Origin: Ceratodon purpureus | Taxonomy: Eukaryota; Streptophyta; Bryopsida; Pseudoditrichales; Ditrichaceae | DNA: 64,000 nt | Assembly (NCBI GenBank): GCA_014871385.1 | Contig: CM026426.1 | Coordinates: 12,987,958-13,051,957, forward strand | Direction of reading: 5' to 3' | Shown: in pieces, positions 1 through 64,000 of the stretch | How the letters are laid out: every line of letters begins with the position of its first letter | Numbering within the stretch: the stretch's first letter is position 1 | Notes under the pieces: generated by a model | What the model saw: the letters and a program-made list of their open reading frames with translations, nothing else | The model's database searches: none | What the model was told of the DNA's origin: nothing | Position numbers and translations under genes: made by a program

Positions 1-55
1 CTCTTACACACTCTGTAATCGAAATACGTACCTGATCCTATGTTGGCCTTGGAGC

Positions 56-736
56 TCACGAAGGGCCGAAGTGGCGGAGCACGCATCTCGTAGCGTGGGC
101 AAGGGACGTACTCTCCATTCTGCCCCAGGGTCCCATAGCATTTGACGTTAACATCCCAGTCGTCGTCCCGCCCTTCCTTGTCATCGTTCTCTGACATACC
201 TCGTTCTTCGGCCACTTCTCCGGCGGCGTCCTCCTCCTTAGACACTCCATTGTCTCAAACAGAAACGGAATCCCCCCTGGGCGTAATTCGGTTCCATGCG
301 AAGTGTCTCCCCCAAGGTGTTCACGGTCTCCCGTACCACGGTGTGTCATCTTCCGTGAGTACGCGGCCCAATTAATTGGGTATTTGTTCCATTCCGCAAG
401 TAAACCTCTCCCAAAGTGATATGGGAGCGAGTCCAAAGATCCAATAAGGCGCTGAAATATTTTCTGATACAAGTGTCGGATACGGCGCACCATGCGTGGT
501 GAAACGTTCTTCTTGTACCGGCCTCTGTTGTTGCGATTCTTCTCGCCCCAAAATGCTACGTACTCCTCCCCCAAGCAGTGTTCCTCCCTTAGATTTGTTC
601 CCGGAATGTAACCCACGACATTCAAACCCTGAGACTCCGCAAACCACTGCACGGAGCCCAAGTGCGTATTCGGTTGCAGCCGTCCATTGCCACCTCGCTT
701 GCGCCTACCTCCCCGCTTACTGCGAGTAATCGCCAT
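56..736 (-). pseudogene. VNW-family protein fragment (226 codons)
   Basis: The open frame begins with a very basic N-terminus (KRGGRRKRGG). It then shows a weak version of the core seen in the LTR-encoded proteins of this window: a basic helix-like stretch (RRIRHLYQKIF) followed by NKYPINWAAY, which matches GEHPVNWAAL in the 577-residue protein at 1484 and GEFTVDWGVM in the one at 5997. The second half (after about residue 130) is low in recognisable pattern and may be out of frame. The first twelve codons and the upstream region lie inside the 258 bp repeat at 702-959, so the same start is duplicated at 4651. The function is unknown. I call it a decayed member of a retrotransposon-associated family, not a host gene. 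Confidence 0.45.
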
Positions 737-959
737 TGCCGTATAACCTGTGGCAATTCTAGGTTTAATAAGCGCACCCAGAGCCTACTGTAATGCCACA
801 ATTCAGAATTACATGAAAACACCAACGACACAGAGCACAAGTACTTCTCACTGCTTAGTCTATCGTAGCCTCTACAACCCCTTCGAGTCACTCAAAAAAC
901 AAAGTATACCCCAAAGGGCAATTCTCGAAAACGTACAGTCACGGTGAAGGACTAGTTCC
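702..959. repeat. 258 bp direct repeat, copy 1
   Basis: It is nearly identical to 4651-4908; I counted two differences, both transitions. It contains the start codon, first codons and upstream region of the minus-strand gene at 56-736. Together with copy 2 it flanks the LTR-like cassette at 960-4650. Confidence 0.9.
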
Positions 960-1324
960 TGTGGGATCCGAGAAACTCAGAATAACCCGGAAGAGCCCCA
1001 GCCGGCGTAAGTATTCCATTAATTTTTCATTTTTTTTGGTTAAATAGGTAAAAACTAGCCAGACACTAGCAGTATTAGTAGTTAACGCAAACCGGATACT
1101 CCAGAAACGTTAAAACAGTTAACGCAGGAAGTGTTCCCGGAACCTGGATTCCGAAACTCGGAAGATAAAACACGGAACGGGTGGACGATCCGAGTACTGA
1201 CCGTTACTGTAACCGCGTCAAGGATCCGAAGCGACGCGGAAGTCATCATGACCCGGATAGGCGTTTAACCCGGTACGTTGGCGGCTGCAATTACGGGCCG
1301 CCACAGCGTTTATTATGCCTGGGG

Positions 1325-1331
1325 TATATAA
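1325..1331 (+). promoter_or_regulatory. TATA box of the LTR-like cassette
   Basis: TATATAA sits about 155 bp upstream of the ATG at 1484. The same spacing class is seen in the LTR at 5788, which supports transcription of the 577-codon frame from this site. Confidence 0.6.
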
Positions 1332-1483
1332 GCGAGGGTGTTAGGGTTTGGAGTTCCTTTTTGCGAACTGGGAGTAGAGAGTGAAAGAGCAGTGAGGTGT
1401 TTTTGTCTTTTCCGATTCACCGGCAGTTGGATTGCCGGGTTTCTTGCTGTAGGAGTGTAGAGGGAGAGACGTAAGGCGTAGAG

Positions 1484-3217
1484 ATGGCGCACGTGCAGTG
1501 TTGCGTCCTGAGCCCCGGAACTCCGGTGAAGGAATCGGATATGGAGGAACTGATCACCGACCTCACCCGGATGAGGTGTGAGGGATTGTTGGCACGGCCG
1601 TGGTTACTGAAGAGTGAGGTGATGGTGAGGGAGGTCCTGGAAGGGCCGGACAATCGGTGGGATAATACGATCCGAGGCAAGCCCACGCTGTGGAATGCGG
1701 AACAGTGGGCAGCAGCTTACAGTTTTGAGCAGACCGGGCTCCTTTGGGCGACCCGGACAGATAAATACGTACAGGATAGGTTCCATGGGAAGATCCATAG
1801 GAATAATGGATACGAGATAGACGCCTGCAAGAATAGGAGGCAGAGGCAGGTCTTAGCTTTCCTCGTTCCGATCCTGTATCCGCAAAAACCGGCACAAGTC
1901 ACCATTACGGTCGGGAACACCATCCTCGGAGCATACTCAGGAGAACATCCGGTGAATTGGGCCGCACTCATGGCGGAAGTAGTGCAGAAGTTGGTGCCCT
2001 CGATCAGAAAGAAGCCGACGCCAATCACCCCTTTTCTTTTTCACCTTTACCATGCGTATGAGTTGCTGAGCGATAAGGAGGACGAGACGTATACGCACGC
2101 GAAGAACTTCCTCAAATTTTCGGAGATTCCGCCCGGAATGGAACCCGATCCGCGAGGTGAGATCTCAGATACAACGTCCTCGGAAGATGAGGACGATACG
2201 AAGGAGGTTCCGAACCCTGGCGCTAATAGAGCTCAGTTCCGATCACGATCGGAGCGGGCTGCGTCACAGCACGCGGAGCCCTCTACGGCCCGGGGAGATA
2301 CGGAACGGAGAGAGGTCAGTTCCGAGCGGGGATTTCCGGTGGAACTATTCCGAGGAATTCGGGAGGAGACTCACCGGGCGCAAGCTTCTTACGATCGGAT
2401 CGAAACACTGTTCCGGAGGGTCTGTACATCGCTGGGAGGTTGCTTACCGGAAGAGGTGATCCGAGAAGTGGAGTTGTTGAAGGACGCCCCAAATCTTCGG
2501 AGTGAGAAGAAGCGGCTAGAGCTTCAGCTGCAGGAGCTGACGAAGGAACTGGCAGCAAAGAGTGATGAGATCCGTAAGTTCCACGCCGAGCAGGAGGAGA
2601 CTTTGGGGGAGCTTCGGAAGTTGGTGGGAAATTCGGGGGCGGTAATCAACAAGGCCCGGCTGTTTGATGAGAACGTAGTGCAGCCGGCCGATTTCGAGGA
2701 TAAGCAGAGGATCATAATGATCCTCTCCAAATGCGAGCACTCGATGAACCTGATCCTGAAGAAGGTCCGGCAGCTGCTCAATCCGAGTACCGGAAGTCCT
2801 AGTTTCGGAGTCGCGGGTCGGAGCCTTCCGCTCCCCGGATCGCCCTCTCGGGCCGTTGTAGGAGAATCTCGCGGAGTAGGGTTCCGAACCCCGATAGGGA
2901 GTAACCTCCAAGTCGAGGAGCGGATGACAGTCGAAGAGGCCGCCATGACGAATCGGACGATCGCGGAGGTGATCCGGGAGCACCAAGCACATGTGGCGTC
3001 ACCCGGAACCAGTACAGTCCAGCAGAGCTGCGCGATTCCCACAGGTCAGGTGGAGGTGACCGGAACGACAGTCACCGAGAGGCGGATCGAGGAGAGGACG
3101 GTTTCGGAGCAGGTGACTCGGACCGGGCCGCCGGATGTTCTTCCACGACTCGGAGAGGAGGTGATCATTGCGAATTACCGAGGGGAGATAGCGGGAACCG
3201 GAATGGGGACGAGCTAG
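1484..3217 (+). CDS. VNW-family LTR-encoded protein, 577 residues
   Basis: I do not recognise a named family. The conserved core (roughly residues 20-205) aligns by eye with the 619-residue protein at 5997: an IRG-P/W segment, a basic RRQRQVLAF stretch, GEHPVNWAAL, and KKPTPITPFLFHLYHAYELL. An acidic linker (SSEDEDDTKE) follows, then an arginine-rich region. A coiled coil around residues 340-400 is rich in E, K and L. The tail is rich in T, G and V. Size and architecture (globular core, acidic hinge, coiled coil) suggest a structural or nucleic-acid-associated protein, which is inference. The frame ends at a TAG near 3215, and clearly related coding sequence continues in another frame, so the protein has probably lost its C-terminus. 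The ATG was chosen for its distance from the TATA box. Confidence 0.7.
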   Translation: MAHVQCCVLSPGTPVKESDMEELITDLTRMRCEGLLARPWLLKSEVMVREVLEGPDNRWDNTIRGKPTLWNAEQWAAAYSFEQTGLLWATRTDKYVQDRFHGKIHRNNGYEIDACKNRRQRQVLAFLVPILYPQKPAQVTITVGNTILGAYSGEHPVNWAALMAEVVQKLVPSIRKKPTPITPFLFHLYHAYELLSDKEDETYTHAKNFLKFSEIPPGMEPDPRGEISDTTSSEDEDDTKEVPNPGANRAQFRSRSERAASQHAEPSTARGDTERREVSSERGFPVELFRGIREETHRAQASYDRIETLFRRVCTSLGGCLPEEVIREVELLKDAPNLRSEKKRLELQLQELTKELAAKSDEIRKFHAEQEETLGELRKLVGNSGAVINKARLFDENVVQPADFEDKQRIIMILSKCEHSMNLILKKVRQLLNPSTGSPSFGVAGRSLPLPGSPSRAVVGESRGVGFRTPIGSNLQVEERMTVEEAAMTNRTIAEVIREHQAHVASPGTSTVQQSCAIPTGQVEVTGTTVTERRIEERTVSEQVTRTGPPDVLPRLGEEVIIANYRGEIAGTGMGTS

Positions 3218-3239
3218 TTCACCACCCGGACGGACCCGA

Positions 3240-3695
3240 GTGACTCAGGAGGGGGGATTGACCCCTTCACCCACAGCCAAGACCGGAACGGTGACGCCTA
3301 CTCCCACCGGAACGCCAGCAGCGGATTCCCCTCCGAACAGTGTCGGTGCTCGGAGGACTTTACGGAAAAGGAAGGAGCCGAGAGAGAAGGCCCCGATTAC
3401 GATTTCAGAGTCCGACTCAGAGACGTACGAGAGCTCTCCGGTTGGGACAACCGGAACTGAAACTCGGACTCCTACGTCCGGAACCCCTCCCGCACATATG
3501 ATCCCGAAGTCGACCAAGTCTCCCAAGCCCCGGATCGTTACCCGGTTGTCCTTGGAGGCTCAGGAGAGGGAGTCAAAGGCGGAACGGAGTGCTAGGCGCA
3601 AGGCGGCGCGAGCAGCAGGGGCGGGCGGATCAGAGCCACGGGTGACCAGGTCGAAGGATCGCGAGCAGGAGAGCCACAATAAGCCAAAGAAGTGA
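3240..3695 (+). pseudogene. Out-of-frame C-terminal part of the 577-residue protein
   Basis: The frame opens without an ATG. It encodes a T/P/S-rich, then strongly basic tail (RTLRKRKEPREK, ARRKAARAAG). The full-length 619-residue relative also ends in a basic tail (SLKKLKRVEKKERLDG). A one-base indel near the TAG at 3215 would join the two frames. Confidence 0.55.
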
Positions 3696-4650
3696 TAGAT
3701 TCCTCTCACTGCTACTTGCCGTAACTTTCCGGATTTATAGGAGTAGATTCCGGATCGGGAGATCCGTTCTAGTCGTAAAGTAAAATTCTAGGTAGATAGT
3801 TAGGGATTAGGATTTTGATTGAACTGCCGGCGCCGCCGCTTTTGTGAAAGCCCCTGCTTACTTAAACAGGGCAGGCGATGCGGTCCGGGTCTTCGTTTTC
3901 GCATGTTTTCCCCCTATATTTCTTATCAGTAAAGTATTTGTGTTTTGAAAGTACTGTGCGTGATTTCCCGCTAAGTGTGAATGATCCGGAAAGGATATGA
4001 GAGTTCCGCTGTAGCTCGGATAGGAAGGTGATGGGAGTTGTGACGAGACCCGAACCGGAAAGGAAATGGGATTGAGCGGAAAGATTTAGCGGATTGTCGT
4101 AGGAGTGAAGCCTCACTGTTCCGTCCCCAAACCAACCTCATACGGAATAGCCGTCGCTAGGGTCGAAGCGGATCAAGAACTACTTGGTCGGGCTCCCTGA
4201 ACTTCTGAAGAGGTTCCGTGCACAGTGAGAGGGGGAGTCGGAACGTGGTACGGGTCGCCTAGGGATAATCGTATCCTGGTTCTCCCAGATCCGGATTGGT
4301 TTGTCGTTGTAGTCTCACGGATCGGAGGGGATCGTTTGTGTGACCTGCTGGCCAGAGTACTCTAGGGCAGTTGTGAGACGGTAACTGATCCGAGACGTTG
4401 GGGTTTGTGGACGAAACATCTGATGAGATAGAAGAATAGAGAGAGAGATAGTTAAGGAGTTACGTTCCGAAGACACTATCCGAGCAGTGGCAAGGCTCGG
4501 AATGATTAGAAGTAACTACTTGGTGAAACACTATTGAATCCCTGGACGATACTCGGAACCTAGTGACAGTACGGAAGTTTACGCTCAATTAGAGCGCTAT
4601 CCGGATGTTAGTTGTGTTTCCGTGTTCCGACACGTAAAAATCTGGCTCTC
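3696..4650 (+). other. Noncoding 3' part of the LTR-like cassette
   Basis: No gene is seen. The stretch is rich in CCGGA/TCCGG words like the tail of the long LTRs, which fits LTR regulatory or 3'-UTR sequence. Confidence 0.5.
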
Positions 4651-4908
4651 CGCCTACCTCCCCGCTTACTGCGAGTAATCGCCATTGCCGTATAACCTGT
4701 GGCAATTCTAGGTTTAATAAGCGCACCCAGAGCCTACTGTAATGCCACAATTCAGAATTACATGAAAACACCAACGACACAGAGCACAAGTACTTCTCAC
4801 TACTTAGTCTATCGTAGCCTCTACAACCCCTTCGAGTCACTCAAAAAACAAAGTATATCCCAAAGGGCAATTCTCGAAAACGTACAGTCACGGTGAAGGA
4901 CTAGTTCC
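4651..4908. repeat. 258 bp direct repeat, copy 2
   Basis: Partner of 702-959. It retains the start region of the minus-strand gene at 56-736 but not the rest of that gene. Confidence 0.9.
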
Positions 4909-5409
4909 CCCGAAACCGAAAGTCAATCCGCACGAAGTAGAGCGTTAGGAGATAAGAATACACCGGAGAAGTGGACCAAAGAGTCGCACAAGTCTAAGCA
5001 AAAACCGACTCCCTCCTCACTCCAATAAGCTCCAGAAAAACAATGGAGAGACACCGGGACGCATCTGCGTCTTTATAGGGCGCTTATGTTGGGTGTCAAC
5101 ACTCAACCTGTCATCTCTGAGCACGATCCTCGGGAATCATCATATCAACTGCATGGGCTCGTTGTGAAAAAGACTGAATTTTCCCTCCTAAGTTCCAACA
5201 CGCCCACCTCGCTTTCGTCGTAGCTCATTCCATCAACCACATTAGCTATTCCAATTGCCAGTACTCCAGTAAAATTCATCATAAGACATACATTTCAACA
5301 TGTATCCCACTTCTATCTTCACCCATTAGACTAAATGGGACATCAAATGTGATTTCAATTTGTCCCACTTTGTGCTTGATTGTCTATGGATGCCATGAAC
5401 TGCAGTATC
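4909..5409. other. No gene seen
   Basis: This is unassigned sequence between repeat copy 2 and the left LTR. No convincing frame, tRNA or repeat was found. Confidence 0.4.
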
Positions 5410-5410
5410 C

Positions 5411-5428
5411 GTGGAAAGTGATTTCCAC
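5411..5428. repeat. Short inverted repeat at the LTR tip
   Basis: GTGGAAA and TTTCCAC are separated by GTGA. The motif is repeated at 14780-14797 in the right LTR. It may be an integrase recognition end. Confidence 0.6.
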
Positions 5429-5787
5429 GGTTGACACACCGGAATACTAATTCCAATAGGAAAATGATAAAAAAATTAAAAATTTTATGTTAGAAATACG
5501 GAAGTACTAAGCCGATAAATGAAACAACCGGTTAAGACGGTTGGCCGAATAAATAAGAGATCGGAAGGTCAGCCGGGTGAGATCCGGTCGTCTGCGGTGG
5601 AGGAGAGGGGTACAGTCCGTATGACAGAACCCTGACACGGTAGACTTAAGGATAACCACCAAAAGGTACAACGCACACGGGGAGAATGGCTGCAACCATT
5701 AAAACGCCGCCGGTCGCGACCGTCCAATGATGAAAGGCTACGACCGTCCGTCATGATGAGCTACGAACGGGTGGGCGTGAGGGCAGG

Positions 5788-5794
5788 TATAAAA
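5788..5794 (+). promoter_or_regulatory. LTR TATA box
   Basis: TATAAAA in a GC-rich setting, about 205 bp upstream of the ATG at 5997 and conserved at 15159 in the right LTR. Confidence 0.65.
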
Positions 5795-5996
5795 GGAGGA
5801 AGAACAGCCGTGCTCCTCCTTTCTCTTTGTCATTTTGTGGCACGCCGGGTCCTTGCGTTCTAAGGCGGAGGGCGCAGTTAGGGTTGGACGGTAGGAGAGA
5901 GAAGGTGAGACGGAAGTGTTTCCGTTAGGCGAGAGATTGTGGTGAGGATCGTGCGTGCAGGTGTTACCGGAGTGACGGAGAGGAGGACTTAGCAGA

Positions 5997-7856
5997 ATGG
6001 GTAGAAAGGGGAAGGAACCGGCGGCGGAAGGACAGTTGTTCAGGGTACAACGGGTAATGCCGTTGATGCCGGCAGACGAGAGGGAGAGGGAGCTCCTCCG
6101 GACCGCCTTAGAATCTATGGGTTGTGAGGTCCTACTGGACAAGGCATGGGGTTGGAAACATGCCCTTCCGGCCCATGAGATCCTCGTCAAGAATCCCAAG
6201 AATCGAGGAACCATCCGGGGAGAGCCGGATAAGTGGACGGTACAACTCTGGAGGGAGACGTATGGTTTCAAGAACTCTGGAGAGGTCTCGACACCGGAGA
6301 CCCGGGACTTTGTATGGGGGTATATCAAGGGGTCCGGAGACCCGAGAGAAGGATGGGAGCTGGAGGACATCACAAATCCGGAGGCCCGGAGAGTCGTAGG
6401 GTTTATGAACCCTATTTTCCATCCGGAAAAGCCCAAACGGATAACCATCAAGTGGGCGTCCGTTTTCATTGGGGCCATGATCGGTGAATTCACGGTAGAC
6501 TGGGGCGTCATGATGAAGACGATAGTCGACCGGCAGGTAGCCAATCTCCGGAAGACCAAGAAGCAGGCCACCTGCCTTCCGTCTTTCCTCATACACCTCT
6601 ACCGTCACAAGGGGCTGTTGAGTCCTAAGGAGATCCGGGAGTACGATGAAATCACCAGCATACAGCAGTACGCCGAACCGGAAGAGGTGTTTGATCAGGA
6701 CGATGATGATGATGTTATCGAGGTCTCCCCTACGCCGGCTAAGAGACCCCGTCCCAGCCCGGAGAAGGGACAGCCATCCGGATCACCTCGGACTCCCACC
6801 CCGGCCAAGCGAACCTTGAACACGGAAGTCCAAAAGCCCACCGGACCACCGGAGCACACCGGGGACCCGTGCCAGGACTTAATTAACCTATCGGAGCAGG
6901 TGTCGACGTATGCTCGGTTCCTACAATCGACTAGGCAGGCGGAGGGCTGGTTAGCTAAGGAATTAATGGCCATTACGGAAACGGACCGGTTGGAGGAATG
7001 CCTGAATATTCTTCGCAAGCACCGGGACTTGGCCAGTCTCCAGAACAAGCACATGGACCGGCTAGAGAAGTACCGGGAGAAGATGCTGAAGCTCGAGCAG
7101 GAGGTGCTTGATGCCCGGAAGGATTACAGTGACGCCTGTGACCGGGCAGCCGAAGCCATCCGGTCGGTCGTCGAGATCAAGGCCACTTTAGCCCTTCCGG
7201 TGGATGTGGCCAATCAGTGCGCCGTTTACCAAGCCTTCTTGACTCGTCAACCGGATCCGACTGTCAAGAAGATTATAAAGTTCATGCACGACCGGACGCA
7301 GGTGATGAAGGACACTTGGACGCAGATGAAGAACCTAGTGGAGATCCTTGGTTCCGCAGAGGCCTGTCCGTCATCAGGGCCACCGGCAGATCGAGAGGAG
7401 CCCAGACCACCGTCCCCACCCAGGGAACCGGTGCCGCCTCCAGCCTCTCCGATACGGTCGGCCATCCGGTCAGCCCAACAGGAGGTAGGACACCCGCTGG
7501 AGGATCCTATCCCGGATACCTTGAGCAGTCTGCACACCCTACCCAATTTGGCTGGAGTCGAGACTGTTAACCCCGGAAACATCCCGCTGGGACCGGACCA
7601 GAGACCACCACCGGAAGGTTTTATGCCGGTACAGGGATCTCCGGAAACGCTCCAGGTGGATCTCAGCGCAGTTCCGGTGGCGGCACGATCTCCATCCCCG
7701 GCGGTTCAAGCAGAACGATCCCGGAAGTCCAGTGAACCGTCGGCATCTGAGATTCCGGAAGAAGGCCCCTCGTTGAAGAAACTGAAGCGGGTAGAGAAGA
7801 AGGAACGGTTGGACGGAACCCGGCACAGTCCCCGGCTCGATAAGCACAAGGAATAG
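5997..7856 (+). CDS. LTR-resident VNW-family protein, 619 residues, intact
   Basis: The whole gene lies inside the LTR, so two copies exist per element. The core (about residues 10-230) has a helical start (ERERELLRTALESMGCEVLL), IRGEPDKWTVQLWRETYGF, RRVVGFMNPIFHPEKPKR, GEFTVDWGVMM and LPSFLIHLYRHKGLL. An acidic tract (DQDDDDDVIEV) near residue 240 is followed by a P/T-rich linker. Next comes a coiled coil at about 340-400 (HMDRLEKYREKMLKLEQEVL), a P/E/S-rich region and a basic C-terminus. I recognise no enzymatic motif. The transcript would start at the TATA box at 5788, independently of gag-pol. It resembles loosely the poorly characterised plant transposon-associated or ORF1-type domains with a conserved late L-x-x-L-Y/C; that link is a guess. 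Confidence 0.75.
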   Translation: MGRKGKEPAAEGQLFRVQRVMPLMPADERERELLRTALESMGCEVLLDKAWGWKHALPAHEILVKNPKNRGTIRGEPDKWTVQLWRETYGFKNSGEVSTPETRDFVWGYIKGSGDPREGWELEDITNPEARRVVGFMNPIFHPEKPKRITIKWASVFIGAMIGEFTVDWGVMMKTIVDRQVANLRKTKKQATCLPSFLIHLYRHKGLLSPKEIREYDEITSIQQYAEPEEVFDQDDDDDVIEVSPTPAKRPRPSPEKGQPSGSPRTPTPAKRTLNTEVQKPTGPPEHTGDPCQDLINLSEQVSTYARFLQSTRQAEGWLAKELMAITETDRLEECLNILRKHRDLASLQNKHMDRLEKYREKMLKLEQEVLDARKDYSDACDRAAEAIRSVVEIKATLALPVDVANQCAVYQAFLTRQPDPTVKKIIKFMHDRTQVMKDTWTQMKNLVEILGSAEACPSSGPPADREEPRPPSPPREPVPPPASPIRSAIRSAQQEVGHPLEDPIPDTLSSLHTLPNLAGVETVNPGNIPLGPDQRPPPEGFMPVQGSPETLQVDLSAVPVAARSPSPAVQAERSRKSSEPSASEIPEEGPSLKKLKRVEKKERLDGTRHSPRLDKHKE

Positions 7857-8912
7857 GGTTTAGGATAGGGACCGGATAAAATGGCAGCGACTAACGATGG
7901 GGCTCCAGTGCACCCGGCTGCCAATCCGGATAGATAACGGCAGCAACTAGGAATAGAAGGCGGCCACCGGTCCGGGATTCCCAGATCCGAGATCCGGAAT
8001 TTCTGGATCTCGATGGGCCACTTGGTCGCTTTAGGAATCGATAGGTTTTAGTATTTAAGCTGGACGTTTTTCCAAGGCCGGGGCCTTGTTTTGTACGCCG
8101 TTTTGTTGTTGCAATTGAGAATATACTTTTGGATTTGTTGTGTCAACCGGCTGCTGACGGGTCCGTTGCCGTATGGTTTGTGGTACTATTGTCTTCAGTA
8201 GTGTTCCGGAGGAGTGTTGAAGAGTAGGATGGTCTGGAGAGCGCCCGGAGAGACTGGGGAGGTGTCAAGCGTCGAGTGTTGACGGTTTCCAGTCCCGGAA
8301 GGAGTCCGTAGGGAAGGAGAGATGTATTGCAGCAAGGCTGGTAGTCTCAAGGACACGGAGAGCCGTGTGTACACCGGGATCCGGAAACGGACCGGTCGCT
8401 TCCTGTAGATGGGATAAAAGCCGGATATCCTACTGCGAACCAATCCGGAAGGGAGATAGTATAGTAGAATACCGTGTAACCGTAAGGTGATGTCATTGTA
8501 GTATGATTTCCGTATCCATAACCGGCACTGAGTAGTTATCCGGACCGGTCCCTAGTCATACGGAAGGATTATTACTCCACTCTCCGGGTGGTAGATAGGA
8601 ACAGTGGGGTGTCCAGCCACTTTAAGTCACGGGACGGTGGAAAATCCAGCCACTTGAAAGGATAGACGGATCAGTGGGAACCGGCCACTAGTCTAAAAAG
8701 CCGGAAAATAGGAACGAGGCAAAAACTACCGGATTCGGCCAACCGGTTGTAAGACGGAATACGGTCGGACACCGGTGGTGATTTCCGTTAAAATCTAAAA
8801 GGAAGAAAACTATAGGTCTTCGTGGGAACGAACACGGAGTGGTTTACTTTGGAGGGTGTTTAGTGTCAAATAAGTGCCTTCCGGAGGAATACGGATACCA
8901 CGTCGTGCTACA
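7857..8912 (+). other. Noncoding 3' part of the 5' LTR
   Basis: No gene is seen. The stretch is dense in CCGG/CCGGA words. R/U5 functions and polyadenylation signals should lie here, but I cannot place them. Confidence 0.5.
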
Positions 8913-8922
8913 TGTGATTTTT

Positions 8923-8942
8923 AGGTGCCGCTGCCGGGGATC
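8923..8942 (+). promoter_or_regulatory. Primer-binding site (tRNA-Asp-like)
   Basis: AGGTGCCGCTGCCGGGGATC begins 10 bp after the LTR end. It resembles the complement of plant tRNA-Asp 3' ends used by many plant Ty3 elements (TGGCGCCGTTGCCGGGGA), with a few mismatches. Confidence 0.7.
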
Positions 8943-9007
8943 TATATGATTTTCTTTCTCCGGATTTCTACGGTTGTCACTAACCCAAGTCAGGTTGTAG
9001 AAAACGC

Positions 9008-10573
9008 ATGAATCCGAATTCTGTGCCGGAAGGAGTACGGAGGTCTAGTAGAAAGAAGAAGGGTGATCAGGAGACGGAAGCCAGACCATTCGTCACTACT
9101 AGAGCAGAACTTGTTGAAGACACAGATCAAGAGATAGCCGGGACTTCCGGATCCGGAGGTCAGGGTGGGACAGTACCACCCGGGCTGGTGGCCGGAGGGC
9201 CGGTAGCGGGTCTTCCTATGGCCCGGACGTTCTCTAGACTGAAGTATCGGAAGTTCAGGGGCGATGGCCGGGAGGACGTGGACGAATGGCTAAGCGAGTT
9301 CAGCGCCACGGCTGCCGCCAACCAAGAGGACGAAGCAATCAAGTTACGGTTGTTCCAGGGACTACTCAAGAAGGAGGCACTCCAGTGGTACCAAGAGGAA
9401 CCGGACAACGTGCGAAGAAGTTGGGGTTTGCTATCTGATGCCTTCCGGAGGGCCTTCCGGGAGGTAGGAGGAGAAGCCCGCACATTGGGAAAACTTAGTA
9501 AAATCCGGATGGAGCCGGAAGAGTCAGTCCGCCGGTACGGACAGAGGGTTAGGAGTTTAATTCATAAACTAAGTCCCGGAATCGCAAATAGTATCCAGGT
9601 AGAATGGTACGTCGCTGGGTTACCCGACCGGATGGGGTTCCAAGTAAGGCAGACCTGGCCCCAGACTTTGCCGGAGGCTATGGAGGCCGCCCAGAACTAT
9701 GAGAACTCCAAGTAGTCCATACGGCAGTACCGTAAGGCAGGGAAGACCTCTAGACGTCTTCGAAAGGTCCGGAGGAACCGGGATTCCAGTTCAGAATCCA
9801 GTGGATCCAGCTCCGAAGATAGCTCGGAAACCGGAAGTAGCAGCAGTGAAGAGGATCGCTCACACCGGAAGGCGTCAGGTATCAAAGGCTACCGGAAGGA
9901 GAAAGAACGGACGATAGTCCGAGTAAAGGAGGAATACCCATCAGAGAAACGGATGATCAAAGATCTGGTGAACAGCATTGAAGAACTTAAAGTCCAGATG
10001 GCGGAAGAGAAGAAGGCACGGAAGGCACTACCCACCGTCCGGAACAACGTGTGGTGCACCAACTGCGGAAAGCCGGGACATTACAACCGGGAATGCCCAC
10101 ACGGAGCGCCCAAGAGAGTGCAGTTTGTGGATGAAGAGGGGTCAGTATTCTTTGCGGAACCTGCTTATGAAGAGGAGGAAGTGGAGATGCTACCGGTTTA
10201 CCAGGTAAACCCTGCCTATGGCCGTGGACGGATGATGCAGCCGGTTATCAGACCTCGACCCGGAATGGGCTATCCATCCGGTGGACATCCGGCCCCGCCG
10301 GCACGACCACCTGTCTCCGTGGAACGTCAGTTTGGATGCTGTTATATTTGTGGAGAAGCCGGTCATTATGCTAACAATTGTCCACACCGAGGAGGTCAAG
10401 GCGCACCGTTGGAACTTCCGTGTCAAAACTGTGGTCAGTGCGGCCATAAGTCACCTCAATGCCAACAACCGGTTAGACCTAGGGCTATCTATAAACAGGT
10501 GGAAGAACCTCCCCGTGAGCGTACCGGACTCAACTACGGACACAAGGACGGGGTAGAGAATCCGACAAGTTGA
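9008..10573 (+). CDS. gag: Gag polyprotein with one internal TAG
   Basis: Structural protein of the element. The frame starts at ATG 9008 about 65 bp after the primer site. Residues 75-235 form a retrotransposon-gag-type capsid region (FRGDGREDVDEWLSEF, LKKEALQWYQEE). A TAG at 9713-9715 interrupts the frame. Reading continues open in the same frame through an S/E-rich segment to three CCHC zinc knuckles (CTNCGKPGHYNREC, CYICGEAGHYANNC, CQNCGQCGHKSPQC). It ends at TGA 10571, after which pol follows in the same frame. About 521 codons in all. The TAG is most simply a mutated CAG, but readthrough cannot be excluded. Three knuckles is more than the usual one or two. Confidence 0.85.
10571..10573 (+). 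promoter_or_regulatory. Gag/Pol boundary stop codon, candidate readthrough UGA-CGG
   Basis: Gag and pol are in the same frame with this single TGA between them, followed directly by CGG. UGA-CGG is the known leaky context of several plant RNA-virus readthrough signals. It is also consistent with a mutated CGA. Confidence 0.45.
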
Positions 10574-13378
10574 CGGTTACCGGTGGAATCACGAGGAGAG
10601 ACCGGCGTGGGTATCCATCAGGTCAGTTCGCGTAGTTCCACCCGGAGACAGGATTCAGAAAAGAAGAAGAGGAAGTCCGGTGTTCGGACCAGGTCACAGA
10701 GGAAAGAGAGTAGCCGACCGGAATCTTCAGAGACATCCGGGGAATCAGAAAAGGAGGTGCCCCTGGAGACGGTCCCGGTTGAAAAAGGGGTCAAGACCCT
10801 ACCAACTATGCCAGACATTGGACCGGAAGTAATTGCTGGGTTACCTCAAGTACAGGAGAGCCGGAAGGTGACATTCAGCGAGATTCCGGAAATTATCCAA
10901 CCGGAGGTCCGGGCGAAAGCCGACAGGTACGACATCCTCCAAGATATTCAACGCCAGCCGGCCAATGTCACCATCGGACAACTGTTACATGATAATCCTA
11001 ATTATCAAAAGCAGGTTAAGTCAGGCTTAATCCGGACCCGGAAACGGAAGATTAAGCTGCCTACCGTCGCAGTTAATTTTGCGGAGATGGAGGATTTCGG
11101 GGCTCCGGAAATAGCTGTGGAGATCGACGGATGTATTATCCAGAAGGTACCGGTAGATGGAGGATCCGGAGTAAATCTACTACTGGAGAGTACGGCCAAC
11201 GATTTAGGGTACACTGTCTTTGAGCCTACCAATCAGACCTTACGGATGGCAGACCAGTCTCGAGTAGTACCAGTGGGAAAACTATCGGCAGTACCTACAA
11301 AGATTTCCGGACTCACTTATCCGCTCAATTATTTGGTTATCCGGGTGGAGGAAGGAAATCCGTTTCCCCTGTTACTAGGGCGACCATGGCTATATCTAGC
11401 CGGAGTCAAGGTAAATTGGGCGAAGAAGGCTTTTACTTTCGGAGATCCGGCTGTTCTGCTATCATGGAAACCGGAGCTCCACCTGGGGGAAACAAGTGAG
11501 ACGGATGGTTACACTTCCGATTGGACAGGATCAAAAAACTCGGATTCCCTGCAGTCATATCATGTTCAAGAGTTTTGGGAGGTATCAGAAGAAGACCTAG
11601 GATTCCGTAACCCGGTACCGGAACGGAAGCCGGATGGGACCGAAGTACCGAACCGACCACCGGAAGTCAGGAAGGACGATGACAGGGCCTTAGGAGAAGC
11701 AAGCGTTCCATTGAACTCCGAATGGATTAGAGAACAGTTCGCAGCCGGGGTAATCAAAACAGGGATATCCGGGTCAAGGACCAGTGACCTACCATGGTCA
11801 GCCCTACCGGGGTCCGTGGGAACGGATGCTACCGAACCGGTTAAGAATGTGGTAGCACCGGAGGATTACGAAGCAGTGAAGACGGAAGCCGGTAGGACTT
11901 TCTATTTGGGAAAGGGACTGACGGACCGGGAGCGGGCTCAGTATTTGGAACTGCTTACGGAATACGATGACGTCTTCGCCTGGCTCCCATCGGACCTGGT
12001 GGGTATACCGCCGGAACTGGGCGAACACCACATCGACCTAATGGAGGGAGCGGTTCCGGTTCGCCAAAGGCAGTACCGGCTCAACCCAAAGTACTCCATG
12101 ATGGTGAAAGAGGAACTAGATAAACTGCTGGAAGCCGGTTTTATTTATCCAGTGAATAACTCCGAGTGGGTGTCACCGATTGTGGTAGTACCAAAGAAAT
12201 CAGGTCCGGATGGTAAAGTCAAAATCCGGGTATGTCAGGACTTCCGGAAGCTGAATGCGGCCACGAAAAAGGATCATTTCCCTTTACCCTTCATCGACAT
12301 GGTGCTCGATCACGTGGCCGGTCAGGAATGCTTCAGTTTTCTAGATGGGTTTTCCGGATACAATGAGGTGTCCATCCGGAAGGAGGACCAACTGAAAACT
12401 ACTTTTACCACCGATTGGGGCACCTACGCTTTCAACCGGATGCCTTTCGGATTGTGCAATGCTCCCGGAACTTTTCAACGGTTGATGATGGACATCTTTC
12501 AGGATTTCTTAAAACATTTCTTGGAAGTTTTCATTGACGACTTTGCGGTGTTTAGCCGATGGGTGGAACATCTGGACTACCTCCGGAAGACGTTCCAGCG
12601 ATGCCGGGAGACTAAACTCAAGCTCCATCTGGGCAAGTGTTTTTTTGGTATGTTAGCCGGACTATTGCTCGGACACATAGTCAGCCGGAAGGGAATAGCA
12701 GTGGAAGTAGCAAAAGTGATAGTCATGTTGGCCCTCCTTGCTCCCACCAACCTCCGGGAACTCAGAGGATTTCTGGGGTGTGTGGGATACTACCGGAGGT
12801 TCATTGAGAACTATGCCCGGTTGGCAATGCCACTGACGGAGCTGCTCAAGAAGGAAGAAGAGTACCTCTGGACGGAAATCCGTCAACAGGCCTTTGAAGA
12901 ATTGAAGAGACGGTTGGTCACAGCTCCTATACTAGCACCACCGGACTGGTCGAAATCTTTCCATGTCACTTTGGATGCCTCCGGTTGGTGTGTGGGAGCT
13001 ATTCTATGGCAATTGGATGACGAGGGCCGGGAAAGACCCATCTATTATGCCAGCCGGCAGATGAATCCGGCCGAGAAGAATTATACGACAACCGAACGGG
13101 AGGCTCTAGCCGTCATTTATGCGTGCAAGAAGTTTCGCCATTACCTATTGGGGTACAAAGTCATCTTCCATACGGATCATGACTCGCTGAAGTATCTAGT
13201 CAACAAACCGGACCTGTCCGGAAGGTTGGCCAGGTGGATATTACTTCTTCAGGAGTTCAACTACGAAGTTATTGTCAAATCCGGGAAGTCTAACCTCAAT
13301 GCAGATTACTTGTCGCGACAACGGGGAAAAGAGAGCAAGGAGGAGATATCTTCAGAGTTTCCGGATGAATTTCCGTAA
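10574..13378 (+). CDS. pol: Pol: protease, reverse transcriptase, RNase H
   Basis: The frame has no ATG at its start; the first usable codon is a GTG at 10583. An S/E/K-rich linker leads to the aspartic protease (VPVDGGSGVNL, about 11150). Reverse transcriptase spans roughly 12060-12640: VCQDFRKLN, the catalytic-aspartate motif FSFLDGFSGYNEV, FGLCNAPGTFQRLM, and FIDDF in place of the usual YxDD. RNase H starts at VTLDASGWCVGA (about 12965), with TEREALAV and HTDHDSLKYL giving the D-E-D set. The frame ends at TAA 13376, and integrase follows in the same frame. All catalytic residues I can check are present, so decay is recent or the stops are tolerated. Confidence 0.92.
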   Translation, partial: RLPVESRGETGVGIHQVSSRSSTRRQDSEKKKRKSGVRTRSQRKESSRPESSETSGESEKEVPLETVPVEKGVKTLPTMPDIGPEVIAGLPQVQESRKVTFSEIPEIIQPEVRAKADRYDILQDIQRQPANVTIGQLLHDNPNYQKQVKSGLIRTRKRKIKLPTVAVNFAEMEDFGAPEIAVEIDGCIIQKVPVDGGSGVNLLLESTANDLGYTVFEPTNQTLRMADQSRVVPVGKLSAVPTKISGLTYPLNYLVIRVEEGNPFPLLLGRPWLYLAGVKVNWAKKAFTFGDPAVLLSWKPELHLGETSETDGYTSDWTGSKNSDSLQSYHVQEFWEVSEEDLGFRNPVPERKPDGTEVPNRPPEVRKDDDRALGEASVPLNSEWIREQFAAGVIKTGISGSRTSDLPWSALPGSVGTDATEPVKNVVAPEDYEAVKTEAGRTFYLGKGLTDRERAQYLELLTEYDDVFAWLPSDLVGIPPELGEHHIDLMEGAVPVRQRQYRLNPKYSMMVKEELDKLLEAGFIYPVNNSEWVSPIVVVPKKSGPDGKVKIRVCQDFRKLNAATKKDHFPLPFIDMVLDHVAGQECFSFLDGFSGYNEVSIRKEDQLKTTFTTDWGTYAFNRMPFGLCNAPGTFQRLMMDIFQDFLKHFLEVFIDDFAVFSRWVEHLDYLRKTFQRCRETKLKLHLGKCFFGMLAGLLLGHIVSRKGIAVEVAKVIVMLALLAPTNLRELRGFLGCVGYYRRFIENYARLAMPLTELLKKEEEYLWTEIRQQAFEELKRRLVTAPILAPPDWSKSFHVTLDASGWCVGAILWQLDDEGRERPIYYASRQMNPAEKNYTTTEREALAVIYACKKFRHYLLGYKVIFHTDHDSLKYLVNKPDLSGRLARWILLLQEFNYEVIVKSGKSNLNADYLSRQRGKESKEEISSEFPDEFP

Positions 13379-14767
13379 GAATACCCGGTTGGTACCAGTA
13401 TACAGGATATACCGGACCCCCGCGACCTTCCGGTCGTAGGAGAGACGTCTTCCGTCTACCGAATTCAGGAGGATGAAGGGGAGGACCAGGACCTTCAGCG
13501 GATTAAGAACTATCTCCAGACTCAGAGGTATCCGGAAGGACTGAGTAGGGAGGAGAAAAGTGTGTTCCAGCACCGGGTGGCACCGTACTTTCTAGTCGGA
13601 GGATTACTTTTCAAACTAGGGGCGGATGAAAAACTCCGACGCTGCCTAGAACCCATCTATCGCCGGAAGGTCATCCGGGCTCTGCACGATGGACCGGCCG
13701 GAGGACACTATGCATCCGTCATCACCGTACAGAAGATTCGCGAGGCCGGATACTGGTGGCCATACCTTCACCGTGATGTTCATCAATTTATAAAAGAATG
13801 CGACCCCTGCCAACGGATAGGAGCTCCGGCCGTCCGGCATCACTGGCCGCTAACTCCCATTGTCCCCCTAGCAGCGTTTGAAAAATGGGGAGTGGATTTT
13901 ATTGGGCCAATTCAACCGTTAGGCACTCAGAGGCACCGGTACATCATTTTGGCGACGGACTACGCCACAAAGTGGGTAGAAGCCAGGGCCACCCGGAAAA
14001 ATTATGCCGAGACATCCGCCCGGTTCATATTCGAAAGGATAATGATGCGATTTGGCCATCCGTTGGAGATAGTGAGCGACCGGGGAACACATTTCCTGAA
14101 CGAAGTGGTGGCCGGTCTGACCAACCAGTACGAAGTCAAACACCGGAAGACCACACCGTACAATCCCAAGGCAAATGGATTGACGGAACGTGCCAACGGA
14201 ATAATTTGTAAGATTCTGACCAAGGTAGTTACCTCACATAAGACGGACTGGGACCGGAAACTGACTTCAGCCGTCTATGCGTATAACACGGCACACAAGA
14301 GTACGACCGGACGGACTCCGTATTATCTGGTATACGGACAGGAGGTACTTCAGTCCATCGAGACGGAAGTAGAGACGTTGAGGGTGCTCGCAGCCAACCA
14401 CGGAGATAAAACGGATACCCTCGACCACCGTCTACAGGTCATCGACCAGATGGAGGAAGACCGGATGAAGGCATTGGAAAGGACAAAGGAGGTCCAAGCC
14501 AAAAGGAAGGAAGTGTATGACAAGCGAATCACGATGGATAAAGGAATCGAAGAAGGGGGATTGGTTCTAGTCTATGACAGCCGGTACAAGAATTTTCCGG
14601 GTAAGTTACATACTCGCTGGATGGGACCGTTCCGGGTTGATAAGATTTATTCCAATGGGTCATTACAACTTTCAGATCTAGAAGGCTACCCAATGGACAC
14701 TAGAGTGAATGGATCCCGGGTCAAACTGTACAGACCGGATGACGTTCGCAAGGACGCACACAGGTGA
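13379..14767 (+). CDS. Integrase (pol C-terminal part)
   Basis: It is in frame with the reverse transcriptase but separated by TAA 13376-13378; the first ATG-like codon is at 13562. The N-terminal zinc domain shows H-H-C-C (HDGPAGGHYAS ... CDPCQRIG). The catalytic triad is D in WGVDFIGPI, D in IVSDRGTHF and E in ANGLTERAN. The C-terminal domain has MGPFRVDKIYSNGSLQL, a GPF-type motif, with no chromodomain after it. The stop TGA lies directly before the polypurine tract. A single C-to-T change (CAA to TAA) would explain the break. As written, integrase could only be made by readthrough or from another copy. Confidence 0.9.
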   Translation, partial: EYPVGTSIQDIPDPRDLPVVGETSSVYRIQEDEGEDQDLQRIKNYLQTQRYPEGLSREEKSVFQHRVAPYFLVGGLLFKLGADEKLRRCLEPIYRRKVIRALHDGPAGGHYASVITVQKIREAGYWWPYLHRDVHQFIKECDPCQRIGAPAVRHHWPLTPIVPLAAFEKWGVDFIGPIQPLGTQRHRYIILATDYATKWVEARATRKNYAETSARFIFERIMMRFGHPLEIVSDRGTHFLNEVVAGLTNQYEVKHRKTTPYNPKANGLTERANGIICKILTKVVTSHKTDWDRKLTSAVYAYNTAHKSTTGRTPYYLVYGQEVLQSIETEVETLRVLAANHGDKTDTLDHRLQVIDQMEEDRMKALERTKEVQAKRKEVYDKRITMDKGIEEGGLVLVYDSRYKNFPGKLHTRWMGPFRVDKIYSNGSLQLSDLEGYPMDTRVNGSRVKLYRPDDVRKDAHR

Positions 14768-14778
14768 AAAAGGGGTAA
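14764..14778 (+). promoter_or_regulatory. Polypurine tract
   Basis: GTGAAAAAGGGGTAA lies directly before the right LTR. The other retrotransposon in the window uses a very similar tract (AAAAGGGGGATAA). Confidence 0.8.
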
Positions 14779-15158
14779 TGTGGAAAGTGATTTCCACGGT
14801 TGACACACCGGAATACTAATTCCGGTAGGAAAATGATAAAAAAATTAAAAATTTTATGTTAGAAATACGGAAGTACTAAGCCGATAAGTGAAACAACCGG
14901 TTAAGACGGTTGGCCGAATAAATAAGAGATCGGAAGGTCAGCCGGGTGCGATCCGGTCGTCTGCGCGGGGAGGAGAGGGAGCACCGTCCATATGACAGAA
15001 CCCTGACACTGCAGACTTAAGGATAACCACCAAAAGGTACAACGCACACGGGGAGAATGGCTGCAACCATTAAAACGCCGCCGGTCGCGACCGTCCAATG
15101 ATGAAAGGCTACGACCGTCCGTCATGATGAGCTACGAACGGGTGGGCGTGAGGGCAGG

Positions 15159-15165
15159 TATAAAA
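15159..15165 (+). promoter_or_regulatory. TATA box in the 3' LTR
   Basis: TATAAAA, identical in context to 5788-5794. Confidence 0.65.
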
Positions 15166-15367
15166 GGAGGAAGAACAGCCGTGCTCCTCCTTTCTCTTTG
15201 TCATTTTGTGGCACGCCGGGTCCTTGCGTTCTAAGGCGGAGGGCGCAGTTAGGGTTGGACGGTAGGAGAGAGAAGGTGAGACGGAAGTGTTTCCGTTAGG
15301 CGAGAGATTGTGGTGAGGATCGTGCGTGCAGGTGTTACCGGAGTGACGGAGAGGAGGACTTAGCAGA

Positions 15368-17233
15368 ATGGGTAGAAAGGGGAAGGAACCGGCGGCGGAA
15401 GGACAGTTGTTCAGGGTACAACGGGTAATGCCGTTGATGCCGGCAGACGAGAGGGAGAGGGAGCTCCTCCGGACCGCCTTAGAATCTATGGGTTGTGAGG
15501 TCCTACTGGACAAGGCATGGGGTTGGAAACATGCCCTTCCGGCCCATGAGATCCTCGTCAAGAATCCCAAGAATCGAGGAACCATCCGGGGAGAGCCGGA
15601 TAAGTGGACGGTACAACTCTGGAGGGAGACGTATGGTTTCAAGAACTCTGGAGAGGTCTCGACACCGGAGACCCGGGACTTTGTATGGGGGTATATCAAG
15701 GGGTCCGGAGACCCGAGAGAAGGATGGGAGCTGGAGGACATCACAAATCCGGAGGCCCGGAGAGTCGTAGGGTTTATGAACCCTATTTTCCATCCGGAAA
15801 AGCCCAAACGGATAACCATCAAGTGGGCGTCCGTTTTCATTGGGGCCATGATCGGTGAATTCACGGTAGACTGGGGCGTCATGATGAAGACGATAGTCGA
15901 CCGGCAGGTAGCCAATCTCCGGAAGACCAAGAAGCAGGCCACCTGCCTTCCGTCTTTCCTCATACACCTCTACCGTCACAAGGGGCTGTTGAGTCCTAAG
16001 GAGATCCGGGAGTACGATGAAATCACCAGCATACAGCAGTACGCCGAACCGGAAGAGGTGTTTGATCAGGACGATGATGATGATGTTATCGAGGTCTCCC
16101 CTACGCCGGCTAAGAGACCCCGTCCCAGCCCGGAGAAGGGACAGCCATCCGGATCACCTCGGACTCCCACCCCGGCCAAGCGAACCTTGAACACGGAAGT
16201 CCAAAAGCCCACCGGACCACCGGAGCACACCGGGGACCCGTGCCAGGACTTAATTAACCTATCGGAGCAGGTGTCGACGTATGCTCGGTTCCTACAATCG
16301 ACTAGGCAGGCGGAGGGCTGGTTAGCTAAGGAATTAATGGCCATTACGGAAACGGACCGGTTGGAGGAATGCCTGAATATTCTTCGCAAGCACCGGGACT
16401 TGGCCAGTCTCCAGAACAAGCACATGGACCGGCTAGAGAAGTACCGGGAGAAGATGCTGAAGCTCGAGCAGGAGGTGCTTGATGCCCGGAAGGATTACAG
16501 TGACGCCTGTGACCGGGCAGCCGAAGCCATCCGGTCGGTCGTCGAGATCAAGGCCACTTTAGCCCTTCCGGTGGATGTGGCCAATCAGTGCGCCGTTTAC
16601 CAAGCCTTCTTGACTCGTCAACCGGATCCGACTGTCAAGAAGATTATAAAGTTCATGCACGACCGGACGCAGGTGATGAAGGACACTTGGACGCAGATGA
16701 AGAACCTGGTGGAGATCCTCGGTTCCGCAAAGGCCTGTCCGTCATCAGGGCCACCGGCAGATCGAGAGGAGCCCAGACCACCGTCCCCACCCAGGGAACC
16801 GGCGCCGGTGCCACCTCCAGCCTCTCAGATACGGTCGGCCATCCGGTCAGTCCAATAGGAGGTAGGACATCCGCTGGAGGATCCTATCCCGGATACCTTG
16901 AGCAGTCTGCACACCCTACCCAATTTGGCTGGAGTCGAGACTGTTAACCCCGGAAACATCCCGCTGGGACCGGACCAGAGACCACCACCGGAAGGTTTTA
17001 TGCCCGTACAGGGATCTCCAGAAAAGCTCCAGGTAGATCTCAGCGCAGTTCCGGTGGCGGCACGATCTCCATCCCCGGCGGTTCAAGCAGAACAATCCCG
17101 GAAGTCCAGTGAACCGTCGGCATCTGAGACTCCGGAAGAAGGCCCCTCGTTGAAGAAACTGAAGCGGGTAGAGAAGAAGGAACGGTTGGACGGAACCCGG
17201 CACAGTCCCCGGCTCGATAAGCACAAGGAATAG
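15368..17233 (+). pseudogene. 3' LTR copy of the VNW-family gene, truncated by TAG
   Basis: The same gene as 5997-7856, with residues 1 to about 440 identical. TAG at 16856-16858 stands where the left copy has CAG (7479-7481), ending the protein at 496 residues. The remaining coding sequence (16859-17233) is open in the same frame and still encodes the P/E/S-rich and basic tail. The core and coiled coil survive, so a truncated product is possible. Confidence 0.85.
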
Positions 17234-18290
17234 GGTTTAGGATAGGGACCGGATAAAATGGCAGCGACTAACGATGGGGCTCCAGTGCACCCGGCTGCCA
17301 ATCCGGATAGATAACGGCAGCAACTAGGAATAGAAGGCGGCCACCGGTCCGGGATTCCCGGATCCGAGATCCGGAATTTCTGGATCTCGATGGGCCACTT
17401 GGTCGCTTTAGGAATCGATAGGTTTTAGTATTTAAGCTGGACGTTTTTCCAAGGCCGGGGCCTTGTTTTGTACGCCGTTTTGTTGTTGCAATTGAGAATA
17501 TACTTTTGGATTTGTTGTGTCAACCGGCTGCTGACGGGTCCGTTGCCGTATGGGTTGTTGGTACTATCGTCTTCAGTAGTGTTCCGGAGGAGTGTTGAAG
17601 AGTAGGATAATCTGGAGAGCGCCCGGAGAGACTGGGGAGGTGTCAAGCGTCGAGTGTTGACGGTTTCCAGTCCCGGAAGGAGTCTGTAGGGAAGGAGAGA
17701 CGTATTGCAGCAAGGCTGGTAGTCTCAAGGACACGGAGAGCCGTGTGTACACCGGAATCCGGAAACGGACCGGTCGCTTCCTGTAGATGGGATAAAAGCC
17801 GGATATCCTACTGCGAACCAATCCGGAAGGGAGATAGTATAGTAGAATACCGTGTAACCGTAAGGTGATGTCATTGTAGTATGATTTCCGTATCCATAAC
17901 CGGCACTGAGTAGTTATCCGGACCGGTCCCTAGTCATACGGAAGGATTATTACTCCACTCTCCGGGTGGTAGATAGGAACAGTGGGGTGTCCAGCCACTT
18001 TAAGTCACGGGACGGTGGAAAATCCAGCCACTTGAAAGGATAGACGGATCAGTGGGAACCGGCCACTAGTCTAAAAAGCCGGAAAATAGGAACGAGGCAA
18101 AAACTACCGGATTCGGCCAACCGGTTGTAAGACGGAATACGGTCGGACACCGGTGGTGATTTCCGTTAAAATCTAAAAGGAAGAAAACTATAGGTCTTCG
18201 TGGGAACGAACACGGAGTGGTTTACTTTGGAGGGTGTTTAGTGTCAAATAAGTGCCTTCCGGAGGAATACGGATACCACGTCGTGCTACA
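17234..18290 (+). other. Noncoding 3' part of the 3' LTR
   Basis: It matches 7857-8912. Nothing else is seen. Confidence 0.5.
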
Positions 18291-21200
18291 TGGCCACTTT
18301 GAAGCTCCTTGGAATTGACGCATTTGAAACAATTCACCTCGCTGCTGCAATTGAAATCCAGCCTCCTCAAGATCTAGAACTTCCTGACGAGTGAGATTAG
18401 TTCCAATTTTCACAGGCCACACCATAGGGATGCTCGGCCAATCCATAACCCAATTCTTGGGCCCTCCCTTCACGCAACGGTTGATGTCATCGGGGCAGAA
18501 CCAAAACTCTGCAGGAACAACACGTTTGGTGTGATAGTCTTTCTTCCTCCCTGAATACGTAGGCGCAGGTGTTCCTTATGCTCCCCTGGAAATCTTTGCA
18601 TGGCATTTCTTCCTCGTCTGGGCTTGTAGGGCTTGACATTTTTTGTTGACCGATTCGAAAGGCGAGCAATGTGCCACGTGTTAGGATCACAGTCTGTTTC
18701 CTCTACAGACGTGGTTTGCTAGACACCGCACGTTGGATCCGAAAGTGCTTCCTCAATCCTCGCTCTTCTTGACCTGGTCCCCATGGCAGGTATTGAATAA
18801 TTCACCTTATCTGAGCGATGTGAGTCGTGAGCTGATCCTCGGGGGAGATCAAGCTTCCGCTTCAATGAGCCAAAGATCTCGGCGCCCTCTAGTCCTTTCT
18901 CTTTCGTTAGCACATCGTCCGCTTCTGGATAGGCCTTCATTGCTTCAGCAATCATGACAGGGTCCAAGCTCCTTTGTGCTTGACGAAGTCGGAGCTCTGA
19001 TTTATCACGTCCTTTGCCCCCTCGCCCCCCCTTCAGATACTTCCTGTAGTGCGTGATTTGCATGAAGGCGCGCATCATATCATCCACTGTGGCGTCGTAT
19101 AGGCAGTTCCTAGTGTTACCAGATTGTTGAAGCCACTTGTTGTGTATTGTCTCCGCTAGGTTGCAAGAAGGCATGTCTGCTTGTTCATCAAGCGATAGAT
19201 TCTAATAGAGAAACAGAGAACTGATTCAGTGAATGGAAGAATTTGATACAGGACTTGCATAGGGGCCAAGGTTTAAAGTTAGTTACTTACCAGCTGCATC
19301 GCTCCACCCCATTGCCTGTAGCGGTAGTGCCAGAAGACCATCCAGTCGTTGAGAGCTCGTAACGCAGCGTCCAAGGTGACACACCCTCCAGATTGCCACC
19401 ATCCTCGGATGACGTTGTACATGTCCTCTGCCTCCTCCTGGGTCTTAGTGTCCTTCCACTGCTTGCACAGAGATCTCATTTGCCCTTGATACTCCGGCTT
19501 GATGTGGGCTATGGTCACCCGCTCAAGGCACTTGGTCCAATGAAAAAGACAAGTTCGTTCCCAACCTTCCATCTTGTCATTCACGTTTCCGTTGCCGTAC
19601 ACCTTCCGCACAGAATGCCAGTTCGCGCCTGCACTGTCCGCCATGAATCCTTTGAAGTTCGGCTTCGGATGTCCATTGTCCTCCATCACACTGTTCAGGT
19701 TCTCCCAGAACAAGGTCTGGGCAGTGGCGTCCTCGGACTGCATATCACATAGAGCTATGGTCATGACTCTGCAGTATCTACTATCATATACATGACATGC
19801 CATGGTGCTCCAGTCCTTCACTCGTCTAACATGGTCGAACATGATCCACGAATCTTGAAGGTCTCCCCCGGGCTGCATGCGCTTCACTAGGTCCGTACCA
19901 CTGCCTGGCATATCCACTGACATATTGAAGATGAACACCTTCCCTTTCGTCTGGCCTGGAAAGCGGTTTTCGTGGATGAATTTGAAGGCGTTGTACTCCT
20001 TCAATCGCATGATGTTATCGACTAGACCGTTGTCCTGGCGTAGGAATTTCTTCGTACGTGCAACAAAGTGCCGAATGTTTGCAGCCGACATGGTCTCAAA
20101 CTTGTCCATCACCTGAGCCATGGGTGAACCACAAAGGTGATTCTGCCCTGGAGTCGCTCGAATGAGGTAGTCCGCCAGAAATATCTTGCTCGCTCCCAAA
20201 ACGATGGCAGAGTTCTTCGCATTCGGAGTACGGAGGACTTGCTCGCCTATGCACTCGTATATGAGATCCAAGGTCTCCAGGCAGGTACCATCCGAAACTG
20301 GATGCCGGAGATGGATGGCGGCCCGAGTCATTTCTGGATCTTTGCTGGTGACATGGAAGATCCTCGCAGCACATAATTCTAAATAGACAGGGGGAGTATG
20401 GCAGATTTTGCAAACAAGAGTTGAATTAGGGGGATGCTTCTCTCCTACTAAAATCTGACTTGGGGTAAGCCCAGCCCACTGAGTGGAATTCACCTTCCCT
20501 GGATTCCTATCTATATAATCACAGTTCCAGTTCGGGCACTGAAGATGTCCTGTACAGTTGGACTTACGAAACTTTAAGCCAAAGTCATTCTTAACATTCG
20601 TGGTCATAGTCTTACACCACACGTGCCCGTCGTATTGTTTCCCCATACCATCCAAATCTCCACTGAATGTCGTCGGGATGTTCTCAGGGAGAGGAGGCAA
20701 CTCGAAGATCTTGTCACCATCATAGGTTGCGGGAAGGTACTTCACTTCTACATGCTCGAGGCTAGCAAAATCAATTGACAATATATCTGACCTGCAACCC
20801 CTCCTTCCAGCAGTCTTCTTGATGGCCTCCAAGATGCTACGCGGCTTCCGTGAAGTTGGATGAACAGGGGGACGGCCAGCGGAAACTGATGGCGAACGTA
20901 GGTGAGTCCTACCCGGCAGTGAGCGAGTGGACCCAACAGAGGTCCGTCGTTGAAATGATTCGCACAAGTATCTGCAAGACGGATATCAGGAACCACATCA
21001 TCGTCCGAATCGCTAAGGCAGTGGACGTCGGGAGCACTGCCTTCTATCTTGACCTTCATCAAAGCAGAAACCCGAACAGTGGAAGTAGAACTGGGCGGAG
21101 TTAGCATGACAGTAGACTCTGACATCTGTGAATCCGTGAGGCCGTAGACTTTATATGTACCACTATGTAATGTCCAAACGAAACCCTCTTCCTCTCTGGT

Positions 21201-21428
21201 TTTCACTTGAAGAACAGTCTCACTCAACACTCCATTGTCATCAAAAATCTCCCTTTCAACGTACATTGACCCCATTCGAAAATGAAACCTAAGACTCAGA
21301 AGCTGCTCAGACACCTTCACTGATCCATCTGCACCTAATGGCGCTGTAAACGGGGCCACATGGCCATGGGCACGAATAGATGCCATTCTAAGCGCTTGGT
21401 AGAAGATTGGAGATGTAGAGTCATGCAT
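18291..21428 (-). pseudogene. MULE-like DNA transposase gene, decayed
   Basis: The N-terminal exon starts at 21428 (MHDSTSPIFYQALRM), and the frame changes between 20967 and 20750. Next come a zinc-finger-like CTGHLQCPNWNC (about 20535) and a DDE-type core: WIMFDHV with RYCRVMTIALCDMQSEDA (about 19750), GFMADSAGANWHSV (about 19640) and CLFHWTKCLERV (about 19530). The last resembles the C/H motif of MULE transposases. An 89 bp intron at 19202-19290 (GT on the minus strand after AMQL, acceptor TTAG) joins exon two, with CNLAETIHNKWL. A TAG at 18719-18721 lies in frame, and coding continues (DPNTWHIARLSNRSTK) with further frameshifts near 18570. The 3' end meets the LTR at 18290. The superfamily call rests on pattern only. 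Confidence 0.6.
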
Positions 21429-22029
21429 TGAGAGAGAACTAAAGGAAGAGTGGGATTAAGAAGTGAGGTGATGATGATTACTCCGGAACTCATTTATATT
21501 GGTATCACTTCATGGGCCATCTATTAGGTAAGAGCAACATGGCTGATGACAAATCAAATTAGTAAAGTTGTTAAGCATTGGCGTTAAGCAGTAAGATGGC
21601 TGAGAGAATACTGTTGGCTAGATTAGCATGAAATTCAAATCAATCACTCTTTTTCCATATACAAACACGAGTACCTAGCGCGGTGCAAAGATAATATGTC
21701 TCGCGGATCCAAGAGACAGTTTTACGCCGCAATTTGCAAAGTGTAAAAGAAGGAAAATATAGATATGACTGACATGGAGCTTACAAATTGATCTCCTCAA
21801 CACCTGGACACAGTATTACAAAAAGCCTATGCAACGGCGTAACTGATAAGGAAGAAACGAATGACGGCCACCTACGCCAAAACAGGATTGGTAGCTTTAA
21901 TATTATTAAGAAATAGACTGCCACTTTCCAGTGATACATGTCCTACCTTATAAAATTAAATAAGTGGAAGTGATATAACAAGTAAATCTAAGATCATGGT
22001 CCTAGCAGAGTGTCAATACTCCTCCTAAT
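21429..22029. other. Intergenic, no gene seen
   Basis: AT-rich. It contains a degenerate palindrome relative near 21694-21720 (TCTCGCGGATCCAAGAGA). Confidence 0.4.
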
Positions 22030-22500
22030 TCAGTCCAAGAATCTAACGTGGCGACCTCGCTTGGACGTTTTATTTTTGTGCATATTGGCCCTACTATTAT
22101 TTTGGGATCCAGGGTCCACATCTACAATTGCCGAGCATCCCTTCATGTGAAGCTTGCGTCCTTTATGATGCGGTGTACCACGTAGGAAAGCTCTTGTGTA
22201 CGTTCCCGGTTGAATGATCCCAACATTAGCATAGGCATGCTTCTTCCTGGAATGAGAATCATCGACGTGAGCATGGTCAACGTCACCCGCACTAGCCTCA
22301 ATGCCAGGATGTACCGGGGACTTTAAAATATGAGAATGTAATGAAGTTGGAAGAGGATCAGGAGGAGGTGAGACGTGGCCTTCATCACTAGCTTTCGGAA
22401 TAGGCTCGAAAGGGCCTTCGAAATCGTCAATTGACAACACTAATGCCATGGCATCCTCGACCAAGGGGGAACTAGACCGCTTGGCTTCCTCTGCATCCAT
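22030..22500 (-). CDS. Small charged protein, 156 residues, unknown
   Basis: An uninterrupted frame from MDAEEAKRSS to a basic end (KRGRHVRFLD). It begins acidic (VLSIDDFEGPFEP), then H/D-rich (DVDHAHVDDSHSRKKHAY), then a possibly folded stretch (NVGIIQPGTYTRAFLRGTP) and a lysine/arginine-rich tail. No known domain is seen. Its start is 260 bp from the start of the plus-strand ParB-like/methyltransferase gene, so the two probably share a divergent promoter. It lies between that gene and the transposase gene and may be an accessory protein of the same unit, which is inference. Confidence 0.5.
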   Translation of the reverse strand: MDAEEAKRSSSPLVEDAMALVLSIDDFEGPFEPIPKASDEGHVSPPPDPLPTSLHSHILKSPVHPGIEASAGDVDHAHVDDSHSRKKHAYANVGIIQPGTYTRAFLRGTPHHKGRKLHMKGCSAIVDVDPGSQNNSRANMHKNKTSKRGRHVRFLD

Positions 22501-22760
22501 GGTCAGATATGCAAAAAGGACAACCGCAGCGTCGACGATGAGAGAAGGAACTAATTGGTATGGGTCCTTATATTACCACTGATACGTCATTTGTGGACGG
22601 AGAGGATTTGACATCCACGGAACTGTTCATCTGAACTGTGATTTTAAATATATGTCCACAGGGGTAGAGTATAAGTACTGAAGCGTGGTCTGGAGCACGG
22701 CATTAGAGAGCGCGTAGAGTCAGTTGTTATAGTTGGGAATTTCTCTTCAGCTCTGCACAC
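22501..22760. promoter_or_regulatory. Divergent promoter gap
   Basis: 260 bp between the ATGs of the minus-strand 156-codon gene and the plus-strand ParB-like/methyltransferase gene. It contains AT-rich stretches, but no box I can name firmly. Confidence 0.4.
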
Positions 22761-23739
22761 ATGACGGCAAAAAAGTCAAAAGATGTAGGAATAGAGACGC
22801 GAGTACCTAGGAGTAGCAAAAAGAGAGGCCAGACTTATAAGTTTTCTTGCGGTAAGCAGAAAACTGCTGCAGTGGCGAAAAAGAAAAAAAGAGTGGAAGG
22901 TGATAGCATAGACAGAACTGTTAGGACTCTAATGTATGAGGAAGTCTTTGAACAAGGGACAGAGTCATTTCGATTAGAAAGGGTGGAGGAGGACGCACTT
23001 GAGTTTGAAACACCACGTACTGGGAAAAGTGCGGCGGGAAGGAACCAAGCCGTCTCATCCGGGCCAACACTTGAGTCCAGTCACGTGGGGTCGAAGGATT
23101 ACAACCTAGGGTTTAGGGGAGGAGGAAAGAGGAAGTCGTCTGAGAGTGCCCTCATTGAGAGTGAGGAAGAGGTTTTGGTTGAGGTAAGTAGAGTGTGATC
23201 ATGTTGTCCCTAATCCCATTCTCATGAGTCGCCTTGTGTATAATCATTGTCGTCTTCTTCCCGAGTATAAGGCTGCTTTGGAGGTTGCGACTTTGGATAT
23301 TCTTATTTGTAAACGCAAGTCTTTCTTTACAGCATTTGTTTGTAAGTGAGGAGTTAGAGAGTCGACTGTGTTGAGTTAATGAGAGATGACAGAAGATATA
23401 ACTTGAGACTTGGGTGCGCTTATAACACTCAAAGGGTCAGATAGTAGTGACGAAAAGGAGAGCACTAATCCATCTCAGTCCAATGTGGGTACTCAGGAAA
23501 TGTCGGGGGGAGTGCAAAGCGCGTCAAGAGGGAAGGGGAAGGCGAAGCAGAAGTCAGGCGACGCATCTGCTTCAACTCAGACTGCGAGGGGGTCGTCCGC
23601 AATGGAGGAAGGGGGGACAGAGGAGGTAAGCACTGGAGAGACATTCTTATGAATTTGTTCATTGTTGTTTGAATTATTGTCTGTATCAGTTCGGATTGAG
23701 AAGTTGCTGTTTAGAGTGTCTGTGTGACTGCGCGAGCAG

Positions 23740-24010
23740 TGGGTGGGGGTCCGCGGGTGAGCATTTAAGAGGGTGGGGGCCGCGGGGGGTATAAAAGGGT
23801 GGGGGTACTGAGAGAAGCTCTTTTCATCTCTTTCTTGCTGGAGGAGTCCGCGGTTGTTTGAGAGGGGTTTGGAGAGTATTGTGGTGGTGGGGGGGGGGGG
23901 GGGGGGGGGCAGACGTCGTCGTGAGTATGTGGGTGTGTGGTTCGTGAGTATGAGGGTGTAGGGCGTTTGCGGGGAGGGTTCGCGGGTTTCTTTTAAGGAA
24001 GGGGGTTCTA
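23740..24010 (+). promoter_or_regulatory. G-rich intronic region with TATA box and 21-G run
   Basis: TATAAAA at 23790-23796 in a GGTGGGGG-rich setting, and 21 consecutive Gs at 23889-23909. It lies between the second exon and the ParB-like exon. It could be an internal promoter that yields a transcript starting with the ParB-like domain. Confidence 0.4.
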
Positions 24011-24280
24011 TGTTTCAGGGTTTAGGTAGAGGTTCACTGAGGTTGAGGGTGTAAAGGTTTACTAGTTGTTGTTGTTGAGGGTGTCTTTGGAAGTTAGTTT
24101 GTGAGGGTTGTTGGGGAGTTTCAGGGAGTAAATAAACAGAGAGGGTTTTGTGGGTCTCTTTGGAGTAGTGAATTTCTTGTGTATGACAATGGACGAGCGT
24201 GAGTCTCTGGTTTCTGAGGGTTCGCAGGTAAGAGCGGCCAGAACAAATTAGGTTTAGATCGGAGGGTGGGCAGTAGAAAC

Positions 24281-24304
24281 ACGTGTCTCGGATCCGAGAC
24301 ACGT
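24281..24304. repeat. GGATCC-centred palindrome before a splice acceptor
   Basis: A perfect 24 bp palindrome with core TCTCGGATCCGAGA, ending 5 bp before the acceptor CAG (24310-24312) of the ParB-like exon. Confidence 0.85.
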
Positions 24305-24312
24305 TTCTGCAG

Positions 24313-25007
24313 CTCAGAGAATTAGATGATTTAAGAAAGCGACATTGTTTTCTTGCGCAAACATTCGGGAAACATACTCATACTGTGTGCTCCTATCTGT
24401 ATGGACAGATTACACCTTACCAGCCCGTGGACATGGATGCACCTCCACGCATTGGAGAGGGTGATGTTGATCCTGGCATTCATGTAACCATGGGGAGACT
24501 GTGGCAGAGAAGGAAGGGGAGAGGCCAAGAAGCAGTGACTGAAAGCCTTGACAAACCCGTCTATGAGCTTGATATTCCTTTGTGTCGAATGATTCCAATG
24601 ATAGAGGTTCGCGGCGCATTAGCTCCTGACATAGAGAAGCTGAAATCTGAGTTTGCTCACGGCTACAGACTTGGGTCATTTATTTTCTATGTGGCCACCC
24701 GAAGTTATACAATGGAGACCCAGGAGGTCAGTGAAGAGCAGCGAGGCTCGTGGGATCCGATTTGGAGGGAGGCTGAGAAGACATTTGAAGAGAAGTTGAA
24801 GAGAACACCTGGTTTGGAGAAGTACTCGAATAAGATGTTTTACATCTGGGATGGTAATCACCGACACAAGGCATGGAGTAGGGTCATCACAGACTTTCAT
24901 TCCCAATATCCGAATCCAGCGGTTTATCCAAGCCCAAAGACACATATAATATGTGTCACAGAGGAGAACAAGCAACGACTTCTGCATGCGATGACACAGT
25001 GGAACAA
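24313..25007 (+). other. Exon encoding the ParB/sulfiredoxin-like domain
   Basis: Bounded by TTTCTGCAG and the donor GTAAGT. It carries IPLCRMIPM, an alpha-helical LAPDIEKLKSEFAHG, and WDGNHRHKAW. In ParB-type proteins the last motif forms the nucleotide-binding and catalytic site. The minus-strand paralog at 41.3-41.9 kb has IPLCRMLPM and VCDGNHRL at matching places, which supports the domain as the conserved part of the family. Confidence 0.7.
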
Positions 25008-25644
25008 GTAAGTTCACTTCTAGGACTGCCTTTTATGGAAAGTATTGGTTAATGTGAAGTACTAATCATCGGATTATTCAATATCAGGAAGAACGAATAC
25101 GATCATGTGAACCAACATTGGACTCACGAGCTCCGAAGAGTCATACAGTTTGGTAGTATGCCCTTCGACCAGTTGAGAACTCTCATCTCTGAACGCGATT
25201 ATGAGAACAGTCTGACAGAGTGGAACCGTGTCACAAAGAATAAGAAGTGGTACCATCTAACGGCGGATGCATTTTGCAACTTACTGTATGAGGTATTGTA
25301 TGAAAACACTTCCATGTCTTCTAAAAGTTGAATAGAATGGCATTGGAGTACCCATGGACTTACTGAATATCTCTCGTTTGCAGAGAGAGATTATCAATGC
25401 ACAAGAAGCAGCAATGAAGATATACGAGGACTCCTTAATAACTCACGGTGAAAAGAGACAGGGAGACAACAACATTCTAATTGAACGTGCAAATGCAGCG
25501 ATAAAGACTTGCAAGACGCATCTGCACATTGATATGGAACGCTTATAGGCAATAGCGGATCCAAAGAATGGATACGGATTCATCAGAGACGTAGGGATGT
25601 CTTTTTGTTCTTCTCTATTTTTCTTTAGTTTTCTAATGTTATTT

Positions 25645-26090
25645 TGGCTACTTTTGACCCTCCGAAAGGGTCTCTCGGATCCGAGGGACCCTTTTGGAGG
25701 GTCAAAATAGACCCCTTTATGAGCTGCAATATCATCATATTGCAGCACATTTGGGGGGCATTTTAACGTCTCTCGGATCCGAGAGACGTTAAAAGGCCCC
25801 CTAAATGTGCTGCAATATGATGATATTGCAGCACATAAAGGGGTCATTAAAACGTCTCTCGGATCCGAGAGACGTTTTAGGGCCCCTTAATAGAGCTAAT
25901 ATATCATCATATATTAGCTCTATTGGGGGGGCCTTTAGCGTCTCTCGGATCCGAGAGACGTTAAAGGGCCCCCTGAAAGAGCTAATATATCTTGATATAT
26001 TAGCTCATACAGGGGGCCCTAAAACGTCTCTCGGATCCGAGAGACGTTTTTAGGCCCCCTAAAAAAGCTAATTTATCATCATAATTGCAA
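25645..26090. repeat. Array of alternating palindromes, 86 bp period, inside an intron
   Basis: Five GC-type palindromes share the core CTCTCGGATCCGAG, with centres at 25678, 25775, 25861, 25947 and 26033. Spacing is 97 bp, then 86, 86 and 86. Between them are AT-type palindromes of two sorts: GCTGCAATAT/ATATTGCAGC (25732, 25816) and GCTAATATAT/ATATATTAGC (25905, 25985). GGGCCCC-like runs separate the units. The whole array lies in intron 25591-26172 of the ParB-like/methyltransferase gene. Confidence 0.9.
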
Positions 26091-26436
26091 CATTTTCCTA
26101 AAATATGACTCTGTTTATGGTTTCCTTCGAGTTTCATGACGTTTTGACACAAAATTCACTGATGTCTTGTAGATTGAAGCCCATTTCAGCACTTTCAGAA
26201 ACAAAACAGAGATGAATCTTGAGAAGCTCCAACTGTTTGCAACTGCCAAAGTACCGGCGAAATAGAAGGAGAGATGGGTACACTGGTGGAATATGAGCAA
26301 AGAATCACGTGAAATATATAACTTCCCAAAGTATCCCCCCTCAAGATCAGCCCTTCGTCCATGGGTGGAAGTTGCAGCTATCTGGGCAGGAGTAAGTTCA
26401 TTTCATTTATCATATATTTTTGCTTATTTTGAGATA

Positions 26437-26470
26437 CCAATATATGTCTTTCAGATCCGAAAGACATATT
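26437..26470. repeat. Degenerate GGATCC-type palindrome in an intron
   Basis: ATATGTCTTTC and GAAAGACATAT flank AGATCC. It is a decayed member of the same palindrome family. Confidence 0.7.
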
Positions 26471-26596
26471 TCAATGCAAAGATTTTTGTAAAAAATCTTA
26501 ATGGAAGGTGATAGTCTTACAATCAGATGACGAAACTTAGCTATAACGGTGAATCTATTCACATGGGCTGACAGTGAACATCCTATTTCCTTGCAG

Positions 26597-28150
26597 CTTG
26601 AAGAAGAAACTGGGATTCAATATGCCGAAATTCTTGAAGACGAGGGGATCGTTATACCACCTCAGGCACCTGCAATGGGTATTGTATCGATTGATAAGTT
26701 CGTTAGCACAGAAGCTCACAAACTTTGGAAGAAGGGGTTCTTAGAATTTCTTGGAAGGTATGGCGGGTTTGTGAAGTCCAAGCCTTTCAATGACCAAAAA
26801 GACACTAAGCTGGCTGTGAACCGGATGATTGTAAGGTATTTTTACAGGGAGCTTCTCAGGAAAGATGCCATTACAGTTGACAACATTCCCATTCGGTTCT
26901 CCAAGTGGCTTGATACCTCCAGCCCCGACTGTATCTTCAAAAGGCGCTATGGACGAAGAGGGAATTTCCCCTTCAGGAAGTAGCATGCCCTCTTAGCGAT
27001 CGCAGGGAGTCTCTATTCTGCCCAGCCAGGTCCTTAGTCAGACATACTACTCTATCAAGTCCAAGGCCTATCCCAATCATCCACCAGATGTTCGGCTGAT
27101 CAATAAGAGTGCACAGCAGATTATAGACAACATCAGCAACAACAATGCAAGATCTGTAAACGATTGGAAAGCGGTCGATCGTTTCGTGGGTGGGCATTAG
27201 TCGCACAGGCGTCGTTAGTACAAGGGTGAAATTCAGGATGTCAAAGCAGTTGACCTTATCGTCTTTGACGTTCCAGAGAATTTGCTTGTGCCCTTCTTTG
27301 ATGATCATGACATTCTAGAGTGGAATGTATTGCCCATTGATACAGATCCGAATTCCACGAAGTCAGAGTCTCCCTGGATCCATAAACACTTGGAGTGGGC
27401 CAATGAGTGGATCGCTGACGATGGAGTAGTCCTTGTGTTTTATCCTGACAGTAAGTTCATTCTGTCGGAGTTGGAGGGCTGGTCGCAGTGGGCGGGATTC
27501 AAGGTGCAACACAAGTGGATTGTCATGAACGACCTTAAGACGAACAGCCCTGATTTTCCAGATATACAGACCACGGTCACTAACACCATGCTGTTCGCGC
27601 GAGAAGAAAATGCCGCTTTAGGCATTCCTGCTTCTCGATTCCATTTCTATGAGCAATCTGACCTTGAGGCTAAGGGCGTTGACATGGTTAATCTAGGTTT
27701 CCTGGTTAACAAGATAGACCAGGATAACTGGACAGTGAGAGAAGTCATTGGTGGTTCATGGCGTGGTCCACGTGAGAAGTCAGAAGACCTTTTCATTGGT
27801 TTGTTGGACCTTCTAAGTCAAGAGGAGGACATAGTTATGGACCTCACCACATCTACAGGTAAACTTAAATTTCGTCACACTTGTTAGTTTCATGGTTTCC
27901 AGAATTCTCCTCTACATCTTACTTCCTATTTCTGTTCCTTTTCCAGGCGCCTCTATCAAGGCCTGCAAATATATGCACAGGCACCTCATTGCTCTCGAGG
28001 AGGACCTGCATCTTCACGATGAGATTCTGCTTCCACTTGTTCCGGATGCTGTCGAGGATGATTCGCCGGCCCCTACTCCTCCTCCAAAGAAACGTGGACC
28101 ATCTAAACACGCTGAAGAGCCTCCTTCAAAGAAAGCTCCTAGACGCTCCT
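26597..28150 (+). other. Exons encoding the helical linker and methyltransferase-like domain
   Basis: Exon 26597-27858 runs from LEEETGIQYAE to DLTTSTG and contains the frameshift near 26980. The intron 27859-27946 splits the glycine of motif I (G|GC). Exon 27947-28150 carries ASIKACKYMHRHLIALEED and a P/K-rich tail. Family consensus would be DPPY/W for motif IV and DPFxGSG for motif I. Here they read DVPE and DLTTSTG, so catalysis is doubtful even if the fold is kept. Confidence 0.65.
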
Positions 28151-28261
28151 GTGAGTGATCATTGTTTTAACGCTAAATATTTTGGACGTTTTCTATTTCG
28201 AATTTTGAATCATCTTTTCAGACTCTTTCTAATTATATATTTTTTTGCAGATATAAAGTGA

Positions 28262-28740
28262 GCGCACTGCTGCTCACGGTTCTCAAGTCAGCACCACCTA
28301 TGCCACTCTTCTATAGACTATATCATACTTATACTTTAGCGGATAATATCCACTATCTACGTATGTTTCATTCAGTTAAGACAGATTACATTTTGAGTTG
28401 CGTTACTCTGTCGGACAGGACTTTCTCTATGGCCTAGCCAGAACAGGAGTGTCACATTCCATTTTGTATACCCATACTTCTATGAATATATAATATTCTG
28501 GCTTTCGTTTTATGCGGCTGAGTTTGTGTTCTTCCATTACCTCAAATTTAAATTTGTTCCTGCAACTTGCCCTAGTTCTTTTCAATGCATGATTTGATAA
28601 AATAGTGTTAATTCTTTTCTATTTATGATGGCATATCATTTATTACAAATTAGAATCTACATAGAAACTTTTAGTACTTGATTCCATTTCTTTACATTTC
28701 CTACTTTCATTAATTGTTACACGTCATCTACAAGTCCTTG
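28262..28740. other. 3' flank of the fusion gene, no gene seen
   Basis: AT-rich and probably includes the 3' UTR. The next feature is the palindrome at 28741. Confidence 0.4.
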
Positions 28741-28770
28741 AAAACGTGTCTCGGATCCGATACACGTTTT
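28741..28770. repeat. GGATCC-centred palindrome
   Basis: AAAACGTGTCTCGGATCC is followed by its near-perfect complement, with one mismatch. Confidence 0.85.
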
Positions 28771-28863
28771 CAAGGCTATCATTTTCTCTCCGTTTATCTC
28801 CCACCCTACCCTTACCCTTCCTCCCCAACCTCTTGAATCCCTCCCCTCCCACCCCCTTACCCA

Positions 28864-28905
28864 GCCGAGACAACGTGTCTCGGATCCGAGACACGTTGTC
28901 TCGGC
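28864..28905. repeat. Perfect 42 bp palindrome
   Basis: The arm GCCGAGACAACGTGTCTCGG is mirrored exactly around the GGATCC centre. A shorter relative (GCCGAGACA CGA TGTCTCGGC) lies at 29001-29021. Confidence 0.9.
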
Positions 28906-29039
28906 TTTTTTATTTTCTTAAAAAACAAAACCCCCCCTCTGCCCTCCCCTACCCTCCTCCTACCCTTCCCCCTAAACCCCTCCTTTACCCTTCCCCCCCA
29001 GCCGAGACACGATGTCTCGGCTATATTTCTTATTAAAAA

Positions 29040-29512
29040 TTCATTAAGAAAATAAAACCCCTAACCCCCTCCCCCCTTTCTCGCTCCCTTCCCCCTGCCC
29101 CTCCCCCCTTTCCCTCTCCCTTCCCCCTGCCCCTCCCCCCTTTCCCTCTCCCTTCCCTCTTCCCCCTGCCCCTCTCCCCTTTCCTTCTCCCTCCCCCTCC
29201 TTCTCCCACCCCCTCCTTCTCCCACCCCCTCCTTCTCCCTCCCCCTCCTTCTCCCTCCCCACCCCCCTCCCTCCCCCACCCCCTCCCTCTCCTCCCCCAC
29301 CCCCTCCCTCTCCTCCCCCACCCCCCTCCCTCTCCTCCCCCACCCCCCTCCCTCTCCTCCCCCACCCCCCTCCCTCTCCTCCCCCACCCCCCTCCCTCTC
29401 CTCCCCACCCCCCTCCCTCTCCTCCCTTACCTCCCTCCCTCCCTCCCTCCCTCCCTCCCCTCCCTCCCTCCCTCCCCTCCCTCCCTCCCTCCCTCCCTCC
29501 CTCCCTCTTCAT
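29040..29512. repeat. Polypyrimidine low-complexity tract
   Basis: About 470 bp of CCCTCC/CTCTCCTCCCC units on the plus strand, almost free of purines. The G/E/R-rich frames on the minus strand here are translations of the repeat, not genes. Confidence 0.9.
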
Positions 29513-29680
29513 GGGTGTCTCGGATCCGAGGGACTGTGTCTTGGATCCGAGACACGTCCTTCCCCTCCCCTCTAACCCCTAACCCAGGTGCGCCGCCACC
29601 CTCCCCTCCCTCACTGACTCTCGGATCCGAGAGCCAGAAAAAGAGGGAGTGGGTTTCTCTCCCCACTCCCTCTTTCACTC
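29513..29680. repeat. Cluster of GGATCC palindromes and a hairpin
   Basis: Palindrome relatives occur at about 29514-29530, 29537-29553 and 29617-29634. A hairpin AAAGAGGGAGTGGG/CCCACTCCCTCTTT lies at about 29640-29674. Confidence 0.75.
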
Positions 29681-30202
29681 ACTAACTTCTAAGATTAGTT
29701 GTGTTTTAGTATGTGTTTTGTGTTATAAGGTTTTGTGTGTTAGTATGTTTTGTTTTCTATGTTTTCTCTAGGGTTTTTGCATACATTCGGTATCGGGTTT
29801 TTGCGTAGATATTGTGTGGGGTTCTAGTCCAGTGATTTTGTCCAAGGCTTTAGTCTCGGGTTCTAGCATAGATTTGGTATCGGGTTTTGGTATTTTCATT
29901 TTCTTTTGGGTTTCGGTCTCGGGTTTTGACAAACTCTTTTGTCATCATTTGCCGCGGATTACTGTACAAGTGGTCATGCTCCTCATTTTTTGGTAGTTGT
30001 TAATTGTCAGTTTCTTCGATTTGTTTTAAGGTTCTAATTTCGGATTTTCCAGATATACTCTTCTGGGTTTCGGTTCCCTTGCTCATATGCTCATCTATGA
30101 CACGGTTTCTGACCAGCGTATACTATTTTGCAGCTGATCAGTTTTCTCGTACCCCTTCATCAACCCCAGGGATCCAATACTCGCGAGGTACTTGCATAGC
30201 TA
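29681..30202. other. T/G-rich degenerate repeats, no gene seen
   Basis: Irregular reiteration of TCGGGTTTT/TCGGGTTCT-like words. The same style of T-rich sequence resumes at 38254, so this is the left flank into which the next retrotransposon inserted. Confidence 0.5.
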
Positions 30203-30888
30203 TGTTAAAGGGTGATTTAGCTCACCCTTAGAAAGCTAATTTACTGTCCAAGCAAAAATGAAAACCCTCAAAATTCTAGTGCCCACCTAACTAATTCTGC
30301 TCAACACCATTCTGCCCCTGAACAGCACCAGATTCTAACCATACTGCCCTGATCTACTGCTCCATTAATGCAAGAACCCACAAAGCAAATCTGACTACAG
30401 ACCCTAGCATTCAATGTATACACTCAATCTGCTCAAAAGAGTCCTTGTTTTCCCATTAATCACTGCCTCATACAATCAGTCCTGCCCTATCAATCCTGCT
30501 CCTACTACCATCATCCCAACCTTCATAGCCTAAACTCCAAGCCTACACTCTGAAAACACACAAGAGAGCTCACTTGAGAGCCCTCAGCCCAAGAGGGAGA
30601 GAGAGAGAGTGAGAGCCACAGCCCCCTTCCCTACAACCCCATCCAAAACCCTAGCCGTCACCGTAGCCGCCACCAGCCGCCACCAGCCCTAACCCTGGCC
30701 GCCGTCATCCAACAGCAGTTTTCATCCGTCAGCAGTTTTCATCCGTTTGGCAGTTTTCATCCAGGACAGAGTTACTGCTGTCCAGCGCAGTAACTGGCAG
30801 TTTACTGTTGCAGTTAACAGCAGTTTTACTGCCCCCTACAGTTTACTGTTCCTGCTCTTTTAACCTACCAGTAAAAATCCCGTTAACA
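30203..30888 (-). repeat. 3' LTR of the Gag-protease element
   Basis: It starts TGTTAA and ends TTAACA and has the same length as the right copy. It ends with reiterated CAGTTTTCATCC/CAGTTTACTG words. Confidence 0.93.
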
Positions 30889-30901
30889 TTATCCCCCTTT
30901 T
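30889..30901 (-). promoter_or_regulatory. Polypurine tract (minus strand)
   Basis: Reads AAAAGGGGGATAA on the minus strand, directly before the LTR. Confidence 0.8.
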
Positions 30902-31023
30902 AGTTTGCATCTGCCCTCAGATGCTCCGGTTTTATGAAGTTAATGGAAAAAAACTAAGGGTAGCAAAAAGTCAAAACGGAAATTCCTACTGGTCCTACCG
31001 GTATTCTGCCCTACCCCCACTAT

Positions 31024-32277
31024 CTAGCCACTAACTGGTGCCGTCCGTCCTGCTGTTGGTGTTGGTCCTCCTGGTACTGCCTCTAGTTCTGGTGTTGCAG
31101 GTATTGGTGGTACGGCAGGAGCAATACCTGCCAGTTCTCCCCCTGAGTAGGACCCTTTACCTGAAGTGGTCTCCATGCCACTGTTTAAAGCTCCTCCACC
31201 ATCAAAAGACCTTCCCACCATAGGCATCTCCTGGTCTTCTCCCTCATCCTGGTCATCATCAGACCAATAAACATAAGATGGGTAAGCCTGAGCAAAACTC
31301 ATCAAATACCTCAAGTACCTGGCCTGGTCCTCCGAATAGACCGGAATCTGGTCCAACGTCTGCTTCTTGGAAGTAGACAGTAGATGTCTGGTCAACCCCT
31401 TAGAAGCCTGAGTAGAGCTGACCTCAGCCAACTTCACCTTCTGCTGGAGTTGTTGGTTCTCCAAGGCCAGCCTGTTAAAATCCTTGGACCTATTGCTCAT
31501 CCTAGCCTCCAACTCCAACGTCTTGGTGCTGACTACCTCTTCTTCGACCTCCTGATCAACCCAAGCCTGTCTCTCCTTGTGCTGGTTCTCCTGGAGTACC
31601 ACCAACTGCTGCTGTGCATGCTGAAGCTGGTCAGTCAACTCCCGGATTATCTCATCTTGGCCAAGTTTGATGTTTATCAGTTCTTGATAACTTGGACCTA
31701 ATCCGTCTTCTTGCTCTAGGAGCTTCTTCCCCCTTGAAGCCACTCCAAACACCACATGTAAGTGCTCAACCAACTGGTCCAACACCTTCATAATGCCACC
31801 CTGGTCTTTTAGAGCCACCTGTCCTGCCCCTCTAGACCCCTCTGGCGTCTTAGACTGGTCCTTGGCTCTTCGCTGCTCTTGTTCTACCTCCTGCAGGTCT
31901 CATTTTCCTTGGTCAGTTCCTTCATTTTTCTCTTTTTTATTTTTCTTACCTCCTCCATCTCTAGTCCATGTTGGCTGGTCCCTGTTTTCCTGGTCCAACC
32001 TGTCCATTCTCTTTTCGTGGTCATTTGGACTGTTGTCCTGCTGGTCCTTCTCCAGACTCCCATTCTCCTGGTCTTCTAACTTGGCTTGAGTCTCATCTTC
32101 TTGGTCTCCAAGCTCTTGCTCCTGGTCTTCAAATTCTTGCTCATGGCCTTCAAACTCTTGCTCTTGGTCTTGTCTTTTCCTGTTCTGCTGGTCTTGATGT
32201 GCCTCCTTGTCCTTGACAAATCTGCTGTCCTGGTCCTGTGAACCTCTTGTCTGCTCTCCTTTGGCACCAGCTCTTTC
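31024..32277 (-). pseudogene. C-terminal coiled-coil region of the Gag-protease polyprotein
   Basis: It is in the same frame as the gag-protease frame upstream and separated only by TAG 32278-32280. The first part is made of reiterated D/E/Q units (EDQEQELGDQEDE). A TGA at 31900-31902 follows. The rest (31818-31024) has heptad-like segments (IIRELTDQLQHAQQQLVVLQ, FNRLALENQQLQQKVKL) and an S/G/P-rich tail. Its place after protease is where reverse transcriptase would normally be. A structural or packaging role is a guess. Confidence 0.6.
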
Positions 32278-34755
32278 CTAGTCATCTAGACTGGTCCCTT
32301 CATGGCCTACATGGCCACTATCCCCCTTTTGCTGTTCGACCAGTCCCTTGGTCGACTGCCCTAGTGTGGTTGTCACAGACTGGTCTAGACTGGCCCTTTC
32401 TGCCTCTACCACCAACTCTGGGTCTCTATCTTTTTGGGGCAGTGCCTCTGTCCCAACAACCAATACGTCCTGATTTGTGGTTAGCCAATGTTCCTCCTCT
32501 TCATCTCTGAGTCCTTCAGTAAAGTTGGAGCAGACCAGTACCTCAGGTAAATCTGGTCCAGACCCCTTCTTCTGGCTCACTGATACTGTCTTGATTGTCC
32601 CATTGCCTCGAATTGTGACCAGATTTCTACCCCAGTCATGATTGACCTTAGCATCAATTAACCAAGGACGACCTAACAGCATACTATACTCCTCATTTAA
32701 TTCCTTATTCTTGATCACAGTTAGTGTAATCAGATAAGGAATGCTATGAATGTGTACCTTCACATTTCTGATTATCCCTACTGGTTCCACCACTGTTTGG
32801 TCTGCCATCCTCAATCTGTAAGGTGCAGGTTGCAAGTCCTTCAGTCCCAAACGCTTCTGCTCCTCTTCAGTAATGAGATTGACACCTGATCCACCATCCA
32901 GCAATACCTTATCCAAGGTCCTGTTGCCAATCTGCACAGTTAACATAGGCAATTCCGTGTCAACATCTACTGCCAAGCTGGGTATTAGACCTGGTTGACT
33001 TCCATTTCTGTTCATCTGCTCCACCCCAGCTGTTTCTTCTTGACCAGAATCATTACTGGTCGTTAACTCCGGAAACACATAAGCCTTGACAATCTCAGTC
33101 ATGTTTGGAGCCATCTCTAGTAGCTGACCCAATGGCACAGTGATTGGACTGGCCAATATCCTCCTGCCCACCAAGTTTGCATAATCCTGCTCCTGGTCCC
33201 CCCTTGTATTGGTTTCTGCAGGTACTCCTGGTCCCTCTTGATCAGTCTTAAAGCTGTAATTGAGGACGTCAGAATCTGGGAATCCTGCCCACTCACTGTC
33301 TTGTATCTCTGCTTCAACCATCTCCTGAGCTTCATGTGAGTGAGCAGTCTTGGTCTGCTCTGCTGCTCTGGCCTCCTGCTCCTCCTTGAGCTGAATCTCT
33401 TTCAGGGCTTCTAGCATAGAATCCCTGAGCCGTTCATCCTCCTTCAAGTCTTCCTTGGTCTGGACCTTCCTTGGTTCTGGTTCCTTGGACTGATCTTCAA
33501 TAGGAGGTAATCCTGCCTTCTGCCCCTGGCTTCCTGTCGTACTAGCGACGTCAATTGGGTCCTCTGGCTCATTGAGCCATTCAATTTCTGCATTCGTCAC
33601 ATGGTGGTCCTGCTTCTTGGTCGCCTGGTCCTGTTGAGCTCGAAACTGGTCCCATTGTGCCTTCACGGGGCAGTTCCAACTCCTGTGCCCTGATCCACCA
33701 CACAAATAACAACATTCTGGCTTGTCACCATAACTTCCCTGCTGGCCATTACCTGGTCTTGGATTGGATGGCCTCTGATATCCAGGGGTGTAAACTGCAG
33801 CAGGCTTCTGAGCAGACACCACATTCACTCCTACTGGTACATCTCCATCTTTCTCAACACCTGGTCCCCTCTGGTTTGCTGGGTTGTACCAGCAGTCACG
33901 ATCTTCATGGCCTAGCTTCTTGCATATGCCACAGGCTCTCCTAGAGGCGTCCTGACCTGGTTCCTTCCTGGTCACAATCGCTGCCTTACTGGTAGTATCC
34001 ACCTTCTTGACTTCAATCTTGGTTGGCTTACCACTTGAATCAGTGCAGTTTTCTTCACACCTCAAAGCAGCATCCACCAACTCTATCAGGGTCTTGACTG
34101 GTGCTACACTGGTCGTAATCTTGATGTACTCCATTAAACCTGCCCTGAAATTGGTGATTCGAAATCCCTCTCCTGGATCTGACTGCAAACACTTGATCAA
34201 GGTCATAAACCTGTCATAGTAATCCTGCACCTTCTCCCTGTCTCCTTGCTTAAAAGACTTCAGCTCCCTGTACACTACTTCATCAGTTGTTTGATCCCGA
34301 TACCTTCTCCTGAAAGCAGCCTTGACATCCTCCCATGAGCAGTATAGGTGATTCTCTAGAAAATTCTCATACCAGGCACCTACCTTATCCAGTAGGGTAG
34401 TACCCATCAAATTGATGATGACCTGCTCATCTGTTTCTCCGTTATGCCATAGGGTCCGCTCAAACTGACGAATGTGAGCATCAGGATTTGTACCTTCCTT
34501 GTACTTGGAGTAGGTCAGTGGTTTTCTATGTGCCATACTGACTGGTCCTGATACTGGCAGTCCGACTGGTCCTCCAGCTGGTGGATAGACTGGTGGTACG
34601 CCTGGTCTGCCCACTAATATAGACTGGTAACACCCCTGGTCTTCCATCTGGTAGATACACTGGTGGGATGCTTGGTCTTCCGACTGGTGGATACAGTCAG
34701 GGTTTTCTATTCGGTCGTGACTTGGCCCTCTTGCGTCATAATGTCGAGACGTCAC
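32278..34755 (-). CDS. Gag and aspartic protease of the non-autonomous element
   Basis: The capsid region starts near MAHRKPLTYSKYKEGTNPDA and shows LLDKVGAWYENFL and WEDVKAAFRRRYRD, typical of the retrotransposon gag domain. Two CCHC knuckles follow (CGICKKLGHEDRDC, CYLCGGSGHRSWNC), then an E/Q-rich linker. The protease contains VLLDGGSGVNLITEEE and LLGRPWLIDAKVNHDWGRN. It ends at TAG 32278. The listed start at 34755 lies inside the inserted MITE, so the first twenty or so residues are not native Gag. The true N-terminus is upstream in the 35.4-36.5 kb frame. Confidence 0.85.
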   Translation of the reverse strand: MTSRHYDARGPSHDRIENPDCIHQSEDQASHQCIYQMEDQGCYQSILVGRPGVPPVYPPAGGPVGLPVSGPVSMAHRKPLTYSKYKEGTNPDAHIRQFERTLWHNGETDEQVIINLMGTTLLDKVGAWYENFLENHLYCSWEDVKAAFRRRYRDQTTDEVVYRELKSFKQGDREKVQDYYDRFMTLIKCLQSDPGEGFRITNFRAGLMEYIKITTSVAPVKTLIELVDAALRCEENCTDSSGKPTKIEVKKVDTTSKAAIVTRKEPGQDASRRACGICKKLGHEDRDCWYNPANQRGPGVEKDGDVPVGVNVVSAQKPAAVYTPGYQRPSNPRPGNGQQGSYGDKPECCYLCGGSGHRSWNCPVKAQWDQFRAQQDQATKKQDHHVTNAEIEWLNEPEDPIDVASTTGSQGQKAGLPPIEDQSKEPEPRKVQTKEDLKEDERLRDSMLEALKEIQLKEEQEARAAEQTKTAHSHEAQEMVEAEIQDSEWAGFPDSDVLNYSFKTDQEGPGVPAETNTRGDQEQDYANLVGRRILASPITVPLGQLLEMAPNMTEIVKAYVFPELTTSNDSGQEETAGVEQMNRNGSQPGLIPSLAVDVDTELPMLTVQIGNRTLDKVLLDGGSGVNLITEEEQKRLGLKDLQPAPYRLRMADQTVVEPVGIIRNVKVHIHSIPYLITLTVIKNKELNEEYSMLLGRPWLIDAKVNHDWGRNLVTIRGNGTIKTVSVSQKKGSGPDLPEVLVCSNFTEGLRDEEEEHWLTTNQDVLVVGTEALPQKDRDPELVVEAERASLDQSVTTTLGQSTKGLVEQQKGDSGHVGHEGTSLDD

Positions 34756-34947
34756 GACGCTTTAGAGTCACGACCGGACGTCCTATTCGGTCTTTATTGT
34801 GACGGCCCAACTCCAAAATGCAACCTTTTCATTTATACTTTTTCATTTTTACATTACAAAACCTATTGTGACGTCGGAGGACCCTCGTCGCGACCCATTC
34901 CGACGTCGCGACGGGATAGTCACGACCAGACGGGATAGAAAACCCTG
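34698..34947. mobile_element. 250 bp hAT-type MITE
   Basis: The ends are CAGGGTTTTCTAT and its complement, flanked by the 8 bp direct repeat GATACAGT (34690-34697 and 34948-34955). A CAGGG tip with an 8 bp duplication is the hAT hallmark. The interior is rich in GACGTC and GTGACG words and has no gene. It splits the gag frame of the host retrotransposon and so inserted later. Confidence 0.88.
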
Positions 34948-34955
34948 GATACAGT

Positions 34956-36532
34956 GGTGGTACCGGCTGCTCTGGATAACTGTTGGCCGTAGGGGCCACT
35001 GGTACTCCAATTCCCACTGATGGTCTGGTCCCAGTTGATGCTCCTCCAACTGCTTCCGCTGGTCTTCGAAACCCTGTACCTATACTGGGGGCTCCTGTTC
35101 CTATGTCTGTTCCTCCCCCTGGCCAGTACACCAATTGGGGTGCCTCTGGCTGGTATAGATCACCAGTCAGGTGATCTACATAAGACGTTGATGCTCCCCT
35201 TCCTGGCAATGGTGATGCTAGTCGGATCTGGGGTTGGAAGTGGCTCTCTACCGGTCCTTGGAATACAGCAGTTGCTTGAACTGGTACTCCCATTACCTCT
35301 GCTGCTCCTAAAGGACCAACTCTTCCACCCAGTACCTCAGACTGTTCAAATCCTGGCCACAGGTTCCCCTTCTGCTGAGCCTGTAGCTTCTGGCTTTCTT
35401 CTCTTAAAACCTCCTGTCACCTATACAAGGTTGCTTGGCGGTTTGCTTCTTGTTTCTCCTCCTCCTTCTTCTTCTGGTCCTCCAGCCTCTGGGCCTCTTG
35501 CAACAGGCGCATAGCCTCCTGGCATAACAGGTCCTGCTGCATGGCCTCCTGCTTCTTTGCTGCTTGCTTGATCTCTTCCTTCCTTTGAGCCTCCTGCCAG
35601 GTTCTAAGGGCTTCCTGCCTCTGTCTCTCCTGGTCCTGCTCTTCTATCCTCTTGGACTCCTGCCATAACCTCATGGCTTCCTTCATTTGAATTTCCTCCC
35701 TGTTTTTCTGCTCCCAAGCCTGCATGGTTTCCTTGAACCTGGTGGCCTGTCGTAATTCCTCCATCTGGCGCCTGTACACCTCTTCCATGGTCTGCTGGTT
35801 CCTTCTGTCCCTCTCAGCCTGCCTCCTAGCTTGCTGTTGGGCCTTGAACTGCTCCAGCTGCTTCCTGTCTTCTTCTTCTTCATCTAGCTCTGGTCCCTGA
35901 AACTGAACTGTCTGCTTCCTTGTGGTCTGATGTCCCTGTCTGCTGGTCCTCGTCGGATCTGAAGTGGGTACTGCTTCTCGTGTAATCCTGTCTTCACTCC
36001 TGACCTGGTCCAGCTTCTTCTTCAATGACTCCAGCGTCTCCACCAAGTCCCCTGGTGTCTGTATTCCTGGTCTTGGTGTATTAGGTCGGCTGGTGCTTCT
36101 CATCTCCTCCTCTTGAAACTGGTCGTATGCTACTGCTGTCTCCAGTTGAGGATTCCAACTGTGATGGATGTCTCCACCTCCTGATCTTGGAAACTCCCTT
36201 CTGCTGGTCCTTGGTGATGGCATTGAGCCATCATACTTCCTGATCTCATCATCCTCCTGCCAGTTCTTGAAACTGGGACCAGGTTCGCCCTTAGCTGATC
36301 CTGTCCTCCTGCTTATTCCAAGCAGTGTCTCCTGGCTTGAATTTTCTCCTACCAGGTCCATGTCCCCAGTCCCTCCTTTGGCAATGCTCTCCTCAGAGCT
36401 AATCTGCCCTTCCATGTTCCTGTCTGTATCAACTGCTGCCCTCTGCTCCCGGAGCTGGTATCTGGCTAGTCTTGCTGCTGCTTGTCTCATGGCTATTTTG
36501 TCCTTGTCCCACCCTTGGTAGCCTTCCTCCAT
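34956..36532 (-). pseudogene. N-terminal region of the Gag-protease polyprotein
   Basis: It starts MEEGYQGWDKDK. An acidic and polar region leads to a long charged coiled coil rich in Q, E, R and A (QARRQAERDRRNQQTMEEVY, KKEEEKQEANRQ). TGA at 35417-35419 interrupts it. The same frame then continues through a P/G-rich section to the MITE at 34947. Before the MITE inserted it ran into Gag; short P-V-Y repeats (GRPSIPPVYLP, GRPGVLPVY) bridge the two, with a frameshift near 34615. Such a long coiled-coil leader before the capsid domain is unusual. Confidence 0.65.
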
Positions 36533-37567
36533 TGTAGTGCACTTACTGCTTCTCCTTCCTAGTATTCCCTGGTAGTAATCTTCTAGTCTGCCTGCTTCTC
36601 CAGTAAGCCGAGTCTGCCCCTCCAGGTGATCTCTTGGGTAGGTGCTGTGGATCTCTGTCCCAGCCCTGCTCTGGTCCCTGCGTGCTAGTCCTTTGTACTC
36701 CTGGTTCCTGGCCAGTACATTCCTTTGCCACCCTAGTCTGGTCCTTTGTGGATCTGTCAGTAGCTTCTGCTCCCACTTGGATTGTTTTTTTACTACCTTT
36801 AGGTTTTCTAAGTTTCTGCTTATAGACCACGATTTTTACCAGATACTACTCGAATACAGTCTCACAAGTCTATTCCTAGAGGTCTGTCCTGGTCTTTCCA
36901 GTCCTGCCCCTTTAGTTTTTAGTGAATCTAGTCCAGTTTTACACTTTCCTGGTCCTATATTCACTATTTTTCCTAGATTTCGTGATTTACTAGTCCAGTT
37001 TCCTTTCCAGACTCCTATCACTAGTTCCTAGGTTCCTTTCCTACAGTCACCCCTGATGTTCGTTTTTACTGCACCTTTTTTTTTTTTTTTTTTTTTTTTT
37101 ACCGTAATTTTTTTTACTGTTTTGTTTTTACCTTACTTTTTACTACATCATTTTTAACTTACTTTTTTTTACTGTATCATTTTTTTTTTTTTTTTTTTTT
37201 TACTGCCCATACATTCAATTAGCCAGTAAATCTAGTATGTTTTTACTGACTGTTCCATTAGTTTACTACTGATCATACATTCTGCCTATTGTTCCATGCA
37301 GTGCAAAATCAGACTAGTAACAAAATACTTGCCTTATCATAGATGACTATCCCCCTTTTGCTCTTGGAGCTGCCCTCAGCCCCTTTGCTAGAGATCCATC
37401 AGCCACATGAGCTCCTTTGTTCTGCCACTGCTTAAGGCAGAATCTGCCACAGGCCTTCTCTCTTGGTCTGCCACTGAGCCTGCCTTCCACCAATGTACTG
37501 CTGCAGTAGCAGAATCCTAGCTGGTGCAGCAAAAGCCACATGATCCGAACTGTTGCATGGTCGCCAA
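36533..37567 (-). other. 5' leader of the Gag-protease element
   Basis: No clear gene. It holds T-runs at about 37077-37100 and 37170-37200. Next to the LTR the minus strand reads TTGGCGACCATGC, a candidate primer-binding site (begins TGGCGACC); I cannot name the tRNA. Confidence 0.5.
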
Positions 37568-38253
37568 TGTTAAAGGGTGATTTAGCTCACCCTTAGAAAG
37601 CTAATTTACTGTCCAAGCAAAAATGAAAACCCTCAAAATTCTAGTGCCCACCTAACTAATTCTGCTCAACACCATTCTGCCCCTGAACAGCACCAGATTC
37701 TAACCATACTGCCCTGATCTACTGCTCCATTAATGCAAGAACCCACAAAGCAAATCTGACTACAGACCCTAGCATTCAATGTATACACTCAATCTGCTCA
37801 AAAGAGTCCTTGTTTTCCCATTAATCACTGCCTCATACAATCAGTCCTGCCCTATCAATCCTGCTCCTACTACCATCATCCCAACCTTCATAGCCTAAAC
37901 TCCAAGCCTACACTCTGAAAACACACAAGAGAGCTCACTTGAGAGCCCTCAGCCCAAGAGGGAGAGAGAGAGAGTGAGAGCCACAGCCCCCTTCCCTACA
38001 ACCCCATCCAAAACCCTAGCCGTCACCGTAGCCGCCACCAGCCGCCACCAGCCCTAACCCTGGCCGCCGTCATCCAACAGCAGTTTTCATCCGTCAGCAG
38101 TTTTCATCCGTTTGGCAGTTTTCATCCAGGACAGAGTTACTGCTGTCCAGCGCAGTAACTGGCAGTTTACTGTTGCAGTTAACAGCAGTTTTACTGCCCC
38201 CTACAGTTTACTGTTCCTGCTCTTTTAACCTACCAGTAAAAATCCCGTTAACA
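37568..38253 (-). repeat. 5' LTR of the Gag-protease element
   Basis: 686 bp, TGTTAA...TTAACA, apparently identical to the left copy over most of its length. Confidence 0.93.
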
Positions 38254-38775
38254 AACTACCTTACTGTTTGTTAGCATCTTCGTATTCTTCGATGCTAACT
38301 AATCTAATTGGTTTTTTTTAATCCGGTTCTTATCCGCATGTTTTTTTAACTACGCTTTAAGTTCAGTTAGATGGTATTCAATCATGTTTTAGTTGATTTA
38401 GTTGATACTACTAGTGCTCTATGTGTTTTACTTGTTAGTGTGTTTGTAGTTTTTAATGTTTTAGATCATACTAGTGACTACTGGTTTTACTGTTCTACTG
38501 CTTTTACTGTTCTACTGCTTTTTTGGTTTCGGTTTCTACTACATGGAACTACTTTGACTACGGTTTTACTGTTCTACTGATTTTACTGTTCTACTGATTC
38601 ATTGGTTTCGGTTTCTTCTACATGGAACTACTTTGACTACTCTACTGAGATTGTTTGTTACACTGTGCTGCTTCTTCTTACTATTTGCTATTTGCTTAAG
38701 TGCTTTCTATGATCTAAACTTTCGACATTTTATGATGGTACAGGGCTACTTCCGAGTGCTCTTCTCCATTACACC
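38254..38775. other. T-rich leader-like sequence
   Basis: Reiterated TTTTACTGTTCTACTG words and no gene. It is the right flank of the retrotransposon insertion. Confidence 0.45.
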
Positions 38776-39371
38776 ATGGTGCTCACACGGGCTCAGCGGA
38801 GGAGGCTTTCTGAGGCTGGATGGTCTCCGGAACTCCTCCCAGGCGTTGCATCGGATCGCACTCCTTTGAAGACCCCTTTATCAATGCCAAAGAATGGAGA
38901 GGAGGCTACAGAGGTGGATCCAGAGGCACCTCCAGTCCGTAAGCCAGTCGGAGCTTTGGACTATCTTCGTGAGGCAGGAATAGACATTGGAGGCTGCGAG
39001 GATGAGCTCACCATCCAGGTTAATGAAGTGGGAAACACCAACATCTGTGTTGAGGTTCTCCACTCAGACCATGGAGATTCGAAGCCCAAGGATCTCTGGG
39101 GGTTGGATGTTCATGGCGCCCTGGTGATGACTATTGTCCTGGTGATGGCTACGACTCCGACGGTTTGCAGGAGTTCTTTGGCGGCCAGATTGACTACAGT
39201 TACCACCCTCCACCACCAGAGGAGTGCATTTATTACGATGGAGCTTCCTCTATTGATGAAGGAGCCTCGTCCGAGTTTAACGGTTGAGGAGATAATGAGG
39301 ATTACCCGATTATGTTCAATGACAGTGATACCTCTTATAGCCAAGTTTGGCGCAGCCCTGATTACTTCTAG
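38776..39371 (+). pseudogene. Acidic small protein gene, frameshifted
   Basis: It starts MVLTRAQRRRLSEAGWSPE and is coding-like to about 39110 (LREAGIDIGGCEDEL). The sensible sequence then moves to another frame, rich in D, Y and E (DDYCPGDGYDSDGLQEFF, HPPPPEECIYYDG). A TGA at about 39286 lies in it, and it ends at TAG 39369. No family is recognised. It may be the first gene of another repeat unit. Confidence 0.45.
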
Positions 39372-39944
39372 ATTTTACCTTGACTTTAGTTAGTTAGCTT
39401 CTTCGTATGTACATCCAGTTTTATTTGTACTTATACTGGATTGTATTATTCAAGTTTCAATATACTTTGTTACGTATACCCGATGTATAGGCAGTTAAAT
39501 TTTGTGCATTTTTCCATCCTATCTATAAAGTATATAATTTACCGGATACGTATATCTATACATGTCTTCGAATTAAAAAAATCCAATATTAACGATCCCG
39601 GGACCAGCCTAAACGGCCATTGAATCCCAAAGATTCCCTCTAGATACTTTTAGATTCCGCGGTAATAGGCGCCTCTTATTATTTTTTCAGAAAAAAACGA
39701 AAATTTTCAAAAAAATTCAAAAACTGCCCGATGAACAGTATTCTGCTCGCTGCTCGCTGCTCACAAGATTGCATTCCTCCATGATCATATGCCATCTACG
39801 CTATCAATACAACCAGTAAGTAAGAGTACACATGACTGAGTGTATACATGCACGTCACTGACTGTACATGACTGTCTTACAATAATATCAACATGAGACA
39901 ATTAAAAGAGAAACACCATTACGTCCCTGAATGAATTAACTCAC
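39372..39944. other. No gene seen
   Basis: AT-rich. It holds the region where the intron and later exons of the minus-strand ParB-like paralog should follow, but no such exons are visible. Confidence 0.4.
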
Positions 39945-41863
39945 CCCAACCCACCATACTCCTTTAGCTAGAAACAAATGTAGCTTCTCTTCTGTGATGG
40001 TAGACGGTGGAACTCTCCTTGCCTCACGAGTAGCAGCGGATGAGTTGAAATACTCTAGCCACTTGATCTTGAAGCTAGTAGAAGCTTTAGCTATAACAGT
40101 GACTTGTAGTTTCTCAAGATTGAGCTCTGGTGTTATAGAATTAAGTGTGTAGTGCCTCTCGATCTACAAAGATTCCAAAATTAAAGTTAGATGATGATCT
40201 GTTCTGGTAATTAGTATCGTACGATAATTCAGTGATAATATACCTCCACTAATTTTGGGTTCTTATACAAACCTCTTGCAACCAACCATCCACAAGATTT
40301 GGGTTTGCCACAGCAAGAAGTTCCCCAATCTTCTGATACAAGGCTTCATGTCTTTTTTCCGCAGCAGCCTTCATTGCCATAGTTCTCTGAAGTGGGGTAG
40401 TATCCCCATCCGATTGTTCTATAAGAACTCGAATGCCTTCGTCTGCGGCCTGGCTGATTTCGTACTGTAGAGAGTAAAACATCTGAAGTATGAGATTGGT
40501 AAATTTGGAAAGATATGTATCAGTAGATAAAGAGGAATGATTCAAAGCTCAAAAAGAAAGAAATCCATTGTTATTTCACATAGCATACCATGTATACTGA
40601 ATTAACACAAGCACTGTGATGTTTCATTGTATGGGCATCTATGACAGACATAATCTGATGCTACATGGTAGGGGCATCGAGCTAACCATAGTACTTAATA
40701 TTCCAGACGATGAAGATGATTTTTTCAATACCAATCTACAATGAGAACTCAATGCTAAAATGAGAACTGAATGCTGCAAACCCAATCGACATTCACTATA
40801 TGCAGTCATTGCACGAGATTGCTAATTTTTAAACTGCGTAGTGCTATCAATAAGTCTTAACAAAGAACAATGTGACCGAGCATCAGAAGTACTTGGAATA
40901 TGAATGAAGTGAACACGCTTTGAGTCAAAGAATACCACGTATTCTTCTTAGATCGCTGGCAACGCCTAAAGTTAGACAGTGATAAGACATCCTTGAATTT
41001 CTCAAGCTCCATAAGCCCATACTTCCTCACTCTGAAGAGTGTATGAACGAGGTTTGTCTTCACATGTGAATCCTCTGTGTGTCTGAAACAAATAATTAAT
41101 TAAAATTAATGAACACCACATGTTATGAATGAAATAATTCTCATTCAATCTACTATACTTAATGAAGAAGTGAATAATACTTCCTTGTTTGTGTCATGCA
41201 TAACTTGCATGACAAGTCCAATTTTCCCCACGATGTTTAGCAAAATGGAGTCTACCATGTAATGCCAGGTGGAATCATCTTTTTGAAGACAGTCAATGTG
41301 ATTTAACCCGGCCTAGAGCCTGTGATTTCCATCACACACAAAAAACATCATGTTAGTAAACCCTGACAATTCGGGAACCGAGGACAAGTACTTGTTGAAA
41401 TACTCATTCTTGGAGTTCCACAGAGGGCCCCACTTCTCCTTCTCTTCTGATGAAATCTCCTTGCTCTTGCCATCTTCATCCATATAGAAACACAAAAGAC
41501 TGAAGCGCCGTCACGATAGCCACGAACAAATTCTTATTCAAGCTTGGACAAGTCACTCCCAAGAGTAGGTTTGACCATGGGCATGGGCAACATCCTGCAT
41601 AGAGGTATAGAAAACCTTGAGCAAGACAATGGCTGAAATCTCAAGGAAGCAATCGTTGCAACTGAGTTCAATTTCTGCCGAATTCGAATGGCATCTTCAT
41701 CTAATCTCAAATGCTCATCCTCTGGTGCTTCTTCGTCACCATCACCATCGAAGTCAATCATATCGGTTTCCTGCCCTACTTGTAACAATGGTTCGGCTGA
41801 TGAAGTTGTAGCATCCTTCTCGACCTCATCCTGTTCAAGCAACGCAGTGAAGGATACCAACAT
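39945..41863 (-). pseudogene. Decayed ParB-like paralog lacking the methyltransferase part
   Basis: It matches four exons of the plus-strand fusion gene in order. 41863-41313 holds IPLCRMLPM, LE*EFVRGY and CDGNHRL. 41080-40857 holds HTLFRVRKYGLMELEKFKD. 40466-40249 holds EISQAADEGIRVL ... LLAVANPN. 40165-39945 holds IERHYTLNS ... LNLEKLQVTVIAKA, matching MNLEKLQLFATAKV. The last exon begins at the same intron position and phase as in the fusion gene and ends at a GT donor (39944), but no methyltransferase exon follows. Stops are TAA 41534 and TAG 41313, with a frameshift between. The identity is low enough to indicate separate subfamilies, not a recent duplication. Confidence 0.65.
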
Positions 41864-43300
41864 GTGAGGTTTGAATCAATTCTAACATTATAATGAAACT
41901 GCATACCGAAAAATTGCTGCTGCATATCAAACCAGCTGCCTACTCCCTCTGACAAGGCAAAGATCCTTGACCGCATCATGCCCAGTCATCATCTCATTGA
42001 CTCATTCCGCCACTCACTCATGCGGGGTTCCTGCAATTACTCATAACTGAAATCAAACCTGTCAAGCTCTATAAGTAGTATCGGGTCCGAGAACATCATT
42101 TTTTATCTCCGTTTTGGTCAAATTCTAGATGTATTGGGCCCGATGGAAGGCTCCATCCTCCGAGGCCACCTACTAATGCTCCGAGATATACTTAAGTTAG
42201 CTAGATACTGGGCATATCAGCAACCAGAAACTACAGGATACTGTGCATTACAACCCTGTTCGAGAAGACACCCTGTCTAGCTAGTCTCCAGAGCAGAAAG
42301 ATGACAAGTAACCGTTGCACCTTGGAAGAATCAGAGGGTGAACCCGAAGAGGGTTTAACTCTGCAGACTAAGATTCTGCTGCTGCATCCGGATTCTGCAG
42401 GCACAGTACTATACACAGCCTGCACCGTTATGCTCCAAATTTTAAAACCAAATCATCAAAGAAAAATAAATCTATACTGGAGTAATTAACACTGCCCTTC
42501 GCCCCACATTTAATAACGGCAGACAGATCGAGCTGGAGAATCTTAGAGTGAAAGATTAACTAGTAAAAACATCGTGTTTTGGGGCATGTAAACCATGCCC
42601 AAATGTCGTATACCCAGCACCTAGAGTGCAAAAGTCGGATTCAGCCGTGGCGGATGGCAAAACTGACTCAGATTCTCAAATACATTCTAAACAAACTCAA
42701 AGACAAACCACTCGCAAGCTCCTGATTGCACCTCACAGTTGACTCCAATGACACAAACCATTAATCTCACCACTCTCTGCCCAATTCTTCTTCAGCCAGC
42801 TCCTAACCCGCAATGCAAGCAACCAACATGCAAGTAAAGTGGCCTAATCTTCTCAAAGCTGTCCAGCTTTGGATTGGTAGAGCAGAGTTCTGAGAAACGA
42901 TTTTGATCGGCAGGTCACCATTGCTCCCCGACCTATCGGATCCAATGGAAAGCACTTAGCTCCGAGGTCACCCAGTGAAGCTCCGATAGTTCATTTAACG
43001 TTCATATGTCGCTCAACGGCGAAGCACTTCTTCAGCTATTAATAAAAAATATTCCAAACGCTTAATCTCTTCACGTTCCCCCTTCCGTTCTTGAATCAGT
43101 TCTATCCGAAGTTGACTTACCAACAATATAGAGGGTCTTGTTGTTCTAATTTTATGATTTATAAGATATGTGATTATGAAATGCATGAGTCAATGTGTGA
43201 AAAGGAATATAAAGCAACATTTAAAATTTAAATATCAGATTATTCAATTACTTTGTAGTCATGCTTTTGCATTACTATTGAAAAAGTGAAATGAAAAAAT
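41864..43300. other. No gene seen
   Basis: Mixed sequence. The first part may hold unrecognised 5' exons of the paralog above. Confidence 0.35.
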
Positions 43301-43311
43301 AAACAATGCTT

Positions 43312-45121
43312 CAAGGTGTTGCAGAGTGCAATGGTGGACCGCTTATCTTTGTGCTGAAGCTGGACGAAGTGGAAGTACAACAGGGCAAGAAATACGAGCG
43401 TGTCAGCTTAACGTTGATGAACCAGGCACTTGATCCAGCGATCTAAAAGAATGATGACAGATATTTCTCAGTGTAGTCACAGCAGGAGATATGGCCAATT
43501 GCATGCTTCCAAGTCAGTAAGGAGTCATTTGATGTGCTTGACCGGGTTTTTAAAAAAACCAAGTTCCCAGAGGTAATAGAAGCACAGAGCAATGGTCAAG
43601 AGTTGTGCGTGGATGGTGTTGGATCTTTCACCGTGGAATGGCACATGAGTGCAGACATGAAAACTATCAAGTGCATGCACGGGCTTCAACATGGCTCTTC
43701 CAGCAAGATGAACTGCATTCATTGTGAACAGATTAGAGAGCAACCAAAGAAGTGTGCCAATGCTTTAGCGGCACATCGTGAGCATGCAAGTCGAGAGAAA
43801 GGTAAGTGGCAGGGTGGACTATTTGCAAGCGGAATCCAAGGATAACCATGTGATGCCGCTACTCACCCTCGGTGGAAAATGGTGTTGCCAATTCCTCTAT
43901 CAAGAACACACATGTGTACCTTGCATGTGCAGGTTCGCATGGTAAAGAAATTGCTTCATATCCATTTCATTTTTGTATGGAACATGCAGAACGAAGAAAG
44001 GAGGGCCGTGGCGATTGACTCTATGGAGAAGTCTTTGTCTGCTATTGGGGTGGAGGGAGGGAACTGCCAACTGAAGAAGGATGAAAAATTGTATGGTAAA
44101 GCAGGTAACGTCATGATGAAGCCGAGCTTGAGTAGAGTAGTAACAAGCAGGCTTTTCCAGCCTAGCTCTTGGTCAAATCAGGATAGGGCATGGAAAGATG
44201 TGGTCATGTCTGAGAATAACCACCTGGAGAATGGTCAAGCATGAAGGAATCGTTTTCAGGTGTGGGAAGCCTTGGAAGAACTACAACCATACCTCACTAG
44301 GCTTGTGCTGACAAGTGAAGCAACGAGGCTATGCAAGGCGAAGCTAGATCAATTTGGAAAGGCTTTCTTAAAAGCATTTGGAGAAAACCATGTTACACAC
44401 TACATGGTGAGTTGGAGCTTGATGTGAACGTTGTGATTTCTTTCTACTATGGACGTGTGGAGCGAAGGGTCCGAGTCAAGTTTTGCTTGAAGCAAGGCTA
44501 TGGTTAAACATATGACGGCGTTGCTTGCTATGTTGATTGGTTTTGCAGCACGTAATTGTGCGGCATGGAGCATGGTTTGTGGAGAAATATGGATCCTTGT
44601 CGGTCTGGAGCTGCCAAGGGATGGAGAAGTTGCATCATGCTGCAAAGGCGGCCAGTCAAGCACATACGTAGCATGGAGGTACAAAGGATTGAACAAGTAT
44701 CATAGTGCAACAATATCAACATTGGTACAGGAATATTTAGCATAGATATGCTAGGAAGATGGCACACCAGTCAACGGCAAGTGTCTGTTGTGCTGTGGAA
44801 GCCAACCACCTTGCTGAGGAGGCTCAACGTCGACGTAGGGCGTGGACCAGTTCTGGAGCTGCAGCAAGGCTCAGTGAGTGGCGCGAAGGACGTGTGCGGC
44901 AAGGATGGAGGTGGGTGCCAATTGCTGAAACAAATATACGGCAAGAGGGCCTAGACACAGGTGACACTATTGATACAACACCTGCGGCTTCGACGGAAGA
45001 TCATATTGCATCACAATGGGAGGATGAAGATGGTCTAAGTAGGACAGTAGAGTATGCGGGGAGTACAGAAGAGAGTCAAGAAACACAGTACGGTGAAGAC
45101 CATGTTACGAATATTAATTAG
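43312..45121 (+). pseudogene. Decayed transposon-type gene, family not named
   Basis: The coding pieces read in order: CNGGPLIFVLKLDEVEV (with TAA 43444 and TAG 43474), then 43534-43845 with WHMSADMKTIKCMHGLQHG and a CIHCEQIR zinc-like pair. Next is 43879-44244 (LSRTHMCTLHVQVRMVKKLL). Then comes a segment with ELQPYLTRLV and FGKAFLKAFGENHVTHYM. Then WSCQGMEKLHHAAKAA (44582-44660, with TAG 44669 and TGA 44690). The C-terminal part is at 44759-45121. The sequence A-D-x-K...C-x-x-C followed by W-S-x-Q-G-M-E-K is reminiscent of multi-copy transposon proteins of plants and invertebrates, but I cannot name the superfamily. Several frames are used, so it is not functional. Confidence 0.5.
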
Positions 45122-45612
45122 CTGGTCTCTATTTCCAATGTGCACATAATTTTCCCTTACTTTAACGTGCATGGTATAGAAATTCAGAAATGGTGGGAAT
45201 TATAAAAAACAAGGTGTACTTTGCTCGTCCTCCTAGATCCTGGAAGTCACATGTGACAATTTAAGCATCCGATCAAGCTTATAATTTGCCGCACATTGTA
45301 GCTTTGTTGTTCATTCCAAAAAAACACATATATACCGTATTAGCTTTGGCAAATTGTGAACAGACATAAGTTTGCATGGGCGTCGTCGTTGTCCTTCCGT
45401 AATAGAAGACGTCGTGGAAATTTGCATGGGCGTCGCCGTTGTCCTTGTTTTTGCAATAACATGTACATAGGTCAAGTCTGTTTCTCTGCATCAAGCATTG
45501 TAGCATTTTGAATGGGGCTCGGTTTAGAAAGTCTGAGTGACTGCTAGCGTGCTTGTGCAACTTTTGCTTGAGCACAAGTCAACGCTTCAACCGCCGCATG
45601 GTGTGCTGCACC
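45122..45612. other. No gene seen
   Basis: Contains a 30 bp reiteration (TTTGCATGGGCGTCG) at about 45371 and 45421. Confidence 0.4.
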
Positions 45613-47784
45613 CTACGTTGCCCAGGTCGACTCGAGCTTCAGCACCTCCTCCTGAAAAGCAACGTCTGCTGCTTGCAACGAATCAAGGTCAGTGGCCAAC
45701 GACCTCACCTCCGCAACCTTCTTTGTGTAGTCGGCAGGTGGAGCGCCCTCACGTAGGAGTTGCTTTGCCTCCTTCAATGCTGTAAGATAAGCTGTATGAA
45801 GCGCAACGGAGGCCTCGTTGTCTTCCTTACGCAATTTCTCCAAAGCAGCATGGTGCTTTATCCGCGTCTCCTTCAAAGGCGCTTCTGTCTCAGTGACCTC
45901 CTTTGCCGCCGCTGACTCCTCCTCTTGTGCGTTAGCAAGTGCGTCTGGAATTTGCGTCCATTTGTTGCAGGTAACTGCTGTTTTGCAAACATTGAGGTCA
46001 GTAGGTCTTCATGAAATGATTGTGTGTGGTCATTACGTAGATTCTCTAGAGAAGAAAACTCCCCATAAACTAGAGGTAGTGTTTCAGATTTGAGCTCGTG
46101 ATATTCCACCCTTGTTTTTAGCAAAATGCAAAGACATTAAATATCAAAAACAAAGAAACACTCTTCTGAAGTAATATGAAGGCAGAAGTCAGAAATGATT
46201 AAGCGAACGCCAACATCTATCTTTCTTTTTTTTACTAAAAACATTGCAAAGTTGGGTTGACTATCATTCAATAGAGGAACACTGAAGACTGAGGCTGAGG
46301 GAATCTGCATTTTTTAATTCTTTCCACAAATTGCCGACATTTCTAATGTGCTCAAAAATAGAACTCCTTCCCAATCTGCCAACACAAACTTCTCAACGCT
46401 ATGTATTACTTTTGAGAAATTTCAAAATAAATCCCACTCCGGGTATCAGAGTGGTCTCACAGTTCATACAGGACACGCCTTGTATGAATCAACAAAACAG
46501 GCCGCAAATAATAGTGGTTAGGAATCAAACAGACTCCATGGGAATTGCAAACTACTACTAACAGTTACCAGATGGTGACTCTGAGGATGATCAATTTAGA
46601 CCTACGGCTCACTCCACTTGAACATACCAAAAATTGAAATAGCCAAGGCTAGAAGATCAGTCTGCTCTACTCTAACATTCTTCATATTACCAACTCCTCT
46701 AAAATAAATCAAAGTCTGGGATAGAATTGTTAATTCTGATCTTATCTCTAATCAAGTAACTTGTAAATAATAGATTGAGAAGTTGTTCCTGCACATTTAT
46801 CTTGATTATGTAGGAATCATTCCCAACACTGTTCAGACTGGACGAGAAAGTGAAAGGATGAAACCAAAAAAACCAATTTGACAAAACTTTCACGAAACCT
46901 TATAAGTAAAGAGCATCATCGATATAGAGTGGAAAAAGAAAGACTGGAAACGAGGAACATTTAAGCATATAACATAAAGACTCAAAACAGGTCCTCCCAA
47001 ATTATAGATGAAAGTGGAATATTACAAAGTGGAATAAAGCAAAGGCAACTGAAGAACGTGAAGTGGATGCCCCAGGGTCGAGGTTCACCGCTGATGCGTC
47101 CCTGCACGACAATTGTGCAATGATTTTGCACAATCCTTCGTCTTGGCAGCGCGTCGCCACCGGCCCAAGCTTTAGGGGATTGCGGTGCTGATTCTTCTGT
47201 CGAAGCGCCATGCGTGACATTGCTTCCGCAAGCCAATTTATAGGTAAACCATAGACAAAGGTAGCGTAGCACGCCCTCAAGAATTGGAGAGAATAGTACG
47301 AATTGTCGGGCTTGTTCCCGTAGACTTTGAAGTACTGGATCGCGAATTGCTTTCGCTCAGCAAGATGTGTACACCTCGAGATCTCATACCGGTGTGGTTG
47401 ACCACCTGGCCTCCACACAGCTACAATCTGCTCTTCGGTGATGAAGGGATAGGCCTTCGGCAAAAGCCTAAGCAACAGACCTTCGGAGCAGAGGTCCACC
47501 TGAGACATGAAGAAATCAGGGTCGTAACGCGCGTCACGCCCAAGCAGCATTGGTGCTGCAGCCACCATGCGATGACAAAGTTCGAGGAGGATTCCAGATA
47601 GATCAAACGGTTCATCGAACTCCTCCATTGCCACTGCGCGCCCATTCGCTGGCTCGATGTCACTGCCCTCTGAAGAGGAGTCATTGGAAGCATATTGTGA
47701 TGGAGAACCATGAGGAGTTGGGGGTGGGCTGTGGCTTGGCTTCTGCTTCACGCGCTTCGCCATCTTCTTGGAACGCAACGTCAT
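45613..47784 (-). CDS. Stand-alone VNW-family gene with coiled-coil second exon
   Basis: The first exon starts best at MTLRSKKMAKRV (47784). It has a basic, P/S-rich start, then FDEPFDLSGILLELCHRMVAAAP, FITEEQIVAVWRPG, NKPDNSYYSLQFLRACYATF, YGLPINWLAE and NPLKLGPVATRCQDEGLCKII. The gene at 52.0-53.5 kb matches it throughout (FDSPFDLAGIPDALQDRLVA, HGFQVNWVAE, NPLKLGPVAWRRQ). A second exon at about 45947-45613 (acceptor ATTCCAG) encodes a coiled coil (KLRKEDNEASVALHTAYLTA). The exon-one donor is uncertain. It looks little decayed. The function is unknown. The core resembles the LTR-encoded proteins at 1484 and 5997. Confidence 0.6.
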
Positions 47785-48600
47785 GGGAGCAAGAAGACGG
47801 AGAAAACCAAGGTAAGAGTGACCCAATTTCTGTGAGCTTAGGTGAATCTCTAACAACATGCGGCAACATAAATAAAGCAATCAAGCAAGATCTAAAGCAT
47901 GGATTCAAAGTGGACCAGAGTAGACTGTGAGGCTGAAGCAAAGCCCAGACATGGCGATTTAGCATGAAGGTGTTGTGGAGGGACGGACATGGCCACCAAT
48001 GTTCTAGCACTGCCAATACCAAGTGTGAAGTTAGTGGGACTTGATGGTTTGGTGTCATGGCAAATATTTACATGATCCCCATGGCTCTCAAGGGATTGCG
48101 TTCATTGCATGGGAAAGGGACCTTTGAGTCTACAGTGAGTCACTCTACTGTAGGAAAAAAGTGAGTAGTATCATTACATGAGAAATGAAGTTAGTGACCA
48201 CCGTAGGATGAGGGTGCTTCAACAAAGATGTGGTCGATGGGCTCTGAAATTAATCGTGGGAAGTCTGAATTGAAAGGTTTGGGGTCCTAGGTAACAGGTG
48301 ATAAAGGATACGGGACTGAGTCAGTGAAGGTAGAGTTGGATGGATAGGTGGATAGCTGGATGGAAATGGGTAGGCTCCGTAGCTGGGAAAAAGAATGGGG
48401 GGTGGACGCCTATTGCCACATTGGAGCTTTTATTTAAGTCAATTGGTGTTAAATAACGAAATATGAAAAAAAACGGAAAGTAGCCATAAAATTTAAAACG
48501 AAAGGCATAAAAGTAAATGCTAAATGAAAGAACAAAAACTGAAGCCCAAAAAGGGTAAAAACATAATCCTAGAACAAAAAATGAAGATATCATTAAGGAT
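47785..48600. other. No gene seen
   Basis: Upstream region of the 47.8 kb minus-strand gene. No confident motif. Confidence 0.4.
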
Positions 48601-50910
48601 GTATAAATTCTTATTCACGTTTCAATGAAACTTCATTTGTCATTCATCTATTTTACATCCACTCATAAAAGATAAGTCCACTTAATTGTTTCTATCAATT
48701 TTCAATCTTTATGAATATTGTTTTCAATTCTTGCCATGCTGCACTATGGTAGAACGACCAAAAATGGCGCAGTGCCGAAAATGGAGCTCTACTCATCTTC
48801 CCTCAGAGGTACATAATAGCTTCTCCACCCAACAGTACCATGTATTGATGGAAAACATTATAGAGTGCCATTTTAGGGCGCCATTTTAGAAACACCTATG
48901 AATCCATCTTCAAAAATTCATAACTAATTGTAGAAGAATCCAAAAATGATGATTCCACTTGCTCCAACTTTTTAATTAGTTTCCCCATGCATGAAAATTA
49001 TTTGCATTGCTAATTTCGCAGTAGATTCACGAGGCTAAAATTTGCGCCATTTTTGGTCTTCTACCATACTTTAATTTTTAATATGGTTCTAATTGGGGTT
49101 AGTTCTGTGCAAAATGATTAAGGAAGAATTAGTTCTTATTCATGTTTCACTGAAAATTCATTTGTCACTCATCCTATTATCATCCACCCATAAAAGAGAA
49201 GTTCACTTCAATGTTTCTTTCAAATTTCAATTAAGAAGGAAATTGTTTTTACCCTGGCTATGCTTCACTGCCTTTTCTTTAACTTTTGTTCTAATTGGGT
49301 TGAGTTCCATGCACACTAATTAAGGATGAATTAGTTCTTATCCATGTTTCACTGAAACTTCATTTCTCATTTCACCCACTCATAAAAGATAAGTTCACTT
49401 CAATGTTTCCTTCAATTTTCAATAATTGTGAATATTGTTCTGACTGTTGCCATGCTTCAGTGTTTTTTTTTTTATTTGGTTCTAATTGGGGTTAGTTCTG
49501 TACACAATAATCAAGGATGAATTAGTTCTTATCCATGTTTCACTGAAACTTCATTTCTCATTTCACCCACTCATAAAAGACAAGTTCACTTCAATGTTTC
49601 CTTCAATTTTCAATAATTGTGAATATTGTTCTGATCGTTGCCATGCTTCAGTGTTTTTTTTTTTTTATTTGGTTCTAATTGGAGTTAGTTCTGTACACAA
49701 TAATCAAGGATGAATTAGTTCTTATTCATGTTTCACTCAAATTGAATTTTTTCATTCATCCTATTATCATCCACCTATAAAAGATAAGGTCATTTTTAAA
49801 GTTTTATGTTTCTTTCAAATTTCAATGATTATGGCTATTGTTTTCACCCTTGCCATGCTTCAATGTGCATTGATTAAGGATGAATTAGTTCATTTTCATG
49901 TTTCACTGGAACTTCATTTTTCATTCATCTAGTTTACATCCACTCATTAAAAAAAAAAAAAAATCCACTTCAATGTTTCCTTTGATTTTCAATCATTATG
50001 AATATTGTTTTTGATTCTTGACGTGCTGCACTGCTCTAATTTTTAATATGGTTCAAATTGGGGTTAGTTCTGTTCACACTAATTAAGGAAGAATTAGTTC
50101 TTATTCATGTTTCACTGAAACTGGCTTTCTCATTCATCTATTTTTCATCCACTCATAGAAGATAAGTTCACTTCAATAATTCCTTCAATGTTCAATAATT
50201 ACAAATATTGTTTTGACCCTTGCCATGCTTCAGTCACTTTTTCTTTCATTCATCTATAATTCATTTTTCATTCATCTATATCTCATCCACCCATAAAGGA
50301 TACGGTCACTTTTATGTTTCATTCAAATTTCAATGATTATGGCTATTGTTTCCACCCTTGCCATGCTTCCGTGTACACTGATTAAGGTTGAATTAGATCT
50401 TATTTATGTTTCACTTAAACTGGCTTTTTTCATTCATCTATTTTTCACCCACTCATAAAAGATAAGTTCACTTCGATGTTTCCTTCAATTTTCAATAATT
50501 ATGTTCTGACCATTGCCATGCTTCGGTGTTTTTTTTTTTTTTTGGTTTTAATCAGCTTTAGTTCTGTTCACACTAATTAAGGATGAATTAGTTTTTATTC
50601 ATGATTCACTGAAACTGGATTTTTCATTCATTTTTTTTTCATCCATCAATAAAAGAGAAGTTCACTTCAATGTTTCTTTCAAATTTCAATCATTGTGGAT
50701 ATTGTTTTGACCCTTGCCATGCTTCAGTGTACACCGATTGAGGATGAATTAGTTGCTATTCATGTTTCACTGGAATTTCATTTTCCATTCATCCATTTTT
50801 CATAAGTACACTTCAATGATACTTTCAAATTTCAATAATTATGGGTATTGTCTTTAACCCTTGCCATGTTGCACTGTTTTTATTTTTTAATTTGGTTCTA
50901 ATTGGGGTTA
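48600..50910. repeat. Degenerate tandem satellite, about 190 bp units
   Basis: About 11 imperfect copies contain, in order, GAATTAGTTCTTATTCATG, TTTCACTGAAACTTCATTT, CATCCACTCATAAAAGA, TTCACTTCAATGTTTC and TTGCCATGCTTCAGTG. They are joined by T-runs and GGTTCTAATTGGGGTTAG. Spacing between equivalent words is near 190 bp in the middle (49260, 49450, 49640, 49850) and varies from about 140 to 210 elsewhere. Confidence 0.85.
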
Positions 50911-52020
50911 CTCACTCGACGCAGAATCTCACAGTCAGCGCACGACCCTTCTCTTGCCGTTTGGGCCCTATAACCGCGTCCTTTGGCCCCGTGATCGTAG
51001 TTTCATAACATCTAGAATTATTGATATTTATTTGAAATCAAGTAATTCGTGATTGCCACATATCTTACCTTGTTTTTTCGAGATTCCTTGTTCCTTGATA
51101 TCTTAAAATGTATTGAGTCGCATTTGAATAACTAATTAGCGTTTCGATATTCTGAAATTGGATCATCAACTTACACCACCGCAAGCTAAACAGTGGGCAC
51201 CAGATTAATCACATCAAAATACAAACAAACCATGCTTTAAGCTATATCTTGCAAACGCATCACTAACATGCATTTCAAGATTCCAAACCTCAAATTGGAA
51301 AGAACTATGTCGAGCACCAAATCGAGGAAGGTAGTTTAGTCAAGTCCCAGGCGAATCAGGCTTCATTAATCATAACAAAGTGGACTCTAGGCTTAAGCAA
51401 CTGAGCCTGCATCCATTTTAAGTTACACATGCAATTGAAGGTCTGAAAACATAGAAGTTTATGGACATAACCAATTAATTGCATAACTTTTACACAACTA
51501 GTTAACATTGCGTAACTAATTAGCATAACTAATGAGGCTTGCAGCTAACACCAAGTGGACACTGGGCTTAAGCAATTGAGCCTGCGGGGGCAAATACTAA
51601 ATACCCATGCTATATAACTAATTCGTTGCATGACTGGTTTGCATCGACAGCTTTGCATAACTAATTAGCATAACTGGATATGGCTTCAAGCTAAAACAAG
51701 GACACAAATCTTAAGCAACTGAACCAGGATAAAATTGAAATTACTCATGCAATTGGAAGTATGTAGAAGTAGAAGTCTTCCAACACATACATAACTTGCC
51801 ATTTAAACGTTTGCAAACATGAAAGCCTTCTTTTAAACATAGGAAGTTCGGTTTGAAAGTTCCGAATGTAATAACCGTGGCGTTCAAAATGGAGTTTCAA
51901 GAAGTTCAAAGAACGGAAACTAGCGGTCTAGCTTGAGTATAAAGCAAAGACCAGTATCAATAGAATGTGCTACCTACACCCCAAGCAAGTGCACATCGAC
52001 AGTGACTATATCTGCATGTA
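50911..52020. other. No gene; short degenerate repeat at 51360-51730
   Basis: GGCTTAAGCAACTGAGCCTGC-like words recur at about 51393, 51566 and 51711, giving three diverged units of 150-170 bp. Nothing else is seen. Confidence 0.5.
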
Positions 52021-53460
52021 CTAGCTACACAAGACCTCAATGTCCTTAAGGTTCTGGTGAGTGGCTTTGAACTCTGGATCTTGAATTACATGGACGTTGC
52101 CGTTAAATTGTGCAACCCACGCTGGATCGATGGTCAGGTTACTCGAAGGGCAGACTATTGCGGAAGCAGCGATGATCATCTCCGCAACGCAGACATGATG
52201 GAAGATGCAATTGCAAGCTCCGAAGATGGCTGCTTTGGCAACGAATCCTTTGCTGCAAAGGGGGCACGTTTCCAGGAGGGGTGGCACTTCGATATTGGGA
52301 ACAGATTGGTTGGAAGGATACTTGAACACCGATCGCGGACGCAGAATCAGGTTCTGGCGCTGTGCATTCCACAACTCCATCACTGCTTCCCTGAGCACAG
52401 CTTGGGCCTTACCGTGAGCTTCTTTCGCGTGGTCCAGGGGTCCATTTGCTTACGTGAGTGAATTGAGAGTGTCGCGTCCAAACATGTGCTCTTCATGCAT
52501 CTGTGTCAGCTTCACTGACAGGACTCTTACAGCTTCAGCCTGTTCCTTGTCTTGGTTTGGCGTCCCACTACGGAAGACACGTTGAAGCTCCCTGACCGCG
52601 TCTCCGTGCTCTGCTTCAGCTCTCCCGATGTCGTGGACAGTGGTCTTCATGAAGCTCCTCTCTGCCTCAGCATGTCGGCGTTTGATTGCCTGAAGTGTGG
52701 TCGATGCTTTTGCCGTAGATTCGACGGCGTCGTCAACCAACTGTTGCGCTGCACGGACAGAAGCAGGCATACTTCGGTGTGCTGGAGCGCCGTCTGTCAA
52801 CTCTTTGATGATCAAGCAGAGGCCCTTGATCTGTCGACGCCAAGCAACTGGTCCGAGCTTCAAGGGGTTCTTGGGAGCCATGGCGAGGCGCTTCGATCGG
52901 CAACATGTGGCTTCAGCGACCCAGTTCACTTGGAACCCGTGGACAAAGGTCGCAAAAGTTGCTTTCAATAACCGCATAGCAAAGTAGAAGTTGTCGGGAC
53001 GATTTCCCTCAATCTTGTAGTTAAACTTTAGAAACTTCTGTGCTTGCTCCTTGTCGGTGCAGTTCGCCAACTTGAATCTTTTTGGATGCGCACCGACTCT
53101 CCACACTTGCTTTACCGCTGCCTCCGTGATCTGCGGGTAGGCTTTGCAGACATTGTCCACCATTGGACCCTGGTCGCAGAGGCCCACAATGTCGCGGAAG
53201 AAGACATGGTCGTACTCTGGGAAGCGGCCACGTAGCACAGGCGCCGCTGCAACCAACCTATCCTGCAACGCATCCGGGATTCCCGCGAGGTCGAATGGAG
53301 AATCAAACTCGGAGCTAGCCCAAGCATACCCTCCAGCAAGTTGGGTCACCTCGTCGTCGCCAGAGCTGACATCTTTGTTGTCTTTGGGCGTTGGCGTGCT
53401 TCGGGGTTTCGGCGTTGACGGGCTGCCGAGCCCGGACTTGCGGCGCTTCTGACTCACCAT
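52021..53460 (-). CDS. Stand-alone VNW-family gene with RING-like C-terminus
   Basis: The start is placed at MVSQKRRKSGLG (53460); a longer frame exists upstream without coding character. The core runs FDSPFDLAGIPDALQDRLVA, ITEAAVKQVWRVG, NRPDNFYFAMRLLKATFATF, HGFQVNWVAEA and NPLKLGPVAW. A coiled coil follows (AIKRRHAEAERSFMKTTVHD). TAA at 52450-52452 interrupts the frame, which continues open (LDHAKEAHGKAQAVLREAV) to a cysteine-rich end: CPLCSKGF, then CNCIFHHVCVAEM and VCPSS, a RING-H2-like spacing. The TAA overlaps GTAAGC, so an intron donor is an alternative to a nonsense change. With the RING-like end it could act as an E3 ligase, but that is speculative. Confidence 0.6.
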
Positions 53461-54774
53461 GTTGCTTGAGGTTTCTTCTGACCCTTCTTGAATAAAGTCC
53501 ACGCAGAGTGTTAAAAGAAACTCAAGAAATCGAACCTCGACACGCACTAGCAAGACTTTGTGGCAGCACAAATGTCGACGACAGGAAGAATGAGCACAAC
53601 GCAAACCTGAAGCTCCAACAAGCTGCAACAATCGCGAAACCAAACAAGAGGTGCACGTAACATCGTCTGCCAAGTTCTAGAGGTTTGGAAGTGGTTCTCT
53701 AAGTTGCAAAGGTACAATTCATCCCCGCGAATTGATAGCTTGGGCGTGAATTGATAGTTCAGGCGTGAGATGCTTTGGTCGTAAAATCCGATGGAGCCAT
53801 TAAGTGGTTAAACAAAACAGAAGCATGTCACATTTCACTAATTAGTTTGGGTAGTTTGTAATCGAGATGTTGATGTTGCGGGGTACATGAGTTGGACAGA
53901 GGGACAGTAGACTTCTATGAGGAGTAGCTACTGAGGAGACTGCTCAAAATCCGTGCCCACCAGCCTCATCCTTTATTTCAAGAATTGAAAACATATAAAA
54001 TTAGAGAAGCCTAAGAGAGTGTACGAGAAAAACATAAAAAGAAGGGAAAAAATTGAAGATATATAAAATATATTTAAGAGAAGAGATAGTATTAAAAAAC
54101 CGGAAAACAAAAGCTTAAAGGAAGCCAAAAACTAAACTACTCTCCCCTTAAAAGAGACTAAAAAAAAAGAAATCAAAAAAGTAAGATTGGAGAGAAAAGT
54201 GAAGCAGAGAAAATAAATCCAATTAAAAGAAAGGACTGAATGGATGGATGGTGTAAATAAGAAATAACCAAAGAAACTTTAAAGTGAACTAATCATTCCT
54301 TTAAACAAAAGTCAAGTTAAAGCTTCTAATAATTTGTAATAGTTGAAGATATTATTCAGACCTTTCAATGTTTTACAAAGTAAGGTCATTTGTCATCCTT
54401 TTCCAAATTATTGGTTGTTGGTATTTGTAATGATTTATTCAATTTTTTAAAAGAGACATGACCATTTAATTGTTAGCATATATGAGTTGCCAGTTCTCTT
54501 TGGGTTGGGTTTACAGCACTTTGACAAAAGGATTCCAATTTTGTTAAAGAAGGTAGTATAGAACTCATTTGAAAATAATTCTTTCCAAGAATCCAGCGAT
54601 CGACGATTTGCTTTTGCAGAGGTGCTAAAATGTTTGAAGAATGATTATAGATTACATGAGTAAGACAGATTTGAGCACCTTAGAAGTGATCAAAGATCCA
54701 TATTGGATTTATATGAACCTGTAAAAATTCCCTCTTATAATAAACCGCCTCAATTTAAAATTGTTGTTTAAATA
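53461..54774. other. No gene seen, very AT-rich
   Basis: Upstream region of the 53.5 kb gene, then A-rich sequence up to the fold-back element. Confidence 0.4.
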
Positions 54775-55211
54775 CAGGGTTGTGACGGACGCCTGGGACG
54801 CTCGGGACGTGGGGACGTCCACGAACGTCCGCCAGCGCCACAGGACGTCCTATGACTTAGAAAAAAAAATCACCCGCGCAGGTTTCACCCCGGGGTGAAA
54901 CCACACATTGAACGCCGGGGGAGGGCTTGCGGGAGGAGAAAGCGGCCGTCGCCGCGGTGGGTGGGCCGTCCCCGGCGACGGCCCCTTGCCGTCGCCGCGG
55001 AGAGGGGTCGTCGCTGCGATGGGGGGGCCGTCCCCGGCGACGGCCCCTTGCCGTCACCGAGGAGGGGGGGCGGCGTCCCTGGCGACGGCCCCTTGCCGTC
55101 ACCGAGGAGGGGGGGCGGCGTCCCCGGCGACCGCCCCTTGCCGTCGCCGAGGTTGGGGACGCCGTCCCCGGCGACGGCCGCGAAGACGGCTGCAAATTAA
55201 AAAAAAAAAAA

Positions 55212-55630
55212 TCCCGAATCTTAAAACCTTCATAACTTCTTCAAAACGTATCCAAATCAGGCTTATGAGGTGTTTTTCGGCATCTACATTTCCTGTAGAT
55301 GCCAAAAAACATCTCATAAGTCCAATTTGGACAAGTTTTGAAGAAGTTACGGGAATTTGGAGATTTCGAGAAGTTGAGGGGTCGGCCAACGGCGCGGACG
55401 GGGGGCCGACCCTAACGACGGCCGCGGAGACGGCCGCAAATTTTTAAAAAGAAAATCCCGAATCTTAAAATCTTCATTACTTCTTCAAAACGTATCCAAA
55501 TCGGGCTTATGAGGTGTTATTTGGCATTTACATTTTCTGTAGATGCCAAAAAATATCTCATAAGTCCAATTTGGAGAAGTTTTGAAGAAGTTACGGGAAT
55601 TTTGAGATTTCGGGGAGTTGAGGGGTCGGC
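55212..55630. repeat. Duplicated 175 bp hairpin units
   Basis: Units at about 55212-55388 and 55457-55628. Each is itself an inverted repeat: CTTCTTCAAAACGTATCCAA ... mirrored around a TAGATGCC-type loop. They are separated by GC-rich sequence. Confidence 0.8.
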
Positions 55631-55663
55631 CGTCGGCGGAGACGGGGGGGGGGGGGGGGGGGG

Positions 55664-56262
55664 CCGACCCCGCTGACGGCCGCGGAGACGGCCCCCGTCC
55701 GCTTCGAGGCGGGTCTCGCAAGGCCTTCCTTCTTCTCTTGGGTTTTCTCTAGAGACGGCCTCCCCTCCCCTCCTCCACTCGTCCAACCTTGACAAAAAAA
55801 ATTCTATTTCTAGATACTCTAAAAACAAAATCATTACCGAATTAGAAATTTTAGACATATCCTTGAAATCATGGAAAATGTCCAAAAGATTTTGTAATCG
55901 GGATTGTGGGATCCGCCTTGATGTTGGGGTATACTTTAGAAGGAGATATTTATGCCGTTCAATTGTTGGTGCTCTACTATGGTTTGCAAACATAATCTCA
56001 ATGTCTAGAAGGAAGAACACATTTGTTTTGGAAATGAAATTATGGCCCATGAGCCTATAGAAGAGGGAGGTATACAATGGGTGGTACAACTTAAAAGGTA
56101 ATGAGAAGCTAATAAAAAATAATATTTTTTTATTTGAAGACATTATTTCGTTAGGTAATAAAATTAAAGAAGAACTCGATATGGATTTCTCTTACATTAA
56201 TATGACAAGTTTGTTTGTTTTTGGCTTTAATTTTATATGGCAAGACAAATCCTTTTTTCCAT
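55664..56262 (+). repeat. Fold-back arm, left
   Basis: The reverse complement of 57853-58453 with very few differences, one a T-run length change near 56255. A 20-G run (55644-55663) lies just outside. Confidence 0.88.
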
Positions 56263-57852
56263 GAAAATGCTCTTTTACTAATTAATTGCTTTCTTTGGTA
56301 TTTAAAATTATGTCCACTGGAGTTTGTATATCTTAGTGTTATTGAACTTATTTCTTATGTTTTCAAATACCTCTTTATTCTATGTAATTATAATTAACTA
56401 TTTTCCAATTATTGTTTCGTGCTTTATCTAATCCTTTAATCTTTAAGAAAAAAGTCCTTTCTAAGTTGGATATTTTTATTTAGTTTCTTCTTTTGCCATA
56501 ATGTTATCACCATGACATGGTTTTTTCTATTCACTTCATACTCCTCATTTCTTCTTGTATGTCATTTCCACTCTTGCAATTATTATTATTATTTTTTATT
56601 TGATCTTTTATTCTAATTATCTTTTTGATTTATTATTACCTCTCATGTACTTTTTTTGTTTTTTGTTTTTTTCCTTGATATCTATCTTCTCTATACACAT
56701 CTATTTCCTTCAAACCTTTTCCCATTGTAGTTTGTCTGTCTTGCCATTATTTGTTATATTTCATTTACTGTCATATTGTATTTTATTTCAATTGTCTGTT
56801 TTTTATTATTGTCTTGTACATAATATAATCCCCTAATCTTTTATTTATTTTTCTTGTCTTCCGATAGTTAAAAATAAAAAGATAGAATGGGAGACAAATT
56901 AGAGGAATATTATATAAATAAATAGATGATGGGAGAGGAATGGAAGGATAGGAAAATGAGAAGATAAAAGGGAAGAATAATGTTAAGATAAAAAACTAAA
57001 GAGACAATAGAATGGAAAAATAGTGTAATAATAAAAAGTTAAGAGTATAGAATGGAACAATAGTGTAATAATAAGATAAGAAGAAGATAGAATGGAAGGC
57101 AAATGGAAAAAGTATAAAAATAAAAGATAGAATCGGAGACTAAGGAAAGAATATAAAATAATCAAATACTTAAATAAATAAATAAACAAATATAAATTTT
57201 TGGCTATGAAGTATATGTTTGTATTTTGACATTTAGATGAATCCACATGTTATGTCCTTCATTCATAAAAATAATGATTAAGAATCACCTTTAAGATGGA
57301 AAAAATTCATAAGTCTCAGAATTAAAAATTGACGAGATTTGTTAAACTTTAAGCCATATAGACTCGGTGTTTGTCTAAAAGGAATGGAAGGCAAACAATG
57401 TGGCATTCACTTGCCCAAGTACTCAAATGTAATACTAGCATATCCTTCATTTCAAAAGCAAGAAACAGTTCTCTTAATGTCAACTCCCAAACCTTCAAAA
57501 TTCACTCACCTTTTAAAATTAAACATCCACCCTTGTCAGATTGCTTGGTTTTTTATTAATTAATCAATTTATTTATTATTACAACTAAAATTTGTTGTAT
57601 TTAAATTTCTATTCTCTATCACTTATAATGAATTTTTTGTCCACCATCTTCGACTTCTAATTCAAATTTACAATCCTCAATTCTAATTAATGTGTCCTCC
57701 AACCTCCTTCACACAATTTCAACCTCTATCTAATTTGATTTGAAATCTAACTTCTAAGTGTTACCTCCTCTACAACATACCTTCCAAATCCTCTCATTCA
57801 AATTCATTTCTAAATTTCAAGTTATCCTTTATTTAATTCCAACGTTCCATTA
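56263..57852. other. Spacer of the fold-back element
   Basis: AT-rich with no convincing gene. T-rich on the left half and A-rich after 56870. Confidence 0.6.
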
Positions 57853-58453
57853 ATGGAAAAAGGATTTGTCTTGCCATATAAAATTAAAGCCAAAAACAAA
57901 CAAACTTGTCATATTAATGTAAGAGAAATCCATGTCGAGTTCTCCTTTAATTTTATTACCTAACGAAATAATGTCTTCAAATAAAAAAATATTATTTTTT
58001 ATTAGCTTCTCATTACCTTTTAAGTTGTACCACCCATTGTATACCTCCCTCTTCTATAGGCTCATGGGCCATAATTTCATTTCCAAAACAAATGTGTTCT
58101 TCCTTCTAGAGATTGAGATTATGTTTGCAAACCATAGTAGAGCACCAACAATTGAACGGCATAAATATCTCCTTCTAAAGTATACCCCAACATCAAGGCG
58201 GATCCCACAATCCCGATTACAAAATCTTTTGGACATTTTCCATGATTTCAAGGATATGTCTAAAATTTCTAATTCGGTAATGATTTTGTTTTTAGAGTAT
58301 CTAGAAATAGAATTTTTTTTGTCAAGGTTGGACGAGTGGAGGAGGGGAGGGGAGGCCGTCTCTAGAGAAAACCCAAGAGAAGAAGGAAGGCCTTGCGAGA
58401 CCCCGCCTCCACGCGGACGGGGGCCGTCTCCGCGGCCGTCGCCGGGGACGGCC
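57853..58453 (-). repeat. Fold-back arm, right
   Basis: Partner of 55664-56262. Long frames here are translations of arm sequence and are mirrored in the other arm. Confidence 0.88.
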
Positions 58454-59143
58454 GCGTCTCTCCGCGGTCGCCCACGCAGACGGCCGTCCGATCAGACGAC
58501 CCTTCGCGGCCGACCATGCCGACGACGGGCCGTCCGATTCGTGGCCGTCGCCGGGGCCGACCGCGGAGACGGCTGCCTGATCGGACGGCCCTCCCCGGCC
58601 GACCAGGGCGGCTGCGGGCCGTTCGATCCTGCGGCCGTCGCCAAGGCTGTCCGCGGGGATGGCCACGGGGACGGCCGAAGTATCTGACGGCCCGCGGTCG
58701 GCCGCGGCGATCGGGCGGTCCCCGATGGCCCACGGCGGGGTTGGTCGTCGGATCCCGCGGCGGTCCCCGTGGCCGTCCCCGTGGTTGGCCACGGCGACGG
58801 CCCCGGGATCGGACGGCCCTGGAGGGCCGCCTTCATCCAACGGCCCGCGATGTGCCAGGACGGCCGCATCTTGGCCGTCGGATCGAGGTGCGGGCGTCCC
58901 CAGCGACCCCGCGGCCATCCCCGCGGTCGTCCTTGCGAACGGACGGCCGAGGTGGGGCGTGGTGGTGGGATCGGCCGATGGGACAGTTAGGGGATGTTTT
59001 TACCCCCCCGGGTCGCAAAATTATATCCGCGACGTAATTCTCGAGCGTCGGGGACGCCACGTCTGGGACAGGGGACGTCGGGGTCGGACGTCCGGACGTC
59101 CGGAGCCGGGGTGGACGTCTATTTGATTAACCATGTTTAAATA

Positions 59144-60579
59144 TAAATAACTGCATAGTAAATAATCTTATCCAATGCGTGAATTTGATGTAAAAAGTAG
59201 ATAATATACTAAGATTAGTATAAATAGAGTATGTGAAATTCTACCCAAGAAAAACTTGCATTGACTTTAGTTCATAGTTGATCTTGGAAGTACAAGTCAA
59301 AAATTGAATAACTAAAATGACCACCTTCAAATTATCTTCGTCTTTGTTCCCATTTCAATAAATTTTGATAACAAAATATTGAAATTTTGACCATAATCTA
59401 GTAGCATTATAAAGTTCAACTTCTAAAAGACTATAATATACATTATTTATTGATCATTTCTAAATCCAACCGTTTCGGTAGAATCTCATATTCAAAGTCT
59501 ATAATTTGTATTTTATAACCCTCATTCAATTACCCAAACCCTTGTTGTATTCAACCTGCATCATGTAACAGAACAATGACATGCCTATCCACACTAATGC
59601 TGCACTATTCGGATATTAGATGATGTAGACAGTTTGCTTTGCAACATAACAAGTGATGAGAGCATGTACTTGGCGCAGACTTCCCCACTCTCCACAAGGC
59701 CATTGGTGTAGAGGTTGAATCTGAGGTTGTGATCATGATCAGGGTTTGAAGAGAATGTGTAGGGTCTAGGAAGAACATCTAGATCAATAAAGTAGAGTCT
59801 ACATTGTACTGAAGATTGGATCTGTTCTTTATGCATAGTTGAATTCTCAAAGACGGACGCATTTTCTTAGTAAATGAGAATTTTATTTTTTTAGAAGAGA
59901 GTGCATGCACGATTCTCTGGACTGAACAACCGCTTATTCATTGAAAGTTAATCTTAGTATTCACTAACAATGATACAAATTGTGGGAGTTGTATGTGCCT
60001 GGTTTTCCTTACATTTTATGTAGTCCGTCTGAAGAGATTGCGCTCTGGATTCGCAAAGAGATATTATCTACCTGAAAATACGCTATAGATATTGGATTAA
60101 GACGACAATCTTAATTTGGAGTAATAGATTAAACGTATGTTTCCTTTGGTTGGTAGCGGTTCCAGGTGTAGCTCACTGTCTAGTCTGTAACGTTCACTTT
60201 TACTGAATAGGGAGTAATAAAGTACAAAGAATATTGGTTAAAGGATGAACTAGTATTTAGTGTATATGTTCACTGCGCAGTATGATCCTTTGATTGTTTG
60301 GCTGTACATCATCGTAAACCATCTGAAGTTCTACAGAGGATACAGGACATTTCTCTTGTTGGTACGACTAAGATGACCATCTTAATTACAAGATTATTGC
60401 TTAGCAGCTTTCTCTCAACTCAAAAGCATAAGACCTCACGAAATCCATTAACTATGTTTTCTATATTTCAGATGTTCCAAAAAGGAGGAAAATTGACCTA
60501 CTGTCATTGAAACACTTTCGGGCTACACCATCTAAAGACTACATCACTTAAAGTTGAAACAAAAAAGAACTGCTCTTAC
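59144..60579. other. No gene seen
   Basis: AT-rich sequence with short frames only. Confidence 0.4.
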
Positions 60580-61436
60580 CTCATTCAGCTTATCCCGGAT
60601 ATCCTTCCATTTAGTCCCAGCAGGCAACACTCGCTCGACTACCTTTCTCCTGAGGGCAAAGTTCGGAATCTATGGGGCATGAGATCGGCATAGCCATTAA
60701 TTATGCAAGAGAGCGATGCAGATGCCTGCCTTGTACCTGCCCTGCGCTTCCTTGTGCCCCGATTGCCGTGGTGAGATGATCGAACACCGAACCCAGCGTT
60801 TGCGCTTTGTCTGTAAAATTCAGTTTTAGACACTCCCATAATAATCATCCACCCTTTAAGGCAGACCTCATCATTTTCAAGCGGAACGTACTTGCGGTTT
60901 TCCCCAGCACGGACGTGTCTGTGGACATCAAGTTTGATGTGTGAATGTAACTTGTGGTCAGAGGACCACATTTCGTGACGAAGAGTTTTCACGACTTCCA
61001 TAGTAATGGTTCTTGTGCACCTCCTAACGCAACATGTTTTGGAAGCAACTTCCCAAAGAGCCTGATTGCTGGTAAGGCGTTGTAACTTATCTGACCGCGT
61101 TCGTTGACGAACTCGTGTAGTCTCATACTTTCGTCTCGGGCCTTCCAGTTCTCCATTGTTTCGTCCTTGCATTTCCTCTTCAAAAGCTCTCCCTAAGTCA
61201 TACAATAACACGCCATCGCATTTCACGAGATGGGACGACCAACGTCGCAGGGAGTACTTCCATCCAGCAGGTATGAGTTCCTGTCCAAAAGTTTCCAATA
61301 CAAGAACGCCGACATCCACTGAACCAAGCGGTTCACTGTCCACGCAATCAGAGGGTTGGCAATTACGAACCAAGCCAGCACCCACAAGTACATTGTTGCT
61401 ATTATAAAGAGAGACATTTATGTTCAGCCATTCCAC
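60580..61436 (-). pseudogene. Repeat-type gene fragment with HGNRG motif
   Basis: Coding-like pieces: YSLRRWSSHLVKCDGVLLYD, LYDLGRAFEEEMQ, a cysteine cluster KTCCVRRCTRTITMEVVKTL, a CLKGWMIIMGVSKTEFYRQ helix pair, HHGNRGTRKRRAGTR, and MPHRFRTLPSG. A one-base shift near 60650 leads to VVERVLPAGTKWKDIRDKLN, which ends at a GT donor (minus strand, below 60580). The order (Cys cluster, helix pair, HGN-G, PHRFR) is like a multi-copy gene family in plants and other eukaryotes that is probably transposon-derived. I cannot give it a name. Confidence 0.5.
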
Positions 61437-64000
61437 CCGTGGTAATCCAGCGCGTATAGGCTGTGGTAATTCAGCATCAGTGATATTTTCATCATCTGTT
61501 CCAGGCGCAGTTAATTCAGCATTGATCTCATTTTATGGGAAATTAGACAATCAAGGCATTAGCTTCTTGAATTCAACACAGGTATATCGTAGGTTATGGC
61601 AGCAAAGAATGATGATTATTCCAATTACATTTCCATAGATTTATAGTTGACGTACCGCAGTAGCATGGGCCTTGACTGTGGGGTTGGGAACGGCTTCACC
61701 ATTTAGAGCTGGATCTGAACCACACTTGAAAATGAGTTTATGCAAATATTCAAGCACACATAGAATTACAATTCTTAAAAAAGAATCCCAGAAAAACCTC
61801 TCAATGCAAATGAAGTTCTCTAGTGCAAGAAGGTGTCGTAAAAATTAGAATTCAGAGGTTAATAAGTGGTGTTAATCATCTCTCTTGTAAGTATTATTTC
61901 AACACATTCTAGTCATTAAATTAATATTACGCTATTTTATTTAACCATTTATTGAAATTGCGACATGACATAATTCTACAGAAAAGGGAACTAGATAACT
62001 GGAGTTGCAACGTAAACATTGCACCTTGAAGGAGGTTATTACGTCCACACCTTTTAAAGCACGGGACGCATACATTCCTAAATCCAGTACTAAAGAGGAC
62101 ATGTTGAAGAAAAAAACATTACACAAATTCAAGAGGACTCCTTAATTTGACATTGAACTAAAACAGTGGTGAACAAATAATTAGTTCCGATTGAGTTCTC
62201 TCACCACTATCAGAATATGCGTGAAATTGTAACAGCAGAAGATAAAGAAATATAGAAACAAATCATTTAAAATGGAGGGCACACGGATAGCAGCATCTTC
62301 AATTTCTCCTTTGAAGATGATCTGCATGTAAACAAATCGGCATAAAAAACTAATACAGAAATCCAGTATAATCCACCGACGAGGTTATAATCATTTCAGA
62401 TGCGGCTAAGATTTGATAATACCTCTTCCGAGACAGGGTCCAGGATATCCTCCATTGTATGAAAAGTGCCTGCAAAAGAATTTAAACAGGGTTAAACTTG
62501 TTGCTGTTAGATTCCGCGACAGAATATAGACCGCCGTCAGATTCATTACATCAACTCTGGAACTAGGCATTCCAAATCATTTACGGACACCGTTATATAT
62601 TTTGATTTCGGCTTTCTTTCTTACGCATTTTCCTAATAAAGCCTGAACTCTGTAGATACCCATGCATGAGACAAGAGTATTTATGTCTACCGCCAAAAAC
62701 ATGAAACCCGTTATTATTAACGTATAAACAATGGCGGGTTGAGATTAGATTAAGGAGACCCCCTGAATCCATAATAACGCATTGACTTTTGACTGACAGT
62801 CCGTGACAAAATGATAGAATATTGAACTGACATCCTAAAGTACAATCTATTACTATTCCTGTATGGTACATCTCATTTGTAACAATAACTATCAACTTCT
62901 GTGATGGTCGGCCGTTTTCCCAAAACGTAGGATGTATATCATATTCTGCATGCAACCAGAAACTTACGTGAAGCTAAATTTGATAATATGTCCCCATGCA
63001 CTATCAGGTTTCTAGTGCTCAGAGTCCTACAGAAACATTCAGATCCAGAGAAGCCGAAACTCACTGTAAATTAAGAAGACATTCTTAAATACGATTTATA
63101 ACATGATGTTATGATATAGGGATCGATGATATACATAGTCATCGTATTGTATGTCGTCTCAGGATGTTTCTCATGCGGTTAAGGACGTCAACAGAGAATA
63201 AATATCTAGGCATTACTAGAATGAGGTGACCATCTTAATCAAGTACATACAAAAACTAGATACCTCCTAATACATCTAAATATAGTAACAAAATGTATTG
63301 TTAGAAAATGAAAGAGTACACACCGTATACAACTTGATACATTGTAGTCATACCGTTTGAACATGCATGGACATAGTATAGTCGAGCTTTCTCAGTACAG
63401 AGCAATAGGAAACTATGTCTCAGAAAAACAAAGCTGTTTGCACTAACTACTACCAAAGCATCACCACAAAGCCAAGACATCATGTGCTTTTGGAAATCGA
63501 GGTTGCTGCTAAACATGAGCTTCTCGATAGATAGACAGATACATACAACAAACAAGTAGAGTGGAATTAGAAACTACGCAGGAAGTAAAGTAGTGCACTA
63601 CTTACCAGAAAGAAATAGCCTCCAAAATGACGATGTTAGAAATCACAAACGGGGAACTACAACTCAAGAGTCCAGTGTGTAAACAAAGCAAGAAAATACA
63701 ATGTCTAAGACAAGAAGGTCGTAGTAAAGCAATACTCTAAGTAGCAGCACAACATGCACATCCAGAAGTGACCACTATGATATCTCAGAGAGGAGGGACT
63801 GAACGAATCTGCAAGCGTAGATGATAGAAACTGAATTTGGGACCTAGCTTTTATAGAGTAATGGACTGATAGGAAAAAATCACGCGGGAAAGGAATGTAT
63901 TCCAATAATTGGAGGGAATGAGGGATCAAGCATTCAAACTGGAGGCTCAACTTCGGAACATTCGTTCAAACGGAAATAGGATTCTGCCTGAATTTTAGGT
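61437..64000. other. No gene seen
   Basis: AT-rich with scattered short frames. It may hold upstream exons and introns of the minus-strand gene above, but none can be supported. Confidence 0.35.

Follow-up and report, generated by a model that had tools for sequence, protein, structure and literature searches.

A broken ParB–methyltransferase fusion gene in Ceratodon purpureus, probably from a transposon

Among the described systems closest to the gene considered here is the giant transposon Sola1-1_Ec32 of Ectocarpus, which carries a 1,104-aa ParB–methyltransferase gene on the strand opposite its transposase; the same article cites further cases from green and red algae (PMC12477816, the accessible part of the text). 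The architecture, which a sequence-only reading of the present DNA did not know from eukaryotes, is thus already in print. In Bacillus cereus, Bce_0392 joins a ParB-type domain to an amino-methylase, and its ParB part nicks DNA (PMC5512222, accessible part). The bdelloid rotifer methyltransferase N4CMT differs from the family described below, having an SPPY motif and a chromodomain and marking transposons for its host (PMC8885841, accessible part).

Here, we analyse a locus within a 64,000-nucleotide stretch of Ceratodon purpureus contig CM026426.1 (the whole stretch being referred to as the window; Table 1), which holds a ParB-type and methylase-like gene that is broken and probably comes from a transposon. 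The likeness to Sola1-1_Ec32 is that of one long protein (1,044 aa in an unbroken relative, L001) which unites a ParB-like domain with an N4/N6 methyltransferase domain and whose gene lies on the strand opposite a neighbour that is a transposase in Ectocarpus and transposase-like in the window; the differences are that this neighbour is unclassified in the window and that no element ends were found, the two being compared by description (PMC12477816, accessible part). In contrast to Bce_0392 as far as it is described in the accessible part of PMC5512222, the window family is eukaryotic and intron-containing, has a long middle region and gave no sequence match in phage records or, for the methylase part, in plasmid records. 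The motif strings quoted in the sequence-only reading were all recovered in place and on the right strand: IPLCRMIPM and WDGNHRHKAW both fall within the ParB-type exon, DLIVFDVPENL, REKSEDLFIGLLDLLS and DIVMDLTTST lie inside the exon ending at 27,858, and HLIALEED is encoded by exon I, downstream of which comes the TGA stop at 28,259.

Table 1. Features of the locus and its surroundings, in window coordinates
Feature	Position	Strand	Basis
Divergent transposase-like gene; exons ~22,500-22,030, 21,455-19,279, 19,201-18,293; last frame open up to LTR element edge	18293..22500	-	
Presumed divergent promoter: TATAA at 22,670 (+) and 22,572-22,568 (-); ATGs at 22,761 (+) and 22,500 (-)	22500..22761		presumed function
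Exon with ParB/sulfiredoxin-type domain (IPLCRM ... WDGNHR)	24409..25007	+	splice sites, 25 homologues, model pLDDT 78, ParB/Srx matches
Exon D, helical middle	25088..25292	+	splice sites; 40% identity to L001
Exon E, TAG at 25,546 inside	25384..25590	+	splice sites; L001 match
Palindrome array, 86-bp unit x 4.2 copies, core TCTCGGATCCGAGA, in intron between exons E and F	25721..26083		
Exon F, TAG at 26,263 inside	26173..26391	+	splice sites; 59% identity to L001
Exon G, containing a TAG at 26,981; reduced linker, with the frame changing close to the exon end	26597..27020 (end approximate)	+	
Methyltransferase-like domain with DVPE (motif-IV-like), EKS (motif-X-like) and the beginning of DLTTSTG (motif-I-like); contains TAGs at 27,198 and 27,216	27021..27858 (start approximate)	+	
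Exon I: GASIKACKYMHRHLIALEED, completing the motif I region, then a basic tail	27947..28150	+	splice sites
Final exon, TGA stop	28251..28261	+	splice sites
Five more GTCTCGGATCCGAGAC-like palindromes, 3' flank	28748..29633		
Second, broken copy of the ParB-type part, for which no methylase part turned up	39942..41850	-	sequence comparison

The gene belongs to a multi-copy eukaryotic family encoding one long protein, composed of a ParB/sulfiredoxin-type domain, a helical middle, a charged linker and a beta-class methyltransferase-like domain. Homologue searches place the fusion far beyond chance, the ParB-type exon returning 25 proteins at E<=1, with E values ranging from 2e-154 to 1e-22, the joined core one protein (P0001, E 5e-84) and the methylase-exon profile 32 proteins; P0001 and P0004 have their longest contig, of 5,395 nt, in common. 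The spliced frame of L001 is 41% identical to the window protein, its exons all lie on one strand, and intron position and phase agree with the window copy at all five introns compared; its final splice has no clean GT donor as joined, so that its last residues are uncertain. Since L001 keeps the full series of exons in sequence, with matching introns, the two halves are parts of a single gene, and the possibility, raised in the sequence-only reading, that they are two separate genes is rejected. The single intron-containing gene of that reading is supported; a working gene is not, given the five TAGs, linker loss and frame change described below, which that reading overlooked. Its upstream exons (22,761 to ~24,400) found no counterpart in L001, whose ParB-type exon begins with its own ATG. 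When viral contigs were scanned, neither P0001 nor the ParB exon, the transposase-like ORF or alignment A2 brought up a relative, and Rfam and tRNA scans found nothing.

The first domain is predicted to have an alpha+beta ParB/Srx fold, which is supported by its structural model (pLDDT 78): ParB, Noc or sulfiredoxin chains occupy 30 of Foldseek's first 31 rows, with a best E of only 0.036. Pfam ParBc (PF02195) matches none of the 25 members at E<=10. The Arg of the pocket motif DGNHR is present in at least 90% of rows. In sulfiredoxin, the catalytic Cys lies within a G-C-H-R motif; this Cys is absent here, with Asn at that place in 25/25 rows.

For the second domain, a beta-class methyltransferase-type fold is likewise supported by modelling, with a match to CcrM (E 3e-5), although the model is weak; it was built on P0029, a sequence reading through an intron. 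The structural matches proposed as a check in the sequence-only reading were found for both domains, while the Pfam check fell short of the gathering score for both, N6_N4_Mtase scoring 22.3 bits (E 1.4e-4) against a cut-off of 26.7. CcrM, M1.HpyAVI and YhdJ, the best fold matches, share with the window family the placing of motif IV ahead of X and I, as noted in the sequence-only reading; alignment with YhdJ places DPPY opposite DVPE and DIVLDPFAG opposite DIVMDLTAS. In hhalign, alignment A5 met YhdJ in the expected register at a probability of only 1.1% (E 0.048; control PrmA 0.3%), and PDB sequence searches gave nothing credible (best hits: ribosomal protein, 0.042; TBP poly-Q stretch, 0.0093; designed protein, 0.033). 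Unlike those three enzymes, the family lacks the motif IV aromatic: DPPY is replaced by a DVPE-like motif, with an aromatic residue in 0/31 alignable rows (35 examined) and, by a pairwise alignment count, Glu in 28 and Lys in 3 of the 31 at the fourth position. In motif I, Ser takes the place of the first Gly in 16/17 aligned rows, and P0032 has GTG there. The beta-class assignment accordingly holds for fold and motif order and fails for the catalytic [DNS]PP[YFW]; judged from these alignments, the methylase half seems to be without its usual catalytic residue. The fusion may plausibly go back to an ancient acquisition from a phage or prokaryote, for which no donor emerged; tblastn found no match to the ParB-type domain in phage records, nor to the methylase part in phage and plasmid records.

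Divergently from this gene runs a neighbour which we take, from its motifs, to be a candidate transposase; it had no family match, NCBIfam and PHROGs included, and on its left side the locus adjoins an LTR element. We read the locus, with a probability of about 0.65, as a decayed copy of the multi-copy eukaryotic family, carried as an accessory gene by a large DNA transposon and with a methylase half that is not an ordinary writer. Membership in a transposon is suggested because a second copy lies 13 kb away (making two in the window), because the transposase-like neighbour is divergent and because the layout is that of Sola1-1_Ec32 (PMC12477816, accessible part). As no terminal repeats were found in the two flanks searched, we infer the transposon rather than observe it. 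The ParB–methylase gene would most likely be an accessory gene beside the divergent transposase-like gene; its ParB-type domain may bind nucleotide through the DGNHR pocket and keep the protein on the element's DNA, and its methyltransferase-like domain, with the motif-I-like pocket kept, may serve to bind DNA or SAM, perhaps together with a partner, and not as an ordinary 6mA/4mC writer. A binding module is expected rather than a writer because the DPPY aromatic is lost in every alignable row.

The locus is also rich in copies of a palindrome, GTCTCGGATCCGAGAC, with 14 sites in the window at up to 3 mismatches (0.16 expected), 11 of them at the locus, and four beside the L001 gene (0.01 expected). 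The likelier account, and the one to which we lean quite firmly, is that these are unrelated MITE- or satellite-like repeats which landed near these genes by chance: they sit in an intron and the 3' flank in the window versus the 5' flank in L001, whose matching intron is 86 bp long and free of them, they form tandem arrays, and once neighbouring palindromes are collapsed 4/7 clusters are at the locus, an interval that was chosen after the sites had been seen. Against chance stand the excess over expectation and a 16-bp core that is shared by two loci encoding proteins of 41% identity, although unit length and arms differ. A putative binding site for the ParB-type protein is less likely. The fuller proposal, that the transposon has a ParB-and-site system in which the ParB-type domain would load as a nucleotide-dependent clamp on parS-like GTCTCGGATCCGAGAC arrays in and beside the element, with the altered methyltransferase-like domain serving to mark, count or pair copies, we consider improbable. 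It could draw on the shared core, on the concentration of sites at the gene, on a weak site that precedes the second ParB-type copy by ~230 bp and on arms that vary yet stay paired in alignment A8, whose 17 rows (13 from the window, four from L001) were picked for core and palindromy, so that covariation counts lean towards pairing; A8 omits a GGATCC palindrome at 9,152 and adds one at 26,456. The differing site places and the few sites left after collapsing speak against it. A viral contig scan for the palindrome gave 40 stretches with one site apiece, and literature searches for TCTCGGATCCGAGA or CTCGGATCCGAG returned, by title, no paper on such repeats.

Whether the protein might instead be a catalytically active amino-methyltransferase whose motif IV is unusual, used by the transposon to place 6mA or 4mC on its own DNA in the way suggested for the Ectocarpus protein, bears on the methylase half only. 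The prediction of 4mC or 6mA for that relative (PMC12477816, accessible part), the retained motif-I-like and motif-X-like segments and the GTG of P0032 lend it some weight; we nevertheless find it doubtful, as the motif IV aromatic is missing from 31/31 aligned rows and bdelloid N4CMT is inactive once the Ser and Tyr of SPPY are changed to Ala (PMC8885841, accessible part). It is rather unlikely that the genes form an ordinary multi-copy family owned by the host, outside any transposon and with an unrelated transposase-like neighbour: the absence of terminal repeats from the two flanks searched and the lack of a transposase in the 4.7 kb of L001 would agree with this, but the decayed copies, the nearby second copy, the fragments across many contigs and the transposon relatives in print (PMC12477816, accessible part) do not.

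The window copy is broken and not an intact gene, because it has five in-frame TAG codons, a linker shortened to ~31 residues (162 in L001, 145 in P0001) and a frame change near 27,000-27,030. Opposite the TAGs, L001 has Leu at 25,546 and Phe at 26,263, while among five rows of relatives 27,198 is matched by Gln in three and 27,216 by a different residue in each; decay from CAG to TAG alone is rejected, since for four of the five TAGs other residues occur in the relatives, 26,981 having failed to align. Selective constraint would have preceded the decay, to judge by pN/pS against L001 (0.38/0.85, 0.45/0.73 and 0.43/0.84, with synonymous sites saturated). An intact gene in a genome reading TAG as glutamine, to which the all-TAG internal stops (5/5) and the terminal TGA might point, is extremely improbable given the Leu, Phe and mixed residues opposite the TAGs, window ORFs of 568 to 934 aa without TAG, a gypsy frame in the window broken by TAG, TGA and TAA alike, and a shortened linker with frame change that no code accounts for.

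Previously named in algal transposons, the fusion of ParB and methyltransferase domains forms a eukaryotic family of some size, in which at least one unbroken member, L001, could be expressed as a 1,044-aa protein. The absence of the aromatic catalytic residue from all alignable rows casts doubt on any writing of 6mA or 4mC by this branch. Were the palindrome a binding site, the locus would represent a partition-like DNA–protein system inside a eukaryotic mobile element.

The window has a G+C content of 46.5%, contains both Ty3/gypsy-type elements and intron-containing genes, and is eukaryotic. Within it lies a gene in which a ParB/sulfiredoxin-type domain is joined to a beta-class methyltransferase-like (methylase) domain. 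The sequence-only reading had proposed this fusion, and all the strings that it quoted are found in the window where it had placed them, although its gene model had read past five in-frame TAG codons and a frame change near 27,000-27,030. Our model of this copy was built from splice sites and reading frames, and the rebuilt exons, together with the other features of the window, are collected in the table. With five TAG codons in the rebuilt frames and the frame change, what survives in the window resembles a pseudogene.

Features of the window, with coordinates in nucleotides
Feature	Position	Strand	Remarks
LTR element	5411-18292		LTRs 98.8% identical, unusually long (3.5 kb)
Long ORF in the LTRs of this element	5976-7856; copy 15347-16858		No known family
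ORF related to the LTR-borne ORF at 5976-7856	1475-3217		33% identity
Divergent transposase-like gene	18,293-22,500	-	Motif reading
ParB-type/methylase gene, rebuilt exons	24,409-25,007; 25,088-25,292; 25,384-25,590; 26,173-26,391; 26,597-~27,020; ~27,021-27,858; 27,947-28,150; 28,251-28,261	+	Ends in TGA
Direct repeats	30202-30888 / 37567-38253		687 bp, 100% identical; flank gypsy-like ORFs (- strand); probably a very recent insertion
Second ParB-type copy	39942-41850	-	Broken; another subfamily
ORF pair	47002-47880 / 52450-53676	-	45% mutual identity over 195 aa; no confident match in Pfam
Inverted repeat	55662-56265 / 57850-58453		~600 bp, 98% identical

The main evidence on the intact form of the gene comes from L001 (CADCWO010000058.1), the single locus matched in genome_contigs by an alignment of the ParB-type exon. 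L001 is a 4,691-bp contig that has been binned in a cyanobacterial MAG; because its introns are of spliceosomal type, we read it as probably a eukaryotic contaminant within the genome record of that name. Its spliced exons join into a single open frame 1,044 aa long, although the last few residues are uncertain. The window and L001 share 347 of 850 aligned residues over exons C to F (the ParB-type exon and a helical middle), exon G and the methylase part, and the five introns compared all agree in both position and phase. The shared introns and the single frame of L001 therefore place the ParB-type and methylase halves in one gene, as the sequence-only reading had held. The linker that separates exon G from the methylase domain differs in length, with about 31 residues in the window copy versus 162 in L001 and 145 in the protein relative P0001. 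In the three parts compared between the window and L001, pN/pS is 0.38/0.85, 0.45/0.73 and 0.43/0.84, with synonymous sites saturated, which suggests that the protein was formerly under constraint.

The number of relatives reaching E<=1 in three protein searches was 1, 25 and 32, the last figure coming from a search that scored only the 7,995 candidates with the most words in common. These relatives come from Logan, ENA and JGI data, and none of them carries a precomputed Pfam domain. For two of them, P0001 and P0004, the longest contig is 5,395 nt in both cases, which is consistent with the two parts being linked in another species; no further pair of ParB-exon and methylase-exon matches has its longest contig in common. 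No relatives were found in IMG/VR or in phage records, and plasmid records searched with the methylase part gave no match. The window itself holds a second ParB-type copy, whose nearest relatives are P0024 and P0026 and at which no methylase part was found.

The gene under study forms a divergent pair with its neighbour on the minus strand, a TATAA standing 91 bp upstream of the plus-strand ATG and another about 70 bp upstream of the minus-strand ATG. The neighbour contains ADSAG, a C-x2-H 29 residues past the Asp and, in a later exon, CNLAETIHN, and from these motifs we read it as a putative transposase-like gene; none of the family libraries recognises it. Its frame is open up to the edge of the LTR element and has no evident continuation beyond it. 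The left end may have been lost to this element, but no target duplication was seen at it. A search of two flanks found no terminal repeats.

A palindrome, GTCTCGGATCCGAGAC, recurs at both loci. At up to 3 mismatches it has 14 sites in the window (0.16 expected), 11 of which lie within 24,285-29,633, around the gene, and 4 sites in L001 (0.01 expected), all in the first 360 bp (23-360). The window sites include an array of period 86 placed within the E-F intron, and the L001 sites form one of period 106 upstream of the ATG. With neighbouring sites collapsed, 4 of 7 clusters fall at the locus (p 0.004 versus a uniform spread, for an interval set afterwards). The outer arms vary among copies with their pairing kept, 39 cells being changed on both sides versus 13.8 in shuffles, a count made on sites that had been picked for palindromy. 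One weak site (3 mismatches), at 42,078, stands about 230 bp upstream of the second ParB-type copy. On these sequence patterns, the palindrome is an attractive, unproven candidate for a binding site of the ParB-type protein; that its copies are unrelated palindromic repeats is the likelier explanation.

PMC12477816, on the transposable elements of Ectocarpus, reports a giant transposon with a ParB-methyltransferase gene on the strand opposite its transposase, and PMC5512222 describes bacterial ParB-methylase proteins as well as ParB domains that act as nucleases and nucleotidases. From these descriptions, the ParB-methylase kind is therefore already known. What this analysis adds is the unbroken relative with its conserved introns, the unusual motif IV of the methylase domain, which is DVPE-like in place of the catalytic DPPY, and the palindrome. 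The family and its folds are real, the architecture is known and the window copy is broken; the change in motif IV and the palindrome are the points that can be put to the test.
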